Positions 1 to 55,191 of a stretch of DNA of 55,191 nt are shown here, in pieces. Positions within the stretch are counted from its first letter, which is position 1; each line of letters opens with the position of its first letter. The DNA lies in contig JAHEDI010000022.1 of NCBI GenBank assembly GCA_024641305.1, positions 1 through 55,191 of the forward strand. The letters are read 5' to 3'. Below the pieces are notes generated by a model, which worked only from the letters and a program-made list of their open reading frames with translations, did not search any database and was not told the origin of the DNA. A program made the translations under genes and the position numbers. This DNA comes from a bacterium (GTDB lineage: Bacteria; Actinomycetota; Acidimicrobiia; Spongiisociales; JAENVV01).

Positions 1-244
1 GATCCTTCCACGGTTCCGCAGCGTTGTACTCCCGGATCCGCTGCTCAAAGAACCCACAGTCATAGGCGCCTTGCGCCGCCGCCGTCCCCGAGTCGGCCTC
101 AACAAGCAACTCCCCTGTCATGGTCCATGCGTCAAGTGAGCCTTCTCCCAGAGTTCCAGCGTTGGCAGAGCCTGCAGTTATCACGAACGAGATCACAAGA
201 GCCGCAACGAGTCCCAGCCGGATCACGAACTTACCTCGAACCAT
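1..244 (-). CDS. Secreted protein, N-terminal part only (cut by window edge)
   Basis: The first 81 codons of a minus-strand gene are visible, starting with ATG at 244. Residues 1-29 form a clear signal peptide: a basic start (MVRGKFVIR), a hydrophobic core, and an AxA-type cleavage site (SANA, then GT). The mature part begins with an acidic, Ser/Thr-rich segment and contains one Cys in YDCGFFEQ. The start codon lies inside the end of the upstream lipoprotein gene (22 bp overlap), so the two are probably co-transcribed. I do not recognise the family. The rest of the gene lies left of the window. Confidence 0.7.
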   Translation of the reverse strand, partial: MVRGKFVIRLGLVAALVISFVITAGSANAGTLGEGSLDAWTMTGELLVEADSGTAAAQGAYDCGFFEQRIREYNAAEPWKD

Positions 245-954
245 ATCTGCCATCCAACCGCTGATGGGGAGACCACTGTGACAACCGGTCTACTGGCCCA
301 TCCGTCGGATATGGCATCCACAGCGTCGTCTTCAACTCTGCGGAGTTCAAAAGGCCCGCTAGAGGAAACGTACGAAATTGCGACTGCACCTCGGGGCAGG
401 TCCTCGACGAGTTCAGCAGGGAGTACTTCGGACGGCTCCACGATCTCATAGCTCGTGGCCAAATAGGGATCCGCCAAGTACACGATCCGCGAACCGCCCT
501 TGAACGCCGAATTGGCTCCTCTCGTGTACAGGCTCCTACCCTCGGACCCTTCGACCGTGTAGAGATTCACCAGTGGTGGATCCGGCCAAGTTGTCGCAAC
601 CCACGAGTCGAAGTCAATAATCGATTTCAGGGCCTCAATGGGGTCCGGGTTGTTGATGTCGAGGAAGGGGATGTTCTCACGACCCCCCAGGTTGGCTTCA
701 CCGACTTCGGCCACTACCTCGTCAATCAGCGCTTCAAGGGCAGCCGGACTTCCGACCGTTCCCGGGCTAGTGGTGGCGGTTGTTGTCAGCGAAGTCGTCG
801 TCGGAATCGTGGTGCTCGGCGAGGTCGTAGTCGTTGGGACGGCTGAGGTGACTGGAGCCCCGGCGACAGTCGTGGTGGTGATGGTCGTCGCGGCATTCGA
901 ACAAGACGTGATCAACAAAGCGGTGACGACAGTTGCACTCCCCTGCTTGATCAT
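223..954 (-). CDS. Thr-rich lipoprotein of unknown function
   Basis: 243 aa. The N-terminus has a short hydrophobic stretch ending in a lipobox (LITSC, Cys18), so the product should be a lipoprotein anchored to the outer face of the membrane. Residues about 20-66 are a low-complexity Thr/Ser/Pro linker, as in many actinobacterial lipoproteins. The globular part (about 67-243) contains no motif I recognise. Its 3' end overlaps the start of the next secreted-protein gene by 22 bp, so the two may act together. An AT-rich inverted repeat lies about 70-90 bp upstream of the start and may be its operator. Confidence 0.8.
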   Translation of the reverse strand: MIKQGSATVVTALLITSCSNAATTITTTTVAGAPVTSAVPTTTTSPSTTIPTTTSLTTTATTSPGTVGSPAALEALIDEVVAEVGEANLGGRENIPFLDINNPDPIEALKSIIDFDSWVATTWPDPPLVNLYTVEGSEGRSLYTRGANSAFKGGSRIVYLADPYLATSYEIVEPSEVLPAELVEDLPRGAVAISYVSSSGPFELRRVEDDAVDAISDGWASRPVVTVVSPSAVGWQIWFEVSS

Positions 955-1023
955 CGTTTGGCCCCTACTCGCCGGAACGTTGGCTCGTCCATGCCGGCTC
1001 CCACTCCAACAACTATCGCTCTA

Positions 1024-1043
1024 TATTGCTATATAGCGCAATA
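1024..1043. promoter_or_regulatory. AT-rich nested inverted repeat, possible operator
   Basis: TATTGC (1024-1029) pairs with GCAATA (1038-1043), and an overlapping palindrome CTATAT/ATATAG spans 1021-1036. It is the most AT-rich stretch in the area and lies 70-90 bp upstream of the lipoprotein start at 954. A repressor site or promoter element is a reasonable reading. A further palindrome, GAGAGATCTCTC, sits at 1054-1065. Confidence 0.35.
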
Positions 1044-1144
1044 GGTTGTCAACGAGAGATCTCTCCAACCACGTAACGTGACTATCGAACATCATAGAAG
1101 CCAACTGGAGCCCGGTCGACTGAGTATTTCGCGTTCAACCCCCC

Positions 1145-1405
1145 TCAGCCGAAATGCCGTGGTCTCCCACAAGTCGAGACGAAGGCCAGAAATCCGGCCA
1201 CCTCATGCTCGGTGAACCCGTCGAAAGCAAGCCGAGCCGACGCCCTGGCGTCTTCATCGGTTGGCAGAGCCTCGCCTATGAGAGAACGCAGAATCGGCGC
1301 CGACAGGATGCAGTCGGCCGCTTGCAAGATCGCAATCACAGGCCGATCAGATCCGAATAAGGGGCAGAACAAGCCAATCCCCCCACTCGGCCGACGGTCG
1401 TGCAC
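1145..1405 (-). CDS. Possible small protein or gene remnant
   Basis: An 86-codon frame with a GTG start at 1405. The C-terminal 60 residues (from VIAILQAADC to the end) read like a helical protein and use GC-rich third positions, but there is no ribosome binding site and no recognisable family. It is the only plausible coding content of the 955-1491 gap. It could be the decayed 3' end of a longer gene. Confidence 0.25.
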   Translation of the reverse strand: MHDRRPSGGIGLFCPLFGSDRPVIAILQAADCILSAPILRSLIGEALPTDEDARASARLAFDGFTEHEVAGFLAFVSTCGRPRHFG

Positions 1406-1491
1406 CCGGGTGTTCCATCACACACTGATCCAGCCTCGTTTAAGAGGTCGACACAGCGCCCACCCCGTGTGAGGAGGACGCTGCGTTTAAC

Positions 1492-1797
1492 TCAGCTTCC
1501 GGTGCTCATCCATGAGTCATGGATTTCGAACGTGGGAATGACCCCTGTCATCATCCATGAATCGTGAACGCCGTCAGCTGCGAAGCTGACCGAACCCACC
1601 GGCACGTTCATCCACGAATCGTGAATCTCAGCCGCCGGGCCTCCGACGAGCAGCACAATTGCGACCACCGCGGCAACGATGACGGCAACCACACCCATAA
1701 CTGTGAGTAGAGGAACCACTGACGTTGGTGTCTGAGGAACAGTCACCCCGCCAACTTTTTCTTGGGGCCTCATGGTCCCTGGATCGACGGTAGACAT
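1492..1797 (-). CDS. Small membrane protein with three HDSWM motifs
   Basis: 101 aa. I chose ATG 1797 because AAAGGAGG lies at ideal distance upstream; a longer frame to 2004 has no such site. Residues 1-28 are polar and Pro/Thr-rich, 29-51 form one strong transmembrane helix (VVPLLTVMGV onward), and the rest is a short tail. The tail carries the pentapeptide HDSWM three times, at residues 59-63, 78-82 and 93-97, twice as EIHDSWM and once as VHDSWM, each followed by a short hydrophobic stretch. Repeated His/Asp/Met in a probably extracytoplasmic tail could bind metal or act as a recognition peptide; this is speculation. I know no described family with this motif. Confidence 0.75.
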   Translation of the reverse strand: MSTVDPGTMRPQEKVGGVTVPQTPTSVVPLLTVMGVVAVIVAAVVAIVLLVGGPAAEIHDSWMNVPVGSVSFAADGVHDSWMMTGVIPTFEIHDSWMSTGS

Positions 1798-1961
1798 GGG
1801 AACCTCCTTTCGGAGCGAAGAGACTTTCGTCCCAGCCGCTCCAACTATCCCTCTGGCGTCATCACGCCAGTTGAACCGTCTCCATACACCAATGTCTCGC
1901 TTCCCCGCCGAACACAACAGAGCAAAAGGACCCCACCCGTGCAAAACCCTGCCCGCTCGAA

Positions 1962-2012
1962 GGTCGAGTGTGCATCCAGATTCGATATGAGCACACGTAT
2001 GCACACTCGACC
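1962..2012. terminator. Perfect 14-bp inverted repeat downstream of ABC operon
   Basis: GGTCGAGTGTGCAT (1962-1975) is the exact inverse of 1999-2012, with a 23-nt loop. Immediately beside it is a second hairpin, CCTGCG (2012-2017) with CGCAGG (2025-2030). Both follow the stop of the ABC permease (2044, minus strand) and precede the small membrane protein. No T-run is visible, so this may be a Rho-independent-like stem or a mobile-repeat relic. Confidence 0.45.
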
Positions 2013-2043
2013 CTGCGTCTACGGCGCAGGACCACCCACGGGG

Positions 2044-2787
2044 TCAGGAGTGTTCGCGAAGGGTGAACGTCGCCGCGCCCAGGATCAGGATTCCATAGAT
2101 CGGGAGAGCCATGACTGCACCAAGGTTGGAGGACAGGCTGGTGCCTGCCACCAAGTCCTGGAGAACCTGGTTGGCGTAGTACATCGGAGAAACCCGGCTA
2201 ATCACCTGTGCCCAGCCGGGCAAGGCGTCGACCGGGACCATCATCCCCGAAAACAGGAAGCTAGGGATGATGACCAGCGGAATGAAGGGAATGACCTGGC
2301 CTTCGGTTTGAGCAACATTGGAGACGAGAATCCCCAACGACAGGGAGATAACGGCCAGCAACCAAAGGACGATGAATGACTCGGCCAGACGCTGGAAGTC
2401 ATAGCCAAGGTTGAACAAGAGCTGAAGAGCAACGAGCACCATCGTCGAAACCGCCGTGGCGAGGGCGGTGTAGCCCAATAGGTAGCCGCCCACGATCTCG
2501 AACTGGCGGTAGCCATTCACAAACATTCGCTCGAGCGTTTGGGCGACTCGTTCTCGGACCAAAACGATGGCGGTCAGAATGAAGGTTGCGAAGTGGACGA
2601 TATATGCGCCAAAAGGCACCACAAACCGTTCCTGACCGGCGGCCGGGATTGACGTGGCATCGAAAAGTGTCTTCACAAAGAACACCAGCAACAACGGGGC
2701 CGCCACCACCAGAATCATAAAACGGCGATCTCGTCGAATCTGCTTGAGCACCCGCCGGGCCACGGCTCTGGTTCTACTTGGCCCCAT
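2044..2787 (-). CDS. ABC-2 type transporter permease
   Basis: 247 aa, the usual length for a DrrB/ABC-2 permease. A cytoplasmic basic N-terminus is followed by six predicted membrane segments: near residues 25-43, 55-78, 105-127, 138-160, 168-190 and 220-240. There is the typical loop after the fifth segment (PVDALPGWAQVISRVSPMYYANQ), characteristic of ABC-2 exporters. The start (GGGAGG eight bases upstream) lies 14 bp inside the ATPase gene, so the pair is translationally coupled and forms one exporter. The substrate cannot be read from sequence; relatives export drugs, lipids or peptides. Confidence 0.88.
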   Translation of the reverse strand: MGPSRTRAVARRVLKQIRRDRRFMILVVAAPLLLVFFVKTLFDATSIPAAGQERFVVPFGAYIVHFATFILTAIVLVRERVAQTLERMFVNGYRQFEIVGGYLLGYTALATAVSTMVLVALQLLFNLGYDFQRLAESFIVLWLLAVISLSLGILVSNVAQTEGQVIPFIPLVIIPSFLFSGMMVPVDALPGWAQVISRVSPMYYANQVLQDLVAGTSLSSNLGAVMALPIYGILILGAATFTLREHS

Positions 2788-3640
2788 GATCGCCCTCCCT
2801 GCCGATCATGGACAGCACGACATCTTCGAGGGTCGGCTCTTTAACTTCGATCCGGGTGACCCTCGGGTCGAGACCGAAATTGTGCAGGAGGCCCGGCAGG
2901 TCATCAGATAGAGATCGCAGCGCTTGCTCAACCACGTCCCCACCGCGGTGGACTCGCACGGTCGCTCCGCCTGTCGAGAACAGCTCGGACGGGGTGGCGT
3001 TGGCGAGAACTGTGCCGGAGCGGATGATCGCCACCCGGTCACAGTGGACCACCTCATCCATCTGATGGGTACTCACCACGAGCGTCACGCCCGACTCGGC
3101 GAGTCGCCTGAACCGTTGCCAGAACGTGTGGCGCAACTCCGGGTCGACGCCAGCGGTGGGTTCGTCAAGGAATAGCATCTGCGGTTCGTGGACCAGGGTG
3201 GCGGCCAGGGAAGCCCTCTGCCGCTGGCCTCCCGATAGCGCTCGAATCTGCCGGTCTGCCTGATCTCGCAAGTCGACGAATTCGAGCACGGAGCGAGCTT
3301 TCTGCTCAACACTTTCCGACATGTGGCCGCGTCCGAAGAATGTGACATTCTCAAGGACGGTGAGGTCCTCGTACAGGACGGGTGCCTGTGGCATGTATCC
3401 GATCGTCGAACGGACCTGACGCTTGTGGGCGAACGGATCAACACCAAGAACTCGAATCTCGCCCGAATCGGGCCGCAAAGCACCAACGAGCATGCGTATC
3501 AGCGTTGTCTTGCCTGCCCCATTTGCCCCCACCAGTCCAACAATTGAGCCTTTGGGGACTTCGAGATCGACGCCGGAAAGTGCCACGACCTGGCCGTAGG
3601 CCTTGGAGATTGACGAAACTGAGATCGCTTGGTCGGCCAT
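2774..3640 (-). CDS. ABC transporter ATP-binding protein
   Basis: 288 aa. All nucleotide-binding motifs are present: Walker A GANGAGKTT (38-46), Q-loop MPQAPV (about 83-88), signature LSGGQ (135-139), Walker B MLFLDEP (155-161) and H-loop STHQMDE. The C-terminal 60 residues form the extension seen in DrrA-type exporters. It powers the permease encoded 14 bp overlapping downstream. Its ATG shares one base with the stop of the preceding AAA-type gene (TGATG), so the three are probably one operon. Confidence 0.93.
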   Translation of the reverse strand: MADQAISVSSISKAYGQVVALSGVDLEVPKGSIVGLVGANGAGKTTLIRMLVGALRPDSGEIRVLGVDPFAHKRQVRSTIGYMPQAPVLYEDLTVLENVTFFGRGHMSESVEQKARSVLEFVDLRDQADRQIRALSGGQRQRASLAATLVHEPQMLFLDEPTAGVDPELRHTFWQRFRRLAESGVTLVVSTHQMDEVVHCDRVAIIRSGTVLANATPSELFSTGGATVRVHRGGDVVEQALRSLSDDLPGLLHNFGLDPRVTRIEVKEPTLEDVVLSMIGREGDHGAK

Positions 3641-4299
3641 CAGGTCGACGATGACTCAAGCGCCCGGCAGCAGCCGGGGAGCGTGGCTCGGATAGCCGCC
3701 AACGCGACAGCCGACTTCGAGCTGAACTCGATGGCTGGCGGGACGAACACCCGTCGGGGATGGTCGGACCACGCCGAAGTAATCAACCGGTCGATTTCTC
3801 TCGCCCTCCCGACGGTCTCGGAGCGGATACGATCCTGATGGTACCCCTCATCCAAGGGTGGCGTCTGCAGATGGATGACAGCCATGTAACGGGCTAGCTC
3901 CTCAGCACTCGTCGAGCCCATGGCCTCCCAGAACGATTCCGCCGATCCTGGCCAGTAGGCCCGTCCGTCGATGGTCCCACGGTCACAAAGCGCTACCCCG
4001 ACCCGCCCCTCTTCAACGACGAGTGCTTCGAGTTGGCGCTGAACGGCAAAGATGGCTCGCTGCGAAGCATGCAACCCGGCCTCAGAGTCATGCCGGGGAA
4101 ATCCGCCGCCGAAGACAACCGTGGCCGCCTCAGGGAGAATCGCCACATGGCGGCAAAATGTGTGAGCGGCTAGTTCCAGGACGGCGGTCTTACCGGCTCC
4201 AGGACCACCCGTGACCACCACCAACTGTGCTTCGTGGGAGGGTTCGGGACAGCGACAGGGCCGTGATCCAACTCGAAGTGTCGGGAACTCACCGTTCAT
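3640..4299 (-). CDS. AAA-type P-loop NTPase (AAA_28-like)
   Basis: 219 aa. The P-loop GGPGAGKT is at residues 31-38, followed by features of the AAA_28 / nucleotide-kinase-like group: an ILPEAATVVFGGGFPR segment, a CDRGTIDG motif (catalytic Asp-Arg) and an HLQTPP motif. Cys residues before the P-loop (CRCPEPSHE) are unusual and could bind metal. Members of this group often look like small-molecule kinases but are mostly uncharacterised. It is first in the operon with the ABC exporter (TGATG junction) and divergent from the OLD-like nuclease, with 122 bp between the two starts. Confidence 0.75.
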   Translation of the reverse strand: MNGEFPTLRVGSRPCRCPEPSHEAQLVVVTGGPGAGKTAVLELAAHTFCRHVAILPEAATVVFGGGFPRHDSEAGLHASQRAIFAVQRQLEALVVEEGRVGVALCDRGTIDGRAYWPGSAESFWEAMGSTSAEELARYMAVIHLQTPPLDEGYHQDRIRSETVGRAREIDRLITSAWSDHPRRVFVPPAIEFSSKSAVALAAIRATLPGCCRALESSST

Positions 4300-4421
4300 G
4301 TCTGCCGCTCTCTTTCTTCTATAGGTCTAGCTCTTTTTGGCGCCAATGCAGCGAGTCCAGCACGCGGTCTTTCTTGAACAGACAGGAACTACTTCACAAG
4401 CATCTGCAACAATGCGCACTC

Positions 4422-5672
4422 ATGGAACCGGGTCTCGACGCAAGTAACTTCCCGGGGTTGATCCGGGTGGACATCGACGGCTACCGGTCGATCCGCAACG
4501 CCTCGTTTCGCCCCGGTCGGCTCTCTGCCTTGGTCGGCGAATCGAGTGCCGGCAAATCAAACGTACTTGAAGCGATTCGGGCAGTCCTCGATCCAACCGC
4601 CCCGCCCCTGGTGCCAGGCGAGATTGCCCGAGACGGGGACGGAACCATCCGGATTAACGCCGAGTTCGCAGACGGATCATCGTCCTTCATCGCCGGCCTG
4701 CCTCAGCATCGAGGCCACTCAGGCGACGTAATGTCGCACACACCACTGTTTCTTCCGGCCGATTTACGATCGAGCACGCTCGTCGCCAGGTCGGCCAACG
4801 ATTCCCCTCCCCACCATCGAGCCGTCGATATCCTCCAGGAAGCCCTGGCGGGACGAGGAATCGACGGGCAACCCAACCACCATCACCAGGGAGCTACCGC
4901 GGCAGCCCACGGCCTCGTCGACGGTCTCGAAGCCTGCCTAACGGCCAACGTCACGGGAATGATCCTGCTTATCGAGGAGCCAGAACTGTTCCTTCCCCCG
5001 CAGATTCAGCGATACCTCTACCGACTCCTGCACCAACTGTCCGAGGCCGACAATCAGGTCTTCTACTCCACCCACTCGCCCTCGTTTCTCAATGTTGCCC
5101 GGCTCGACGAACTGGTGATGATCGAGCACCGGCCAGGCGAGGGCACCCGGCTGTTCCAGCCTGAACCCCTCCCTGCCGATCAGGAATTCGTGGCCGCTTC
5201 CGAGTTCGACGCATCTCGGGGAGAGCTATTCCTCGCTCGGGCGGCCGTGCTGGTCGAAGGGCTGACCGAAAAGCTGGCTCTTCCCTTCGTGTTTCGGGCG
5301 ATGGGCCATGACGCCGACCGGGAGCGGATCTCGATCGTGGAATGCGGTGGCAAGTCGAACATCGTGCTCGCCGCCCGGATTGCCAAAGCCGTAGGGGTCC
5401 CGTTCATTGCACTCCATGATCGTGACGCTCCAGCGGGCAAACGGCCGAATGAGGGCCAGGCCTACTTGAACAAGTTGATCGGTGAGATCGCCGGCGAGGA
5501 TGGCAGGGTCGAAATGATTCCTGATTTCGAAGGCATCTCCGGTTTGCGAGGGCATCGCCACAAGCCCGAACGCGCCTGGGAACGCTTCTCCAAGCTGACC
5601 GCCGATGAAATCCCTGCTCCGCTCGCTCACACCGTCGAACGTGCCGTGAAACTAGCGAGCCGCTCGTCCTAG
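4422..5672 (+). CDS. Compact OLD-family ATPase/TOPRIM nuclease
   Basis: 416 aa from ATG 4422; the frame stays open upstream but that part looks non-coding. An SMC/RecF-type ATPase half comes first: Walker A GESSAGKS (39-46), Walker B ILLIEEPE (181-188) and H-loop STHSP (216-220). A C-terminal TOPRIM domain has VEGLTE (279-284) and HDRDA (332-336), which supply the acidic metal ligands. OLD nucleases cut DNA and some act in phage defence or DNA repair. It is shorter than typical OLD proteins because the ATPase insert between the Walker motifs is only about 135 residues. No UvrD/GajB-like helicase is beside it, so it is a solo (class 1) type. The start has only a weak ribosome binding site. Confidence 0.8.
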   Translation: MEPGLDASNFPGLIRVDIDGYRSIRNASFRPGRLSALVGESSAGKSNVLEAIRAVLDPTAPPLVPGEIARDGDGTIRINAEFADGSSSFIAGLPQHRGHSGDVMSHTPLFLPADLRSSTLVARSANDSPPHHRAVDILQEALAGRGIDGQPNHHHQGATAAAHGLVDGLEACLTANVTGMILLIEEPELFLPPQIQRYLYRLLHQLSEADNQVFYSTHSPSFLNVARLDELVMIEHRPGEGTRLFQPEPLPADQEFVAASEFDASRGELFLARAAVLVEGLTEKLALPFVFRAMGHDADRERISIVECGGKSNIVLAARIAKAVGVPFIALHDRDAPAGKRPNEGQAYLNKLIGEIAGEDGRVEMIPDFEGISGLRGHRHKPERAWERFSKLTADEIPAPLAHTVERAVKLASRSS

Positions 5673-5692
5673 ACAGCTACAAAGGACGATCC

Positions 5693-6436
5693 TTAACTCG
5701 CAGGTCTGGACCCGACTACCAGCGCCACCGGGAGCCCCCACATCGACAATCGCTGGTCGTCTTCAATCATGAACCCGGCCTGGGCCAAGGCTTGACCGAC
5801 CCGGATCGGTCGACAGTCCAGGAGTCTCGGGAAAGCCGAGTGACCCCATTCGTATCCTCGCTGCATCAGAGGCGCCGGATCTTCTTTACGCAACGACACC
5901 ACGGCGATCCGCCCGCCCGACCTGAGAATCCGGTACGTCTCGGCAGCGACTACCGCGATCTGGGGAGTGTCGAACAACTCGAGGGTGAAGCTCATGAAGG
6001 CGGCGTCAAACCGGCCGTCATCAAACGGCAGCCCACCGCCATCACCCTGTACGACCACTCCTACGGTCTGACTATCAACCGATAGTCGACGGTGAGCGAG
6101 CTGGCACATTTTCGAAGAAAGATCGATGCCCACAGCCACTCCGTCGGGACCCGCCAACCTTCCGAATTCAACGAGGACGTACCCGGGCCCGCTCCCGATT
6201 TCGAGCACGCTCTCCCCTGGCCCAACATGCAAAGCTGAGACTGCGGCAGAGCGAATTCGTCGCTCCCAGATCCCTTCGAGGGGCTCGTAGAACCGGGCAA
6301 TCCGATCGTAGTTCGCTTGAGTTTCTGCTTGAGTCGTCAAGACCCTGGCAACGTTGGGCGGGTCGTTGGACCGGCTTGCGACCTCGGAGCGTGTCTTGTG
6401 CCGGGTCCGATTCCGGAACTTCGTTAGCGCTCTCAT
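5693..6436 (-). CDS. Class I SAM-dependent methyltransferase
   Basis: 247 aa. ATG 6436 was chosen because GAGAGG lies just upstream and because it clears the end of the amidase gene (stop at 6459). Motif I is VLEIGSGPG (77-85), followed by the acidic SAM-ribose residue in GIDLSS, the post-motif-II stretch FDAAFMSFTLELF, and the typical TYRILRSGGRIAVVSL strand. The layout matches UbiE/arsenite-methyltransferase-like small-molecule enzymes; the substrate is unknown. It follows the amidase by 22 bp on the same strand. Confidence 0.85.
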   Translation of the reverse strand: MRALTKFRNRTRHKTRSEVASRSNDPPNVARVLTTQAETQANYDRIARFYEPLEGIWERRIRSAAVSALHVGPGESVLEIGSGPGYVLVEFGRLAGPDGVAVGIDLSSKMCQLAHRRLSVDSQTVGVVVQGDGGGLPFDDGRFDAAFMSFTLELFDTPQIAVVAAETYRILRSGGRIAVVSLRKEDPAPLMQRGYEWGHSAFPRLLDCRPIRVGQALAQAGFMIEDDQRLSMWGLPVALVVGSRPAS

Positions 6437-6458
6437 CGTCCTCTCGGTCGGCATCTGG

Positions 6459-7949
6459 CTAGTGCAGTGGCGGAGGTCGGCGGTCCCACCAGGGTTGGGC
6501 GGCCTGAAGTTGAGAAGCAAGCCGGAAGAGGGTCGCCTCATCTCCCCAGCGGCCGACGAACTGAACTCCAATCGGCAACTTGTCGACATTCCAATGGAGG
6601 GGTACCGACATCGCCGGCTGCCCGGTCATATTGAACAGCATGGTATTCGGAACAGGAGCCATATTCTCGCCGGCCACCTCCTCGAGGGCGCGGTCAAGCA
6701 GTTTGCGGACAGGTGCCCGGACGAGCACTTTCATCTGACGGATCTGGGATTCGGTCGGAGCCAGTTCACCAATCTTGACGGGCGGCCGCGCCAACGTCGG
6801 GGTGATGATGACATCATGATCGCGCCAGGCCGTCTGGACCCGACGGGACTCAGAATGCATGAAGCCAACCTCAGCCGCGAGATCGGCAGCCGTCAGCTTC
6901 CGGCCGATCACAGCCAGCAGCCAAGTCGTGAGTTCGAAATGATCGAGGTGGAGCTTCTTACCTGTCGCCAACTGCATGGTTTCGAGGTCACCGGCGAGCG
7001 AAGCAGCCCAGATCCGTACGAAGGTGGAAGGCATCCGGGCCCGGTCGAACGGAATCGTAACTTCCTCGACACGATGCCCGAGGCCCTCAAGAAGGGCGAC
7101 CGCCTTTTCGACGGCTTCCACGCAGTCAGGATGAGTGTCGGTGCCAAACAGGGCCTGGTTGGTGAAACCGATGCGAAGCTGGCCGGGATCGACATCGAGT
7201 TCTTCAACGTACGGCCGATCGGGTTCTCGGATCTGGTACGGAGCGCCGTGATCATGGCCCCTGGCCACGTCGAGCAGCAACGCGCTATCCCGGACCGACC
7301 GGGTTATGGCGTGAGTTTGAGTGAGTCCGAAACCAGGATCGCCGACCGCCGGACCATGCGGAACCCGGCCGCGAGTTGGTTTCATTCCGAACAGTCCACA
7401 GGCCGAAGCGGGTATCCGGATCGAACCTCCCCCATCGCTGGCGTGAGCGGCCGGCACGTACCCGGCCGCCACGGCCGCCGCCGCACCACCACTGGAGCCA
7501 CCCGGGGTCCGGGTGATGTCCCAAGGGTTGAGGGTAGGGCCATGGAGTTCGGGTTCGGTGACAGCAACCAGGCCAAACTCCGGCGTGTTTGTCTTGCCGA
7601 AGATGACGAGTCCAGCCTGTTTGTACCGAGCCACGATCTCGCTGTCATAGTCAGGAATGAACCCCATGAGGTACCGAGAACCACTCGTCATCGGCACTCC
7701 CGCCAGCGCCGACCCGAGATCCTTGAGCAAGAACGGCACACCCGCCAGGGGCCCTTCCGGGATCGGTCCGCCAACATACTCCATGGCTCGCTCGTAGATC
7801 TTGTGCACAACGGCATTGATCGTTGCGTTGGATCGTTCAACTGAGGCAATCGCCGCCTCTAGTAATTCGCGGGGATGTGCCTGTCCGGTCCGAACCAGGT
7901 CGGCCAATCCGGTGGCATCGTGCTTCTCGTACTCTGCATGCGCGGTCAT
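6459..7949 (-). CDS. Amidase signature family hydrolase
   Basis: 496 aa, full length for the family. The Ser-cisSer-Lys triad is complete: Lys76 (FLLKD), Ser152 in PGGSSGG and nucleophile Ser176 in [11 protein letters not shown], with the 24-residue spacing known from fatty acid amide hydrolase. Members hydrolyse amides such as 6-aminohexanoate cyclic dimer, aryl amides or glutamyl-tRNA side chains. No GatB/C partner is near, so a catabolic amidase is likelier than GatA. There is no obvious ribosome binding site before ATG 7949. Confidence 0.9.
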
Positions 7950-7991
7950 AGGAGAAAACTACCGGAGCAGCGTTGCTCGGCGGGTCCCTGA

Positions 7992-8117
7992 ACCAGGTAT
8001 AAATCGACTCTCGCTCCGGACTCGAGCGAGCTGGCAGCCGCCGCCGCTGAACTCGGAATCACCGAACAGGAACTTACCGAAGCTCTTGGACAGTCCGGAC
8101 CCGGACCGCCGCCCTAA
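7992..8117 (+). pseudogene. Orphan 3' end of a decayed gene
   Basis: Between two minus-strand genes, the plus strand has a 41-codon open stretch ending at TAA 8115-8117. It contains ELAAAAAELGITEQELTEAL followed by a Gly/Pro tail. The helical ELGxTExELxEALG unit is a repeat common at the C-termini of actinobacterial secreted proteins. No start codon or ribosome binding site precedes it, and the frame is closed by TGA at 7989. It looks like a relic rather than a gene. Confidence 0.35.
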
Positions 8118-8142
8118 GGCATCGTTCCGAAACTTTGAGCTG

Positions 8143-8700
8143 TCAGAAAAGCGGAGTCCACCATTCGTGGTCAGCAACCGTCAATGCCCACAGCTCGTCG
8201 GAGCGGTCCGTTTCAAGTGACATCTCGGGTGCCGGATCCTGACTCACCTCGGGGTGTTCTGCGAGCAATCGCGCCAGCGCCGCGTCGGAGTCGACGAACC
8301 CCGTCAGCTCCGGATACGCAAACCATTGATCGGTAAAGACCTGTCGTTGAGTGCTGTTCATACTCGCCCAAAACTCAGGAGTGACCGAGCCGGACTCGCG
8401 GCTCACCAGTGGAACGCCGCGTAGCCAGGCGTGCTCGAAACCGAACTCGACCCAGAGATTGGCCACGAGCGCTCGAGAATCGAACCTCACCTCCCAGTGC
8501 TCGGATCTGCCATGCTCGTCCACGGTAGAGGTTGAAATCTGTACCGGGTGAGCGTGCGGATCAACCTCGGCGATCAGCGCTTGAGCCTGGCCCAACGCAT
8601 CGGCCGCAGTTATCCGACCGGCCAGCACCGCCACCTCGCGCTCAAACCAACGCCCGAGTGGTTCGTGGTGGTTAACGCGCAGCCGACCAAATATCCGCAT
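8143..8700 (-). CDS. Conserved-looking hypothetical protein
   Basis: 185 aa, soluble, acidic and rich in Trp, ending in WWTPLF. It has the look of a mixed alpha/beta cytoplasmic protein (STVDEHGRSEHWEVRFDSR... LWVEFGFEHAWL). No motif I recognise and no signal peptide. The start lacks a clear ribosome binding site. It sits 36 bp downstream of the two-TM protein gene on the same strand and may share its transcript. Confidence 0.6.
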   Translation of the reverse strand: MRIFGRLRVNHHEPLGRWFEREVAVLAGRITAADALGQAQALIAEVDPHAHPVQISTSTVDEHGRSEHWEVRFDSRALVANLWVEFGFEHAWLRGVPLVSRESGSVTPEFWASMNSTQRQVFTDQWFAYPELTGFVDSDAALARLLAEHPEVSQDPAPEMSLETDRSDELWALTVADHEWWTPLF

Positions 8701-8736
8701 GCGCAGATGGTAATTGACGAATTACGGCGGCGACGG

Positions 8737-9195
8737 TCAGCCGAGGGCAGATTTGAACCGCCGCAAAACATCGTCGCATCGTGTCCGGTCGTGACTGTGC
8801 GCAAGGTCGACGAACGTACCGTCTTTGAGCGTCACCCTGGTTGTGAAGTATGCATCTCCTTCGTCGTCATAGCCTTCCTTGACATAGACCTCGGCAATAT
8901 CGGCCACGGCGACATGGCGAGACTCTCTCCGAAGCGGACATCGACGATTGACATCCAGCCCACCACCGACCGCAGTCCTAACCTCCGTAACGGGCTGGCT
9001 GGCTGCGAACGTGAGCAAGCCGATGGTGGCAAACCAGAACAAGACCAACACGCCCGTCACAAGGACCCGAGAATCCGGGTCACCGAAGTCGTCTCGAATG
9101 GCCAGAGAGGTCATCAGCACCACAAACACCAGGACGATGAGCGCAAAACCCCACAGAGCGTACGCAACCCTATTGCGAAGGATCACGCTCTTCAC
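8737..9195 (-). CDS. Two-TM membrane protein of unknown function
   Basis: 152 aa from GTG 9195, preceded by GGGAAGG. Longer readings run into the neighbouring gene and are not supported. Two transmembrane helices (near residues 12-34 and 44-65) are followed by a soluble domain with VKEGYDDEGDAYFTTRVTLKDGTFVDL, which resembles a beta-rich PH-like fold, ending in DDVLRRFKSALG. It starts 38 bp after the NERD gene on the same strand. Function unknown. Confidence 0.6.
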   Translation of the reverse strand: MKSVILRNRVAYALWGFALIVLVFVVLMTSLAIRDDFGDPDSRVLVTGVLVLFWFATIGLLTFAASQPVTEVRTAVGGGLDVNRRCPLRRESRHVAVADIAEVYVKEGYDDEGDAYFTTRVTLKDGTFVDLAHSHDRTRCDDVLRRFKSALG

Positions 9196-9232
9196 CCTTC
9201 CCAATGGCGTCCAGCTTCGCGCCGGTCCGCTG

Positions 9233-10027
9233 TCAGCTAGCGGCTGGCGGAAATGCTTCTGATAGAAGCCCGGCGAGGCGCTGGCGATCATCGAAGCTGT
9301 AACTGCCTGGCCGCTCAAGGGCATAGCGCAACGTTCTCGGACTGTGGACGACGAAGGTGCCAGGCCCAAATGGCGGTCTGGTTTCAAAGGAGCCATCAAC
9401 GAAACAGAGCACGCCAGTAACCCGCACATCTGGCTCCGAAGGTAGAGCTTGAGCGATCATCGTCACCTGTCTCAGGATCCCTTCTCCCAGACGCGTTTGA
9501 TCTCGCCCGTTGACTCGAAGGTGACCCGCCGACCAGGTGATCTTCCCCTTGTAGCGTTTCGCATCGATGACGAATACGCCGCTCGGCACGACCAATATGT
9601 GGTCAATGTTTGCCTTCGAAGCAGGAACTGCGCGATCGTGAAGCACCCAGGCATGAGGAATTCGATCAAAGACCAGACCAAGACGTTCCTCGCCGACCGA
9701 TCCCTTAAGCCAGGCCGCAACGTGTTGCGGCTCTCCCGCTAACCACCGCAATATGTTGCCAATCCGCGGGTACTGAGTTGAGATGGTGTCGCCACCGTAG
9801 GGGCTACGCCGCTCGTACTCGGCTCGAGCAGATGCCCCGGCAATTCCCCGGTCAACCGCAGGACCGGCAAAGGGATCGGCAGCACCGCCTACGAGAGCTG
9901 GCGAATCCACGCAACCAACGCACGTTGCGGACTTCGCTGTACGATCCCACACAGCTTCCGAACCGGGACTCAGCACAGCTCCGCAAGGCCGACAGTTGGC
10001 CGAATAACGAAGGCGGATCGTACTCAC
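9233..10027 (-). CDS. NERD (nuclease-related) domain protein
   Basis: 264 aa from GTG 10027. The N-terminus has two CxxC pairs (Cys12/15 and Cys36/39), a probable zinc ribbon. Residues about 108-215 form a NERD domain: GSVGEERLG, then ANIDHILVVPSGVFVIDAKRYKG, which supplies the conserved Glu, Asp and AK residues of this restriction-endonuclease-like fold. NERD proteins are inferred nucleases of DNA processing, but few have been assayed. It heads a run of three same-strand genes (10027 to 8143). Confidence 0.8.
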   Translation of the reverse strand: MSTIRLRYSANCRPCGAVLSPGSEAVWDRTAKSATCVGCVDSPALVGGAADPFAGPAVDRGIAGASARAEYERRSPYGGDTISTQYPRIGNILRWLAGEPQHVAAWLKGSVGEERLGLVFDRIPHAWVLHDRAVPASKANIDHILVVPSGVFVIDAKRYKGKITWSAGHLRVNGRDQTRLGEGILRQVTMIAQALPSEPDVRVTGVLCFVDGSFETRPPFGPGTFVVHSPRTLRYALERPGSYSFDDRQRLAGLLSEAFPPAAS

Positions 10028-10050
10028 CCGCTAGCTATCGGCCGACAAGT

Positions 10051-11382
10051 TCAGTTGGTTGAGCCACCAGCAGGCGAAAACGAAGCCACGGACCCGGGGG
10101 CGACCAGGGACGGGAACTCATCTTCTAGACGTTGCAGAAGGATGTAGTCGTCGCCCCGGTCGATGGCAGCAAACACGAACGCCGAACTATCGGGGGCCCA
10201 CACACTCATGCTTCGGGCGTACTGCCCCCAGAAGATGAGATAACGGTTGAGGAAGGTGCCAGTTGGCACTGCCCGGAAATAGTCCTTCACGGTCCCGTCA
10301 TTCCACACTCGTAGGACCATTCCGGCGTCTTCGATTCCGAATACCAGAATCTTCCGACTGTCGGGACTCCATTGCCATGCGAACACCAAACCCACCCCGA
10401 GGGATATCTGTTCGCCAGAGGCGAGGTCTACGACGAACATGCCGGTTTCAGTTCCCGAGCGGCCAGCCGTATAGGCAATCTTCGTACCGTCCGTCGACAG
10501 CGAGAAACCGCTCATGCCGATGCCCTCGGCGAGGACGGTAACTTCGCCGGTAGCCACCTTGTGCATGACGAGCTCATCGCTAGTCGCCTGGGCAGCCAGA
10601 AATCCCCCGAGGCCGGCAGTCTGAATGATGACCGGCCGGATGTAGATGATCGAGTTCCCATCAGCAGTCCACTGAGGCGCCTCAAACGTGCCAGTCTCAG
10701 TATCGATCGGCGTGCGCTCCCCGCTCGCCACATCAACTAGCTCGATGATCGAACCGTTCAGGTGAGTGACGAGAGTTTTCCCGTCCGGCGACCATACAAA
10801 GTAGAACGAGCCCGCCGAGTGCATCTCAGTGACCTGCCCGTCGCCGAGATCGATTATGGCCAAGGCCGTTCCCTCCCCACCGGCACCGAGAACCCCCAAC
10901 GCCCCGCTATCCGGACGCCACTGAATGTAGAAAACCTGGAAAGGTGTGACGTACTCCGTGGACGATCCATCGGTGGCAGAGCTGACAATCACCGCCGCAG
11001 TTCCGTCGACCGTTACGCGCGACCAGGCAACCGACCGGCCGTCAGGGGACCAGGTTGGCTGGGTACCAACCTCTCCCTGAGAATCCCCCAGTGGCAGCAA
11101 TGCCAGATCAGACCCGATCACCGTCACAGACTGACGATGGTTGATAACCAGCCGGCCCGGCAACGACCCCAGTTCTGCGGTGGACAGCCCAAGGGGTGGT
11201 ATCTGGTCCCCTGCCACTCCAACAATGGTGGTGGTACTTGGGGGTAACACCTGGGGTTCCGGAGAAGGGCTCGACGTCGTCGTCGTCGGCCTCCCCGCCG
11301 TGCTGCACGCGGACAGGACCAGAAGTAGTCCGACGAATAGAGTCGCGCCTCGAATCAGGCGTGCCTTGAAGTGATCGATCAC
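10051..11382 (-). CDS. TolB/WD40-like beta-propeller lipoprotein
   Basis: 443 aa from GTG 11382, the only start that places a signal peptide at the N-terminus. The lipobox LVLSACS (Cys26) is followed by a Thr/Ser/Pro linker. The rest carries TolB-type propeller repeats: WSPDGRSVAW, WRPDSGALGV, WSPDGKTLV, WTADGNSIIY, LSTDGTKIAYTA, WSPDSRKILVF and WAPDSSAFVFA, seven blades in all. Such proteins sit on the outer membrane face and bind peptides or partner proteins. It is divergent from the PAS gene. Confidence 0.85.
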   Translation of the reverse strand: MIDHFKARLIRGATLFVGLLLVLSACSTAGRPTTTTSSPSPEPQVLPPSTTTIVGVAGDQIPPLGLSTAELGSLPGRLVINHRQSVTVIGSDLALLPLGDSQGEVGTQPTWSPDGRSVAWSRVTVDGTAAVIVSSATDGSSTEYVTPFQVFYIQWRPDSGALGVLGAGGEGTALAIIDLGDGQVTEMHSAGSFYFVWSPDGKTLVTHLNGSIIELVDVASGERTPIDTETGTFEAPQWTADGNSIIYIRPVIIQTAGLGGFLAAQATSDELVMHKVATGEVTVLAEGIGMSGFSLSTDGTKIAYTAGRSGTETGMFVVDLASGEQISLGVGLVFAWQWSPDSRKILVFGIEDAGMVLRVWNDGTVKDYFRAVPTGTFLNRYLIFWGQYARSMSVWAPDSSAFVFAAIDRGDDYILLQRLEDEFPSLVAPGSVASFSPAGGSTN

Positions 11383-11515
11383 CGGGCTGACTGTACCCGG
11401 CCCGCATAGCAATGCGCGGGTTGCCCCCGGCGGCCAACTCTCTGACAAGAAACACGACAATCCGCTGACGGTTCGTTCACTTCGGAGTACGCTTTGGCCA
11501 GGCGGGAGGCGAGGT

Positions 11516-11908
11516 ATGACGCAACCCATAGAACTGATATTGCTACGTCAGTGGTCGACCTATCAGGCGATACCTGTGTGGATTATCGATATCAACGGCG
11601 ACCTGCTCTTCTACAACGAAGCAGCCGAAGCCACCCTCGGACTTCGTTACGAAGAAGCCGGGGCGATTCATGCGAGTGAGATGGCCGATATCTTCCAGAC
11701 CACCGCGCTCGATGGTTCGGCAATCCCCAGCGAAAACCTTCCGATCGTCATCGCACTTCGAGATCGACACCCGGCCCATGGCGAGTTGCGCATCAAGGCG
11801 GGTGATGGGGTCGCCCGGCATCTCCATATCACGGCGTTTCCGGTGGAAGGCCTCAGCGATCGACATCTCGGGGCGGTAGCCATGTTCTGGGAAGAGCCCA
11901 TCCCGTGA
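11516..11908 (+). CDS. Single PAS-domain protein
   Basis: 130 aa, preceded by GGGAGGCGAGGT. Nearly the whole protein is one PAS domain: IPVWIIDINGDLLFYNEAAE, a central helix region, ARHLHITAFPVEG and GAVAMFWEE. There is no kinase or output domain, so it must signal through a partner. Its stop overlaps the GTG of the metallo-hydrolase gene by 4 bp (GTGA), so the two are translationally coupled; the hydrolase may be the output. Confidence 0.85.
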   Translation: MTQPIELILLRQWSTYQAIPVWIIDINGDLLFYNEAAEATLGLRYEEAGAIHASEMADIFQTTALDGSAIPSENLPIVIALRDRHPAHGELRIKAGDGVARHLHITAFPVEGLSDRHLGAVAMFWEEPIP

Positions 11909-12729
11909 GAATTCTCCTATCCGGGACACGGGGGTCTCTTGCTTCCTCCGGCCCTGATACCGTCGAATATGGCGGCGACACCGCTTCCATCCATGTCACG
12001 GCGGCCGATCGCCATATCGTTCTGGACGCCGGATCAGGGATCCGGCGTCTTAGCCAAGCCGTTGAGGGGCAGTCGCGAGTGGACGTCTTGCTCACGCATC
12101 TGCACATGGACCACATCCAGGGACTCGGGTTCTTTTCACCGATGTTCAATCCAGAAGTCGAGGTGCATATCTGGGGACCAGGGTCCGCGGAGTTCACCCT
12201 GGAGCAACTGCTGGGCCGGTATCTTTCTCCGCCGCTCTTCCCCGTCCATATTCGCGAACTCTCATCTGTGGTCCTGCACGACACCAACCCAGGGACGTTC
12301 GAACTTGGCCCGATCACCGTGTCGGCCGACTACGTCTGCCATCCAGGAGCAACCCTCGGGTACCGCCTTGAAATCGATGGCAAGTCGATGGCGTATCTAC
12401 CTGACCATGAGCCGGCGCTCGGCGTCGAACATTTTCCGGCCGACCCGGAATGGACGTCAGGGTACGACTTGATGGTCGACACCGACGTGCTCATCCACGA
12501 CGCCCAATACACCGACGACGAGTACGCCGAACGCCAGGGATGGGGCCACAGCACCTTTGACCAGGCACTCGATATCGCCGAGCTCTGCGGGGTAGGATCG
12601 CTCGTCACGTTCCACCACGACCCCGGTCACGACGACAAGATGCTCAATACCATTGCCGCCAACATGAGGTCACACCCGCTCCCATTCGAGCTGATTCCCG
12701 GACGGGCCGGCACCACTATCGAGGTCTAG
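11905..12729 (+). CDS. MBL-fold metallo-hydrolase
   Basis: 274 aa, GTG start overlapping the PAS stop. Metal motif THLHMDH (64-70) is intact, with further ligands in CHPGATLGY and VDTDVLIHDAQY and a final His in FHHDPGHDD. The layout is that of RNase Z/PhnP/class-II cyclic-nucleotide phosphodiesterase-like enzymes. Because the window holds three nucleotide-cyclase proteins, a cyclic-nucleotide phosphodiesterase role is attractive but unproven. The substrate cannot be fixed from sequence. Confidence 0.85.
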   Translation: MRILLSGTRGSLASSGPDTVEYGGDTASIHVTAADRHIVLDAGSGIRRLSQAVEGQSRVDVLLTHLHMDHIQGLGFFSPMFNPEVEVHIWGPGSAEFTLEQLLGRYLSPPLFPVHIRELSSVVLHDTNPGTFELGPITVSADYVCHPGATLGYRLEIDGKSMAYLPDHEPALGVEHFPADPEWTSGYDLMVDTDVLIHDAQYTDDEYAERQGWGHSTFDQALDIAELCGVGSLVTFHHDPGHDDKMLNTIAANMRSHPLPFELIPGRAGTTIEV

Positions 12730-12811
12730 AGACGACCGGGTTCACCACCTGCGGCGGCACGGCGGGCGGGCCCTCGGAGTGATAGCCGCAGCTGCCAAGG
12801 TGACCAACGCA

Positions 12812-12848
12812 AAGAAGGTGGCCCCAGGGGGAACGGGGCCACCTTCTT
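12812..12848. terminator. Bidirectional hairpin terminator
   Basis: AAGAAGGTGGCCCC (12812-12825) and its exact complement (12835-12848) form a perfect 14-bp stem with a 9-nt loop. It lies between the convergent metallo-hydrolase and LigA-like genes. The A-rich left and T-rich right ends of the stem allow termination in both directions. Confidence 0.85.
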
Positions 12849-12866
12849 ATTGCGGAAAGACCCCGT

Positions 12867-13280
12867 TTAGGAGGTCGTAGGTTTGACCGTGACCGCTACG
12901 TCTCGAATTCCGAGGCCGAGCAGGATGAAAATGACACCCATGCCCATTGCCATCGCCGCCACACCAAATGCCAAAACCGATGTGAACAATGATGCCTGCA
13001 AGAACGATGCATTCATAGCCGTAACGCGCAGTGGGTCTTCCCGGCCGAGTTCGGCGTAGTGCAAGCCGCCGGTCGCGTCCAGAGCGTGGTGGTCGATGAT
13101 CTTGGCCTGGCAATAGGCCGTGAACGGACCATTGACATCGTTCCCAGGCAAGCAAGCGTCCTCTGACGTCACGATGTTTTGCTCGCCCAGCGTGTTGCTA
13201 ACCACCAGGTAGGTGGCGGCTCCACCGACCAGGAGCAAGACGCCCAGGACGATGGCTCCAATTGCTGCAAGTCTTCTCAT
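12867..13280 (-). CDS. LigA-like small membrane protein
   Basis: 137 aa, with AGGAGAG before ATG 13280. One N-terminal transmembrane helix (about 5-27), an extracytoplasmic middle (NIVTSEDACLPG, VNGPFTAYCQAKIIDHHAL, GREDPLRVTAMNASFL), then hydrophobic segments at about 92-125. This pattern is a common actinobacterial family often mislabelled as aromatic ring-opening dioxygenase LigA; no enzymatic residues support that name. Two Cys in the outer loop could form a disulfide. Function unknown. Confidence 0.8.
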   Translation of the reverse strand: MRRLAAIGAIVLGVLLLVGGAATYLVVSNTLGEQNIVTSEDACLPGNDVNGPFTAYCQAKIIDHHALDATGGLHYAELGREDPLRVTAMNASFLQASLFTSVLAFGVAAMAMGMGVIFILLGLGIRDVAVTVKPTTS

Positions 13281-13408
13281 ATCTATTCTCTCCTGTTGAG
13301 GTCGATATTGAATCTAGACATCCTGACATCACAGCGAACCTGTCCGATTGGCCTTTGAGTCCTGCCGTAAGTCCTTCAGGGATCCAGACCCTTGTCTGAA
13401 CAAGCTAC

Positions 13409-14113
13409 TCACCGAAACGCACAAATGGGTCCAGCCCAGTATGCGGCAACAGTTGCGGTGTCGGATGAATCTGACAACAGCCCCCCGAATCCGGCACCAT
13501 CGACATCGGTGTTGAATTCGGTCCCGAGGGTGGACTCGAACATGGTGACATCCCAACTGGCTGTCAGGTCGGACACCGCCGAATCGAGACCGACTCCAGT
13601 CATGTCGGTCAAAGTCGAGCCCGGATTCAAGGACCATGCCATGAACTGGTCTCCGGCGAATTCGAGCTGGATACCGGACCATACGGCTATCGCTTCCTGA
13701 CCATTCGGGCATTCGGCATTGCCTGGATTGACGATGCCGACTTCACCAAGTGCGGTGTCAACAGCCGATACCACCGTACTCTGCGGAGTTCCGAATGGCA
13801 GCTGAGTTGTCGATCCCGTGTCGCCGTCTATCACCGTCAATCCGTCCGGCGCCAGGGCCAGAACTACGGTAGGTATGGCCAGTGTGGTGGTCGTCGGAGG
13901 TATGGTCGTCGAAGGTACGGTCGTGGATGGCCCTTCTGAAGTTGTGCTGACCACGACGGTGGTTGACGTAGTCGACGGAGTCGTGGTTGGGGATGCCAGG
14001 GGCTGTTCCCCTTGGCCGCAGGCGCTGACCAGTAGAATCGTCCCAAGGAGAACCATTATGAGTCCGACGAACGTTGGACGCCGAAATCGGGCACTATGAC
14101 GGAGAGAGTTCAT
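13409..14113 (-). CDS. Thr-rich lipoprotein of unknown function
   Basis: 234 aa from ATG 14113 (GAAGGA about 10 bp upstream); the longer frame to 14233 is not supported. A basic N-terminus, a hydrophobic core and lipobox LVSAC (Cys32) give a lipoprotein signal. Residues about 36-90 are a Thr/Ser/Pro linker. The C-terminal globular part has two Cys (NAECPNGQ and GPICAFR) that may pair. The domain order resembles the lipoprotein at 223-954, but the globular parts are not obviously related. Confidence 0.75.
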   Translation of the reverse strand: MNSLRHSARFRRPTFVGLIMVLLGTILLVSACGQGEQPLASPTTTPSTTSTTVVVSTTSEGPSTTVPSTTIPPTTTTLAIPTVVLALAPDGLTVIDGDTGSTTQLPFGTPQSTVVSAVDTALGEVGIVNPGNAECPNGQEAIAVWSGIQLEFAGDQFMAWSLNPGSTLTDMTGVGLDSAVSDLTASWDVTMFESTLGTEFNTDVDGAGFGGLLSDSSDTATVAAYWAGPICAFR

Positions 14114-14204
14114 GGATCGAATCCTTCGAAGGCGGCGTGAACACCGGTGAGCTGAGCAGCGAAGAGTACCCGGCTCGCTACCGTATCTGACAGCCGAGCG
14201 GAAC

Positions 14205-14636
14205 TCAGCCGATTCGTCGACCCGAGATTTCATTCGGGACGATGCGAACCCAGTTGTTCCTGGCCACGGCGTCTGCCCATGGGCGGAGACCGAGGGTTTT
14301 CATTTCGCCTATTGCTTCGGGGTCTTCCACGTCCTGAGCAGTACCGCTGACGATCACGCTCCAACCGGTCTGGCTTTCCAGGTCCCAGCCATCGATCTCA
14401 AATCCGACCGAAGCAGCATTGCGTGCCGCGTCGAGCTTCTCGCCTGTGGTCGTTCGAAACACGACGTTCCCGCGGTGCATCCGATAATTGATCGGCATGA
14501 TCAACGGTTCTCCACCTGAAACGAATGCGATGCGACCAATCTGTTCTCGTTCAAGGAGGCGCCGACACTCCACCAGATCGAGTACCTCCAGTCCACCGTG
14601 ATCGGTGCCGCTGCTGCCGGGTGCTGAATACGTCAT
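14205..14636 (-). CDS. Pyridoxamine-5-phosphate-oxidase-like flavin protein
   Basis: 143 aa. The split-barrel flavin fold is visible: LLEREQIGRIAFVSGGEPLIMPINYRM, then GNVVFRTTTGEKLDAARNAASVGFEIDG and GWSVIVSGTAQDVED. This matches small actinobacterial FMN/F420-type oxidoreductases (Rv1155/nitroimidazole-resistance group). Its ATG overlaps the stop of the cyclase-ATPase gene by 4 bp (ATGA), so it is the second gene of that operon. Confidence 0.87.
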   Translation of the reverse strand: MTYSAPGSSGTDHGGLEVLDLVECRRLLEREQIGRIAFVSGGEPLIMPINYRMHRGNVVFRTTTGEKLDAARNAASVGFEIDGWDLESQTGWSVIVSGTAQDVEDPEAIGEMKTLGLRPWADAVARNNWVRIVPNEISGRRIG

Positions 14637-17260
14637 GACTCTCTCCCTGTGTATCGGTTCAATCCTATAGAAGTCTCTCTGCTTCGAGCCAGTTCAATGG
14701 CCTGGTCGAGCGAGAGCTTCGCCCCGCGGGCCATGAGCTCCTTGGTGGCGGTTTCGCCGAGGATCTCAACGAGACGAGACCTGGCATCTTGGATATCCAT
14801 GTTCATCGGCGTCCATCCACCGCCCATACGATCTCGCGCTTCGGCGGCGGCGCCAGCGAGTAGCCCACCAGTCTCGGTGTTTCCTTGAGCGACGATGGCG
14901 GTTGCCACCCATTCCATCGCCCAGGCGGCCACGAACCGATCCCCGGCCCGATCGGCCAGGTCGATACTGTGTTGGGCCACCCGCCGCGCCTCATCAAAGT
15001 CCCCATTGAGCACCGATGCCGACGCGATGGCCAGATTCAGTGAACCAGCCATGACGAACTGTTCCATGTCCTCATAGATGGCCAACGCCTCACGCATTTG
15101 CTTGAGTCCTGGCTCGATGCCTTCCGCGAACATAAGGTGGAGCGCCTCTGCGGATAGGAGATCGGCCAATCCGAGTTGATCGTTGACCTGCATATAGAGG
15201 ATGCGAGCGGATTCGAGAGCTGCGTTTCCTTCATCGAACATCCGAAGGTTCCCGAGAGAGGAGCCGAGGCCAAAGTAGGCATGCGCTTCCAGGTGCGGGT
15301 CGCCCACTGCGACGGCTGTTTGAACTGCCGTTCGGTAATCGTCGACCGCCTGGGAGAACTCCCCCCGCCAGTATGCGATGGCTCCGCGAGCCATCAGCGC
15401 CTTGACGAGCGGGCCTGAGGGGGTATCGGAATCGGGCAATGCAAATAGTCGGTCAAGCCACAGGGCCGCCTCACCCAATCTTCCTACCCCCCGGTAGTAA
15501 CGCCAGATACTCCCGATGATGTCGAATCCACGCTCGAAGTCGCCTGAGGTGAGCAGCCTTCCCAGCGTGCTTTGAAAATTTTCGTGATCATCACTGAGGG
15601 CGGCCAGCCGCCGTGCCGCGTGCCTTCCAACAAGATCGTCGGCCGAAGACCGGGCCAGATTCACAAAGAAGCTTGAGTGATGAGCTTCAGCTCCGGTGGT
15701 TTCTTCTCGTTCGGCCAGCTGAAGCGCCGAGAATTGTCGAACGCTGTCGAGAACGTCGAACCGTTTACCGGAGCTTGCGGTTTCAGACAGCACGAGACTG
15801 CGATCAACCAGCTCGGCCAGGTCGTCGACAACGTCGCGCCCTGATACCTCCTCGATGGCCGCGAAGGTGCCCCCGCCTCGAAACACCGCAAAAGAGCGCA
15901 GCACGGATTGCTGGCTTGGGGATAGCAGGTCATAGCTCCACGCAATAGCGTCGTTCAGTGATCGGTGACGCTGTGGGGCGTCAGAGGCCCGCGACGCAAG
16001 TAGAGAGGAATCGCGTTGGAGGCGCTCCAGGATCTGGGCCGGGGTCAACACGTTGACCCGGGCGGCGGCCAATTCGACGGCGAGCGGGAGTCCCCCGAGT
16101 AGAGAAACGAGTTCGGTAACATCTTCGAGGTGGTCATCTAACGAGAACCCAGGGTCAGCACCGCTCGCTCGGTTGGCAAACAATTCAACCGCCGGCGATC
16201 TGTCCCCGAAACCGTCGCCTCGATCGACCATCAACGGCGCTAGCCGGAACACACTCTCGCCAGAGATCCGCAGTGGAACCTGACTGGTGACGAGAATCTT
16301 CAAGGCCGGATGAGCGCTGAGAAGCTCTCCGATCGACGGAACCGCTTCGATCAAATGCTCCATATTGTCGAGTATCAACAAACGAGCTTCCGGGCCAAGC
16401 GCCCTAGCCATCTCGACCGCCCTGACTTCGTCAAGGCCCAGTTCGGCAGCGATACCGCTCAATACCAGAGCCGGATCCGTAACCGGAGCGAGCGGTATGA
16501 AGAACACGCCCGCCTCGAAATCGGCCAGCGCTTCGCCGGCCACCTCTATGGCGAGGCGGGTCTTTCCAACCCCACCGGGTCCGGTCAGCGTGACAAGACG
16601 ATGACTGCGAATCGACTCAAGCAGTTGACCGGTTGCCTCCTCCCTGCCGATGAGGCGAGAAGCAACGGTTGGCAAGTTGTTGGGACGCGCGTCGATCGTG
16701 CGTAGCGGTGGGAACGAATCGGGGAGGCCTGGAACGATCAGCTGATACAAGTGTTCTGGTCGTTCGAGGTCTTTGAGGCGGTGGGTGCCAAGGTCGATGT
16801 ATTCGGCGTCAAACGCCAGAACCTTGGTGGCTTCGGAAACGACCACCTGGCCACCATGGCCGGCCGCTGAAATCCGGGCAGCCCGGTGCACGTCCAGGCC
16901 GCCGTAGTTGGCACCGCCCAACTCACCCATCCCACTGTGCAATCCGATCCGGACCTTGATGGTGCCGCCATCGGGCCAATCGGCCTCCGCCAATCGCTGG
17001 TCAACCGCGATCGCCGCCCCGATGGCGTCCGGCGCAGTCGTGAACACCGCAAAGAACGAGTCACCTTCGGTGCCAAGTTCGATCCCGTGATAATCCTCGA
17101 GCGCCGATCGCACGATGACGCTGTGCCGGTCGAGCACCTCTCGAAACTCGTGGCCGAGCCGTTGGAGAGTTTTGGTGGAACCCTCGATGTCACTGAAGAA
17201 GAACGTGACCGTTCCCGTGGGAAGACCGCTCACGATCCCGGTCGCGAGATCATCAAACAC
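14633..17260 (-). CDS. Nucleotide cyclase - STAND ATPase - TPR protein (copy 1)
   Basis: 875 aa from GTG 17260. A class III cyclase domain is at about 16-180: metal Asp24 (FFFSDIEGST) and Asp67 (TEGDSFF) are present, but the Lys that contacts adenine is Gly63 and the conserved Asn is His125 (LDVHRAARI), while Arg129 is kept. Then a STAND/AAA ATPase with P-loop GPGGVGKT (227-234), Walker B LLILDN (294-299) and GLPLAVELAAARV, followed by TPR-like helices to the C-terminus. Such proteins act as signal-dependent switches. Altered residues make cyclase activity or base choice uncertain. It is translationally coupled to the flavin protein downstream. Confidence 0.88.
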   Translation of the reverse strand: MFDDLATGIVSGLPTGTVTFFFSDIEGSTKTLQRLGHEFREVLDRHSVIVRSALEDYHGIELGTEGDSFFAVFTTAPDAIGAAIAVDQRLAEADWPDGGTIKVRIGLHSGMGELGGANYGGLDVHRAARISAAGHGGQVVVSEATKVLAFDAEYIDLGTHRLKDLERPEHLYQLIVPGLPDSFPPLRTIDARPNNLPTVASRLIGREEATGQLLESIRSHRLVTLTGPGGVGKTRLAIEVAGEALADFEAGVFFIPLAPVTDPALVLSGIAAELGLDEVRAVEMARALGPEARLLILDNMEHLIEAVPSIGELLSAHPALKILVTSQVPLRISGESVFRLAPLMVDRGDGFGDRSPAVELFANRASGADPGFSLDDHLEDVTELVSLLGGLPLAVELAAARVNVLTPAQILERLQRDSSLLASRASDAPQRHRSLNDAIAWSYDLLSPSQQSVLRSFAVFRGGGTFAAIEEVSGRDVVDDLAELVDRSLVLSETASSGKRFDVLDSVRQFSALQLAEREETTGAEAHHSSFFVNLARSSADDLVGRHAARRLAALSDDHENFQSTLGRLLTSGDFERGFDIIGSIWRYYRGVGRLGEAALWLDRLFALPDSDTPSGPLVKALMARGAIAYWRGEFSQAVDDYRTAVQTAVAVGDPHLEAHAYFGLGSSLGNLRMFDEGNAALESARILYMQVNDQLGLADLLSAEALHLMFAEGIEPGLKQMREALAIYEDMEQFVMAGSLNLAIASASVLNGDFDEARRVAQHSIDLADRAGDRFVAAWAMEWVATAIVAQGNTETGGLLAGAAAEARDRMGGGWTPMNMDIQDARSRLVEILGETATKELMARGAKLSLDQAIELARSRETSIGLNRYTGRES

Positions 17261-17376
17261 ACCGACAAACCAGACCCTCCTTCAGACAGACCACGCACAG
17301 GTTACGCCCAACAGCAGACCTCGTGCGGGCGTGGACTGTTGGCATGAGCGTGCTGACTCGTCGTAGGCACCACTTC

Positions 17377-17393
17377 CCGACTTTCGACTCTGG
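17377..17393 (+). promoter_or_regulatory. DosR-like palindrome upstream of 4-TM protein
   Basis: CCGACTTTCGACTCTGG, 80 bp before ATG 17473. The right half and spacer match the sites at 55116 and 28171 almost base for base; the first two G of the left arm are C here. The position suits an activator of the NarL/DosR type. Confidence 0.4.
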
Positions 17394-17472
17394 CACCGTC
17401 CGATCAGAAACGGTGGAATGAGCGAACGGGGCATGGCCGCGCTCTCGGCGCATCCACGGAATGGAGGCGACA

Positions 17473-17946
17473 ATGACCACCACTGAGATCCGACGCCCAA
17501 CCGACATCAAGCCACCTCCGCCGGTTGCAGCACGGCGGTTTGGCTACGCCGTTGCCATAGCCGTGAACTTCGGGTTGATAGCGGTCGTAAACAACATCCT
17601 GGAGTGGGACATCGCGCCATTCCTGACATCGGACTTCTCCCGGCTGGTCGGCTTCATCAGCATATCCCTCGGTTTGACGATCGCCGCCAACGTCGTGTAT
17701 CTGGCGTACGATCCAGCTTGGTTCAAGTCGCTGACCCAGATCGGCCTGCTCGTGGTGAGCCTCGCCGTGACCATCAGGGTGTATCAGGTGTTTCCGTTCG
17801 ACTTCTCTTCTTATGACTTCGACTGGTCGACGATGACCCGATGGATCCTGATCATCGCCATGGCCGGGACCTGTATCGGTATGCTCACCGAAGCGGCCAA
17901 GGTCCTCCGAGTCATGATCAATGTTGGGCGGTCGACGTCTTTCTGA
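17473..17946 (+). CDS. Four-TM membrane protein of unknown function
   Basis: 157 aa. ATG 17473 is chosen because GGAGG sits 5 bases upstream; ATG 17461 lacks a site. After a Pro-rich cytoplasmic N-terminus there are four transmembrane helices (near 23-45, 56-78, 85-105 and 120-142), with NNILEWDIAPFLTSDFS in the first loop. I recognise no family. A DosR-like box lies 80 bp upstream, which would place it with hypoxia-responsive membrane proteins if real. Confidence 0.75.
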   Translation: MTTTEIRRPTDIKPPPPVAARRFGYAVAIAVNFGLIAVVNNILEWDIAPFLTSDFSRLVGFISISLGLTIAANVVYLAYDPAWFKSLTQIGLLVVSLAVTIRVYQVFPFDFSSYDFDWSTMTRWILIIAMAGTCIGMLTEAAKVLRVMINVGRSTSF

Positions 17947-18085
17947 CAATCCCCCACGCACGGTATCCGACGCCTCCCCGACGGTCTTTGCAAATCACGC
18001 GAGGCACGGGTACGGGTCGGCATTCAACCGCAGTTCTCAGAAAGTCGCTTCCGCATGCCTCACCCACTCGGTGGGTCACCGGCCG

Positions 18086-18592
18086 TCAGTCCGCCAGAAC
18101 TCGTTGATTGGCGTCAAATATCTCGTCGTTAAAGGCCACGAGGATTACCCTTTCGAGGTTCGAAGGTTCGTTGAGATGCTCACGGATCGTGGAGATGGCG
18201 ACCTCGGCCGCTTCGGGGATTGGATACCCGTAGACGCCGCAGCTGATGGCCGGGAAGGCGATGGTCTTCAGGTTGTGCTCTTCAGCGAGAGCAAGGCTGT
18301 TGCGATAACAAGAAGCGAGGAGTGCGGACTCGCCCTGGTCGCCTCCGTGCCAGACCGGACCAACGGTATGAATCACCGCCTTGGCCGCCAACCGATATCC
18401 ACCGGTGATCTTCGCCTCACCCGTTTCGCAGCCCCCGAGCGTTCGGCACTGGGCGACGAGACCGGGCCCGGCGGCCCGGTGAATCGCCCCATCGACGCCT
18501 CCACCACCCAATAACGATGGGTTCGCCGCGTTGACGATCGCATCAACTTCGAGCTTGGTGATGTCACCCCGGACAACAGATATTTCGGTCAT
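18086..18592 (-). CDS. Macro-domain ADP-ribose hydrolase
   Basis: 168 aa, a stand-alone macro domain. Signatures: [34 protein letters not shown], where the second Asn and the GGGGVDGAI loop bind ADP-ribose, and [13 protein letters not shown] near residue 120. It matches bacterial YmdB-type O-acetyl-ADP-ribose deacetylases, which remove ADP-ribose from proteins or small metabolites in the cytoplasm. It is transcribed toward the 4-TM gene and is 40 bp from the 3' end of the giant gene. Confidence 0.92.
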
Positions 18593-18631
18593 CTGTTGAT
18601 GCTATCCGATCGCGATTATGCGATAGAAGCC

Positions 18632-21600
18632 CTATTTGATATCGATATTGCCGCCGTCCAGGCTCTGCTTTCTCGGGATGTTCAGCGTGCTGTCCCAGTT
18701 GGTCGAGAACAACAGGTGGCCGTCGGTCGGATGCCAGCCGGTGTAGGAAACCTTGTCGACCGTCAACGGATCGGAGTCGTCGTCTCCATCGGTCAGTCGC
18801 ACCTGCAACACCAGTTGAGGAACGACCACGACCGAAGTCGACAAATCGGTCAAGGTACCCGTGAAGGAAATGATTTCTCCAAGGATCCCGATCTTGCCGA
18901 CTGAGGTGATGTCCATCGCTTTAAGTTGGTAGTCCACAAGGGCGCCACTTGCCGGCACCCGATACAGGTACACGATGTTGATGTCGCCCTTGAGGCTGGC
19001 ACCCCTCTTGCCACTGTCGGCGTTGAACCCGAAGTTCTTCTTGCTGCCCGGGTCGGCCGGATACTGACCGGCTGAAGCTGCCAGCACAAGATTGCCACCA
19101 CCGGTGATCGTGTGCTGCACCCCTTTGAACACCACGACATTGCAGGTTCCCGCCGCGTTGGCAGAACCCTCGGGGCACCTTTGCGACGCAACCGTGTCAA
19201 GACCTCCACCGATCGGCATCCCACCGGCGGTCCCCGCCAACGTGGCGTTGACGACGTACGTGGTTCCGGTACCGGCGGCAGTGAATGTCTTGTTACAGAA
19301 CGCGGTTCCCGACGTCAAGGCACCAGTGGAATAGAGCGGTTGCACGGTCGCCGTACAGCCCAATCCCGCATTGCCTGCGACCGCGAACGTGACCGTTCCC
19401 CCTACCACCGTGCCACCGTCGGTCGAGGTCACGGTGACCCGTAACGGTGCATTCCCACCACTCTGCAATTGAGATACACCCACGTAGCGGAGCACGGCGT
19501 CGGTGACCGGCGTCACCGTGATGAAGACTGTTGCCGTGTTGCTGTCAGCCGTCCCATCGTTGGCTTTGAACGTGAAACTGTCCGGCCCGAAATAGTTGGC
19601 GGCAGGCGTGTACGTTAGGTTCGGGGCCGTTCCGGACAACGTTCCTTGGCTCGGCCCGCCTACCACCGAGTAGACGAGGGAGTTGCTATCGACATCGGAG
19701 GCGACGATGGTGAGATTCACCGGCGTATCCTCGGCTGTTGACACTGACTGGTTGTTCGCCACGGGCGAGTCGTTAACAGCCGTAACCATAATGGACACGG
19801 TCGCGGTGTTGCTATCAACCGTCCCGTCGTTGACTTTGAACGTGAAACTGTCCGGACCGAAATAATCGGCAGCAGGCGTGTAGATCAACACCGGTGCGGT
19901 GCCAGTCAACGTGCCGTGGGTTGGGCCAGACAGCACCGAATACGCCAATGGGTCAGCATCGACATCCGACGCCGACAGCACCAGGGCCTTCGCCGTATCT
20001 TCAGCGGTCGTTACAACCTGCCCACTGGCCACGGGAGCATCGTTCACCGGAGTAACCGTGATAGCCACCGTCGCCGTGTTGCTATCCACGGTTCCATCGT
20101 TGACCTTGAACGTGAAACTGTCCGGACCGAAATAATCGGCAGCAGGCGTGTACGTCCGGTTCGCACCCAACCCGGACAACGTTCCATGGGTTGGACCAGC
20201 CACCACCAAATACGCCAGGGTGTCACCATCGACATCCGACGCCGACAGCACCACTGCCTTGGCCGAATCTTCAGCGGTCGTTACAACCTGGCCACTCGCC
20301 ACGGGAGCGTCGTTCACCGAAGTAACCGTGATAGCCACCGTCGCCGTGTTGCTATCTACGGTTCCATCGTTGACCTTGAACGTGAAACCGTCCGGGCCGA
20401 AGTAGTCGGCCGCAGGCGTGTAGATCAAGACCGGTGCGGTGCCAGTCAGCGTGCCATGGGTTGGGCCTGCCACCACCGAATACGTCAGCGTGTCGTTGTC
20501 GACATCCGACGCCGACAGCACCAGGGCCTTCGCCGTATCTTCAGCGGTCGTTACAACCTGCCCACTGGCCACGGGAGCGTCGTTCACCGGAGTAACCGTG
20601 ACAGCCACCGTCGCCGTGTTGCTATCCACGGTTCCATCGTTGACCTTGAACGTGAAACTATCCGGACCGAAGTAATCGGCAGCAGGCGTGTAGATCAAGA
20701 CCGGGGCTGTGCCAGTCAGCGTGCCATGCGTCGGACCAGCTACCACCGAATACGTCAACACGTCACCATCGGCATCAAACGCTGACAACGTGACTGTCAC
20801 GGTCGTGTCCTCGGCCGTCGATACCGACTGATCATCCGCCACTGGAGCGTCGTTGACGGCATTGACCAAGATCGTGAAGACGTCGGAGACATTTCCGGCT
20901 CCATCGGTTGCGATCACGGTGACCGTTGCCTGGCCGTTGGCGTTGGTTCCCAACGTGAGGGTCAAGACGGAACCAGTGATTGACGTCGTCACGACACTCG
21001 TAGCGCTTGAGGTCGCCGTGTAGGTGAGTCCATCACCTTCGACGTCCGAAAAGACCGTGTCGAGGTCGATCGAGGGAATAGATCCATCTTCGTCAATGAC
21101 AATGTCGCCAATCGGATTGGCAACAAACGGGGCGTCGTTGACCGCCGTGATCACGATGTTGACAGTCGCCGTCGCACATAGCGTGACGAATCCAAAGTCG
21201 CACACCCGGTAGTTGAACGAATCAGTCCCGTTGAAGTTCAGGTTCGGCGTGTAAGTCACTTTCCCGTCGCCATTCGAAACGGCAGCGCCATTGGTCGGTC
21301 CGGAGAGGACGGTCACGGAGGCGACATTGAGATTCGAATCGGGATCCGAGTCGTTGCCAACCACGTTGATGACCACCGGAGTGTCTTCGTCGGTTGTCAC
21401 CGAGTCGTCGTTGGCGACCGGTGGACTGTTCGGGCTAATGACGAACACGCGCAGCGTGTCAATGGCGGAAAAATCGACCCCGTCGGACACTGAAATCGTC
21501 ACCGTGTAGACGCCGGCGGTCAAATAAGTGTGCGGGTCGATGATGAACGTTCCGGCACCCTCGTTGACAGAGCTGGCGGTCCCCAAAAGCGTGCCATCGC

Positions 21601-24600
21601 CCCAATCGACGGACACCGAATGAACCCCCGCGGTCGGGTCATCGAAGGTTCCGTTGATTGGCTGCGTGGACTGGCCGAGTTCGACGACCTGGTCTTGACC
21701 CGCCGACAGCAACTTGGCGACGAGGCCGAGGCCCTTGCCGCTGATGAACCCACAGTTGCCGTTCTCATCACAGAACTGGAAATAGGCCCGTACTTGAGAG
21801 AAGGGCGCGGCAACCGTTGCGGTCCATTGCCTGGTGCCGGGGATTCTTTGCAGGTCGACGAACGTATGGGGTGACGATGCGTCCCCCGTGGTAAGCCCAG
21901 CATCGCGGTAGATCGCCTGGGCAAACACCACGCTGTCAACCTCACCGGGTGCGGGATCGTCGGTCAGCTCAAGCAGGAATGTCAGCTGGCCGTTATCGAG
22001 GAAAAGCTCAGAGCCGAGCGCCACCGGCGGTTCGAAGTCGGTGGAATCACTGTAGAGAACCCGCCAGCGGGTGGTCGGGAAGATGGTCTGAACGCCGCTG
22101 GAACTCGACTCGTCGCGGTCCCATACGAACTGACCGAGGACCGCATTGAATCGCTGCTGGCGACCGGTCCGGCTGAGATTGAATTCGCTGACACTTTCAA
22201 ACACTGAAGGAAAGGCGATGTCCTTGATGAGGGCGTATGGTCGACCCTCGTTGGCGGCCAGGTCGATGCGGGGTCGTGACAGGACCGGGACAAACGGATC
22301 AATGTCCGTGTAAGTAAGCCCTTGATCCCCGCTGGTTGGGATCATGATCGACCCGCGAGCGGTAAGGGTCGGATCGCCATTGGTAACGTCAATCGAGATG
22401 GACGGCTGGATGGGTGCATAGTGGACGGCCAGCGGTCGCTTGTCGGTGACGGTCAAGGAACCGGCGGTTGCAGTCGCGGTCGTCAAATACCGACCACCCT
22501 CGGGTGAGATGATCTCACTAAACGAGGCGTTGACCGTGAAGTCAAGCTTTTCGACGCCTGCCCCATGAGCCCACGGAGTGGTGGTGACACCCGGAGCCGA
22601 CACGGCCGCCAGCGACGCGGCCACCGCGGAAGGACCAAGCTGGTACATCGGAAGGCCGTAATACGTGGCTTCCTGAACGACTTTGAGGTCGTAAACACCG
22701 GCCTGCTGTTGCTCGCCAATGTATAGCTGCTTGGCGTCGCGCAGGGCATCGGCCGGGGACCGACCAGAGTTGATTTCCATCTGTTCTGTGAACAGCTCCA
22801 TGAGCCGCTCGGAGTAGTACACACCGTCTGTGTCGCCGTAGCCATATCCAGTGTTGGCTATATACACGGCACGCTGCTGAGCGATGGCCTGCGGCCAGTC
22901 GAGGCTCTCGACCGTCGTATAGAAGTTGTCGTCGACATTGAGACCCGAGTGACATCCAACACTGAACAGAATCTTGTTGGCAAGGGTCCCGGCCGCCGGC
23001 AGTTCTGAGGTGTCATAGGTGGTGCCGACTGCGTCGGTGGCATCGACCTTGGCTGGCAACGACCGGAAGTGGTCGTAATGGCCTTCGACCGACATGATGT
23101 CCTTGTTGAGGGCGATCTTGCTCGCTAGGTCGTCGGCCGTCCATGTGTCGCTGATGAGCGAGTCAATCATGGCGGCTGGGAGACCGGCCTGCTCAAGGGC
23201 GCTTACAACGGCCCCGGCACCGTCGAGGAGGAAGTCATATCCGGTGACCAGGGCGCTGGATCGATCGAGTTGGGCATCGTTGGCGATGAACTCGTCGATG
23301 AGTCCGATGATCTCGGTCGAGTCTTCGACAAGGCGACCAAGGGAGATGTCCGGCTGGAACAAAACCCCGGATTGCTTCAACAACGCCAGAGGATCCCGGT
23401 CCCCGTACCCGTCATCGGTGAGGAAACGTTGGGAGGCCGAAGACCCGTAGAGTGCCGTATCAGCTTTGAAGGTGCTCTTGTAGAGCGCTTCGTTCGACAC
23501 GGCCGACCAGTCGCGCTGGCGGAAGAAGGGAATCTCGCTGTCCGATCCGACGACCGTGACGAATTTGAGCGGGTGGTTCGTGTCGAGGTCTTTGACGATC
23601 TTGGTGATCTCATTTGCGACCAGATTGGCAAGCCTGTAATCGCACGGGTCCTCATCCCAGTCCGCATACAGGGCCCTGATCTGCGCACCAGACGTCGACG
23701 TGACTCCGGCCGCCGTCAGGTCACCCTCGACCGAAATAACCGCGGCATGCAATCCGAGCCCGGCCAGTTCCGGGTCACCGCCGTTGAGAGCGTCGACCAG
23801 ATCGTGAAGTTTGGCGACGACCGCATCGGCAGCAGCCGTGCCTTCATGGCGTTCAATCCGCGCCCGGTTGACGAGGAACACCGTGTCGAGGGCCCCGAGT
23901 TGTCCAGGGGTCAAGAGCGCTGGATAGATTTCCCCGGGGTTTCCAACGTTACCCGGCGCAGCCGGGCAGCTGACCGGCTCGGCGTACTGGGTGCTCACCC
24001 AAAGCGTATAGGTGGAATTGGATACTTCGTCGGTGGTCGGTGTCGTGGTGTGGTTAACGCTCGCCACTTGAATCGTCAACGGATCGCCAAGTGGATCCGC
24101 CGTGAAAAACTCGACACTTTCGTCCTGCTTTGAGCGGCTTATCGATAGTCCTTCCAGTTCCCACGGCCCATTGAGCAGCTCCTTAGACAGGACGATGTCC
24201 TGCAAAGCTTCCGGGTCGAGATCATCGGTGAGGTCGCCGATGGCGAGTCCGCGATCGTCGAGCGGTTCGATCTGCAAGGAGTTGCCCCGGTCGGGGAACG
24301 GACTCAAGTCCGGCGTTACCGGACCATAGGCAATGAGATCGGCATCGACCCCGAGTTGGGCAAGCTTGATCGTATACACCCCGTCGGAACCATCCGGGAC
24401 CGCATCGGGAACGAAGCTCCAGTAGTCGTTGTCCGAAGGTGGCGCATGGCCGAATAGCAGGGTGTCGGCATCGATAGGGACGCCCGCACTGTCGTTGTTC
24501 AGAGGCTCAAAGTTCTGGACGACGGTTACCGGCGCAGATCGCAGGAGGTCGCTGGCGGTATCCACAGTCACACCGACGGAAACACTGAAGGTTCCAAGCG

Positions 24601-27600
24601 TCAGTCCGGGGACGGCGGCGAAGGTGAGGGTATAGAGCCCGGTTCGTATATCCCCGAGATCAAAAGTCAATTGTTGCCCGATCATCGTCGGCTCGACAGA
24701 GTTAACCCCCAGCTCACCGGTATTCGGTACGTACCGGAAGCCGTCCTCGAGGGTGACCACGGCAGTGCCCGGCTTGAGATTGTCCCCCGGTGTCTTGACA
24801 TCAAACTCAGCCGAGTACTGAATTGTCTGGGCGTTGTCACTGGCATCCAGCAGCACTTGTACAGGGACCTGGGCGACCGGCAGCTGCTCCCACGGCAAGT
24901 CACCCTTCGGGATGAGGGCCGTCAGCAGCATGCCATAGGTTGCGCCAGGCCGGAAGGCATCGGCCAACAAGACATCCTTGAGCGTTCCGGACGTACAAGA
25001 CACCTTTGAGCAATCGACCAGGTCGTTGAGGATCACCGCGTCGATGGCTCCCAGCTGAATCGCCCCCAGCTGAATGGCGCCCAACTGAATGGCACCCAAC
25101 TGAGCGCCGACGATATTCGTCGGGTTATTGAGGAATACAAGTAACTCAAGGAGACTCTTATCAGCTTGGAATGCATGGGCCTCCACGACATCCTCGATCG
25201 TCGCTGTAGCTGAGCAAACTCCGCCGGGCATCAACGAGCAGTTGATGACCTCACCGATCGCGCCAAGCTGGATCGCCCCCAACTGAATCGCCCCCAACTG
25301 AATCGCCCCGAGCTGAATAGCACCAAGCTGAATCGCCCCCAGTTGGATAGCCCCCAACTGGATAGCCCCAAGCTGGACTCCGTTGAGGTCCAGGCTGAGC
25401 AGGCTCGGGTTGTCATAGATCTTGAGGTCCACACAGTCGTAGCCTTGAGCCGTAACGGCAACACACCAGTCGCCGAGATTTGCATCAATGGCCCCGAGCT
25501 GGAGTCCGCCGATGGCCAGAGACATGAGGCTTAGCGAACCGAGTTCGCTTGACCCCACCTTGAGGTTCTGAAGTGTCAGCGAGGCGATGGCATTCTTCAC
25601 ACAACTGGACTCGGAACCGCTGGTCGTCAAGGCGAACAAGTCGTCGATCGTGACCGTTTGGGTGGGAGCGTCGCGATATGTATTGGTAAACGCCACCAAC
25701 TCGTCACCCGTTATCGAACCATCACCATCTCGATCGGCCAGGGAAATGTCAGAGGTGGTACATCCCGCAATGGCCCCCAGTTGGATCGCCCCCAACTGGA
25801 TCGCCCCCAACTGGATCGCCCCCAACTGGATCGCCCCCAACTGGATCGCCCCAAGCTGAATCGCCCCAAGCTGAATCGCCCCAAGCTGAATCGCCCCAAG
25901 CTGAGACCCTTCTACCGACGCATCGGACGGGTTTCCGGTGGCCGTTGCCTGCCGGAGGGCCTGGAGGGCTGCGGAACTGGCCGCCAACGTCGGTATGTCG
26001 AGCTTGGACGGGAAGGCTCCGACAACACCAAGATCGGCAGAAACGCTCGTAACGTCAACGGTGGTCACGGCACCGATTACCAACGTGGTTGCCACTGCAG
26101 AATTGTTCGAAGGAACCGAGTCTGTTTCGGCACCTGACACCGATGCGGTATTTGAAAGCGTCACGTTGTCGAGCGAGGGGTCAACGGTCCCTCGAATCTT
26201 GACGACAGCTGATGCTCCCGACGCCAGCGATCCGATGGCGATCGAGCCACCGAAAGCGGAGAAGCCCGAGTCGGAAAGGCAGTCCACAGTGGCGGTCACG
26301 CTGCACGCTTGCGCATTGCTGAGGGCATCCGGAAGCGTGTCGCTAACTGTCGACGTCGACGAGGTTGAAGGTCCCCCGTTGGTGACCGTGATCGTGTAAG
26401 TAAGCAGGGTGCCGGCATCGACGGGATCGGGCGTGTCGACAATCGAAATGGACAGATTGGCAATACCGGCCTCGACCGAGCCGATGTCGCAAGTCGGTCC
26501 TTGTGGCCGGGCCACGTTGCGCTGGTCGATGGCTGCACAGGTGGCGTTGTTGGCGGTGTTGATCGCCGGGCTGCCGATTTGTGGCAAGTGGGTGAAGGTT
26601 GGCCCGCCGTTGTCGGCAAGCGGTCCAAGCGTCGGGTTACCGGTCGTCAGGTTGAACCCACCCCCGCCAAACGTGCCGAACACGTTGTTCGGACTGCCGG
26701 TATTTCCGGCCACGATGGAGTTGGACAGATTGAGGACGCCAGCCGACACCGTGATGCCACTCCCTTGCGCAGAAGCGTTGGCAGTCACCGTGACGTTGTT
26801 GAACGTGGTGCCGTTGTTGCTCGACTCGAACAAGCCACCACCCGAGACCGTGGCCGTGTTCCCACTGATGGTTGAGTTGGCCCCGGTGATGGTTCCGGCA
26901 ATGTTGTAGACGCCACCGCCACGAGTCGTCGACGTATTGCCGCTGATCGTCGAGCGGGTGAGCGTGAGGCCGGTGCTGTTGTAGATCCCGCCTCCGCCGT
27001 CGAGGGTGGCTCTGTTTCCCGAAATAGTCGATTCGACGATCACCACGGGGCCGCTGCTGTTGGTGAAGTAGGTACCGCCACCAGTACCAGCGGTGTTGTC
27101 CTTGATTACTGACCGGGTATAGCTCGACGCCGGACCGGAGGTAGCACTGTTCTCGAAGATGCCACCGCCCTTGCCGGCCGCCGTGTTGCCGGAAACCGTC
27201 GAGTCGGTCAGCGTAAAGCCGAGACCCACGTCGTAGATGGCTCCCCCGTCTCGTTGGGTGGCGTTCCCCGTGAAGGTGCTGCCAGTAATGCTCAGGACGC
27301 CGTCGTTCCAGACTGCTCCTCCGTCTTGGATTGCCATGTTCTGATCGAACGTCGAGCTGGTAACGGTGACGGTCCCTGACAGAACAACCAGCGCGCCCCC
27401 CTCGCCGGCCCCCGTGTCGGGTGCTTCGGCGCGGTTCTTGCTGAACGTGGTGTTGGCGATGGTGGCGGTGCCGGACCGGACCATGACACCTCCACCGTTG
27501 TTCTTGGCGACATTGTTACTGACGACACTGTTGGTGATCGTCAGGTTGCCTTTGTCAACGACAACGCCGGCCCCGGCATTTTCCGAGTTCCCGGTGACAA

Positions 27601-28033
27601 TGACGTTGGTGAGGATCAAGTCGCCGTCGGCGGAGTGGATACCACCACCACTACTCAAACTCGACGAACGCGCCCCTCTGGTGATGGTCAGACTCTCGAC
27701 CGTCAGGTTCTTGGCCTTCCCCTTGTCGATCACCGTACCTTTGAGGTCACCGTCGATGATGGTGGAAAGCGGATCGTCGCCTCGTAGCGTCACCGACGCG
27801 TTGTTGGGAAGAACCAGGTTTTCCTTGTAGATCCCAGGGGCAATCGTGATCAGGGGTTCCTTGGCGTCGATCGCCTTCTGAATGGTGAGGTACTGGCCAG
27901 GAACTACGTATGTCGTTTGGGCGATAGCCGCTTGTGAGAGCAGAGGGACGGCCGGCATCCCGGCTGTAACCATCGAGAATGAAGAGATAACGACGATCAG
28001 CGGGCGCCAAAGCACCCGATTGGCGTTTCGCAT
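18632..28033 (-). CDS. Giant secreted multidomain protein with C25 peptidase-like region
   Basis: 3133 aa from ATG 28033 (GGAGG ten bases upstream). Order: signal peptide 1-38 (AIA cleavage); right-handed beta-helix about 40-500 with many SGNTA/GGGI turns; a choice-of-anchor-Q-like end (CDIGSVEAG, about 520); DUF11 domain about 525-660; three arrays of QLGAI pentapeptides (about 710-755, 885-926, 978-998), the first followed by a perfect EF-hand loop DRDGDGSITGDE; a gingipain-like C25 region about 1480-1760 with candidate catalytic His1652 (VEGHYDHF) and Cys1694 (SVGCHSG); a PKD domain about 2105-2200; two cadherin/Big_9-type domains; five 90-residue Ig-like repeats 2394-2845; and a C-terminal beta domain. 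No sortase or other anchor is seen. It is probably an exported adhesin/protease. Confidence 0.9.
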   Translation of the reverse strand: MRNANRVLWRPLIVVISSFSMVTAGMPAVPLLSQAAIAQTTYVVPGQYLTIQKAIDAKEPLITIAPGIYKENLVLPNNASVTLRGDDPLSTIIDGDLKGTVIDKGKAKNLTVESLTITRGARSSSLSSGGGIHSADGDLILTNVIVTGNSENAGAGVVVDKGNLTITNSVVSNNVAKNNGGGVMVRSGTATIANTTFSKNRAEAPDTGAGEGGALVVLSGTVTVTSSTFDQNMAIQDGGAVWNDGVLSITGSTFTGNATQRDGGAIYDVGLGFTLTDSTVSGNTAAGKGGGIFENSATSGPASSYTRSVIKDNTAGTGGGTYFTNSSGPVVIVESTISGNRATLDGGGGIYNSTGLTLTRSTISGNTSTTRGGGVYNIAGTITGANSTISGNTATVSGGGLFESSNNGTTFNNVTVTANASAQGSGITVSAGVLNLSNSIVAGNTGSPNNVFGTFGGGGFNLTTGNPTLGPLADNGGPTFTHLPQIGSPAINTANNATCAAIDQRNVARPQGPTCDIGSVEAGIANLSISIVDTPDPVDAGTLLTYTITVTNGGPSTSSTSTVSDTLPDALSNAQACSVTATVDCLSDSGFSAFGGSIAIGSLASGASAVVKIRGTVDPSLDNVTLSNTASVSGAETDSVPSNNSAVATTLVIGAVTTVDVTSVSADLGVVGAFPSKLDIPTLAASSAALQALRQATATGNPSDASVEGSQLGAIQLGAIQLGAIQLGAIQLGAIQLGAIQLGAIQLGAIQLGAIAGCTTSDISLADRDGDGSITGDELVAFTNTYRDAPTQTVTIDDLFALTTSGSESSCVKNAIASLTLQNLKVGSSELGSLSLMSLAIGGLQLGAIDANLGDWCVAVTAQGYDCVDLKIYDNPSLLSLDLNGVQLGAIQLGAIQLGAIQLGAIQLGAIQLGAIQLGAIQLGAIGEVINCSLMPGGVCSATATIEDVVEAHAFQADKSLLELLVFLNNPTNIVGAQLGAIQLGAIQLGAIQLGAIDAVILNDLVDCSKVSCTSGTLKDVLLADAFRPGATYGMLLTALIPKGDLPWEQLPVAQVPVQVLLDASDNAQTIQYSAEFDVKTPGDNLKPGTAVVTLEDGFRYVPNTGELGVNSVEPTMIGQQLTFDLGDIRTGLYTLTFAAVPGLTLGTFSVSVGVTVDTASDLLRSAPVTVVQNFEPLNNDSAGVPIDADTLLFGHAPPSDNDYWSFVPDAVPDGSDGVYTIKLAQLGVDADLIAYGPVTPDLSPFPDRGNSLQIEPLDDRGLAIGDLTDDLDPEALQDIVLSKELLNGPWELEGLSISRSKQDESVEFFTADPLGDPLTIQVASVNHTTTPTTDEVSNSTYTLWVSTQYAEPVSCPAAPGNVGNPGEIYPALLTPGQLGALDTVFLVNRARIERHEGTAAADAVVAKLHDLVDALNGGDPELAGLGLHAAVISVEGDLTAAGVTSTSGAQIRALYADWDEDPCDYRLANLVANEITKIVKDLDTNHPLKFVTVVGSDSEIPFFRQRDWSAVSNEALYKSTFKADTALYGSSASQRFLTDDGYGDRDPLALLKQSGVLFQPDISLGRLVEDSTEIIGLIDEFIANDAQLDRSSALVTGYDFLLDGAGAVVSALEQAGLPAAMIDSLISDTWTADDLASKIALNKDIMSVEGHYDHFRSLPAKVDATDAVGTTYDTSELPAAGTLANKILFSVGCHSGLNVDDNFYTTVESLDWPQAIAQQRAVYIANTGYGYGDTDGVYYSERLMELFTEQMEINSGRSPADALRDAKQLYIGEQQQAGVYDLKVVQEATYYGLPMYQLGPSAVAASLAAVSAPGVTTTPWAHGAGVEKLDFTVNASFSEIISPEGGRYLTTATATAGSLTVTDKRPLAVHYAPIQPSISIDVTNGDPTLTARGSIMIPTSGDQGLTYTDIDPFVPVLSRPRIDLAANEGRPYALIKDIAFPSVFESVSEFNLSRTGRQQRFNAVLGQFVWDRDESSSSGVQTIFPTTRWRVLYSDSTDFEPPVALGSELFLDNGQLTFLLELTDDPAPGEVDSVVFAQAIYRDAGLTTGDASSPHTFVDLQRIPGTRQWTATVAAPFSQVRAYFQFCDENGNCGFISGKGLGLVAKLLSAGQDQVVELGQSTQPINGTFDDPTAGVHSVSVDWGDGTLLGTASSVNEGAGTFIIDPHTYLTAGVYTVTISVSDGVDFSAIDTLRVFVISPNSPPVANDDSVTTDEDTPVVINVVGNDSDPDSNLNVASVTVLSGPTNGAAVSNGDGKVTYTPNLNFNGTDSFNYRVCDFGFVTLCATATVNIVITAVNDAPFVANPIGDIVIDEDGSIPSIDLDTVFSDVEGDGLTYTATSSATSVVTTSITGSVLTLTLGTNANGQATVTVIATDGAGNVSDVFTILVNAVNDAPVADDQSVSTAEDTTVTVTLSAFDADGDVLTYSVVAGPTHGTLTGTAPVLIYTPAADYFGPDSFTFKVNDGTVDSNTATVAVTVTPVNDAPVASGQVVTTAEDTAKALVLSASDVDNDTLTYSVVAGPTHGTLTGTAPVLIYTPAADYFGPDGFTFKVNDGTVDSNTATVAITVTSVNDAPVASGQVVTTAEDSAKAVVLSASDVDGDTLAYLVVAGPTHGTLSGLGANRTYTPAADYFGPDSFTFKVNDGTVDSNTATVAITVTPVNDAPVASGQVVTTAEDTAKALVLSASDVDADPLAYSVLSGPTHGTLTGTAPVLIYTPAADYFGPDSFTFKVNDGTVDSNTATVSIMVTAVNDSPVANNQSVSTAEDTPVNLTIVASDVDSNSLVYSVVGGPSQGTLSGTAPNLTYTPAANYFGPDSFTFKANDGTADSNTATVFITVTPVTDAVLRYVGVSQLQSGGNAPLRVTVTSTDGGTVVGGTVTFAVAGNAGLGCTATVQPLYSTGALTSGTAFCNKTFTAAGTGTTYVVNATLAGTAGGMPIGGGLDTVASQRCPEGSANAAGTCNVVVFKGVQHTITGGGNLVLAASAGQYPADPGSKKNFGFNADSGKRGASLKGDINIVYLYRVPASGALVDYQLKAMDITSVGKIGILGEIISFTGTLTDLSTSVVVVPQLVLQVRLTDGDDDSDPLTVDKVSYTGWHPTDGHLLFSTNWDSTLNIPRKQSLDGGNIDIK
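19501..20850 (-). repeat. Five 270-bp tandem repeats inside the giant gene
   Basis: Five direct repeats with an exact 270-bp period (boundaries near 19501, 19771, 20041, 20311, 20581 and 20851) encode 90-residue Ig/cadherin-like domains beginning VNDAPVA and containing YTPAADYFGPDSFTFKVNDG. The three central copies are nearly identical in DNA; the outer copies have drifted. This indicates recent duplication or homogenisation. Confidence 0.9.
25042..25103 (-). repeat. QLGAI array 3 (4 units of 15 bp)
   Basis: Four 15-bp units encoding QLGAI, ending in DAVILND. The copies differ mainly at third codon positions, so selection on the peptide is likely. Confidence 0.9.
25258..25380 (-). repeat. 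QLGAI array 2 (8 units of 15 bp)
   Basis: Eight consecutive QLGAI units between LDLNGV and GEVINCS. A single further unit (LQLGAID) lies about 110 bp to the right, near 25490. Confidence 0.9.
25770..25907 (-). repeat. QLGAI array 1 (9 units of 15 bp)
   Basis: Nine QLGAI units. Four adjacent units share one DNA spelling and the next four almost share another, which shows expansion by block duplication. The array is followed by AGCTTSD and an EF-hand loop. Confidence 0.92.
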
Positions 28034-28170
28034 AATGTTAAGGCCTCCGAGCCAAGAATGGACTAGATGGTCCACCCTGGGTCCGAGGATACACCCGCCA
28101 AATTAGGCGCGATGGATATATTTTCAAGGCGATTACGCACTAGTCACATAGCGCGGAACATTCCTGCCCA

Positions 28171-28187
28171 CCAGAGTCGAAAGACCC
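28171..28187 (-). promoter_or_regulatory. DosR-like palindrome in divergent promoter
   Basis: On the minus strand this reads GGGTCTTTCGACTCTGG, differing from the site at 55116 at two positions. It lies between the giant gene (start 28033) and the epimerase gene (start 28275), 88 bp from the latter, so it could regulate either or both. Confidence 0.5.
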
Positions 28188-28274
28188 GATCTGTTTTGCG
28201 GATCGGTTGGGCCCATCCGGCCGGATCCGACGGCACGGCTCGTAGGCTGACCGGAGATGGTGAAAGGACGAACC

Positions 28275-29114
28275 ATGCAGAAAGTGGTAGTGACCGGAGG
28301 AAGCGGCAAGGCCGGGCGGGCGGTGGTAGCCGATCTGGTTGCCCACGGGTACACCGTCACCAACGTGGATTCCGCCGCCTCGCGCAACCCTGACGAACCG
28401 ACGTTGATTGCCGACCTGACCGACCTGGGCCAGACGATCGAGGCTCTGCACGGGGCTGACGCCGTTATTCACCTGGCGGCCATCCCGGCTCCCAATGTTC
28501 TTCCCGACGGCGAGACGTTCCGGGTCAACATGATGAGCACTTACAACGTGTTCTCGGCCGCCGCCCAACTTGGTTTGGAAAAGGTCGTGTGGGCATCGAG
28601 CGAAACACTCATCGGCATTCCGTTCGAACGAGAACAGCCCCGCTATGCGCCCATCGACGAGGACCATCCTCGGCTACCCGAATTCCACTACGCCCTCTCG
28701 AAGCTGGCCGGCGAGATCATCGCCGAGCAGTTCAACCGGTGGACGGGAATCCCTTTTGTCGCCTTGCGATACTCGAATGTGATGGAGGAAGCCGACTACC
28801 AACACTTCCCGGCGTTCTCCGAGAACCCGCAGAGCAGGGCATGGAATCTGTGGGGCTATGTGGATACCCGCGACGTTGCCCAGTGCACCCGTCTCGCCCT
28901 CGAACGGGAGGTTCCCGGTGCCGAGGCATTTCTGGTCGCGGCCGCCGATACGTGTATGAGTCAGGCAAGCGTCGATCTCATGGCTGAGTTCTATCCGGGC
29001 GTACCGATCCGCTCCGAATTGGCGACCCACGAGACGTTGCTCTCGATCGACAAAGCCCGCCGACTACTCGGCTACGACCCGACGCATTCCTGGCGAGACC
29101 ACTCCACCGCCTAG
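28275..29114 (+). CDS. NAD-dependent epimerase/dehydratase (extended SDR)
   Basis: 279 aa from ATG 28275 (AAAGGA upstream). It has the nucleotide motif TGGSGKAG (7-14), the HLAAIP motif, a serine region VVWASSETLIG, and the active-site pair Tyr139/Lys143 (YALSK). Typical extended SDR fold, acting on a nucleotide sugar or similar substrate; the C-terminal WGYVDTRDVAQ motif fits. The substrate is not identifiable. It stands alone on the plus strand, with a DosR-like palindrome upstream. Confidence 0.88.
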   Translation: MQKVVVTGGSGKAGRAVVADLVAHGYTVTNVDSAASRNPDEPTLIADLTDLGQTIEALHGADAVIHLAAIPAPNVLPDGETFRVNMMSTYNVFSAAAQLGLEKVVWASSETLIGIPFEREQPRYAPIDEDHPRLPEFHYALSKLAGEIIAEQFNRWTGIPFVALRYSNVMEEADYQHFPAFSENPQSRAWNLWGYVDTRDVAQCTRLALEREVPGAEAFLVAAADTCMSQASVDLMAEFYPGVPIRSELATHETLLSIDKARRLLGYDPTHSWRDHSTA

Positions 29115-29153
29115 GCATCACTCGCCGTACATAGCGACCGCTACCTAAGAGCT

Positions 29154-29672
29154 ATGGTTGCCAGCATGCATCTGCTCGTCGAGTTTTTCAAACACAACAC
29201 CATGATGAACGATCGACTGCTCGACGTATGCGGTCGGCTCTCCGATGAGCAATTGGGATCAACGATCGAGGGTACGTACGGAACGATTGGCGCAACCCTC
29301 GTCCATGTCGCCGGCGGCCAGGAGTCCTATGCGGCGAGGTTCTTCGGTTCGGAACGTCCGGAGCGTCTTGCCGCAGATCCCTTCCCGGGCTTCGATGTGT
29401 TAGGCGAACACTTCACTCGGGGCAATGCACGTTTGGAACAGGCCGCCTCCGAGGCGGCCACCGAGAGTTACGTCGAGGTCGAAGGCGATGACCCGGTCGG
29501 CAAGTGGCGAATGCACCGTTCACTGCTACTCCTCCAGGCAATCAACCACGGCACCGAGCATCGTTCACAAATCGCCACGATTCTCACCCAAATAGGAGTC
29601 ATGGCCCCCGAGATGGACGGCTGGACCTTCTTCTTCGACGCCGGCCACATGATCGACATCTCCGAAGAATGA
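29154..29672 (+). CDS. DinB-family metalloprotein
   Basis: 172 aa, a four-helix DinB fold. The three metal-binding histidines are visible: His51 (LVHVAGGQ), His132 and His136 (NHGTEHRSQ). Relatives are thiol transferases (mycothiol/bacillithiol dependent) or stress proteins, though many are uncharacterised. The start may be ATG 29154 or 29166; neither has a strong ribosome binding site. It lies 40 bp after the epimerase gene on the same strand. Confidence 0.85.
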   Translation: MVASMHLLVEFFKHNTMMNDRLLDVCGRLSDEQLGSTIEGTYGTIGATLVHVAGGQESYAARFFGSERPERLAADPFPGFDVLGEHFTRGNARLEQAASEAATESYVEVEGDDPVGKWRMHRSLLLLQAINHGTEHRSQIATILTQIGVMAPEMDGWTFFFDAGHMIDISEE

Positions 29673-29721
29673 CGCTACCGAAAAGTCCCCAAATCCACGT
29701 GGGATCGAGAACAGGGGGTCG

Positions 29722-30951
29722 TTAGTGCGACGGGGGGAACGCTTCCTTCGGATTGTCGAGGCCCATGGTGTGGTAGAAAGCCGTGACCCAGCCGAACGAC
29801 ATGATGAGCACGATCAGACTGACGAGCAGCCAGGGGGCGGGTCGCAGCCACCCAACGATTAGGACGCCCCCGGCTGACACCAGCATCGCCTTCTCTAGCG
29901 GCCCATAGATCGACCCGAACCGTTCATAATCGGACAACGTTCGCATAAGCAGGATCAGCGAGACCACCGCAAAACCCACGGACCCCGACAGGAGCCAGGC
30001 GGCGCTGGCCGAAGCCCGGTCATCGGCACCGTGCTCGACCATGCTGACCATGGCGGCTCCGGAAGCGGCAATTGCCATTGACACGGGCAGGTGGGCACCG
30101 GTCCATTCTGAGAATGCCCTGGCACCGGGTCGGGGCGACCGGCTACCGACGAAATCAAAGTATGTCCACCACAGACCGAAGCCAATCATCAGACCGACGA
30201 CCCCGGTGACCAGCGAAGGAAAGGTGCGGCCGGACTCCGACAAACCGGTGACGACGCCGACAACAACCTCGCCCAGCACGATGATCGTGAACAAGCCAAA
30301 TCGTTCGATCAACGACGCAGAATAAGTCAGCGACGAATCGAGGCGTCGGCCGAGCGCCAGATTCCCGGTCGCCCAACCGACCACGAATACGATCCAGATG
30401 ACCAGCCGGGCTCGATCCGGAACGAGTGCACTCGCCGCCATAACCGACACAGACAGCACCATCCCCATGAGGTAGCGCTTCGTGATCCCCATGTACTCCT
30501 CGGCATCCTGACGCCGAACCGAATACCACAGCCAGGTCAGCAGCAGCAGAAACGCCGTGTAGACCCAGGCGAACTGGGCGCCGGATTCACCGGTCGCGTC
30601 AGCCGTAAATACGGCAAGGACCGCCAGAATGAGCATCTGGAGAAATACGAAGGTGCGACTGCGACCGTCATCTCGACCGTGGAGATCCTGATAGATGGTG
30701 CCATTCACCCAGGCAATCCAGATGAGCCCGAATACCGCGGCGAACTCGACCACGCCTGACATCGTGAGATGTTCGGCCAGCGTATGCGACGCCCTGGAAA
30801 TGACGACCACGTAGACAAGGTCGTAGAACAGTTCGAGAAAACTGACGGATCGATCTTCGATGACATCGCCATGGGCACGCGGCGGTTGCCAGAAGGCTGC
30901 ACGGAATCTGGCCAGCCGGTTGAGATCGGGACCGGGTAATCGGTGAGTCAT
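29722..30951 (-). CDS. LtrA-family membrane protein (copy 1)
   Basis: 409 aa from ATG 30951; the longer frame to 31038 is rejected because the family motif begins shortly after this Met. It has the hallmark SFLELFYDLVYVVVISRASHTLA, then about ten or more transmembrane helices, including LGEVVVGVVTGL and GFGLWWTYFDFVGSR. LtrA (low temperature requirement A) was named from Listeria; its molecular role is unknown. A second copy is encoded at 36677-37798 on the opposite strand. Confidence 0.85.
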   Translation of the reverse strand: MTHRLPGPDLNRLARFRAAFWQPPRAHGDVIEDRSVSFLELFYDLVYVVVISRASHTLAEHLTMSGVVEFAAVFGLIWIAWVNGTIYQDLHGRDDGRSRTFVFLQMLILAVLAVFTADATGESGAQFAWVYTAFLLLLTWLWYSVRRQDAEEYMGITKRYLMGMVLSVSVMAASALVPDRARLVIWIVFVVGWATGNLALGRRLDSSLTYSASLIERFGLFTIIVLGEVVVGVVTGLSESGRTFPSLVTGVVGLMIGFGLWWTYFDFVGSRSPRPGARAFSEWTGAHLPVSMAIAASGAAMVSMVEHGADDRASASAAWLLSGSVGFAVVSLILLMRTLSDYERFGSIYGPLEKAMLVSAGGVLIVGWLRPAPWLLVSLIVLIMSFGWVTAFYHTMGLDNPKEAFPPSH

Positions 30952-31068
30952 GCTTGCACCGCCCACCCGGCCGTCAGCTCTGCCGACATTCCAAATAAAG
31001 AGCCGTGACTCCCGCGACCGTATCTCACGTCTTACCAACCCTCATTGAGGATCAGACTAACCGTCCGG

Positions 31069-31452
31069 TTATCCGAGCCCGCAGGCGATTCGCTCGGTTT
31101 CGAGGTCGCCGCCCCCAAACCTGACGCGCTCATAGACAGCTACCTGAGCGAGTTCGGTGTCGGTCAGCTTGTCGAAGCTTGGCATCACCTTTTCGATCGG
31201 CTTGTCGGTCGCCCCGTACGAGTCACCAACGTTCTTCTTCCACCCCTCCGATCCCAGGCTGATCCACTTCTGTTGGGTCGCACAATCAGGGAACGTCTCA
31301 CGCACGGTGGAGAAGGCGGGACCAATCCCGCCTTCTCCACCTTTCCCATGACACGGCGCACAGGTACCGAATATCTCCCGACCGGCGATCCAATCAGGAT
31401 CGGCCGGTTCGGCCCCGCCGCAAGCAGCGAGCGTCGTCAGAACCAGCAACAC
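31069..31452 (-). CDS. Lipoprotein cytochrome c
   Basis: 127 aa as read from GTG 31452. Upstream codons would add LRWLA and give a better signal peptide, but only from a CTG or other rare start. Lipobox LTTLAAC (Cys11) anchors it outside the membrane. The heme motif CAPCH (31-35) and Met ligand in VMPSF (Met90) define a class I monoheme cytochrome c with a 2-Cys insert. It follows the 12-TM protein by 11 bp, which suggests a redox pair. Confidence 0.85.
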   Translation of the reverse strand: MLLVLTTLAACGGAEPADPDWIAGREIFGTCAPCHGKGGEGGIGPAFSTVRETFPDCATQQKWISLGSEGWKKNVGDSYGATDKPIEKVMPSFDKLTDTELAQVAVYERVRFGGGDLETERIACGLG

Positions 31453-31463
31453 AGCTAACCATC

Positions 31464-32663
31464 TCAGGCTGACGATGCCCCCACCTCTTCGGTCCGGGTG
31501 AGGAACAGGTAGATACCGAGCATCAGCGACAATCCCATGATGGGTGCCGAGATCCGTTTGATGACCGCCGAGTCGATCGACAGCCCGATGAGGAAACCGG
31601 CCAGGCCAACATTGACCCCCCAGGCCACCAACCGAAGTAAACCGTCGAAGGCCATCCGCATGGCGACCACCCCGAACAAGGCGTTCGTCATGGCACCGAT
31701 GAACATCGAATGATCGAAGGCGATGAGCACTCCGACCGGGCCTTCGCCAGATTCAGGGTCAAGTTCCCCGCTCACGAACAACTGCACCACATATACGAGC
31801 AGCGCAATACCGACAGCCACGTAGACCACCGACATACGAGGGAATACTCCCGTGCCGATACCCTTCCACGCAGATGGTTTGATATGACTCCACATGCGGA
31901 CGATGAAGATCACAATGCCGATGACTTCGAGCATCGAAGCTACCTGTATCAGGGCTTCGATATTGGCGATGAACGCCACGTTGAAGAGCAGGCCTGACAG
32001 GAACAGGCCGTACACGACCACCTGTCCTGATTTGCTTTCCGACATTGGTTTCGGATCCCTGACGAGCAGCCATTCGGCGATCGAAATGCCAGCCAGAACC
32101 AGATAGCCGATGAGCATGGCGGGTGGATGGGCGCCAGCCAGGTTGCTGGCCGCCTCGGCGTCCAGGCCCGGCAGTGACCCGTTGGCAATGAACAGCCCGA
32201 GCAATACCCCGAGAATCGCTCCGATCGTGAGAGAAATGAGCGCCAACAAGAGGCCAACACTTGGGATGGTCCGCGGCGTTGACCCGCGCTGGCCGATCAC
32301 CCAGACCAACCCCCAGACAATGACGGCCAGCATCAACGTGCCGGCGATCGGACGGAAGATCCCGGTGGTGGTTGCAAACGCGATCACATAGAGAACCACG
32401 GCACCGACGACAGCCTGGGCAAGCCGGGTTCCCGATTGCACCGCCTTGTCGTCGGCGTTCGCCCCATACACAAGGAGGGCGACACCGATCACCGATGTGG
32501 TGATCCACCCCAATGTGCCGGCGTGCACGTGGGTCAGGATCATCTGGTGGTCTGGCGTCCAGATATCAAGGCCGTTGAGTATGCCGATCACGATCGTCAC
32601 CAGGAAGATGACGAGGGCGGATCGGAAGAGCAATCGCGCAGATGAGTCGAGCGCGCCTTTCAT
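31464..32663 (-). CDS. 12-TM protein related to heme-copper oxidase subunit I / NnrS group
   Basis: 399 aa with 12 predicted transmembrane helices, the topology of oxidase subunit I but shorter. Conserved-looking His are in DHQMILTHVHAGTLGW (helix 2), AGAHPPAML (helix 6) and FDHSMFIG (helix 10). The HVHAGTLGW motif resembles the low-spin heme segment of NorB/CcoN-like proteins. The full His-His copper site and Tyr crosslink are not seen, so it may be a heme-binding quinol oxidase-like protein rather than a terminal oxidase. Cytochrome c lipoprotein gene follows by 11 bp. Confidence 0.65.
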   Translation of the reverse strand: MKGALDSSARLLFRSALVIFLVTIVIGILNGLDIWTPDHQMILTHVHAGTLGWITTSVIGVALLVYGANADDKAVQSGTRLAQAVVGAVVLYVIAFATTTGIFRPIAGTLMLAVIVWGLVWVIGQRGSTPRTIPSVGLLLALISLTIGAILGVLLGLFIANGSLPGLDAEAASNLAGAHPPAMLIGYLVLAGISIAEWLLVRDPKPMSESKSGQVVVYGLFLSGLLFNVAFIANIEALIQVASMLEVIGIVIFIVRMWSHIKPSAWKGIGTGVFPRMSVVYVAVGIALLVYVVQLFVSGELDPESGEGPVGVLIAFDHSMFIGAMTNALFGVVAMRMAFDGLLRLVAWGVNVGLAGFLIGLSIDSAVIKRISAPIMGLSLMLGIYLFLTRTEEVGASSA

Positions 32664-32853
32664 GAGCTACCTCCCATTGGGTCCATTTAGGCGGGGGCGG
32701 TCCCTGGGCGTCTCCGTCGTCTGTCGAGAGATTACGCATGATTCCGACGCCCGGTCCGGAAAACCTGGCAGTTCTTTTTGGTGACACTCAGCCGAGTCGG
32801 CGAATCTGCGGTCGATCCAATCTCAGAACTGGAGCGCCCGTTTTCGGGGAGGC

Positions 32854-33057
32854 ACGAACCCTGGGCTCCAGCGCACGGTTTCCGGGGGTACCAACCCTGG
32901 GTTCCAGCGCACGGTTTCCGAGGGTACCAACCCTGGGTTTAACCCTGGGTTCCAGCGCACGGTTTCCGGGGGTACCAACCCTGGGCTCCAGCGCACGGTA
33001 TCCGGGGGTACCAACCCTGGGTTTAACCCTGGGTTCCAGCGCACGGTTTCGGGCGTG
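32854..33057. repeat. 36/48-bp minisatellite
   Basis: Five head-to-tail copies: 32854-32889, 32890-32925, 32926-32973, 32974-33009 and 33010-33057. The 36-bp unit starts ACCAACCCTGGGTTCCAGCG and ends CGGGGGT; the third and fifth copies are 48 bp owing to an internal 12-bp duplication (TTAACCCTGGGT). Degenerate copies flank both sides. All units are multiples of three, so both strands stay open. No spacers, so it is not a CRISPR array. It fills the gap between the 12-TM gene and the zinc-ribbon cyclase gene. Confidence 0.9.
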
Positions 33058-33210
33058 GGAGCCCCAAGTACCAGCGCATGCGGTATCGACCCGAGTGATG
33101 AGTTCCTGGACGTTCGGCGATCAATAACAGAGGGGCGGGAAGGACCCAGTCACTCCAGGCAGGCCGGTGATTGACGCATTAGGCTCTCACAGCGTTGGAG
33201 GGATACGCTC

Positions 33211-36200
33211 ATTTTCTGCAATAACTGTGGCAAGGAAAACCCCGCGGACAGCAAGTTCTGTCGCGCCTGCGGCCATGGGTTGGCATCCACGTGCCCGAAG
33301 TGTTCGGCAGAGGTAACCCCCGGTGACAGCTTCTGTGGCAATTGCGGAAACCAGATCGGGCAGACAGCGGCCGCTCCCCAACCGGCGCCGACCGAAACGA
33401 CGTCCGGATCCGACGCCGAGAAACGGTTCGTATCAGTCCTCTTCGCCGACATCGTCGCCTACACCACGTTCTCGGAAGGCCGGGACCCCGACGAAGTCCG
33501 GGACCTGCTGACCGTCTATTTCGATCGGGCCAGGGCCATCATCGAAAAGTTCGGCGGGTTCGTCGACAAGTTCATCGGCGACGCGGTCATGGGTGTGTGG
33601 GGGGCCGAAACCACCCGTGAGGACGACTGCGAACGGTCGGTACGAGCAGCCCTCGAACTCGTTTCCATGGTGGCCGCCCTTGGCGAAGAACAGGGCCACG
33701 ACGGCCTACAACTCCGTGCCGGAGTCAACTCGGGATCGACCTCGGTCGGGCCGGGGGGCAACGAGAAGGGACTCATCGTTGGCGACCTCGTGAACGCCGC
33801 CGCCCGCCTGCAGTCGGCGGCCGAACCCGGGACGGTCTTTGTGGGTGGAGCCACCCACGACGTTACCGCCCGATCCATTGTGTACGAATCGCGCGGCAAC
33901 CTGGAAGTCAAAGGCAAGACCGACCTGGTCGAAGCCTGGCGAGCAGTCCGACCAGCCGGCCGGGTGGGCCGCGAAATCGATGGCCGCGAACTCCCCTTCA
34001 CCGGTCGCGACCGCGAAATGCGTCTACTCAAGGACATGCTCGAAGCCACCTCGGCAGAACAGCGAGCCAGACTCGTTTCCATCACTGGGGAGGCAGGCAT
34101 CGGCAAGTCCCGGTTGGGCCGCGAATTCATGAACCACGTCGACGGCTTCTCAGAGACGGTGTTCTGGCACCAGGGACGGTCCCCTTCCTATGGTGACGGC
34201 CTGCCGATGTGGGCGGTGGGCGAAATGATCCGGCAACGCGCCGGCATCGCCGAAGACGAAGAACCCAGCCGGACACTCACCCGCCTCCGCACGTGCCTGG
34301 CCGAATACGTACCCGAAGATCAGGACCGCCAATGGATCGAAGGATGGCTGGCCGGTCTCCTGGGATTGGGCGAAATGCCCTCAGGTGGGGGTTCTGAGCT
34401 TCACTCGGCGATCCGCGCCTTCTTCCAGAGCATCGCCACACACGGAACGACAGTCCTGGTCTTCGAGGATCTCCATTGGGCCGACGCCTCGCTGGTCGAA
34501 TTCGTCGGAGAACTGGTCGATCGGTCAACCCGATCACCCATCCTTGTGGTCACGCTCGCCCGACCCGAACTCCTGCAGCGATTCCCCGGCTTCGGATCGG
34601 CGCAGCGCTCGTCGATGTCCGTGAGCTTGGCACCTTTGGTCGACGCCGACATGTCGGCCATGCTGACCGAGCACCTCCCTGGCGTGGCACCCGATGTTAT
34701 TGCCCACATCGTCGGCCGAGCCTCGGGCTTTCCTCTTTACGCGGCTGAAATCGTACGAATGCTCACCAACGACGGATCACTCGTCCAGGCTGACAAAGGT
34801 TGGCAGTTTAGTGGCACCGCCGACAACCTGGCCGTCCCCGACACGCTCCAGGCGGTGATCGAAGCACGATTGGATCGGCTCGAACCCGACGCACGGTCGG
34901 TGCTCCAAGACGCCTCGGTCCTCGGTTTAAGCTGCACGGCGGCCGGCCTGGCCGCGGTCGGCCACCAGGCGAGTCTCGATGCCAAGCTTCGCCAACTGGT
35001 TCAGCTGGAACTGCTCGAAGTCGAGGATGATCCCCGATCCCCCGAGCGTGGCCAATACCGTTTTGTTCAAGGTGTCATTCAGGAAATCGCTTATGGCCGG
35101 CTTCATCGGGCCGACCGTCGTGACCGTCACCTGGCCGCCGCCGAATACTTTCAAACGTTCGACGATCCCGAGCTAGCCGGTGTCATATCTTCTCATTATC
35201 AGAAAGCCTTCGAGTCATCACCACCGGGTGAGCAACGAAACGCCCTTGAGCGTCGGGCCATCGACGCCCTCGTGACGGCTGCCGAACGCGCCGCCAACCT
35301 CCACGCCGACGGCCAGGCCATGGACCTATACGATCAGGCCATCGCTTTTACATCTGACCAACACGACGTGGGCGATTGGTGCCTGCGGGCGGCCCGATCA
35401 GCCGGTGACGAGGGGTCGTTCGAACGGGGCGCTTCGTATCTGAGCCGGGCCGAACAGGCATTTGAGCAGATAGACGATCAGATAGGGCTTATGCGGACCG
35501 CTACCCAACGAAGCATCCTGTTCAACGGATCGTTTTCATCACCTCATGCCGTTGCGGCTATCGAACCCTCCTACCTGGCACTTCAAGACATCAACGACGA
35601 CGTATCGCTAGGCGTGGCAGCCGAAGCAGCCCGCGGCTACGCCTTAATTGGCAGACTCGACGAGGCATTGACGGTGGCAGATCGTGCATTGCCTGTCGCC
35701 AACGGACTGGGACGCACGGACGTGATTGCCGAATTACTCGTGACCCGGGCGACCGCGTTGTCATTCGCCGGTCGTAACATCGAGGCGCAAGCGGGCCTGC
35801 GAGGAGCGCTTGAGGTGTCGGAACAGGAAGGCCTGCTCGACACTTCGGTCCGGGCTTTGAACAACCTTATCTCGGTGATGACCGGCTACAGCTTCGCGGC
35901 GTCCTACGCCCTGATGCCCAGGTACAACGAGCTCACCGAACGAAGCGGCAAATCCGAATGGCTGGTGAGGGCCCGGTTCAACATGTCGGACATGGCGTGG
36001 GGACGGGCCGCCTGGGATGAATACAGCGACTGGGCGAATCGAATCGAGGAACTTGTCAGCGATCCGTATTGGGAGTCGGTGCTTGCGGTCATGAGAATCG
36101 GAAGAGATGCGCATAGGGGTGTGCCGGGCGCGGCGGCCCGCTGGCTGGCGATGGTCGAAAAGGTTGACAGCGACGATCCGCAGAGTCATGCCAACGCCGA

Positions 36201-36675
36201 ATTGTTACGAGCATGGGCGTGCGCCCTCGATGGCGACTGGCGGCCCGCCTACGAACATGGCGTGGCTGCCTCCAGTCTTATGTGGGACGCGTTCCCGACC
36301 GTCGCCCGAGCAGCCGTACGATTGGGTGACCCGTCGCTGCTGGACAATCCAGAGAAACAACTCGAAGGGTCTGCCAAGGGACCGGCCAGATTGGCCGTCA
36401 AAGCGCTATTTGGTGCAACCCGCCAGGCGATGCACGATGACCCCACCGCGAGCCTGAGTTTCGTCTCAGTGCTCGGCGCGATGGCCGCGGTTGGCACCGA
36501 TCTGCTTGTGGCGCAGACGAAGCTGGTGTTCGCCGAATCGGCCGGTCTCGACGACCCGGCCGCAGCTCAGGCAGCTGAAGAGGTTGCCGACTGGATCGAG
36601 CAAACCGGCACATACGGCCTGCTCGCCTCCTCAAGCGTATTGGATACTCCGGTCGCGGCCGCCGAGGCCGGCTGA
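33211..36675 (+). CDS. Zinc-ribbon - adenylate cyclase - STAND ATPase protein (copy 2)
   Basis: 1154 aa if ATT 33211 is the start. The in-frame stretch upstream of TTG 33280 encodes a complete zinc ribbon (MFCNNCGKEN onward; Cys3/6/17/20), and GGAGGG sits 8 bases before ATT. No ATG, GTG or TTG fits, as a stop lies at 33172. A second ribbon has Cys28/31/42/45. The cyclase domain has every catalytic residue: Asp80, Asp124, adenine Lys120 (DKFIGD), Asp192, Asn195 and Arg199, so an active adenylate cyclase is likely. The ATPase has GEAGIGKS (293-300) and FEDLHWAD (417-424), then TPR-like helices. Second in the operon is LtrA copy 2. Confidence 0.88.
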   Translation: MFCNNCGKENPADSKFCRACGHGLASTCPKCSAEVTPGDSFCGNCGNQIGQTAAAPQPAPTETTSGSDAEKRFVSVLFADIVAYTTFSEGRDPDEVRDLLTVYFDRARAIIEKFGGFVDKFIGDAVMGVWGAETTREDDCERSVRAALELVSMVAALGEEQGHDGLQLRAGVNSGSTSVGPGGNEKGLIVGDLVNAAARLQSAAEPGTVFVGGATHDVTARSIVYESRGNLEVKGKTDLVEAWRAVRPAGRVGREIDGRELPFTGRDREMRLLKDMLEATSAEQRARLVSITGEAGIGKSRLGREFMNHVDGFSETVFWHQGRSPSYGDGLPMWAVGEMIRQRAGIAEDEEPSRTLTRLRTCLAEYVPEDQDRQWIEGWLAGLLGLGEMPSGGGSELHSAIRAFFQSIATHGTTVLVFEDLHWADASLVEFVGELVDRSTRSPILVVTLARPELLQRFPGFGSAQRSSMSVSLAPLVDADMSAMLTEHLPGVAPDVIAHIVGRASGFPLYAAEIVRMLTNDGSLVQADKGWQFSGTADNLAVPDTLQAVIEARLDRLEPDARSVLQDASVLGLSCTAAGLAAVGHQASLDAKLRQLVQLELLEVEDDPRSPERGQYRFVQGVIQEIAYGRLHRADRRDRHLAAAEYFQTFDDPELAGVISSHYQKAFESSPPGEQRNALERRAIDALVTAAERAANLHADGQAMDLYDQAIAFTSDQHDVGDWCLRAARSAGDEGSFERGASYLSRAEQAFEQIDDQIGLMRTATQRSILFNGSFSSPHAVAAIEPSYLALQDINDDVSLGVAAEAARGYALIGRLDEALTVADRALPVANGLGRTDVIAELLVTRATALSFAGRNIEAQAGLRGALEVSEQEGLLDTSVRALNNLISVMTGYSFAASYALMPRYNELTERSGKSEWLVRARFNMSDMAWGRAAWDEYSDWANRIEELVSDPYWESVLAVMRIGRDAHRGVPGAAARWLAMVEKVDSDDPQSHANAELLRAWACALDGDWRPAYEHGVAASSLMWDAFPTVARAAVRLGDPSLLDNPEKQLEGSAKGPARLAVKALFGATRQAMHDDPTASLSFVSVLGAMAAVGTDLLVAQTKLVFAESAGLDDPAAAQAAEEVADWIEQTGTYGLLASSSVLDTPVAAAEAG

Positions 36676-36676
36676 T

Positions 36677-37798
36677 TTGAGCGATCTCGAAGAGGAACTC
36701 AGCGAAGACAAAGCGGTACTTCCGCTCGAGTTGTTCTTCGACCTTGTCTTTGTCCTCGGGATCACCCAAACAGTGGCGCTGGTAGCCGACGGCCACGACG
36801 GTCGGGCCTTGTGGCGAGCGTTTCTCGTGCTGGCGATGCTGTGGTGGGCATGGACTCAGTTCAGCTGGACGGCTAACTCGATCGACCTGCGACCCCACCG
36901 GGTCCGGTTCGCCTTTTTCGCCGCCATGGGGGCCGCCCTCATCATGGCCGTATCCGTACCGGCCGCCTTCGAAGATGGCGGGTTATGGCTGGCGGTTGGC
37001 TACGTCATCGTCCGCGGCATCGGTATCTGGCTCCACCTAACGGGCACTATCGACGCAGCGACACTCGCCGGTGTTCGCCTGTTCGCGGCCGTGTCGTGGC
37101 CTGGTCCGCTCGTCTTCCTGCTCGGATCCTTGGTTGACCCGCCCGCCCGTTTGTGGATCTGGTTCGTGGGTTTTCTCCTGGAACTCGGAGCTGCCGGACT
37201 CGCGGGAGGGTCGGCATGGCATCTGCAATCCGGTCACTTCTCCGAACGCCACGGCCTCATCTATATCATCGCCGTGGGCGAAGGCATCGTGGCGATTGGC
37301 ATCGCGGCGGTGGCCCAGCCTTTTGGTGGCATCCTGGCCTTCTCCATCCTCTTGGCGGTCGCGGCGGCCGCAGTGTTGTGGTGGTCCTATTTCGATCGCT
37401 TCGCCGAAACCGTCGAGGATGCGTTGCGTGAGGCAGGCGAGGCTCAGGGAATGGTTGCCCGTGACGCATACTCGCTCGGGCACTTCCCGATGATCGCCGG
37501 CGTTGTCCTCTTCGCGGCTGCTGCCGAAGAAATCGTGGCCCATCCTGGTGACCCGATGGAAGGCTTCACCCGCCTGCTGCTGGCATCATCCATCGGCCTA
37601 GCCATGTTTGCCCAGGCGGCAGTGGTGAAACGAGTCGGTGGACCGGTTCTCTCCGAACGGATCATCGCGCCATCCGTGATAGCCCTCTTAATGGTTCCGG
37701 CCGTGGAGATTCGGGCCAACGTCATGTTCGCCGCCGTCATCTTCGTCCTGTTCACCGCCCTGGTCATCGAACGGAGACGCGACCCCCTAACACCGTAG
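36677..37798 (+). CDS. LtrA-family membrane protein (copy 2)
   Basis: 373 aa from TTG 36677, one base after the cyclase stop, so the two are almost certainly co-translated. The hallmark LPLELFFDLVFVLGITQTVAL appears near residue 16, followed by about ten or more membrane helices, with the typical VGEGIVAIGI and WWSYFDRFAE segments. It is shorter than copy 1 and only moderately similar. Function unknown; linkage to a cyclase-ATPase might mean its activity is signal-controlled. Confidence 0.85.
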   Translation: MSDLEEELSEDKAVLPLELFFDLVFVLGITQTVALVADGHDGRALWRAFLVLAMLWWAWTQFSWTANSIDLRPHRVRFAFFAAMGAALIMAVSVPAAFEDGGLWLAVGYVIVRGIGIWLHLTGTIDAATLAGVRLFAAVSWPGPLVFLLGSLVDPPARLWIWFVGFLLELGAAGLAGGSAWHLQSGHFSERHGLIYIIAVGEGIVAIGIAAVAQPFGGILAFSILLAVAAAAVLWWSYFDRFAETVEDALREAGEAQGMVARDAYSLGHFPMIAGVVLFAAAAEEIVAHPGDPMEGFTRLLLASSIGLAMFAQAAVVKRVGGPVLSERIIAPSVIALLMVPAVEIRANVMFAAVIFVLFTALVIERRRDPLTP

Positions 37799-38346
37799 TA
37801 GATCTGATCAGAAGAGCCGTCCGCCGTCGGTCTCCACCCTGAGCGGTGCGGTCGATCGGCGATCCAGTGACTGAGCGGTGGGACCCGGATGGGGGAACTG
37901 TCAGAGCTCAGATTCTTGGCACCTTTGACCGGACCGCCGCTTGTGCTGCGATCGACTGCGGCTATCTGTAGCTCAAGGGCTTCAAGCGGCCCGGGTAGGT
38001 CGATCTGCCTGGCACGGCGTCGCCTTTGATCGACCTGATCCAAACTACTGGCCGGGCTTCTCGTAGGCGCCCAGCAGCCAGTGGGTCCAGGCCAGTCGGC
38101 TGAGTGTGTACGCCTCACCCGCCGGATCGCCCATCTTGACGGAGGCTTGTCGTCCTTCGTGGTGCAGGTCGACTACGTGACCACGGTCGAACGGATGACC
38201 GGGCTGATGATCTCGTGGAAAGCCCTCGGATCCAATACGTTCATCATCGAGACCGCTGCCCCCTTCGACGAAGAAACCGCCGAACGGTTCGCCACCGAGA
38301 TCCGCTCGGTTGTCGACGACGAATGAACCGGCCCGTACCCACCGGG
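37799..38346. other. Gap with gene relics, no complete gene
   Basis: 548 bp. On the minus strand near 38045-38150 the phrase GDPAGEAYTLSRLAWTHWLL reads like a TPR helix pair, ending with a stop at 38045. On the plus strand 38165-38326 encodes a well-formed C-terminus (GSNTFIIETAAPFDEETAER onward) with GC-rich third positions but no credible start. These overlap and cannot both be intact. The region looks like decayed remnants, possibly of another cyclase-TPR gene. Confidence 0.4.
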
Positions 38347-39270
38347 CTATCCGTTGAGAAACCGGCTGGTCGCCGTGACGCAGTAGTCGAGTTCGTCGAG
38401 CCAGGGGGCATGACCGGCTCCGGGAAACATTTCGAGAACTCCGTTGGGCATGAGATCGACGAGTCGCCGGGCGACGGCCTCTCCTCCGAAAGGATCGTTC
38501 TCGCCCCACAGAAACAGCGTCGGTGTAGTGATCGACGACACGAGGTGGTCGGGCAACAGGTGCGGGTGCATCTTGCCGGCCCAGTTCATGATGGTGCGGG
38601 GGGCGGCCATCTCGTTGCGCATCGTGTCGGTGTTGCGCAACAACGACAAATACGCTTCGAACTCGACGGGAGCGATCCGGCCGTCGGCGAGGCTCGGACC
38701 ATGGCCGAGTAACCCGAAAAGCGTTCGCACGGATCGTTCGTTGGGTGGCACCGCCCCCATCACGATCGACACGCCCGGCACAGCTGACACCCGAAAGAAT
38801 GCTGGAAGCTTCGGATTGGGCGCTCCCATCGGCCAACTGAACTGGACCATCCGTTGAATTCTCTCGGGATGGACGGCACAGGTGCGCAGGGCGAGGTACC
38901 CGCCGAGGGAAGTCGCCACGAGATGGGCTGAGTCGAGTTCGAGAGCGTCGAGCACATCGACGATGAGGCTCCCGCCGAGCTTCGGGAGGCTGTCTACATC
39001 GAGCTTGCCGGGCAGGGGGTCGCTGGCGCCGGTGCCTGGCCGGTCGATCAAGATGCAGCGGAACCCGGCGAGACGAGACGCCAGCATCGACCAGCTCATC
39101 CCGCTCGTCGTACCGCCATGCACGAACAGCACGGGTGGTCCTTCGCCAAGTTCCTGGATACGCACGTTCACGTCGTTGCGAGCCAGATGGACGCGTCGCT
39201 CGGTCGGCGTTACCCCGATTGTGTTCCACAGCCGCCGTTCTGCGTCTAGAAACCGTGCCTGATTGGCCAT
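38347..39270 (-). CDS. Alpha/beta-hydrolase
   Basis: 307 aa from ATG 39270, after GAGGGGG; the frame runs to 39738 but without a site. The catalytic triad is Ser121 (ATSLGG), Asp259 (WGENDP) and His287 (GAGHAPW), with the oxyanion HGG at 51-53. A typical cytoplasmic alpha/beta-hydrolase of the haloalkane dehalogenase/epoxide hydrolase-like type; the substrate is unknown. Divergent from cyclase-ATPase copy 3, with a perfect 7-bp inverted repeat (ACCCGGG, 39298-39304 and 39311-39317) in the shared promoter region. Confidence 0.88.
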   Translation of the reverse strand: MANQARFLDAERRLWNTIGVTPTERRVHLARNDVNVRIQELGEGPPVLFVHGGTTSGMSWSMLASRLAGFRCILIDRPGTGASDPLPGKLDVDSLPKLGGSLIVDVLDALELDSAHLVATSLGGYLALRTCAVHPERIQRMVQFSWPMGAPNPKLPAFFRVSAVPGVSIVMGAVPPNERSVRTLFGLLGHGPSLADGRIAPVEFEAYLSLLRNTDTMRNEMAAPRTIMNWAGKMHPHLLPDHLVSSITTPTLFLWGENDPFGGEAVARRLVDLMPNGVLEMFPGAGHAPWLDELDYCVTATSRFLNG

Positions 39271-39297
39271 TGACACCCCCTCTGGAAGACCGACCTC

Positions 39298-39317
39298 ACC
39301 CGGGCCAATCCCCGGGT
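39298..39317. promoter_or_regulatory. Inverted repeat in hydrolase/cyclase divergent region
   Basis: ACCCGGG and CCCGGGT flank a 6-nt CCAATC. Located 28 bp upstream of the hydrolase start. Possible operator; no factor can be assigned. Confidence 0.3.
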
Positions 39318-39495
39318 GCTCGGTCGCACCGAATCGTATGCATTCCCGTGTCGCCGGAGAGAAGGATTTCCGAACTTTGATCAGTCGGATGCCAGGGCGC
39401 TCCGATTCTCCACCCTCCGGCCAGAAGCCAGAACCGGCAGGCATCAGGGCCAAGAAGTATCGTTGAGAGCCGAGGGTCCGGATACGGAGGCAGGC

Positions 39496-42246
39496 TTGTC
39501 GATCACTGAACCGAGGAAACGGGAACTCGCCGCCGTCATGTTCACCGACATGGTGGGGTTCACGGCGCTCATGCAGCAGGACGAGCAGACCGGCATCGAG
39601 AATCGGACTCGCTGGACGACGGCGATGGAACGACATCACGGCGCGGTTGGAGGCGAGGTTGTTCAATGGTTCGGGGATGGGGCCCTCAGCCGGTTCCCGA
39701 ACACGGTCGATGCCATTGCCTGTGCGATCGGCATCCAAACCGACCTGCGACTAGAACCGGCGGTAGACGTGCGGATCGGCATCCATGTCGGCAATGTGAT
39801 GATGGAACCAACCGGATTGCTTGGTGATGCCGTCAACATCGCCTCACGGGTCGAATCGTTCGCCACACCCGGATCGGTGGTGATCAGCGATACCGTGCAT
39901 GACCAGATCAAGAACCAGCCCGATCTCAGCTTTGTCGACCTCGGCAAGGTCCGGTTCAAGAACGTCGGGCGACCATTCACGCTCTACGCCATCGCCGACG
40001 AAGCATTGGCAGTTCCCGATTCGGGACATCTGTCGGGCAAGGGCGACCAGATCGCCCGCTTTCCTGGCACTATTCCCGAGCGGGGCAGTCAGCTGATCGG
40101 TCGGGAGGGCGACGTCGAACGCCTCAGAGAACTGCTCGACGAGTACCGGGTCGTCACCGTCACCGGACCGGGCGGAGTGGGCAAAACGTCGATCGCTCTT
40201 GAGTTGTGCCATCAGTTGCGGGCCGACTTCCTTGATGGGGTCGCCTTTGTCGACCTGTCGGCCGTGACCGATCCCGACGGCGTGATCCCGGCTGTCGCTG
40301 AAACGCTCGACATCAAAGAAGCCGAAGGCCGCTCGCTCGCCGAGGGTGTTGCCGCCCTGATCGGTGACAGCCAGGCCCTCGTGGTGCTCGACAATATGGA
40401 ACAGGTCGTCGATGCCGCCTACGACCTCGCCAACCTTCTCAGTAGCTGCCCGCTGCTCACGTTGCTCGTAACGAGCCGGGGACCATTGCACATCGCTGTC
40501 GAACAGGAGTATCCACTCATCCCGCTTGGCCTGCCTGATGACGATGACGTCACGGTCGCATCCGGGTCGCCGGCGGTGGCGTTGTTCGTCGCCGCGGCGC
40601 GCCGGGCAAAACCTGGTTTCGAACTGACTGAACAGAACGCCGCCCCGGTGGCAGCGATTTGCCGGCGACTCGACGGGCTCCCCTTGGCCATCGAATTGGC
40701 GGCCGCCCGGATTCGCCTGCTCTCGCCCCAAGCGTTGTTGGAGCGACTCGGCACCGCTCTCGACGTTCTCACCTCTGGCGGCCGGGACCGGCCCGGTCGC
40801 CACCAGGCCCTCCGAGCCACCATCGACTGGAGTCACCAGCAACTTTCCGCCCAAGAACAACAGCTGTTCCGTCGGCTGTCGGTTTTTGCCGGAGGCGCCA
40901 CCATCGACGGAATCGAAGCCGTCTGTTCCGATAGTGGTTTGTCGCTCGATACACTCGACGGCCTCGTCGATCACGCCCTCATTCAGGCGTCCGGCGACCG
41001 GTTCGGCATGCTCCAGACCATCTGGGAGTTCGCCGGCGAACAGCTGGCGTCGTCGGGCGAAGCAGACGAGATCCAGGACAAGTACGCCTACTTCATGCAC
41101 GGCGTCACGATGGCGATTCGCGACGGAATCGAAGGAGGTGATCAGGTCGGAGCGATCCAGCGGGGGGTGGACGAGGACACCAACATCACCGCCGCCCTCG
41201 ATCATCTCCTTGGGCGGGCCACGGCTGGAGATGCCGGGGCGGCAGAGCTGGCACTGCAGATCTGTGGTGATCTGTGGATGTTCTGGCACGTTCGGGGAAA
41301 GCACCTCAGCGCCCGACACTATGCGCTCGAGTTGCTGGCTGTGGCCCGGACTGCCACAAACGCCGAAGCATCAAAGACCATCGGGGTGTTGGGCACCCAA
41401 ATCACCCTGGGTCTCGCCTACTGGACCCTCGGCCAATTCCCCGAATCCGTCGAGTCGTGGACCGGAGCCCACCGACTGGCCCTGGCGCTCGGTGCGACGC
41501 GCGAAGAAGCCATCGCGGCCTTCTGCTTGATGGTCGGGTACCTGCCACTCGATCTGCCCGAGGCGGTCCGATGGTCGGAGACGGCTCGCACGGCAGCGGA
41601 CCGCAGCGACGACTGGGCCAGGGGGTTCTCCCTGGGGTTTGCGGGGGCGGTCTCCGCTACCGGAGGGGATCTGAAAGGCGCCACAGCACTGTTCACCGAG
41701 GCTCTGAGCATCCAGGAGCGAATCGGCGACTACGAAGGCGCCGGCATTTCCCAAGGTGGACTGGCTCTCATTGCCGGATTGTCGGGTGACCTCGAACGGT
41801 CGCTCGGCCTTTACGAGAAGTCGCTGGCGGCGTATGAGACGATTGGTGACCGGGCCGAGGAGGCCCGCATCCTCGGCGAGATGGCCTGGATTTATCTCAA
41901 ACAAGGAAACATCGCTACCGCCCGAACGCGTTTCCTCGATGCCGTCGTGGCCTATCAGGATCTAGCCAGTGTGCGGGGTATCGGTCTGGCACTCATCGGA
42001 TTGGCTTCGGTCGATGTCGCCGACGAGCATTTCATGCGGGCGTTGGAAATCTCCGCGGCGGCCGAGTTGTTTATCGGCGAGGAGGGCATCGTCAACGCCT
42101 ACCTCGAAGCACCCGACGGGCGCGAATACCTCGAAGGGGCCAAAGCCGCCCTCAGCCCGGACGAGGTCGAACAGGCCCTCGCCAATGGCGGTCGTCTCTC
42201 GGTAGGCGACGCAATCAGATTCGCCCGGACCATCCTCCCGGACTGA
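39496..42246 (+). CDS. Nucleotide cyclase - STAND ATPase - TPR protein (copy 3)
   Basis: 916 aa from TTG 39496, five bases after GGAGG. The cyclase domain has Asp18 (FTDMVGFT), Asp61 (FGDGALSRF), Asp111, Asn114 and Arg118 (GDAVNIASR), but the adenine Lys is Gln57, so base specificity is uncertain. The ATPase has P-loop GPGGVGKT (224-231), VVLDNME and GLPLAIELAAARI. The C-terminal half is TPR-like. Architecture matches copy 1 more closely than the zinc-ribbon copy 2. It ends near a minus-strand cyclase relic. Confidence 0.88.
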   Translation: MSITEPRKRELAAVMFTDMVGFTALMQQDEQTGIENRTRWTTAMERHHGAVGGEVVQWFGDGALSRFPNTVDAIACAIGIQTDLRLEPAVDVRIGIHVGNVMMEPTGLLGDAVNIASRVESFATPGSVVISDTVHDQIKNQPDLSFVDLGKVRFKNVGRPFTLYAIADEALAVPDSGHLSGKGDQIARFPGTIPERGSQLIGREGDVERLRELLDEYRVVTVTGPGGVGKTSIALELCHQLRADFLDGVAFVDLSAVTDPDGVIPAVAETLDIKEAEGRSLAEGVAALIGDSQALVVLDNMEQVVDAAYDLANLLSSCPLLTLLVTSRGPLHIAVEQEYPLIPLGLPDDDDVTVASGSPAVALFVAAARRAKPGFELTEQNAAPVAAICRRLDGLPLAIELAAARIRLLSPQALLERLGTALDVLTSGGRDRPGRHQALRATIDWSHQQLSAQEQQLFRRLSVFAGGATIDGIEAVCSDSGLSLDTLDGLVDHALIQASGDRFGMLQTIWEFAGEQLASSGEADEIQDKYAYFMHGVTMAIRDGIEGGDQVGAIQRGVDEDTNITAALDHLLGRATAGDAGAAELALQICGDLWMFWHVRGKHLSARHYALELLAVARTATNAEASKTIGVLGTQITLGLAYWTLGQFPESVESWTGAHRLALALGATREEAIAAFCLMVGYLPLDLPEAVRWSETARTAADRSDDWARGFSLGFAGAVSATGGDLKGATALFTEALSIQERIGDYEGAGISQGGLALIAGLSGDLERSLGLYEKSLAAYETIGDRAEEARILGEMAWIYLKQGNIATARTRFLDAVVAYQDLASVRGIGLALIGLASVDVADEHFMRALEISAAAELFIGEEGIVNAYLEAPDGREYLEGAKAALSPDEVEQALANGGRLSVGDAIRFARTILPD

Positions 42247-42249
42247 CCA

Positions 42250-42410
42250 ACGGCTGAGTCCAACCCGCTCGACAGGGTCGCCCCGGGGACGCCTTTGAGG
42301 TCGAGCATTCCGAGTGGCTCGTAGCGGATCGACGATCCCACGGTCCGGTCTTTGACGAACTCGGTGACGGCCTGGATGGTTCGGGTAGGGCGTCGTCGAG
42401 GATGCCCGGA
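42250..42410 (-). pseudogene. C-terminal fragment of a cyclase
   Basis: In the 220-bp convergent gap, one minus-strand frame encodes RTIQAVTEFVKDRTVGSSIR then YEPLGMLDLKGVPGATL. The combination VxDRTVGSSIxYExLGxxxLKGVPG is the end of a class III cyclase domain. No start, no metal motif and no continuing fold are present; the frame runs into antisense of copy 3. A neighbouring frame (VAHPGILDDA) may hold the preceding part, implying a frameshift. Confidence 0.4.
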
Positions 42411-42467
42411 TGCGCCACCGACGCCGACCGTGCGGAGCCTTGCCGTCAGGAAAACGACTGGGATCGA

Positions 42468-44159
42468 CTAGCCACGCGGAATCCAACCAATCGCGGCAGG
42501 GGCATGGCTTGGGACGGCGGGAGAGTTCGGCGGCACGGGGTCAATACGTACATATGGCGCACCCAACACGGGACGGGGGTCGGATTCGCCCTTGTTTGGC
42601 CACATCGCCATGGCTCGTTCGGTTTGAGCCGTGATGGTCAACGACGGATTGACTCCCAGGTTGGCGCTGATCGTTGAGGCATCGGCGACGTGTAGCCCTG
42701 GGTGACCGAACACCCGCTGGTACGGGTCGACAACACCGGTCTCGGCTGAATCACCAATGCACGCACCGCCCAAAATGTGGGCCGTTGTCGGCACGTCGAG
42801 CAGTACCTCATTGATGGCACTTCCAGGTTGGCCACCCATGATGTCGGCGGCGATTCGAGCCGCCTGGTTTGCTTGGGGGATGTAGGTGGGATTTGGTTCA
42901 CCTTCACCCTGCTCAGTCGTCAACTTCAACTTGCCGTTGCGTCGCAGCTTCCATTTGATTCTCAGGCTGTTCTCGGTGCTCTGCATTACCAGCAAGATCA
43001 CCGTCCTCTCAGACCAACGGCGGACCGACAAGCTGCGCCCAAACGCTACGGGGTGGCGCAGCAACTGGGCGAGGAAACGAACTTGACGGGGCACGCGTCC
43101 GCCACCGTCAACCAGGATCGTCGATAAGAGGCCCATGACATTGGAACCCTTGGGGTATCGCACGGGTTCGATGTGGGTCCGCTCATCGGGATGGATCGAA
43201 GAGGTGATGGCAACACCTCTTGAATAGTCGACGTCGCTCCCAGGCGCTTGGGCACCGAGGATGGCCTCGGAGTTTGTCCGGACCCGCTGGCCCAGGCGAT
43301 CGGACAAGTTTGGCAGGCGACCACGTTCCTTCAGTTCGGCCAGTAGCCGCATCGTACCCAGCACGCCGGCAGAGAAAACAACCTGTTCGGCCCGAATGGT
43401 CTGGCGCGCTTTGCGCAGCCACGCTCCCGACCGCTCGCTGGTGATCTCATACCCTCCACCAATCAGGGGTTCGACGTCTACGACCTGGCGGCCGGCGTGA
43501 ACCTTGGCTCCTTTGCGTTCAGCGAGATAGAGATAGTTACGATCGAGGGTGTTCTTGGCGTTGTGGCGACAGCCAATCATGCAGCTCCCGCACTCAAGAC
43601 AACCGGTCCGGTCGGGACCCGCTCCTCCGAAGTACGGGTCGTCGACCGTTTCGCCCGCTCGGCCGAGGTATACGCCCACCGGAGTGGGTCGGTAGCTGTC
43701 GCTCGCCTCGAGCCGCTCGGCCAAACCTCGCATGACATCGTCAGCTGCGGTGTGGTCCCGGGCCGTTGTGGCGCCGAGCATCAGGCGAGCTTGTGCGTAA
43801 TGGGGGGCAAGCTCGTCTTTCCAACCGGTGATGTGAGCCCACTGGGGGTCGGACCAGCAGTCGTCGAGCGGCTCGTAGAGCGTGTTGGCATAGACGAGCG
43901 ACCCTCCCCCAACGCCAGCGCCAGACAAAACCAACACATCTCTAAGTAGCGTCATCCGCTGAATGCCACGCAGCCCCAGCTTGGGCATGAACAAGAACTT
44001 CCTCACCGCCCAGTTGGTCTTGGGAAAGTCATCAGCCTCGAAGCGTTCCCCGGCTTCGAACACCGCCACCGAGTAGCCCTTCTCGACCAGCCGAAGTGCG
44101 CTGACCGAACCTCCAAATCCGCTACCCACAATGGCGACGTCAACGTCAAAGTCAGACAT
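42468..44159 (-). CDS. GMC-type FAD oxidoreductase with CxxCxxCxxxC insert
   Basis: 563 aa from ATG 44159 (44168 is also possible). FAD motif IVGSGFGGSVSA (10-21), the GGGSLVYAN segment (about 84-92) and the C-terminal VADASTISANLGVNPSLTI typical of the GMC/cholesterol-oxidase family. Cys187, 190, 193 and 197 in CLECGSCMIGC form a ferredoxin-like CxxCxxCxxxC, which may hold a cluster; a subset of actinobacterial GMC enzymes has it. Likely oxidises an alcohol or sterol-like compound. The palindrome CCTCCATGGAGG lies at 44294-44305, about 130 bp upstream. Confidence 0.85.
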   Translation of the reverse strand: MSDFDVDVAIVGSGFGGSVSALRLVEKGYSVAVFEAGERFEADDFPKTNWAVRKFLFMPKLGLRGIQRMTLLRDVLVLSGAGVGGGSLVYANTLYEPLDDCWSDPQWAHITGWKDELAPHYAQARLMLGATTARDHTAADDVMRGLAERLEASDSYRPTPVGVYLGRAGETVDDPYFGGAGPDRTGCLECGSCMIGCRHNAKNTLDRNYLYLAERKGAKVHAGRQVVDVEPLIGGGYEITSERSGAWLRKARQTIRAEQVVFSAGVLGTMRLLAELKERGRLPNLSDRLGQRVRTNSEAILGAQAPGSDVDYSRGVAITSSIHPDERTHIEPVRYPKGSNVMGLLSTILVDGGGRVPRQVRFLAQLLRHPVAFGRSLSVRRWSERTVILLVMQSTENSLRIKWKLRRNGKLKLTTEQGEGEPNPTYIPQANQAARIAADIMGGQPGSAINEVLLDVPTTAHILGGACIGDSAETGVVDPYQRVFGHPGLHVADASTISANLGVNPSLTITAQTERAMAMWPNKGESDPRPVLGAPYVRIDPVPPNSPAVPSHAPAAIGWIPRG

Positions 44160-44314
44160 GGAAGCCATGCTAGGACCGTCGGCTGATCGATTCTCTGCCG
44201 GCAAACCATCGGTCTTGTTGTCGGTGTGGTGATCATGCCTGGTCTACCGGCGGCCTTGAAGTCCATGTCGACGAAGTGACCGTCGATTCCAAGCCTCCAT
44301 GGAGGGTCCAGCCT

Positions 44315-45664
44315 TTACCCGAGCAGGTCCTCGACCCAGGCTGCGTGGGCGAACAGGTTGGCGTCTTGGCCGTGGAAGCCGACCAATTGCAGGCCCAGCG
44401 GCATATCGTGGGCGGCCAGGAGCGGCAGGGTCAACGACGGCACTCCAGCGCAGGTGGCGGGGGCGCACATCACCGGGTGGCCGATATTATCCAGGCCGAC
44501 CGGTGCCACCTCGGGGGCAGTCAGGCCGACGATGCCATCGATGGTGCCACCCACGCCCAGGAGGCGGTCGCCGAACGCCGCCTTGAAATCAAGCGCCGAG
44601 TGGTAGTCGGTCAGTGTCATCTCATGGGCACGAGCAAGCGCCGTGGCGATGCGCGGATGGTGGGTGTGTCCGGCCGCCTCATACTCGAAGAACGGCCAGC
44701 GCATCTCGAAGGCAGCGATCTCGCTGATGCACCATTCGGCACGGGCGAAATCGTCTTCGAGTGCGGCCAACGCCGGCACACCTGCCGGTTCGACGATCTC
44801 GACCCCGGCGTTCGATAGGCGGTCGAGGCCGGCCTCGAAGGCGGCCCTCACATCGGAATCGGCGATCTGCCACCCCGGCGTATACATGCGCATCAACCGG
44901 GCGGGTTTCTTCGCCGCCGGCGGGGTATCGGGCCCGTTGATGCCGTGAAAGCCAGGCTCCGGCCCGCCCTCGTTCGACAAGAAGCGCAACACCGCCCAGG
45001 CGTCGGCGAGCGTCGAGGCGTGGGCACCGACATGCTCGCCGGACGGCGAGAACGGATGAATGCCCGCCTGGCGGATCGCCCCATAGGTCGGTTTGACCCC
45101 GACCTGGCCGCAATAGCTTGCCGGGCGCATCACCGACGACATCAGCTGGGTGCCGATAGCGACCGGCAGCATGCTGGCGCCGACCGCCGCCGCCGAACCG
45201 CTCGACGAGGTGCCGGGGGTACGTTCGAGATCGAACGGATTGCGGGTGGCCGTGACGGCCCCAAAGGCGAACTCGGTGCTGGCGGTCTTGCCGACGATCA
45301 CCGCCCCGCCACGACGCAAAGCCGCAGCGATCGGCGCATCACGGCCACTCTCGTAGCCTTCGTAGATCGGGCTGCCGCACTGGGTTGCCATATCGGCGGT
45401 CTCGATAATGTCCTTCAGGCCGATCGGCAGGCCATCGACCGGCGACAACGGATTGCCCGCCGCGTAACGAGCACTCGCGGCATCGGCAGCAGAACGCGCC
45501 CCCTCCAGGTTCAAGGTCACAAACGCCTGAATTTCAGAGTCACGAGCCTCGATCACGGCGATGCAACGTTCCAGCAGATCGCGCGGTGTGTCGTCGCCGG
45601 CCAGGAAGGCGGGCACTTGGTGGAGAAAACCGGGTGACCGGGGGGTGAGAGGATCGTACGGCAT
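44315..45664 (-). CDS. Amidase signature family protein
   Basis: 449 aa from ATG 45664. Lys84 (GLPIGLKDI), cis-Ser153 (PGTSSSGS) and nucleophile Ser177 keep the canonical 24-residue Ser-Ser spacing. The nucleophile motif, usually TGGSxRxPA, is here LMSSVMRPAS, a notable change of the two Gly that form the oxyanion region. Activity may be altered. Not close to the amidase at 6459. Located behind the GMC gene on the same strand but upstream of it in transcription order. Confidence 0.85.
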   Translation of the reverse strand: MPYDPLTPRSPGFLHQVPAFLAGDDTPRDLLERCIAVIEARDSEIQAFVTLNLEGARSAADAASARYAAGNPLSPVDGLPIGLKDIIETADMATQCGSPIYEGYESGRDAPIAAALRRGGAVIVGKTASTEFAFGAVTATRNPFDLERTPGTSSSGSAAAVGASMLPVAIGTQLMSSVMRPASYCGQVGVKPTYGAIRQAGIHPFSPSGEHVGAHASTLADAWAVLRFLSNEGGPEPGFHGINGPDTPPAAKKPARLMRMYTPGWQIADSDVRAAFEAGLDRLSNAGVEIVEPAGVPALAALEDDFARAEWCISEIAAFEMRWPFFEYEAAGHTHHPRIATALARAHEMTLTDYHSALDFKAAFGDRLLGVGGTIDGIVGLTAPEVAPVGLDNIGHPVMCAPATCAGVPSLTLPLLAAHDMPLGLQLVGFHGQDANLFAHAAWVEDLLG

Positions 45665-45828
45665 GGCGGCCCCGTTTGAGTATTTCGAGTGCCGCCACGC
45701 TAGTCGACCAACCGGTTCGACCGCGTCGGCATGCGGCCGGCCACATTCGCCATCGAAGACGCCCTGGCGTGACCGAGAGACCAAGATCATCGACACACCA
45801 CAGATCGAGAAGGGGAACACCAGAGGCG

Positions 45829-45853
45829 AGGAGGCGCCCGGGCGCGCCCTCCT
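45829..45853 (-). terminator. GC-rich hairpin
   Basis: AGGAGGCGC (45829-45837) pairs with GCGCCCTCCT (45844-45853) with one bulge. It lies directly downstream (minus strand) of the small ORF at 45876-46112, so it probably ends the PLP-enzyme transcript. Confidence 0.45.
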
Positions 45854-45875
45854 TACGGTCGAACCACTATCTCGC

Positions 45876-46112
45876 TTACGGAATGATCACCGGGTAGGGC
45901 GCGCCGGTACACACAATCCGCCCCTGGATCGACGGTGACATCGGGGAGCTGGCACCGACGTAGTCGGCCAGCACCTGATCCCTGGAGTCACGGGTGACCG
46001 CCCGCGCAACAACGTTCGGGAACCGACGCCACCATTCGCAATGCGCTGCGCCCGTGCATGAGCCGTCCGCGCCCGGCCTAAGGGCTCTCTCTGGCGGACT
46101 CGTCGTCGCCAA
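45876..46112 (-). CDS. Possible small Cys-containing protein
   Basis: 78 codons from TTG 46112, overlapping the end of the PLP-enzyme gene by 35 bp. The stretch CTGAAHCEWWRRFPNVVARA and the end GRIVCTGAPYPVIIP read like a genuine folded protein with three Cys, and a hairpin follows the stop. It might be a real small gene or the C-terminal relic of a secreted protein. No family recognised. Confidence 0.4.
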   Translation of the reverse strand: MATTSPPERALRPGADGSCTGAAHCEWWRRFPNVVARAVTRDSRDQVLADYVGASSPMSPSIQGRIVCTGAPYPVIIP

Positions 46113-47544
46113 GTTGCACTACCGCTTCGATCATCCCGTCGACGTCGGCGATGGTGGTGCGTCGATTGATGTAACAGGGACGGATGGCGAAGGAGCGCTC
46201 GACGACAGTGGAGCTAGGAGCAAAGGCCGTTTCGCGAACGAGGCGCCGCAGAATCCGCTCGTTGAGGTCATTGAGCCCGTCGGGCGACCGGTCGGCCGAT
46301 CGGTAACGAAAGCAGGCGATGGACAGCTCAGGTTCGGTCAACGCTTCGAGCCGCGGATGGGCTCGGGCGGCGGCGGTCACCCGGCGGGCGAGGTCGTTGT
46401 CGTGCACGATGGAGTCCCGTATCCCGGAGACTCCGAGCTCCCGAATGATTGCCCACACCTGGACCCCACGAGCCGGGGCCGACAGTTCGACCGCGAAGTC
46501 GCCGTATGGGATCCCCATGGAATCCATCGAGTTTTGAATGTCGTCGTCATCGGCGACGAACGAGCCTTCGAGGTACTCGGCCGGTCCCTGCGTGAAGGCG
46601 CGATGGAGGATGGCCCGATCCCGGACGAACGCCGCAGCCACTCCCACCGGAGCGGCCAACCATTTGTGCGGGTCGACGATGACCGAATCGGCGAGTTCCA
46701 GGCCGGCGTACCGGTCGGCGACTCGACCGTCAAGTCGTCCCAACAGACCGTAGGCGCCGTCTACGTGAAACCAGACGCCATGGGACCGGGCGATCTCGCC
46801 CAACGCGACCAACGGGTCGATCGCACCCGTATTGGTGGTGCCGGCGGCGGCGACGACCGCCACTGGAAGCAACCCGGCCGTCCGATCCGCAGCCATCATT
46901 TCTTCCAACGCGTCCGGCCTCATCCGTTGCCGCTCGTCAATTGGCACGAAACGGACGGCCGACCGGCCGAGGCCCAGAACCCCGGCGGCCCGCTGGACCG
47001 TGTGATGAGCCTCGCTAGACGTATAGATGACCGGTGACGGCCCATTGAGGCCGTCGGCCCCGGGGTCGATGCCCACGGCCTCGTAGGCGTGTTGGCGGGC
47101 CGCCCCAAGCGCAACCAGATTGGCCACCGAACCGCCAGACACGTAGACGCCTTTCATGTGTGGTCCCAACCCGGCCAGCTCCGCCAGCCATAGCAGTGAG
47201 GTCTCTTCGACAAAGTTGAAGGCACTCATCATGTAGCGCTGGGGAGCGGCGATGGCGCTCGCCAGCGCCGCCGCCGTGGGAGCAGTAGTTGGGCCGGTGG
47301 TGATGAAACCCGAGAATCCGGGGTCCGAGATACGGGACCCGTTGGGAATAAGCACGTCGGCGAGGTCGGCGATCACGGCGTCGATGCCGGCGCCGGCGGT
47401 CGGGAGCGGGCCACCGAGTTGCTCACGCCAGACGTCTGCGTTGACGAGCGCATCGGGGTGTTCGAATTCGACGAAGCGGTCGAGGGCAGCTGCGATTCTT
47501 CCAAGGTGGCGTGTGAACGCACCTGTCTCCGGGCCGGTAGTCAT
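46078..47544 (-). CDS. PLP-dependent group II decarboxylase
   Basis: 488 aa from ATG 47544 (47586 also open, less likely). Group II decarboxylase features: SSEAHHTVQ (His180 stacks on PLP), AAAGTTNTG (234-240), VDGAYG (Asp262) and Schiff-base Lys294 in DPHKWL. It resembles aromatic-L-amino-acid or glutamate decarboxylases. The usual catalytic-loop tyrosine was not located, so substrate is open. It sits alone between the amidase and the copper-protein promoter. Confidence 0.87.
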   Translation of the reverse strand: MTTGPETGAFTRHLGRIAAALDRFVEFEHPDALVNADVWREQLGGPLPTAGAGIDAVIADLADVLIPNGSRISDPGFSGFITTGPTTAPTAAALASAIAAPQRYMMSAFNFVEETSLLWLAELAGLGPHMKGVYVSGGSVANLVALGAARQHAYEAVGIDPGADGLNGPSPVIYTSSEAHHTVQRAAGVLGLGRSAVRFVPIDERQRMRPDALEEMMAADRTAGLLPVAVVAAAGTTNTGAIDPLVALGEIARSHGVWFHVDGAYGLLGRLDGRVADRYAGLELADSVIVDPHKWLAAPVGVAAAFVRDRAILHRAFTQGPAEYLEGSFVADDDDIQNSMDSMGIPYGDFAVELSAPARGVQVWAIIRELGVSGIRDSIVHDNDLARRVTAAARAHPRLEALTEPELSIACFRYRSADRSPDGLNDLNERILRRLVRETAFAPSSTVVERSFAIRPCYINRRTTIADVDGMIEAVVQLGDDESARESP

Positions 47545-47910
47545 GCCGGGCAGACTAGGCGGACGTTTAGCGGTCAGTTGACTCACGAGTCGCCGACGTC
47601 TGACAGAACGCGCGGTACGCAGGCCGGATTAACTTCTGTCACTGGTGCCGGCGAGATCTGGCGACCGGGGCGAAGGCAGGATATGTAGAAGTGACGATCG
47701 TCGGCCGAACCCACTCAGAGACAGCAATCCACGCCATCCAGCGACCTTTGGCCGACGGTTCTCCCGTTTTTGGCATTCAGGGCCATAAGACCCTAAATGG
47801 CCCGAACCCCGAAAACCCTACCGCTTCGTAACACGACCAACCATATGATCACGCGTTAGTGCTCGTCATAAGAGCGCCTTAAGAACCTTGACAACCAAAG
47901 AAGGCAAACC
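47545..47910 (+). promoter_or_regulatory. Long promoter region with DosR-like palindrome
   Basis: 366 bp between the divergent PLP-enzyme gene and the copper lipoprotein. GGGCCATAAGACCC (47780-47793), preceded by A and followed by TAA, fits GGGNC-N4-GNCCC exactly. It overlaps a second inverted repeat, GGGCCAT (47780-47786) with ATGGCCC (47797-47803). A poorer copy, GCGACCTTTGGCCG, starts at 47741. The palindrome is 118-131 bp upstream of ATG 47911. No clear -35/-10 pair. Confidence 0.5.
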
Positions 47911-48390
47911 ATGATCAAAAAACTCGGTATCGGCTTAGCGCTATTTACCCTCCTGTTGGGCGCCTGCTCAAGTACAGCAACCACCACTACCGCAGCATCC
48001 TCAGACACAACCGCCCCAGCCGGAACCCCCGGTGAAGTAATCATCACGCTGGCTGATGTCAGCGCCGACTCGATGCTCCTTACTCCCGCGCCGGCAAGCG
48101 TGCCGGCGGGCGAAGTCACGTTCGTCGTCACCAACTCAGGCACCGAGGAACACGAGTTCGTCGTTTTGGGAACCGAGCTTGGTATCGCCGATCTCCCCTT
48201 CGACGAAGCCGCCGACGAAGTACTCGAAGACGGCGAAGGCGTCGCAGCGTTGGACGAAATCGGGAGCATCATGCCTGGCGAGACCCTGAGGTTGACCATA
48301 ACGATGGAAGCCGGGAACTACGCCCTGATCTGCAACTTTGAGGGCCATTACCGCAAGGGTATGCGTTCCGCCTTCACCGTCACCCCCTAG
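47911..48390 (+). CDS. Type-1 copper (cupredoxin) lipoprotein
   Basis: 159 aa, with AGAAGG before ATG. Lipobox LLLGACS (Cys19), Thr/Ala/Ser linker to about 40, then a cupredoxin domain. The copper ligands are His81 (EEHEF), Cys141 (ALICNF), His146 (GHYRKG) and Met151, the full type-1 blue-copper set. It should be a membrane-tethered extracytoplasmic electron carrier. Residues 42-159 are closely similar to the C-terminal domain of the cytochrome c fusion at 52252-53100, so one arose from the other. A perfect terminator hairpin follows. Confidence 0.88.
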   Translation: MIKKLGIGLALFTLLLGACSSTATTTTAASSDTTAPAGTPGEVIITLADVSADSMLLTPAPASVPAGEVTFVVTNSGTEEHEFVVLGTELGIADLPFDEAADEVLEDGEGVAALDEIGSIMPGETLRLTITMEAGNYALICNFEGHYRKGMRSAFTVTP

Positions 48391-48412
48391 GTAACGAAGA
48401 AAAACGGCAACA

Positions 48413-48447
48413 AACTCCACGGCCGGCCCGCAGTCGGCCGTGGAGTT
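48413..48447 (+). terminator. Hairpin terminator after copper lipoprotein
   Basis: AACTCCACGGCCG (48413-48425) pairs exactly with CGGCCGTGGAGTT (48435-48447); the loop is 9 nt. It separates the copper lipoprotein from the respiratory operon that starts at 48483. Confidence 0.8.
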
Positions 48448-48482
48448 CCGTAACGTAAGCACATCAAGCAGGAGGAGTTGTT

Positions 48483-48713
48483 GTGTCACCAACGAAACCT
48501 GGGTCATGGCCACGGGCCGCCGGCAAGGCCGTGCTTATCTTCGCTTATTTTGTGATCGCCACCGTCTGGCTTCCATCACGGTTACTTGGCGTCTCGTTCA
48601 TCAGCAGTGCCCCAGCGGTCGTGCGCGACCTTGTCGGATCCGGGGTCTGGTTTGGCTTCCTCGTCGCTGGCATGTGGACCCTTCGGAACCTCCAGGCCAA
48701 AGGATGGATCTGA
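48483..48713 (+). CDS. Small membrane subunit, first gene of bc-type operon
   Basis: 76 aa from GTG 48483 after GGAGGAG. Two membrane segments: near 17-37 (VLIFAYFVIATVWLPSRLL) and 46-66 (VVRDLVGSGVWFGFLVAGMW). No cofactor motif. It overlaps the flavo-Fe-S gene by 10 bp and is probably an accessory or anchor subunit of the complex. Not recognised by family. Confidence 0.75.
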   Translation: MSPTKPGSWPRAAGKAVLIFAYFVIATVWLPSRLLGVSFISSAPAVVRDLVGSGVWFGFLVAGMWTLRNLQAKGWI

Positions 48714-50497
48714 TCGAACCACTCCAGTTTTTCGATGAGAATATCCCCTGTTTGGCCGCCTGCCCCGTTCACACCAACGCCGGCCTGTATGTAGCAGCCA
48801 TCGCCGACGGGGAGGACCACCATTCTTATCTGACTGCCCGATTGCCAAATCCGTTTGCTTCGGTGTGTGGCCGGGTGTGTGCCGCTCCCTGCGAGGACGC
48901 CTGTCGGAGGGGTGAGATCGATCGCCCCATCGCCATTCGAGCCCTGAAACGATTTGTAACCGAGAAGTACGGAGTAGAAGCCGGAGCTGCGTCGGAGTGG
49001 GACGACCCGCGTTCCGCTCCACCTCCAGAACGGACAGAGCGGGTGGCAATCGTCGGCGGCGGCCCGGCCGGACTCGCCGCCGCTCACGATCTACGACGAC
49101 TCGGGTACGGGGTGACGATCTTCGAATCGACCGGCGTGTTGGGTGGAATGATGAAACTCGGGATCCCCGAGTATCGACTCGACCGGCAACTGCTCGACGC
49201 TGAAATTGGGGCGATCGTCGACCTCGGCGTGCACGTTCAATTGAACACCCGCCTCGGTACCGACCTGACGCTTGATGATCTGAGGCGCGACTATGACGGC
49301 GTGTTTCTGGCCATCGGAGCAACCCAGGGACGGGACCTCGACATTGAAGGGCATCAAGCTGATGGCGTCCTGAGGGCCATCGAGTACCTCATCAACGTCA
49401 ATCAGGGTTTCCAGGTCGAGGTGGGGGCGAAAGTCGTCGTCATCGGCGGCGGCAACGTGGCGATGGACGCCGCCAGAACCGCCTTGCGGGCGGCCGCCTA
49501 TGAAGAAGTGTCGGCTAGCCAGGAACCATACGAAGAGCGCGAGGTTCGCGAAGCGATCACCCAGGCCATGGATGCTGCCAGAACGGCCGTCAGGGCGGGA
49601 GCCCAGCAGGTCACCGTGGTATCACTTGAGTCCAAGGATGAAATGCCCGCCGACGAGTTCGAACTCATAGAAGCCTCGATCGAGGGTATCGAGTTTTTGC
49701 ATCGGCGAGGACCGGCGCGGATCGTGACACAGGACGGTCATGCAATCGGCCTTGAGACGATCGGCGTGACGTCCGTTTTCAACGCCGAGGGGCGATTCGC
49801 CCCCGAGTTCGACTCGGACGACCGCAACATCATCGACTGCGACACGGTGATCCTCGCCATCGGCCAAGCTATCGACCTGGCCGCCCTCGGCGAGGACGGA
49901 CCGACCATCTCGCCCCGACATACGATCGCGACAGATGATGACCTGAGCACCACGATCCCCGGCGTCTGGGCCGGCGGCGACGCCGCCTCCGGACCCCGCA
50001 ATCTCATCGACGCCATCGCTGACGGTCGCAGAGTCGCCTCGGCCATCCACCAATCGCTTTCCGGGGAGGAACCCGCCGCACGACCGGGCGGGCAGATGGT
50101 GGTTCTCGACCAATTCCATCGGAGCACCGATCTTTATGATCGGCAAAACCGTCTTGAAGTCCCCTCGCTGCCCAGTGGCCGCCGGATTGGTCTCAACCAG
50201 GTCGAACTGGGATTCACCGAGCAGGAAGCTCGGTGCGAAGCCGCCCGATGCCTCCGTTGTTTCGCGAACGTGCTCCTTGACACCGACAAATGCGTGCTGT
50301 GTGCGCTGTGCGTCGACGTATGTCCGGTCGATGTCCTGTCGATCGTCCCGGCGAGCGAGGTCGCCCCGCATCTTGGACCCGGTACCGCGCTTTTGTTGGA
50401 TGAGCGCGCCTGCATTCGGTGCGCTCTTTGTGTAGATCGTTGTCCTACCAATGCTCTTGCCATGGGCATGTGGTCGGGGATTGGAGTTCCAGCATGA
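48704..50497 (+). CDS. NAD(P)H-type flavoprotein with two Fe-S modules
   Basis: 597 aa from ATG 48704; a longer upstream frame is not needed. The N-terminal Fe-S module has Cys16/20/55/59/63/67 (CLAACP, CGRVCAAPCEDAC), as in glutamate synthase small subunit. An FAD motif GGGPAGLAAAH follows at 118-128, an NAD(P) motif IGGGNVAMDAAR at 247-258, and AIGQ plus GVWAGGDAA. The C-terminus has two ferredoxin motifs: Cys530/533/536/540 and Cys570/573/576/580. It should move electrons between NAD(P)H and clusters. Its stop overlaps cytochrome b by 4 bp (ATGA), so it is part of the bc complex operon rather than glutamate synthesis; no GltB is nearby. Confidence 0.88.
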   Translation: MDLIEPLQFFDENIPCLAACPVHTNAGLYVAAIADGEDHHSYLTARLPNPFASVCGRVCAAPCEDACRRGEIDRPIAIRALKRFVTEKYGVEAGAASEWDDPRSAPPPERTERVAIVGGGPAGLAAAHDLRRLGYGVTIFESTGVLGGMMKLGIPEYRLDRQLLDAEIGAIVDLGVHVQLNTRLGTDLTLDDLRRDYDGVFLAIGATQGRDLDIEGHQADGVLRAIEYLINVNQGFQVEVGAKVVVIGGGNVAMDAARTALRAAAYEEVSASQEPYEEREVREAITQAMDAARTAVRAGAQQVTVVSLESKDEMPADEFELIEASIEGIEFLHRRGPARIVTQDGHAIGLETIGVTSVFNAEGRFAPEFDSDDRNIIDCDTVILAIGQAIDLAALGEDGPTISPRHTIATDDDLSTTIPGVWAGGDAASGPRNLIDAIADGRRVASAIHQSLSGEEPAARPGGQMVVLDQFHRSTDLYDRQNRLEVPSLPSGRRIGLNQVELGFTEQEARCEAARCLRCFANVLLDTDKCVLCALCVDVCPVDVLSIVPASEVAPHLGPGTALLLDERACIRCALCVDRCPTNALAMGMWSGIGVPA

Positions 50498-51228
50498 CCA
50501 TTGGCAAACGTTTCCGAGCGAGCACCCTCGGAAGGTCGGTGATTCGCAATCCGAACCGGGTCACCACCCGCGACAGGGCCGCCGGGCACTGGTCGAACTT
50601 CTTCCTCCATATTTACCCGGTCAAGATCAGGCGAAAAGAGATCTACTTCCGATACTCGTGGTTTCTCGGGGTTGCCTCGCTGGCCCTCTTCGGATCGTTG
50701 GTGGTATCGGGCATCTACCTGATGTTCTTCTACGTGCCGTCGCCGACGACCGCCTATGGCAACATCCAGTTCATCCAAACCCAGGTGCCTTTTGGCCAGT
50801 ACATTCGCAACGTTCACCGGTGGTCAGCCCACTTCATGGTCCTGGCGGTTGCCGCCCATATGGCACGGGTCTTCTACCGCGGTGCCTACAAGTCACCGCG
50901 GGAATTCAACTGGGTCATCGGGGTCGTCCTACTAGTGCTGACCTTGCTCTTGTCGTTTACCGGCTACCTCCTTCCCTGGGACCAGTTGGCCTACTGGGCA
51001 GTTACGGTCGGCACCTCGATGGCCGCCTATGTTCCAATCATCGGCGAACAAGTTTCCAACGTCCTCATCGGAGGTCAAGAAGTTGGATCAGCCACGTTGA
51101 TCAGGTTCTACGTCCTGCACGTGGCCCTCCTGCCCACCGTCGGTGTTGTCGTCATTGCCCTCCATCTCTGGCGTTGGCGCAAGGACAGCATGCTCGATAC
51201 CGAACACGACCAGCAGGAGGCGATGTGA
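50494..51228 (+). CDS. Cytochrome b6-like subunit (split cytochrome b, N-terminal)
   Basis: 244 aa with four transmembrane helices. Two heme-b ligand pairs: His108 and His122 (HRWSAHFMVLAVAAH) and His209 and His224 (YVLHVAL, IALHLWRW). The 15-residue spacing of the second pair is that of b6-type proteins rather than mitochondrial bc1. It binds two b hemes and forms the quinol sites with the following subunit. The N-terminal 45 residues are basic and cytoplasmic. ATG overlaps the flavo-Fe-S stop (ATGA). Confidence 0.92.
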   Translation: MTIGKRFRASTLGRSVIRNPNRVTTRDRAAGHWSNFFLHIYPVKIRRKEIYFRYSWFLGVASLALFGSLVVSGIYLMFFYVPSPTTAYGNIQFIQTQVPFGQYIRNVHRWSAHFMVLAVAAHMARVFYRGAYKSPREFNWVIGVVLLVLTLLLSFTGYLLPWDQLAYWAVTVGTSMAAYVPIIGEQVSNVLIGGQEVGSATLIRFYVLHVALLPTVGVVVIALHLWRWRKDSMLDTEHDQQEAM

Positions 51229-51746
51229 TGGCTGAGGAACCTCTCGTCGTCGAGGGCAAACGAGTTCTCGGTGTTGTGCCGGGCGTGCCGCCGGTCGGCG
51301 ATCGCAAAATCCCCGACGAACAAGAATCCGTGATGGTGTGGCCCCACCTGTTGGTGCGCCATGCCGTCGCAGCGTTGGCGGTGCTTCTCCTGGTCCTCAT
51401 TGTGGCCATCTTCTTCGACGCGCCTCTCCGCGAGATAGCCAATCCGGCCGTCACGCCGAACCCGGAGAAGGCCCCCTGGTATTTTGCCGGACTCCAGGAA
51501 CTGTTGAGCCACTATCACCCTCTCGTGGCCGGGATCCTGGTGCCTGGGACGGTGGTCCTTGGAGCGATGGCCTTGCCATACCTCGACCGCAATCCCGACC
51601 GACACGGCAGAACTCGCCGCGTGGCCGTAGCGACATTCACGATATTCCTGGTGGCCTGGATCATCTTGACCATCATCGGGTTCGCCTTCCGGGGACCCGA
51701 CTGGGGCTGGGTCTGGCCATGGAACGCCTGGTACGGAGAACTATGA
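51228..51746 (+). CDS. Cytochrome b6f subunit IV-like protein (C-terminal cytochrome b)
   Basis: 172 aa starting with TGATG, preceded by CAGGAGG. A soluble N-terminus of about 40 residues, then three transmembrane helices (near 42-64, 98-118 and 132-154). The motif NPEKAPWYFAGLQEL (78-92) matches the quinol-site segment of menaquinol-type subunit IV. With the preceding gene it makes one complete cytochrome b, split as in b6f and Bacillus QcrBC complexes. Overlaps the Rieske ATG by 4 bp. Confidence 0.9.
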   Translation: MAEEPLVVEGKRVLGVVPGVPPVGDRKIPDEQESVMVWPHLLVRHAVAALAVLLLVLIVAIFFDAPLREIANPAVTPNPEKAPWYFAGLQELLSHYHPLVAGILVPGTVVLGAMALPYLDRNPDRHGRTRRVAVATFTIFLVAWIILTIIGFAFRGPDWGWVWPWNAWYGEL

Positions 51747-52252
51747 CACACAACAACGAACTATCCCGCAGGAAATTCCTGACCCGAATGTGGGCCGCCG
51801 GAGGCGGACTCATGGCCGCAGCAGGTGCATGGACCGGATGGGATCTGCTCCGCCCGTCTGCCGCGTCAAGCCTCACAGCCCAGGTAAAGACCCTACCGCC
51901 GCAAGCCGTTCCGGCCACCGGTGTCGTCGAGATCAAAGCCGCCCGCGGATACCTGACCCGCGAGGGCGACCAGGTCATCGCCCTCTCATGGAAGTGTCCC
52001 CACCTCGGGTGCCGCGTGCCTTGGTGTGAATCCTCCCAAGAGTTCGAATGTCCCTGTCACGGGTCGGTATTCAACCGGCTCGGTGAATACCGGGCAGGAC
52101 CGTCACCCCGCAACATGGATCGGCTGGCAACAACCGTTGTTGACGGCTCATTGGTCATCGATCCAGGCAACGTCACGCCGGGCGGACCGCTCGGACCTGA
52201 GACGATCGACGAACCACCCGCCGGACCCAGATGTATTGGGGAAGGTCACTAA
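51743..52252 (+). CDS. Rieske iron-sulfur protein
   Basis: 169 aa. N-terminal SRRKFL with a hydrophobic helix is a Tat-type signal anchor. The 2Fe-2S ligands are Cys85/His87 (CPHLGC) and Cys103/His106 (CPCHGS), with Cys90 and Cys105 as the disulfide pair. It takes electrons from quinol at the cytochrome b site and passes them to the cytochrome c/copper partner. Shares one base of its stop with the next ATG (TAATG). Confidence 0.93.
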   Translation: MTHNNELSRRKFLTRMWAAGGGLMAAAGAWTGWDLLRPSAASSLTAQVKTLPPQAVPATGVVEIKAARGYLTREGDQVIALSWKCPHLGCRVPWCESSQEFECPCHGSVFNRLGEYRAGPSPRNMDRLATTVVDGSLVIDPGNVTPGGPLGPETIDEPPAGPRCIGEGH

Positions 52253-53100
52253 TGCCTGAACATACCGACGCCGGCCTCGACTCATCCACCAACCGCTGGA
52301 TGTGGGCTGGCGTCGTGTTGATGGCGCTCTACGTGCTGGCCTTCCCGCTCTACCGTTTCTACGAACCGAGCGCCCGCGCCGAGGCGAGAGAACTGCAGGA
52401 GACCCATCTCCAAGCAGAGGGAAAGAACCTCTACATTGACGGCTGCGCTTCGTGCCATGGGAAGGACGGGGAGGGTGTCGATGCGCCTGCCCTCAACTCC
52501 AAACAGTTCCTCGACAGTGCGGTCGTCGACCAGATCGTCGCCCTGGTATCACACGGCGTGCCGGGGACCGCGATGGCGGCCTGGAGTGTGGACATCGGTG
52601 GCCCATTGACCTCCGAACAGATCCGGGCGGTCGCCTCCTACGTGGATTCGTGGCGAGCCGAAGCCCCGGACCGGCCCGACTGGCGGGCCATGCTGACGGC
52701 AGCGCCCGCCAGCAGCGACACAACCACGACACCGAGCGCCGGCCCTGAAGTGGCAATCACTCTGACCGAGGTGGACGCCACCACGATGCTCCTGACTTCA
52801 TCGGAGACGACGATGCCGGCGGGCGAGGTCACGTTCGTCGTGACCAACACCGGCACTGAAGAGCACGAATTCGTGTTATTCAAGACGGACCTCGCCATCA
52901 CCGACCTGCCGTTCGACGCCACCAACGACGAAGTCATAGAAGATGGAACCGGGGTAACGCACATCGACGAAATCGGCAGCGTCCTGCCAGGCGAGACGAA
53001 GACATTGACGGTGACCCTGGAGGCAGGCAACTATGCGATGATCTGCAACTTCGCAGGTCATTACCGGAACGGTATGCGGGCGGCCTTCAGCGTCGGCTAG
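52252..53100 (+). CDS. Membrane cytochrome c - cupredoxin fusion
   Basis: 282 aa from ATG 52252. One membrane anchor (16-34), a class I cytochrome c with CASCH (65-69) and Met108, a Thr/Ser linker (about 150-165), then a cupredoxin domain whose copper ligands are His205, Cys265, His270 and Met275. The copper domain is the close relative of the lipoprotein at 47911-48390. A heme and a blue-copper centre in one chain let electrons leave the Rieske protein toward either carrier. It is the last gene of the operon; the order replaces cytochrome f or c1. Confidence 0.92.
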   Translation: MPEHTDAGLDSSTNRWMWAGVVLMALYVLAFPLYRFYEPSARAEARELQETHLQAEGKNLYIDGCASCHGKDGEGVDAPALNSKQFLDSAVVDQIVALVSHGVPGTAMAAWSVDIGGPLTSEQIRAVASYVDSWRAEAPDRPDWRAMLTAAPASSDTTTTPSAGPEVAITLTEVDATTMLLTSSETTMPAGEVTFVVTNTGTEEHEFVLFKTDLAITDLPFDATNDEVIEDGTGVTHIDEIGSVLPGETKTLTVTLEAGNYAMICNFAGHYRNGMRAAFSVG

Positions 53101-53484
53101 CCAACCCAGACATGAAGTCCGTCCCGGTTCGCTCACCTCAACCGTCCTGCGGGCCCGTACAGTTCACCCTCGCCCCGGACCACGCCGGCGCCATCCCCCC
53201 ATATCCAAGCTTCCCAGGTCTGTCCTCAGGTAAGTCGAGCCCGAGTCCCTAGGACTGGCTCAATAGGGTCATTCGCCCCTGGTCACTTCGGTCGAGATTC
53301 ACCATATTTACGTGGAGTTTCTTAGTTACGAACTCAGGAATGTGGAGAGAGGGTGCTGGCGGGGCAACCGAAGTGCAGACCGGGAGAGGACGACGCAGCG
53401 GCTTATGCAGACCGCTATGAACCTGGCGTCGTCCGAACCCTGATCTGAGGATTCTTCCTACCCCGAAACTTGGAGAGGAACAGA
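53101..53484 (+). promoter_or_regulatory. narK promoter region with DosR-like palindrome
   Basis: 384 bp without a gene. GGGTCATTCGCCCC at 53266-53279, followed by TGG, fits GGGNC-N4-GNCCC. A small palindrome AGTCCCTAGGACT lies just left at 53244-53256. The box is about 205 bp before ATG 53485. No terminator hairpin was recognised after the fusion gene. Confidence 0.5.
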
Positions 53485-55086
53485 ATGGCTGACATTACCG
53501 AGTGGAACGTCGAAGACGAGGAGTTCTGGGAGTCGACCGGCAAGAAGATCGCCAAACGGAATCTCTGGATCTCGATCCCGAGCCTGTTGGTCGGCTTCGC
53601 CGTCTGGCTCTACTGGAGCGTCATCACCGTCCAGATGCTCAACCTCGGGTTCCCGTTCACCAACGCCGAACTATTCACCCTTTCGGCCATTGCGGGGCTG
53701 TCCGGAGCCACCTTCCGGATTCCAAGTAGTTTCCTGATTCGGATTGCCGGTGGCCGAAACACCATCTTCTTCACAACCGCACTGCTGATGATTCCAGCCG
53801 TGGGAACCGGTTTCGCGCTGTTATCTCAGACCACGCCTCTGTGGACGTTCCAGCTTCTTGCCTTCCTGTCGGGTCTTGGAGGTGGGAACTTTGCCTCGTC
53901 CATGTCCAACATCAGCTTCTTCTACCCGAAGCGGATGCAGGGCCTCTCGCTTGGCCTCAACGCCGGCCTTGGCAATGCCGGAGTGACAACGATGCAGATC
54001 TTGATTCCGCTTGTTATGACATTCGGTATCTTCGGTGGCGGCTCGATGATTCTTGAGACGGCGTCAGGCACGCTCATCGGCCAGATCGCCGCAGGTTCCG
54101 AAACGTGGATTCACAATGCCGGATTCGTTTGGTTGGCACTCCTGATTCCGTTGGCCTTTCTCGGCTGGTTCAAGATGGACAACATCCGGGCCGAGCACGT
54201 GTCGCCCAACATCGGTTCTCCGCTCAACTCGTTCGGCAAAATCAGCGGAATGCTTGGCCTGGCCTGTATCCCCGCAGCGGCCGGGCTCTTCGTGATCCTG
54301 CCGAGTCCCACGGGACTCGGGTGGACGTGGGCCAAGTACCCGGTTCTGGCCATCGTGGTCTGGGGAACGGTGTTTCTCCTCCGACGGCTGCCCGGTGACA
54401 TCAAGCCAAACCTGGAGCGTCAGTTCAAGATTTTCAAGAACAAACACACCTGGATCATGAGCGTCATTTACACGATGACGTTCGGCAGCTTTATCGGCTA
54501 CTCGGCTGGTTTTGCTCTGGCGATCAAAGTCATTTTCGGATTTCAGCACGTCATGGTCGACGGAGTCATGATCCACGACCTGGTGAATCCCAACGGTCCG
54601 TCCGCGCTCACCTTTGCATGGATGGGACCGTTCATTGGAGCGTTCATTCGCCCGGTCGGCGGTTGGATCGCCGACAAGGTCGGTGGCGCCCGGGTGACGC
54701 AGTGGGTGTCGATCGTGATGATCGGGAGCGCCTTGGGGGTTGCCTATTTCATGAAACAGGCGTACCAATCGGCCACACCCGAGGATTTCTTCGTCCCCTT
54801 CTTCCTTTTGTTCCTGGTTCTCTTTGCCGCCACCGGGGTCGGCAACGGATCAACGTTTCGCACGATCGCCATCGTGTTCGACCAAGAGCAAGCGGGCCCC
54901 GTCCTGGGATGGACATCTGCAGTTGCCGCCTACGGCGCCTTCGTCGTTCCGCAGGAATTCGGCGAGCAGATCACGAAGACCACGCCGGAGGTGGCCCTCT
55001 TCGCCTTCGCCGGATTCTATGTCATCTGCCTGTTTCTGAACTGGTGGTATTACCTGGGTCCGAAGGCCGAGTACCAGAACCCCTGA
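53485..55086 (+). CDS. narK: NarK-type nitrate/nitrite transporter
   Basis: 533 aa from ATG 53485 (GGAGAGG upstream), with 12 predicted membrane helices of the major facilitator superfamily. The nitrate signature is present in GGGNFASSMSNISFFYPKR and GLSLGLNAGLGNAG, and a second Gly-rich motif appears in VGNGSTFRTIAIVF. It should move nitrate in, or exchange it for nitrite, at the cytoplasmic membrane. Length and the inserted loop between helices 6 and 7 favour the NarK2-like proton- or nitrite-coupled group, but mode cannot be set from sequence. narGHJI is not in the window. Confidence 0.92.
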   Translation: MADITEWNVEDEEFWESTGKKIAKRNLWISIPSLLVGFAVWLYWSVITVQMLNLGFPFTNAELFTLSAIAGLSGATFRIPSSFLIRIAGGRNTIFFTTALLMIPAVGTGFALLSQTTPLWTFQLLAFLSGLGGGNFASSMSNISFFYPKRMQGLSLGLNAGLGNAGVTTMQILIPLVMTFGIFGGGSMILETASGTLIGQIAAGSETWIHNAGFVWLALLIPLAFLGWFKMDNIRAEHVSPNIGSPLNSFGKISGMLGLACIPAAAGLFVILPSPTGLGWTWAKYPVLAIVVWGTVFLLRRLPGDIKPNLERQFKIFKNKHTWIMSVIYTMTFGSFIGYSAGFALAIKVIFGFQHVMVDGVMIHDLVNPNGPSALTFAWMGPFIGAFIRPVGGWIADKVGGARVTQWVSIVMIGSALGVAYFMKQAYQSATPEDFFVPFFLLFLVLFAATGVGNGSTFRTIAIVFDQEQAGPVLGWTSAVAAYGAFVVPQEFGEQITKTTPEVALFAFAGFYVICLFLNWWYYLGPKAEYQNP

Positions 55087-55115
55087 GCCCATTCCATGCA
55101 TAACGGCAGCCGAAA

Positions 55116-55132
55116 GGGACCTTCGACTCTGG
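55116..55132 (+). promoter_or_regulatory. DosR-like palindrome at right edge
   Basis: GGGACCTTCGACTCTGG, 30 bp after the narK stop. It probably belongs to the next gene beyond the window. The partly complementary CGAAGGTACC at 55148-55157 could alternatively make this a narK terminator stem. Confidence 0.45.
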
Positions 55133-55191
55133 CTCAGCGAAGAAACGCGAAGGTACCTTGATTTACGTAGTCAACAACTAAGCAACTCAGA

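What the first reader, a model, noticed from the sequence alone, without database searches (positions are those of the whole stretch)
1492..1797. Single-TM peptide with three HDSWM motifs
The 101-aa product has a strong ribosome binding site, one membrane helix, and a tail with HDSWM three times, spaced 19 and 15 residues. His and Met recur in each unit, so metal binding, heme coordination or docking of a partner are possible. The motif is not part of any family I know.
Basis: partly seen in the sequence, partly recalled or inferred. Interest (0 to 1): 0.62.

Follow-up and report, generated by a model that had tools for sequence, protein, structure and literature searches.

The report
Rare small membrane protein, repeated tail
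A short, real membrane protein found so far only in two small groups of related uncultured bacteria carries a repeated five-letter motif on a tail that probably sits outside the cell membrane; it most likely docks onto a partner that is still unknown.

Summary
Window 1492-1797 (minus) encodes a 101-aa protein with a strong ribosome-binding site, one membrane helix (model residues 30-51) and HDSWM at residues 59, 78 and 93. It is a real gene. Five other genomes of the same order carry intact homologues (82 aa, two units each): one in the same genus, four in another family. The tail changes mostly at silent sites (G029/G016: dN 0.08, dS 1.7), and all six genes have a hairpin just past the stop. 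No other homologue turned up among 138 order genomes, 395 class genomes, one genome each of 84,980 species (by exact pattern), or in viral, phage and plasmid collections. No Pfam, NCBIfam or PHROGs family fits. The gene is accessory: it is missing at matching sites in relatives. Over 13 units D, S and W are invariant, H is present in 12 and M in 10, so "His and Met in each unit" is true only of the window's protein; that weakens the metal idea. Charge places the tail outside. I think it is a membrane-anchored docking or regulatory miniprotein presenting two or three DSW linear motifs. The partner is unknown and no neighbour is shared between the two groups, so the mechanism is inference. Modest interest.

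The parts
1492..1797 (-). CDS of the 101-aa single-TM protein (ATG at 1797, TGA at 1492)
   Evidence: intact homologues in five genomes; tail under purifying selection
1803..1810 (-). Shine-Dalgarno AAAGGAGG, 5 nt before the ATG
   Evidence: sequence; AAGGAGG kept at the same place in all six homologues
1645..1710 (-). membrane helix, residues 30-51
   Evidence: AlphaFold2 helix 30-51; highest-scoring 21-aa hydropathy window is 31-51
1609..1623 (-). HDSWM unit 1 (residues 59-63), the unit kept intact in all six homologues
1552..1566 (-). HDSWM unit 2 (residues 78-82), extra unit seen only in this genome
1507..1521 (-). HDSWM unit 3 (residues 93-97), corresponds to the last unit of the two-unit homologues
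1451..1486 (-). hairpin just after the stop, probable terminator (weak T run)
   Evidence: z -4.7; hairpins at the same place in the other five
1853..1870 (-). CTGGCGT-GATG-ACGCCAG inverted repeat in the 5' region; its core GGCG[CT]GAT is shared upstream of all six genes; possible regulatory element
   Evidence: sequence and upstream alignment; function not tested

Best explanation
A solitary, lineage-restricted gene makes a small membrane protein with one helix, its N-terminus inside the cell and its C-terminus outside. The disordered, acidic outer tail presents two (in this genome three) copies of a short linear motif, [H]DSW[M/hydrophobic]. The protein most likely works as a membrane-anchored docking or regulatory miniprotein: the DSW units bind, with added avidity, to one extracytoplasmic or membrane partner such as a sensor, transporter or envelope enzyme. 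Shown: the gene is real and conserved, one helix is predicted, the motif core is DSW, spacers vary, the tail is acidic. Inferred: orientation (positive-inside rule), docking, multivalency. Unknown: the partner and the signal.
For: Homologues in 6 of 138 genomes of the order, own genome included, at E <= 1.2e-26. Motif core invariant in 13 of 13 units while spacings are 15, 16 or 19 residues, as expected of independent linear motifs rather than of one folded site. The tail is more constrained than N-terminus plus helix: G029/G016 tail dN 0.08, dS 1.70; residues 1-53 dN 0.29, dS 0.98; 12 silent against 4 replacement codons in the tail, binomial P 4.5e-5. The tail lacks K/R in 5 of 6 (one R in G004) and has 3-6 acidic residues. 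AlphaFold2 models: a confident helix in both; tail of low confidence, no strands, one 4-residue turn of helix in the G029 model (six-row alignments). Hairpins right after the stop point to a single-gene transcript.
Against: No partner found. No neighbour is shared between the two groups. The neighbouring beta-propeller of the four g6 carriers also exists in G036, where the peptide gene is missing from the matching site. No expression, localisation or interaction data. A real fold of the tail could be missed with only six sequences. Hairpin support is uneven: G016 z is only -1.9 and most lack a strong T run.
Confidence: 0.42

Rival explanations
1. The tail is cleaved from the membrane helix and released: a multi-unit precursor of a secreted signal or antimicrobial peptide, each unit being a core.
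For: Short secreted-type protein with tandem near-identical units and strong translation start. GPAA before the first unit of the window could be a signal-peptidase site (inspection).
Against: The residues before unit 1 are not kept as a cleavage site: PAA/E in the window, PVT/E in G004, EPA/E in g6 (inspection). The helix is long, 22-28 residues in the models. The tail has no K/R between units except one R in G004, so no dibasic or trypsin-like processing. No modifying or export gene pairs with it in both groups; the ABC-2 genes near the two groups differ.
Confidence: 0.16
2. The tail binds a metal (Cu(I), Ag(I), Zn) or heme through the His, Asp, Trp and Met of the units.
For: H and M in all three units of the window; unit 1 keeps HDSWM in six of six genomes. 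Short His/Met motifs MX2H and HX2M of SilE bind silver (passages seen in PMC10080550).
Against: Met replaced by V, L, V in 3 of 13 units, His by Arg in 1 of 13. Spacing is HX3M, not HX2M. No Cys in any of the six. The neighbours scanned include no metal-resistance gene. An octaheme-type cytochrome whose N-terminus resembles the tail co-occurs in only 1 of 6 carriers.
Confidence: 0.14
3. Membrane-active toxin-like or stress peptide: the helix is what matters and the tail only tunes it.
For: Very hydrophobic helix, solitary accessory gene, patchy presence.
Against: The N-terminus plus helix is less conserved than the tail. Rfam finds nothing at gathering scores in the six loci scanned, so no known antisense antitoxin RNA; no dedicated antitoxin search was made.
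Confidence: 0.1
4. The repeats are DNA operators: HDSW codons make the near-palindrome CAYGA-N-TCRTG and the protein motif is a by-product.
For: All three window units, and 9 of 13 units over six genomes, fit the palindrome.
Against: 4 of 13 units break it, three through a silent TCC serine codon and one through H to R, while DSW is kept in 13 of 13; silent change dominates in the tail.
Confidence: 0.03

Closest known systems
MgrB-type small bitopic membrane regulators (PhoQ inhibitor of enterobacteria)
   Same: Short single-TM protein, N-terminus inside, with a tail probably outside. For MgrB (47 aa, cytoplasmic N-terminus, direct PhoQ interaction) I read the abstract and the localisation section of PMC2789325.
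   Different: No sequence relation seen; different phylum; tail with repeated DSW units and no Cys; partner unknown.
SilE-type periplasmic His/Met silver-binding proteins
   Same: Short His/Met motifs repeated in an extracytoplasmic chain (abstract and passages of PMC10080550).
   Different: HX3M rather than MX2H/HX2M; Met and His not kept in every unit; membrane-anchored; no metal genes among the neighbours scanned.
NCBIfam CU044_5270 family (NF038083)
   Same: Weak hit in 5 of 6 members, best E 0.0094; in the window protein over residues 23-56, the helix region.
   Different: 12.9 bits for the window protein against a cut-off of 100; no tail; not a member.

Membership tests
Any Pfam, NCBIfam or PHROGs family | score above the family cut-off (PHROGs: convincing E-value) | tested here: not met
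   best Pfam DUF5305 E 0.32 (window protein only); best NCBIfam E 0.0094 and PHROGs E 0.076 among the six members
MgrB-like small membrane regulator (function class) | single TM with conserved non-cytoplasmic tail | tested here: met
   one helix, conserved acidic tail with almost no K/R; orientation is inference from charge
MgrB-like small membrane regulator (function class) | direct binding and control of a sensor or other membrane partner | not testable with these tools
   needs interaction experiments
MgrB protein family itself | sequence homology | tested here: not met
   no MgrB model among the Pfam or NCBIfam hits
SilE-type metal-binding protein | HX2M / MX2H motifs | tested here: not met
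   HX3M spacing, and Met absent from 3 of 13 units
SilE-type metal-binding protein | metal binding | not testable with these tools
   needs a binding assay
Multi-unit secreted peptide precursor | conserved cleavage sites before or between units | tested here: not met
   site before unit 1 varies (inspection); no K/R between units except one R in G004
Phage- or plasmid-borne gene | homologues in phage, viral or plasmid records | tested here: not met
   none

The most novel reading that the evidence does not exclude
A previously undescribed family of small membrane-anchored proteins, confined to a few uncultured lineages of one bacterial order, that signals or scaffolds outside the cell through a multivalent DSW linear motif recognised by an as yet unknown receptor, with unit number changing between species (two ancestral, three in this genome).
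Probability: 0.35. Interest if true: 0.5.

Novelty: new variant of a known kind. Interest (0 to 1): 0.3.

Why it matters
It moves one raw-sequence oddity from a possible chance ORF to a conserved small-protein family whose most constrained part is the repeated tail motif. Small membrane proteins are under-annotated, and one with a short invariant core (DSW) in two or three copies is an easy bait for finding the partner. Its narrow range and unknown partner limit the wider importance.

Tried and rejected
Operator or DNA palindrome: rejected because silent codon changes break the palindrome while DSW stays. Operon with the upstream ABC-2 genes (window 2044-3640): not supported. There is a gap of about 250 nt holding an inverted-repeat element, and G001 keeps the ABC genes (3371 nt aligned at 92.5%) without the peptide. 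Partner beta-propeller next to the gene in the four g6 carriers: G036 has the propeller but not the peptide at the matching site, and the best propeller hits in the g1 genomes that have one are only 28-30% identical. Multiheme cytochrome whose N-terminus (helix then AEADDPWAHVP, L039) resembles the tail: homologue in 1 of 6 carriers (G009), so taken as chance. Weak hits: 11 loci (L008, L009, L016, L017, L038-L044; the last seven are all the weak hits) were looked at and none carries a TM plus DSW tail; most of the weak hits (58 of 99 genomes at E <= 1) were not looked at one by one. The extra pattern hit in the own genome (C61, L076) lies in a 61-aa frame without a membrane helix. The ten non-family genomes: three in-frame hits were translated and show no such protein; the other seven are out of frame or hit a stop, by reading the matched DNA. 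Rfam RNAs: none. Solved structures: best E 0.051, over the helix region. Consensus sigma-70 promoter scan of 1300-2200: none found. Literature: 'HDSWM' occurs in one paper of the held PMC library, on emergency mental health (search listing only); a search with four general terms found nothing; subscription journals are not covered.

Full report
OBSERVATION. The minus strand of window 1492-1797 encodes MSTVDPG...HDSWMSTGS, 101 aa, behind AAAGGAGG with 5 nt to the ATG. HDSWM begins at residues 59, 78 and 93, spacings 19 and 15, and the single hydrophobic stretch is residues 30-51. The mechanical ORF list extends the frame upstream to 2004, but the SD and the homologues support the ATG at 1797.

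IS IT A GENE. The window is contig 66 of a 3.42 Mb genome (G000). In 99 genomes (own and relatives) and then 138 held genomes of the order, six carriers stand out, at E <= 1.2e-26 with a profile of the six sequences: G000 and G004 (same genus) and G009, G016, G023, G029 (one genus of another family). A seventh hit, G132, has E 3e-4 and covers profile positions 5-57, the N-terminal and helix part. The homologues are 82 aa with two units: E[IV]HDSWM[NH].PGAVQTVEIHDSW[MVL]xG in the four, and EIHDSWMNVPVAQVAIVRDSWMNVGG in G004. The TGA reported inside the G004 match is its normal stop. Contig lengths tie G029 to MAG Ww199, G023 to Ww198 and G004 to an Acidimicrobiia MAG LH_M20 (my inference).

RANGE. 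The same six were the only strong hits in 395 genomes of the class (13 genomes at E <= 0.01, seven of them weak). In 396 genomes of the phylum, a draw that held G000, only G000 matched at E <= 1e-4. An exact scan of the genome collection (one genome for each of 84,980 species) for E[IV]HDSWM with a TCN serine gave 18 stretches, of which 3 are this family and 15 are unrelated frames. Viral contigs, phages and plasmids gave none. A two-motif pattern in 395 class genomes hit 15 genomes: five carriers and ten chance hits (and reading). Metagenomes were not scanned.

SELECTION. Nei-Gojobori estimates: tail (residues 54-82) G029/G016 dN 0.08, dS 1.70; G016/G023 dN 0.05, dS 0.41; G029/G009 dN 0.015, dS 0.18. 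Residues 1-53 of G029/G016: dN 0.29, dS 0.98; of G029/G009: dN 0.094, dS 0.094, so that pair shows no constraint outside the tail. The tail excess of silent change has binomial P 4.5e-5 (G029/G016), 0.012 (G016/G023) and 0.053 (G029/G009, few changes); for the G000/G004 pair P is 0.033 over residues 54-67 and 0.061 over residues 1-67. The tail is thus the most constrained part.

WHAT IS CONSERVED. Over all 13 units of six genomes: D, S, W 13/13; H 12/13 (R in G004 unit 2); M 10/13 (V, L, V in the last unit of G029, G016, G009). Unit 1 is HDSWM in 6/6. The window's middle unit looks like an addition to a two-unit form that the other five share. HDSW codons tend to form the palindrome CAYGANTCRTG; 9 of 13 units fit, but silent TCC codons or H to R break it in 4, so selection acts on protein.

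ANATOMY AND CONTEXT. Charge: C-terminal side K+R 0 in five and 1 in G004, D+E 3-6, hence tail outside by the positive-inside rule (established knowledge). AlphaFold2 gives one helix and a low-confidence tail (window protein; G029 protein, which also shows a four-residue helical turn). A hairpin starts 3-20 nt after the stop in all six, with shuffling z-scores -4.7, -4.6 (window and G004) and -2.7, -1.9, -4.2, -4.4 (G029, G016, G023, G009; these four were refolded with 75 nt because 57 nt cut the hairpin, where z was 0.3, -0.4, -2.8, -0.4). The T runs are weak. Neighbours: in the window ABC-2 permease and ATPase, an AAA_28 protein and a Thr-rich lipoprotein-like protein without Pfam hit; in g6 an enoyl-CoA hydratase, KAS III, a different ABC-2 pair and a PQQ-type propeller with an N-terminal hydrophobic stretch; in G004 a cyclase/AAA protein. 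Nothing is shared between the groups; within g1 the Thr-rich protein occurs in G000 and G004 only (2 of 7 f1 genomes). G001 has the ABC genes but not the peptide; G036 has KAS III followed by the propeller without peptide and hydratase between them (G036 is 56% complete but this stretch is continuous). So the gene comes and goes.

INTERPRETATION. Short invariant core, variable spacers, no predicted fold, tail outside: the pattern of a linear docking motif on a membrane anchor. I put 0.42 on that. A released peptide precursor (0.16), metal binding (0.14), membrane-active peptide (0.10) and DNA element (0.03) are less likely; the rest is something not considered. MgrB is a working analogue, not a relative (PMC2789325: abstract and localisation section read). 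SilE-type HX2M/MX2H motifs differ in spacing (PMC10080550: passages read).

VERDICT. Real, conserved, narrow in range, without a known family; mechanism open. Interest 0.3.

Noticed in passing
window 1963-2011: Inverted-repeat element GTCGAGTGTGC-N27-GCACACTCGAC between the ABC permease and the peptide gene; a related copy follows the permease in G001 and another follows the peptide gene in G004. Exact pattern at 2 places in the own genome.
   Followed up: partly
window 1853-1870: CTGGCGT-GATG-ACGCCAG inverted repeat; the core GGCG[CT]GAT recurs upstream of all six homologues; could be a regulatory site or part of a promoter.
   Followed up: no
window 3640-5672: Divergent pair: AAA_28 ATPase (3640-4299 minus) and OLD-like ATPase with TOPRIM domain (4227-5672 plus, PF20469 E 7.5e-17), in a stretch kept in G001 up to 5413; possible DNA-processing or defence pair.
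   Followed up: partly
window 223-954: Thr-rich secreted or lipoprotein-like protein (243 aa, no Pfam hit) found among 7 f1 genomes only in G000 and G004, the two that also carry the peptide; not tested in the g6 carriers.
   Followed up: partly
L039 208-1671: Multiheme cytochrome (Cytochrome_cB, PF11783 E 4e-58) whose helix is followed by AEADDPWAHVP, resembling AEIHDSWMHVP; probably chance.
   Followed up: yes

Follow-up and report, generated by a model that had tools for sequence, protein, structure and literature searches.

A giant predicted exported protein of an Acidimicrobiia bacterium joins short-repeat arrays to a C25-type cysteine peptidase domain

The protein encoded at positions 18632-28033 of the stretch of DNA analysed here (the window, 55,191 nucleotides) is probably a cysteine endopeptidase of the C25 kind, exported by the Sec route as part of a giant secreted or surface protein with targeting modules. 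For this protein, P0001, the gene, the order of its domains, a conserved His/Cys dyad, a predicted clan CD fold and an array-plus-peptidase architecture are established. P0001 belongs to a widespread and apparently undescribed family whose members nearly all carry an array along with the C25 domain, and we found no account of this repeat-array and C25 combination in the open-access literature.

Results

Gene, export signal and domain layout

The open reading frame proposed by an earlier sequence-only reading (18632-28033, 3133 residues) had correct coordinates, with minus as the coding strand; stops occur throughout the plus strand across 18632..28033. Translation from the ATG at 28033 gives 3133 residues, and an alternative GTG at 28075 would give 3147. 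Outside the peptidase domain and the arrays, the features are as follows.

18632..28033, minus strand: gene for the 3133-residue exported protein P0001 (open reading frame and translation; stop codon 18632-18634)
27920..28033, minus strand: Sec-type signal peptide, residues 1-38 (basic start, hydrophobic core, AIA/Q; read by eye)
26459..27901, minus strand: parallel beta-helix / PMP-like repeats ending in a choice-of-anchor Q domain, residues 45-525 (Chlam_PMP PF02415; NF041518 at 466-522)
26087..26452, minus strand: DUF11 domain, residues 528-649 (PF01345, E=1e-17)
23936..24898, minus strand: two beta-sandwich-like domains, DUF11-like and then PPC-like with a long insert, residues 1046-1366 (model strands, moderate confidence)
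21704..22603, minus strand: region after the peptidase, residues 1811-2110 (position in full-length translations)
19694..21703, minus strand: PKD and seven cadherin/Big_9 (tandem-95) repeats, residues 2111-2780 (PF17963, PF17892, PF18911, NF012211)
18635..19693, minus strand: C-terminal region, residues 2781-3133 (sequence, hydropathy)

The beta-helix and Ig repeats that had been proposed from the letters are matched by curated models (DUF11, cadherin/Big_9, Chlam_PMP and choice-of-anchor Q). Pfam gave no match for residues 1046-1366 of the window copy, and a PPC match (PF04151) was found at the corresponding place in the relative L102. Residues 1811-2110 were likewise without a Pfam match; in gingipains an Ig-like domain stands directly after the catalytic domain, and this region is possibly a domain of that kind.

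The N-terminal Sec signal sequence, MRNANRVLWRPLIVVISSFSMVTAGMPAVPLLSQAAIA followed by QTT (an eye reading, not program output), has its hydrophobic maximum near residue 12. At the C-terminus, sequence and hydropathy revealed neither an LPXTG motif nor a membrane span, and Pfam and NCBIfam scans of P0001 found no C-terminal signal domain for type IX secretion. From this absence it had been concluded that a different export route is needed, which is not supported for a protein with a Sec-type signal in this host. Acidimicrobiia are actinobacteria with a single membrane, for which Sec suffices, so that the absence of a type IX signal is no surprise. C25 peptidases exported by Sec are also already known outside Bacteroidota: according to PMC6752024, they outnumber every other exported class in estuary sediment, and their genes made up 41-45% of the signal-peptide-bearing peptidase genes in one such sediment.

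A conserved peptidase domain with a predicted clan CD fold

22604..23926, minus strand: C25-type (clan CD) cysteine peptidase domain, residues 1370-1810 (alignment A2, model pLDDT 89.4, Foldseek, PF01364 in relatives)
23078..23080, minus strand: codon of predicted catalytic His1652 (invariant in 97/97 homologues)
22952..22954, minus strand: codon of predicted catalytic Cys1694 (invariant in 97/97 homologues)

The residue numbers reported earlier are right, as VEGHYDHF starts at 1649 (His1652) and SVGCHSGLN at 1691 (Cys1694). Homologues were collected from the host genome and 59 relatives first, then with a profile over the class and then over the phylum, and 32 of them were aligned (alignment A2). 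Eleven columns are invariant throughout this alignment, His1652 and Cys1694 among them, and both residues are present in all 97 non-redundant homologues of the wider set, a conservation far beyond chance. Adhesive repeats make up most of the chain, as would suit a non-catalytic adhesin in which the clan CD domain is a relic scaffold; the invariance of His and Cys across 97 homologues, together with the 11 invariant columns (a count that applies only to the 32-row alignment), makes such a relic extremely unlikely.

A C25 profile search had been suggested as a check on the identity of the domain, and it came out negative for the window copy, which did not match Pfam Peptidase_C25 (PF01364) even at E=10, but positive for 20 of the 32 aligned homologues, several of them above the 23-bit cut-off and at full length. 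Chloroflexota relatives match model positions 4-374 of 374 (L102, E 2e-10) and 26-374 of 374 (L136, E 1e-10). Pfam, NCBIfam and PDB sequences gave no direct C25 match for the window copy, and the family profile found no gingipain by sequence in PDB. PorU is the sortase-like transpeptidase of type IX secretion, and a PorU-related N-terminal match in two of the 32 members (best E 0.0075) would fit an enzyme of that sort that attaches proteins to the cell surface. These matches are weak and few, two ordinary sortases are present in the host genome, and we saw no partner sharing a C-terminal signal; we judge a transpeptidase to be very unlikely.

The AlphaFold2 model computed from alignment A2 (pLDDT 89.4, pTM 0.89) has strands at 1646-1649 and 1688-1690, directly before His1652 and Cys1694. 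The claim of a parallel strand before each residue thus stands as to the presence of the strands, while their parallel orientation comes from the fold match and not from coordinates. Foldseek with the domain model returned Craspase/SAVED CHAT proteases, separases and CED-3 at a probability of 0.96-1.0, all of which we take to share the caspase-type fold; BFVD structures gave no match with E <= 0.001. The comparison with gingipain that had been proposed therefore produced a confident clan CD fold but no gingipain chain among the 50 structural matches listed. Together with the full-model PF01364 matches of relatives, the structural matches agree with the gingipain/caspase-like catalytic domain and His/Cys dyad described by the sequence-only reading. 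That reading had named a predicted structure with His1652 and Cys1694 non-adjacent as evidence against it, and the model, judged by its strand positions and fold matches, gave no sign of such a separation. From alignment and model, residues 1370-1810 are predicted to be a C25-type cysteine peptidase by descent with putative catalytic residues intact, and P0001 would be expected to have peptidase activity.

Repeat arrays in P0001 and across the family

25769..25903, minus strand: QLGAI array 1, 9 units, residues 711-755
25256..25375, minus strand: QLGAI array 2, 8 units, residues 887-926
25043..25102, minus strand: QLGAI array 3, 4 units, residues 978-997

One lone QLGAI at residue 845 brings the total in P0001 to 22 units, which are written in 16 DNA spellings, and within the host genome two successive copies of QLGAI occur only in the P0001 gene. 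These stretches had been described as QLGAI solenoids. The units are present, but a solenoid fold is not confirmed: AlphaFold2 of residues 640-1366 (9 sequences) gave no confident fold (pLDDT 47, pTM 0.31), and neither pentapeptide- nor hexapeptide-repeat models of Pfam matched anywhere in P0001. Pentapeptide-repeat (RFR) and left-handed hexapeptide beta-helices resemble the arrays in their period of 5 or 6 and in the aliphatic residues of each unit, and P0001 differs from them in matching none of their Pfam models, in having no confidently predicted fold and in that all positions are uniform within the protein; a weak PF13599 match (E 0.28) was seen in the relative L118. Between arrays 1 and 2 lies an EF-hand/dockerin-like calcium loop, DRDGDGSITGDEL (residues 764-782, DNA 25688-25744, minus strand), with a weak EF-hand match (E 0.006).

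Genome contigs scanned with the alignment yielded 188 loci, of which 80 were kept; an earlier contig scan with the single P0001 sequence had returned zero relatives, and plasmid records gave no match. The kept loci come from Acidimicrobiia, Nocardioides and other Actinomycetota, many Chloroflexota and a few MAGs labelled Proteobacteria. An array was defined as a run of 40 residues with 60% or more identity at lag 5 or 6, and was sought in members with 400 or more residues ahead of the peptidase domain (n=82). By this definition an array precedes the peptidase in 74 of the 82 members (period 5 in 52, period 6 in 22), with at least 24 identities of 40 against a maximum of 14/40 in the shuffle control, which is cleaner than the control open reading frames, since these also pick up the same arrays read in antisense or out of frame. 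The domain order that had been called unusual is thus not peculiar to P0001, and its array-plus-peptidase core is common to a family. Chloroflexota arrays mostly end about 60-80 residues before the peptidase (in L102 the array comes after the first half of the PPC domain), and in most Acidimicrobiia the array lies 340-650 residues upstream of the peptidase, before the DUF11-like and PPC-like domains. C-terminal ends vary: a 3699-residue member (L006:3054-14150, plus strand) finishes in RTX-like GGxGxD calcium repeats, and L005 finishes in a different C-terminal domain.

The arrays are near-perfect repeats whose words are uniform within a protein and different between proteins, with about 55-60 words in 78 proteins (59 as counted; somewhat fewer with rotations merged), among them PLGAI, PVSSI, PIASL, PLQNI, SPSVF, PDAFS, GQLADI and GQIGNI. 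Three successive copies of PLGAI were found in only 2 of 296 genomes of the class, and all places listed are inside the C25 gene. The word of a whole array can differ between related domains (PISSL versus PLAAV at 71% identity) and between paralogues of one genome (PLNAF and PLSAI in G179; PLRGV and PSIYS in G357). Neighbouring units have diverged at silent sites (median pS 0.58), so the arrays are not fresh duplications; pN between units is biased low, as units were chosen for protein likeness, and arrays with varied codons may be the only ones that short-read assembly retains. An origin by recent DNA slippage was disfavoured on the same pS and on the number of spellings of the QLGAI units. 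Fourteen of the 31 proteins with a distant array show their own word again between array and peptidase, and this recurrence was dropped as a sign of long-range linkage because most cases are array tails missed by the cut-off.

These arrays bear on a second explanation, in which the peptidase mainly cuts its own chain, maturing P0001 by releasing either the half with the beta-helix and arrays or the half with the Ig repeats, or cutting inside the arrays so that the repeats are substrate or product. Identical units diverged at silent sites are the expected look of a multi-copy product, and in some relatives, such as L037 with PVSSI, the array word reappears in the PPC-like part that immediately precedes the peptidase. 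C25 peptidases usually have Arg or Lys at P1 and an acidic S1 residue, as Asp163 of RgpB, and the QLGAI units contain neither Lys nor Arg; moreover, the word is absent nearer the peptidase in 17 of the 31 distant-array proteins, and most recurrences lie at the array tail itself. Self-processing has precedents in gingipain zymogens, which cleave themselves (PMC4357240), and in the internal caspase-like domains of large bacterial surface proteins, which are thought to be autoprocessing (PMC3482391). Overall, we regard self-cleavage as the main activity of P0001, the leading alternative, as unlikely.

A double-cyclase gene partner in relatives

A class III cyclase-family gene lies no more than 800 bp away at 46 of the 82 loci with room for one, and at 34 of the 48 with room on both sides. 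The typical partner is about 1250-1350 residues long and combines two cyclase domains with AAA_16 and TPR, a layout like that of soluble adenylyl cyclase; partners are seen beside the peptidase gene at L007:41-3997 (plus strand), L006:14197-18000 (plus strand) and some 40 other family loci. The orientation of the partner varies, so the pair is not a simple operon. The double-cyclase profile was found in 21/21 genomes with the peptidase family versus 10/25 without it (Fisher 1.2e-5, ignoring shared ancestry), and some genomes scored as peptidase-lacking may be broken at contig ends. In one of these (G023), an Ig-rich exported-type open reading frame adjoining a double cyclase runs off the contig (L166:10055-11254, minus strand), and its peptidase gene may merely be unassembled.

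The one double cyclase of the host genome is on a different contig (L162:1687-5406, G000:C64), where it extends to the contig end, and is not beside the P0001 gene. The cyclase partnership is a property of the family, seen in relatives and not at the P0001 locus. Within the window, three proteins combine a single cyclase with AAA or NB-ARC-like ATPase domains (14633-17260, minus strand; 33280-36675 and 39316-42246, plus strand), two of them with TPR matches.

A simple scavenging protease does not explain the double-cyclase neighbour of relatives, which counts against the C25 endopeptidase reading as stated above. A more speculative proposal, which we hold to be doubtful, is that each array is a protein-specific word read by its own copies on neighbouring cells, by the peptidase or by a partner. 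Selection on the protein would keep the word uniform, with wholesale replacement during the divergence of lineages and paralogues, and the peptidase and the double-cyclase/ATPase/TPR protein would form a pair that links extracellular recognition to cyclic-nucleotide signalling.

Discussion

We favour a Sec-exported C25-kind endopeptidase because the dyad is invariant, the model is confident, structural matches and PF01364 in relatives point the same way, adhesive modules flank the domain on both sides, and arrays precede it in most members. It is weakened by the absence of a direct PF01364 match for the window copy and of gingipain by sequence or among the structural matches listed. From this evidence we infer catalysis, an extracellular location, a substrate and any role of the arrays: P0001 would be held on a surface or polymer by its beta-helix at the N-terminus and its cadherin/Ig repeats at the C-terminus, the His1652/Cys1694 dyad would cleave proteins outside the cell, and the pentad arrays before the peptidase may present the catalytic domain by serving as a docking surface or a regular spacer.

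Most of the detailed knowledge of C25 peptidases comes from a single oral pathogen. P0001 is like the gingipains RgpB and Kgp (C25, clan CD) in that His and Cys come directly after core strands and in that relatives match PF01364 at full length, and differs in that the Pfam model does not match the window copy, no C-terminal domain of the type IX kind was found, and the chain is giant and multi-domain with tandem pentads. The Sec-exported C25 enzymes of sediment bacteria and archaea share with it a signal peptide and an origin outside Bacteroidota; repeat arrays, giant architecture and a gene partner are not among the features described in the available part of that source, unlike in the P0001 family (PMC6752024). 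In the internal caspase-like peptidases that process large surface proteins and polymorphic toxins, a clan CD domain likewise sits mid-chain in a giant exported protein (PMC3482391), and P0001 differs from them in having no recognised C-terminal toxin domain and in belonging to a specific C25-type subfamily with its own array.

The above analyses place P0001 in a wide family of fixed plan, in which a uniform block of short repeats is followed by a peptidase. In relatives, the conserved neighbour with cyclase and ATPase domains points to a regulated system more than to plain scavenging. That the words change in concert between close relatives, despite diverged silent sites within each array, is a testable puzzle for how such arrays evolve and for what reads them.
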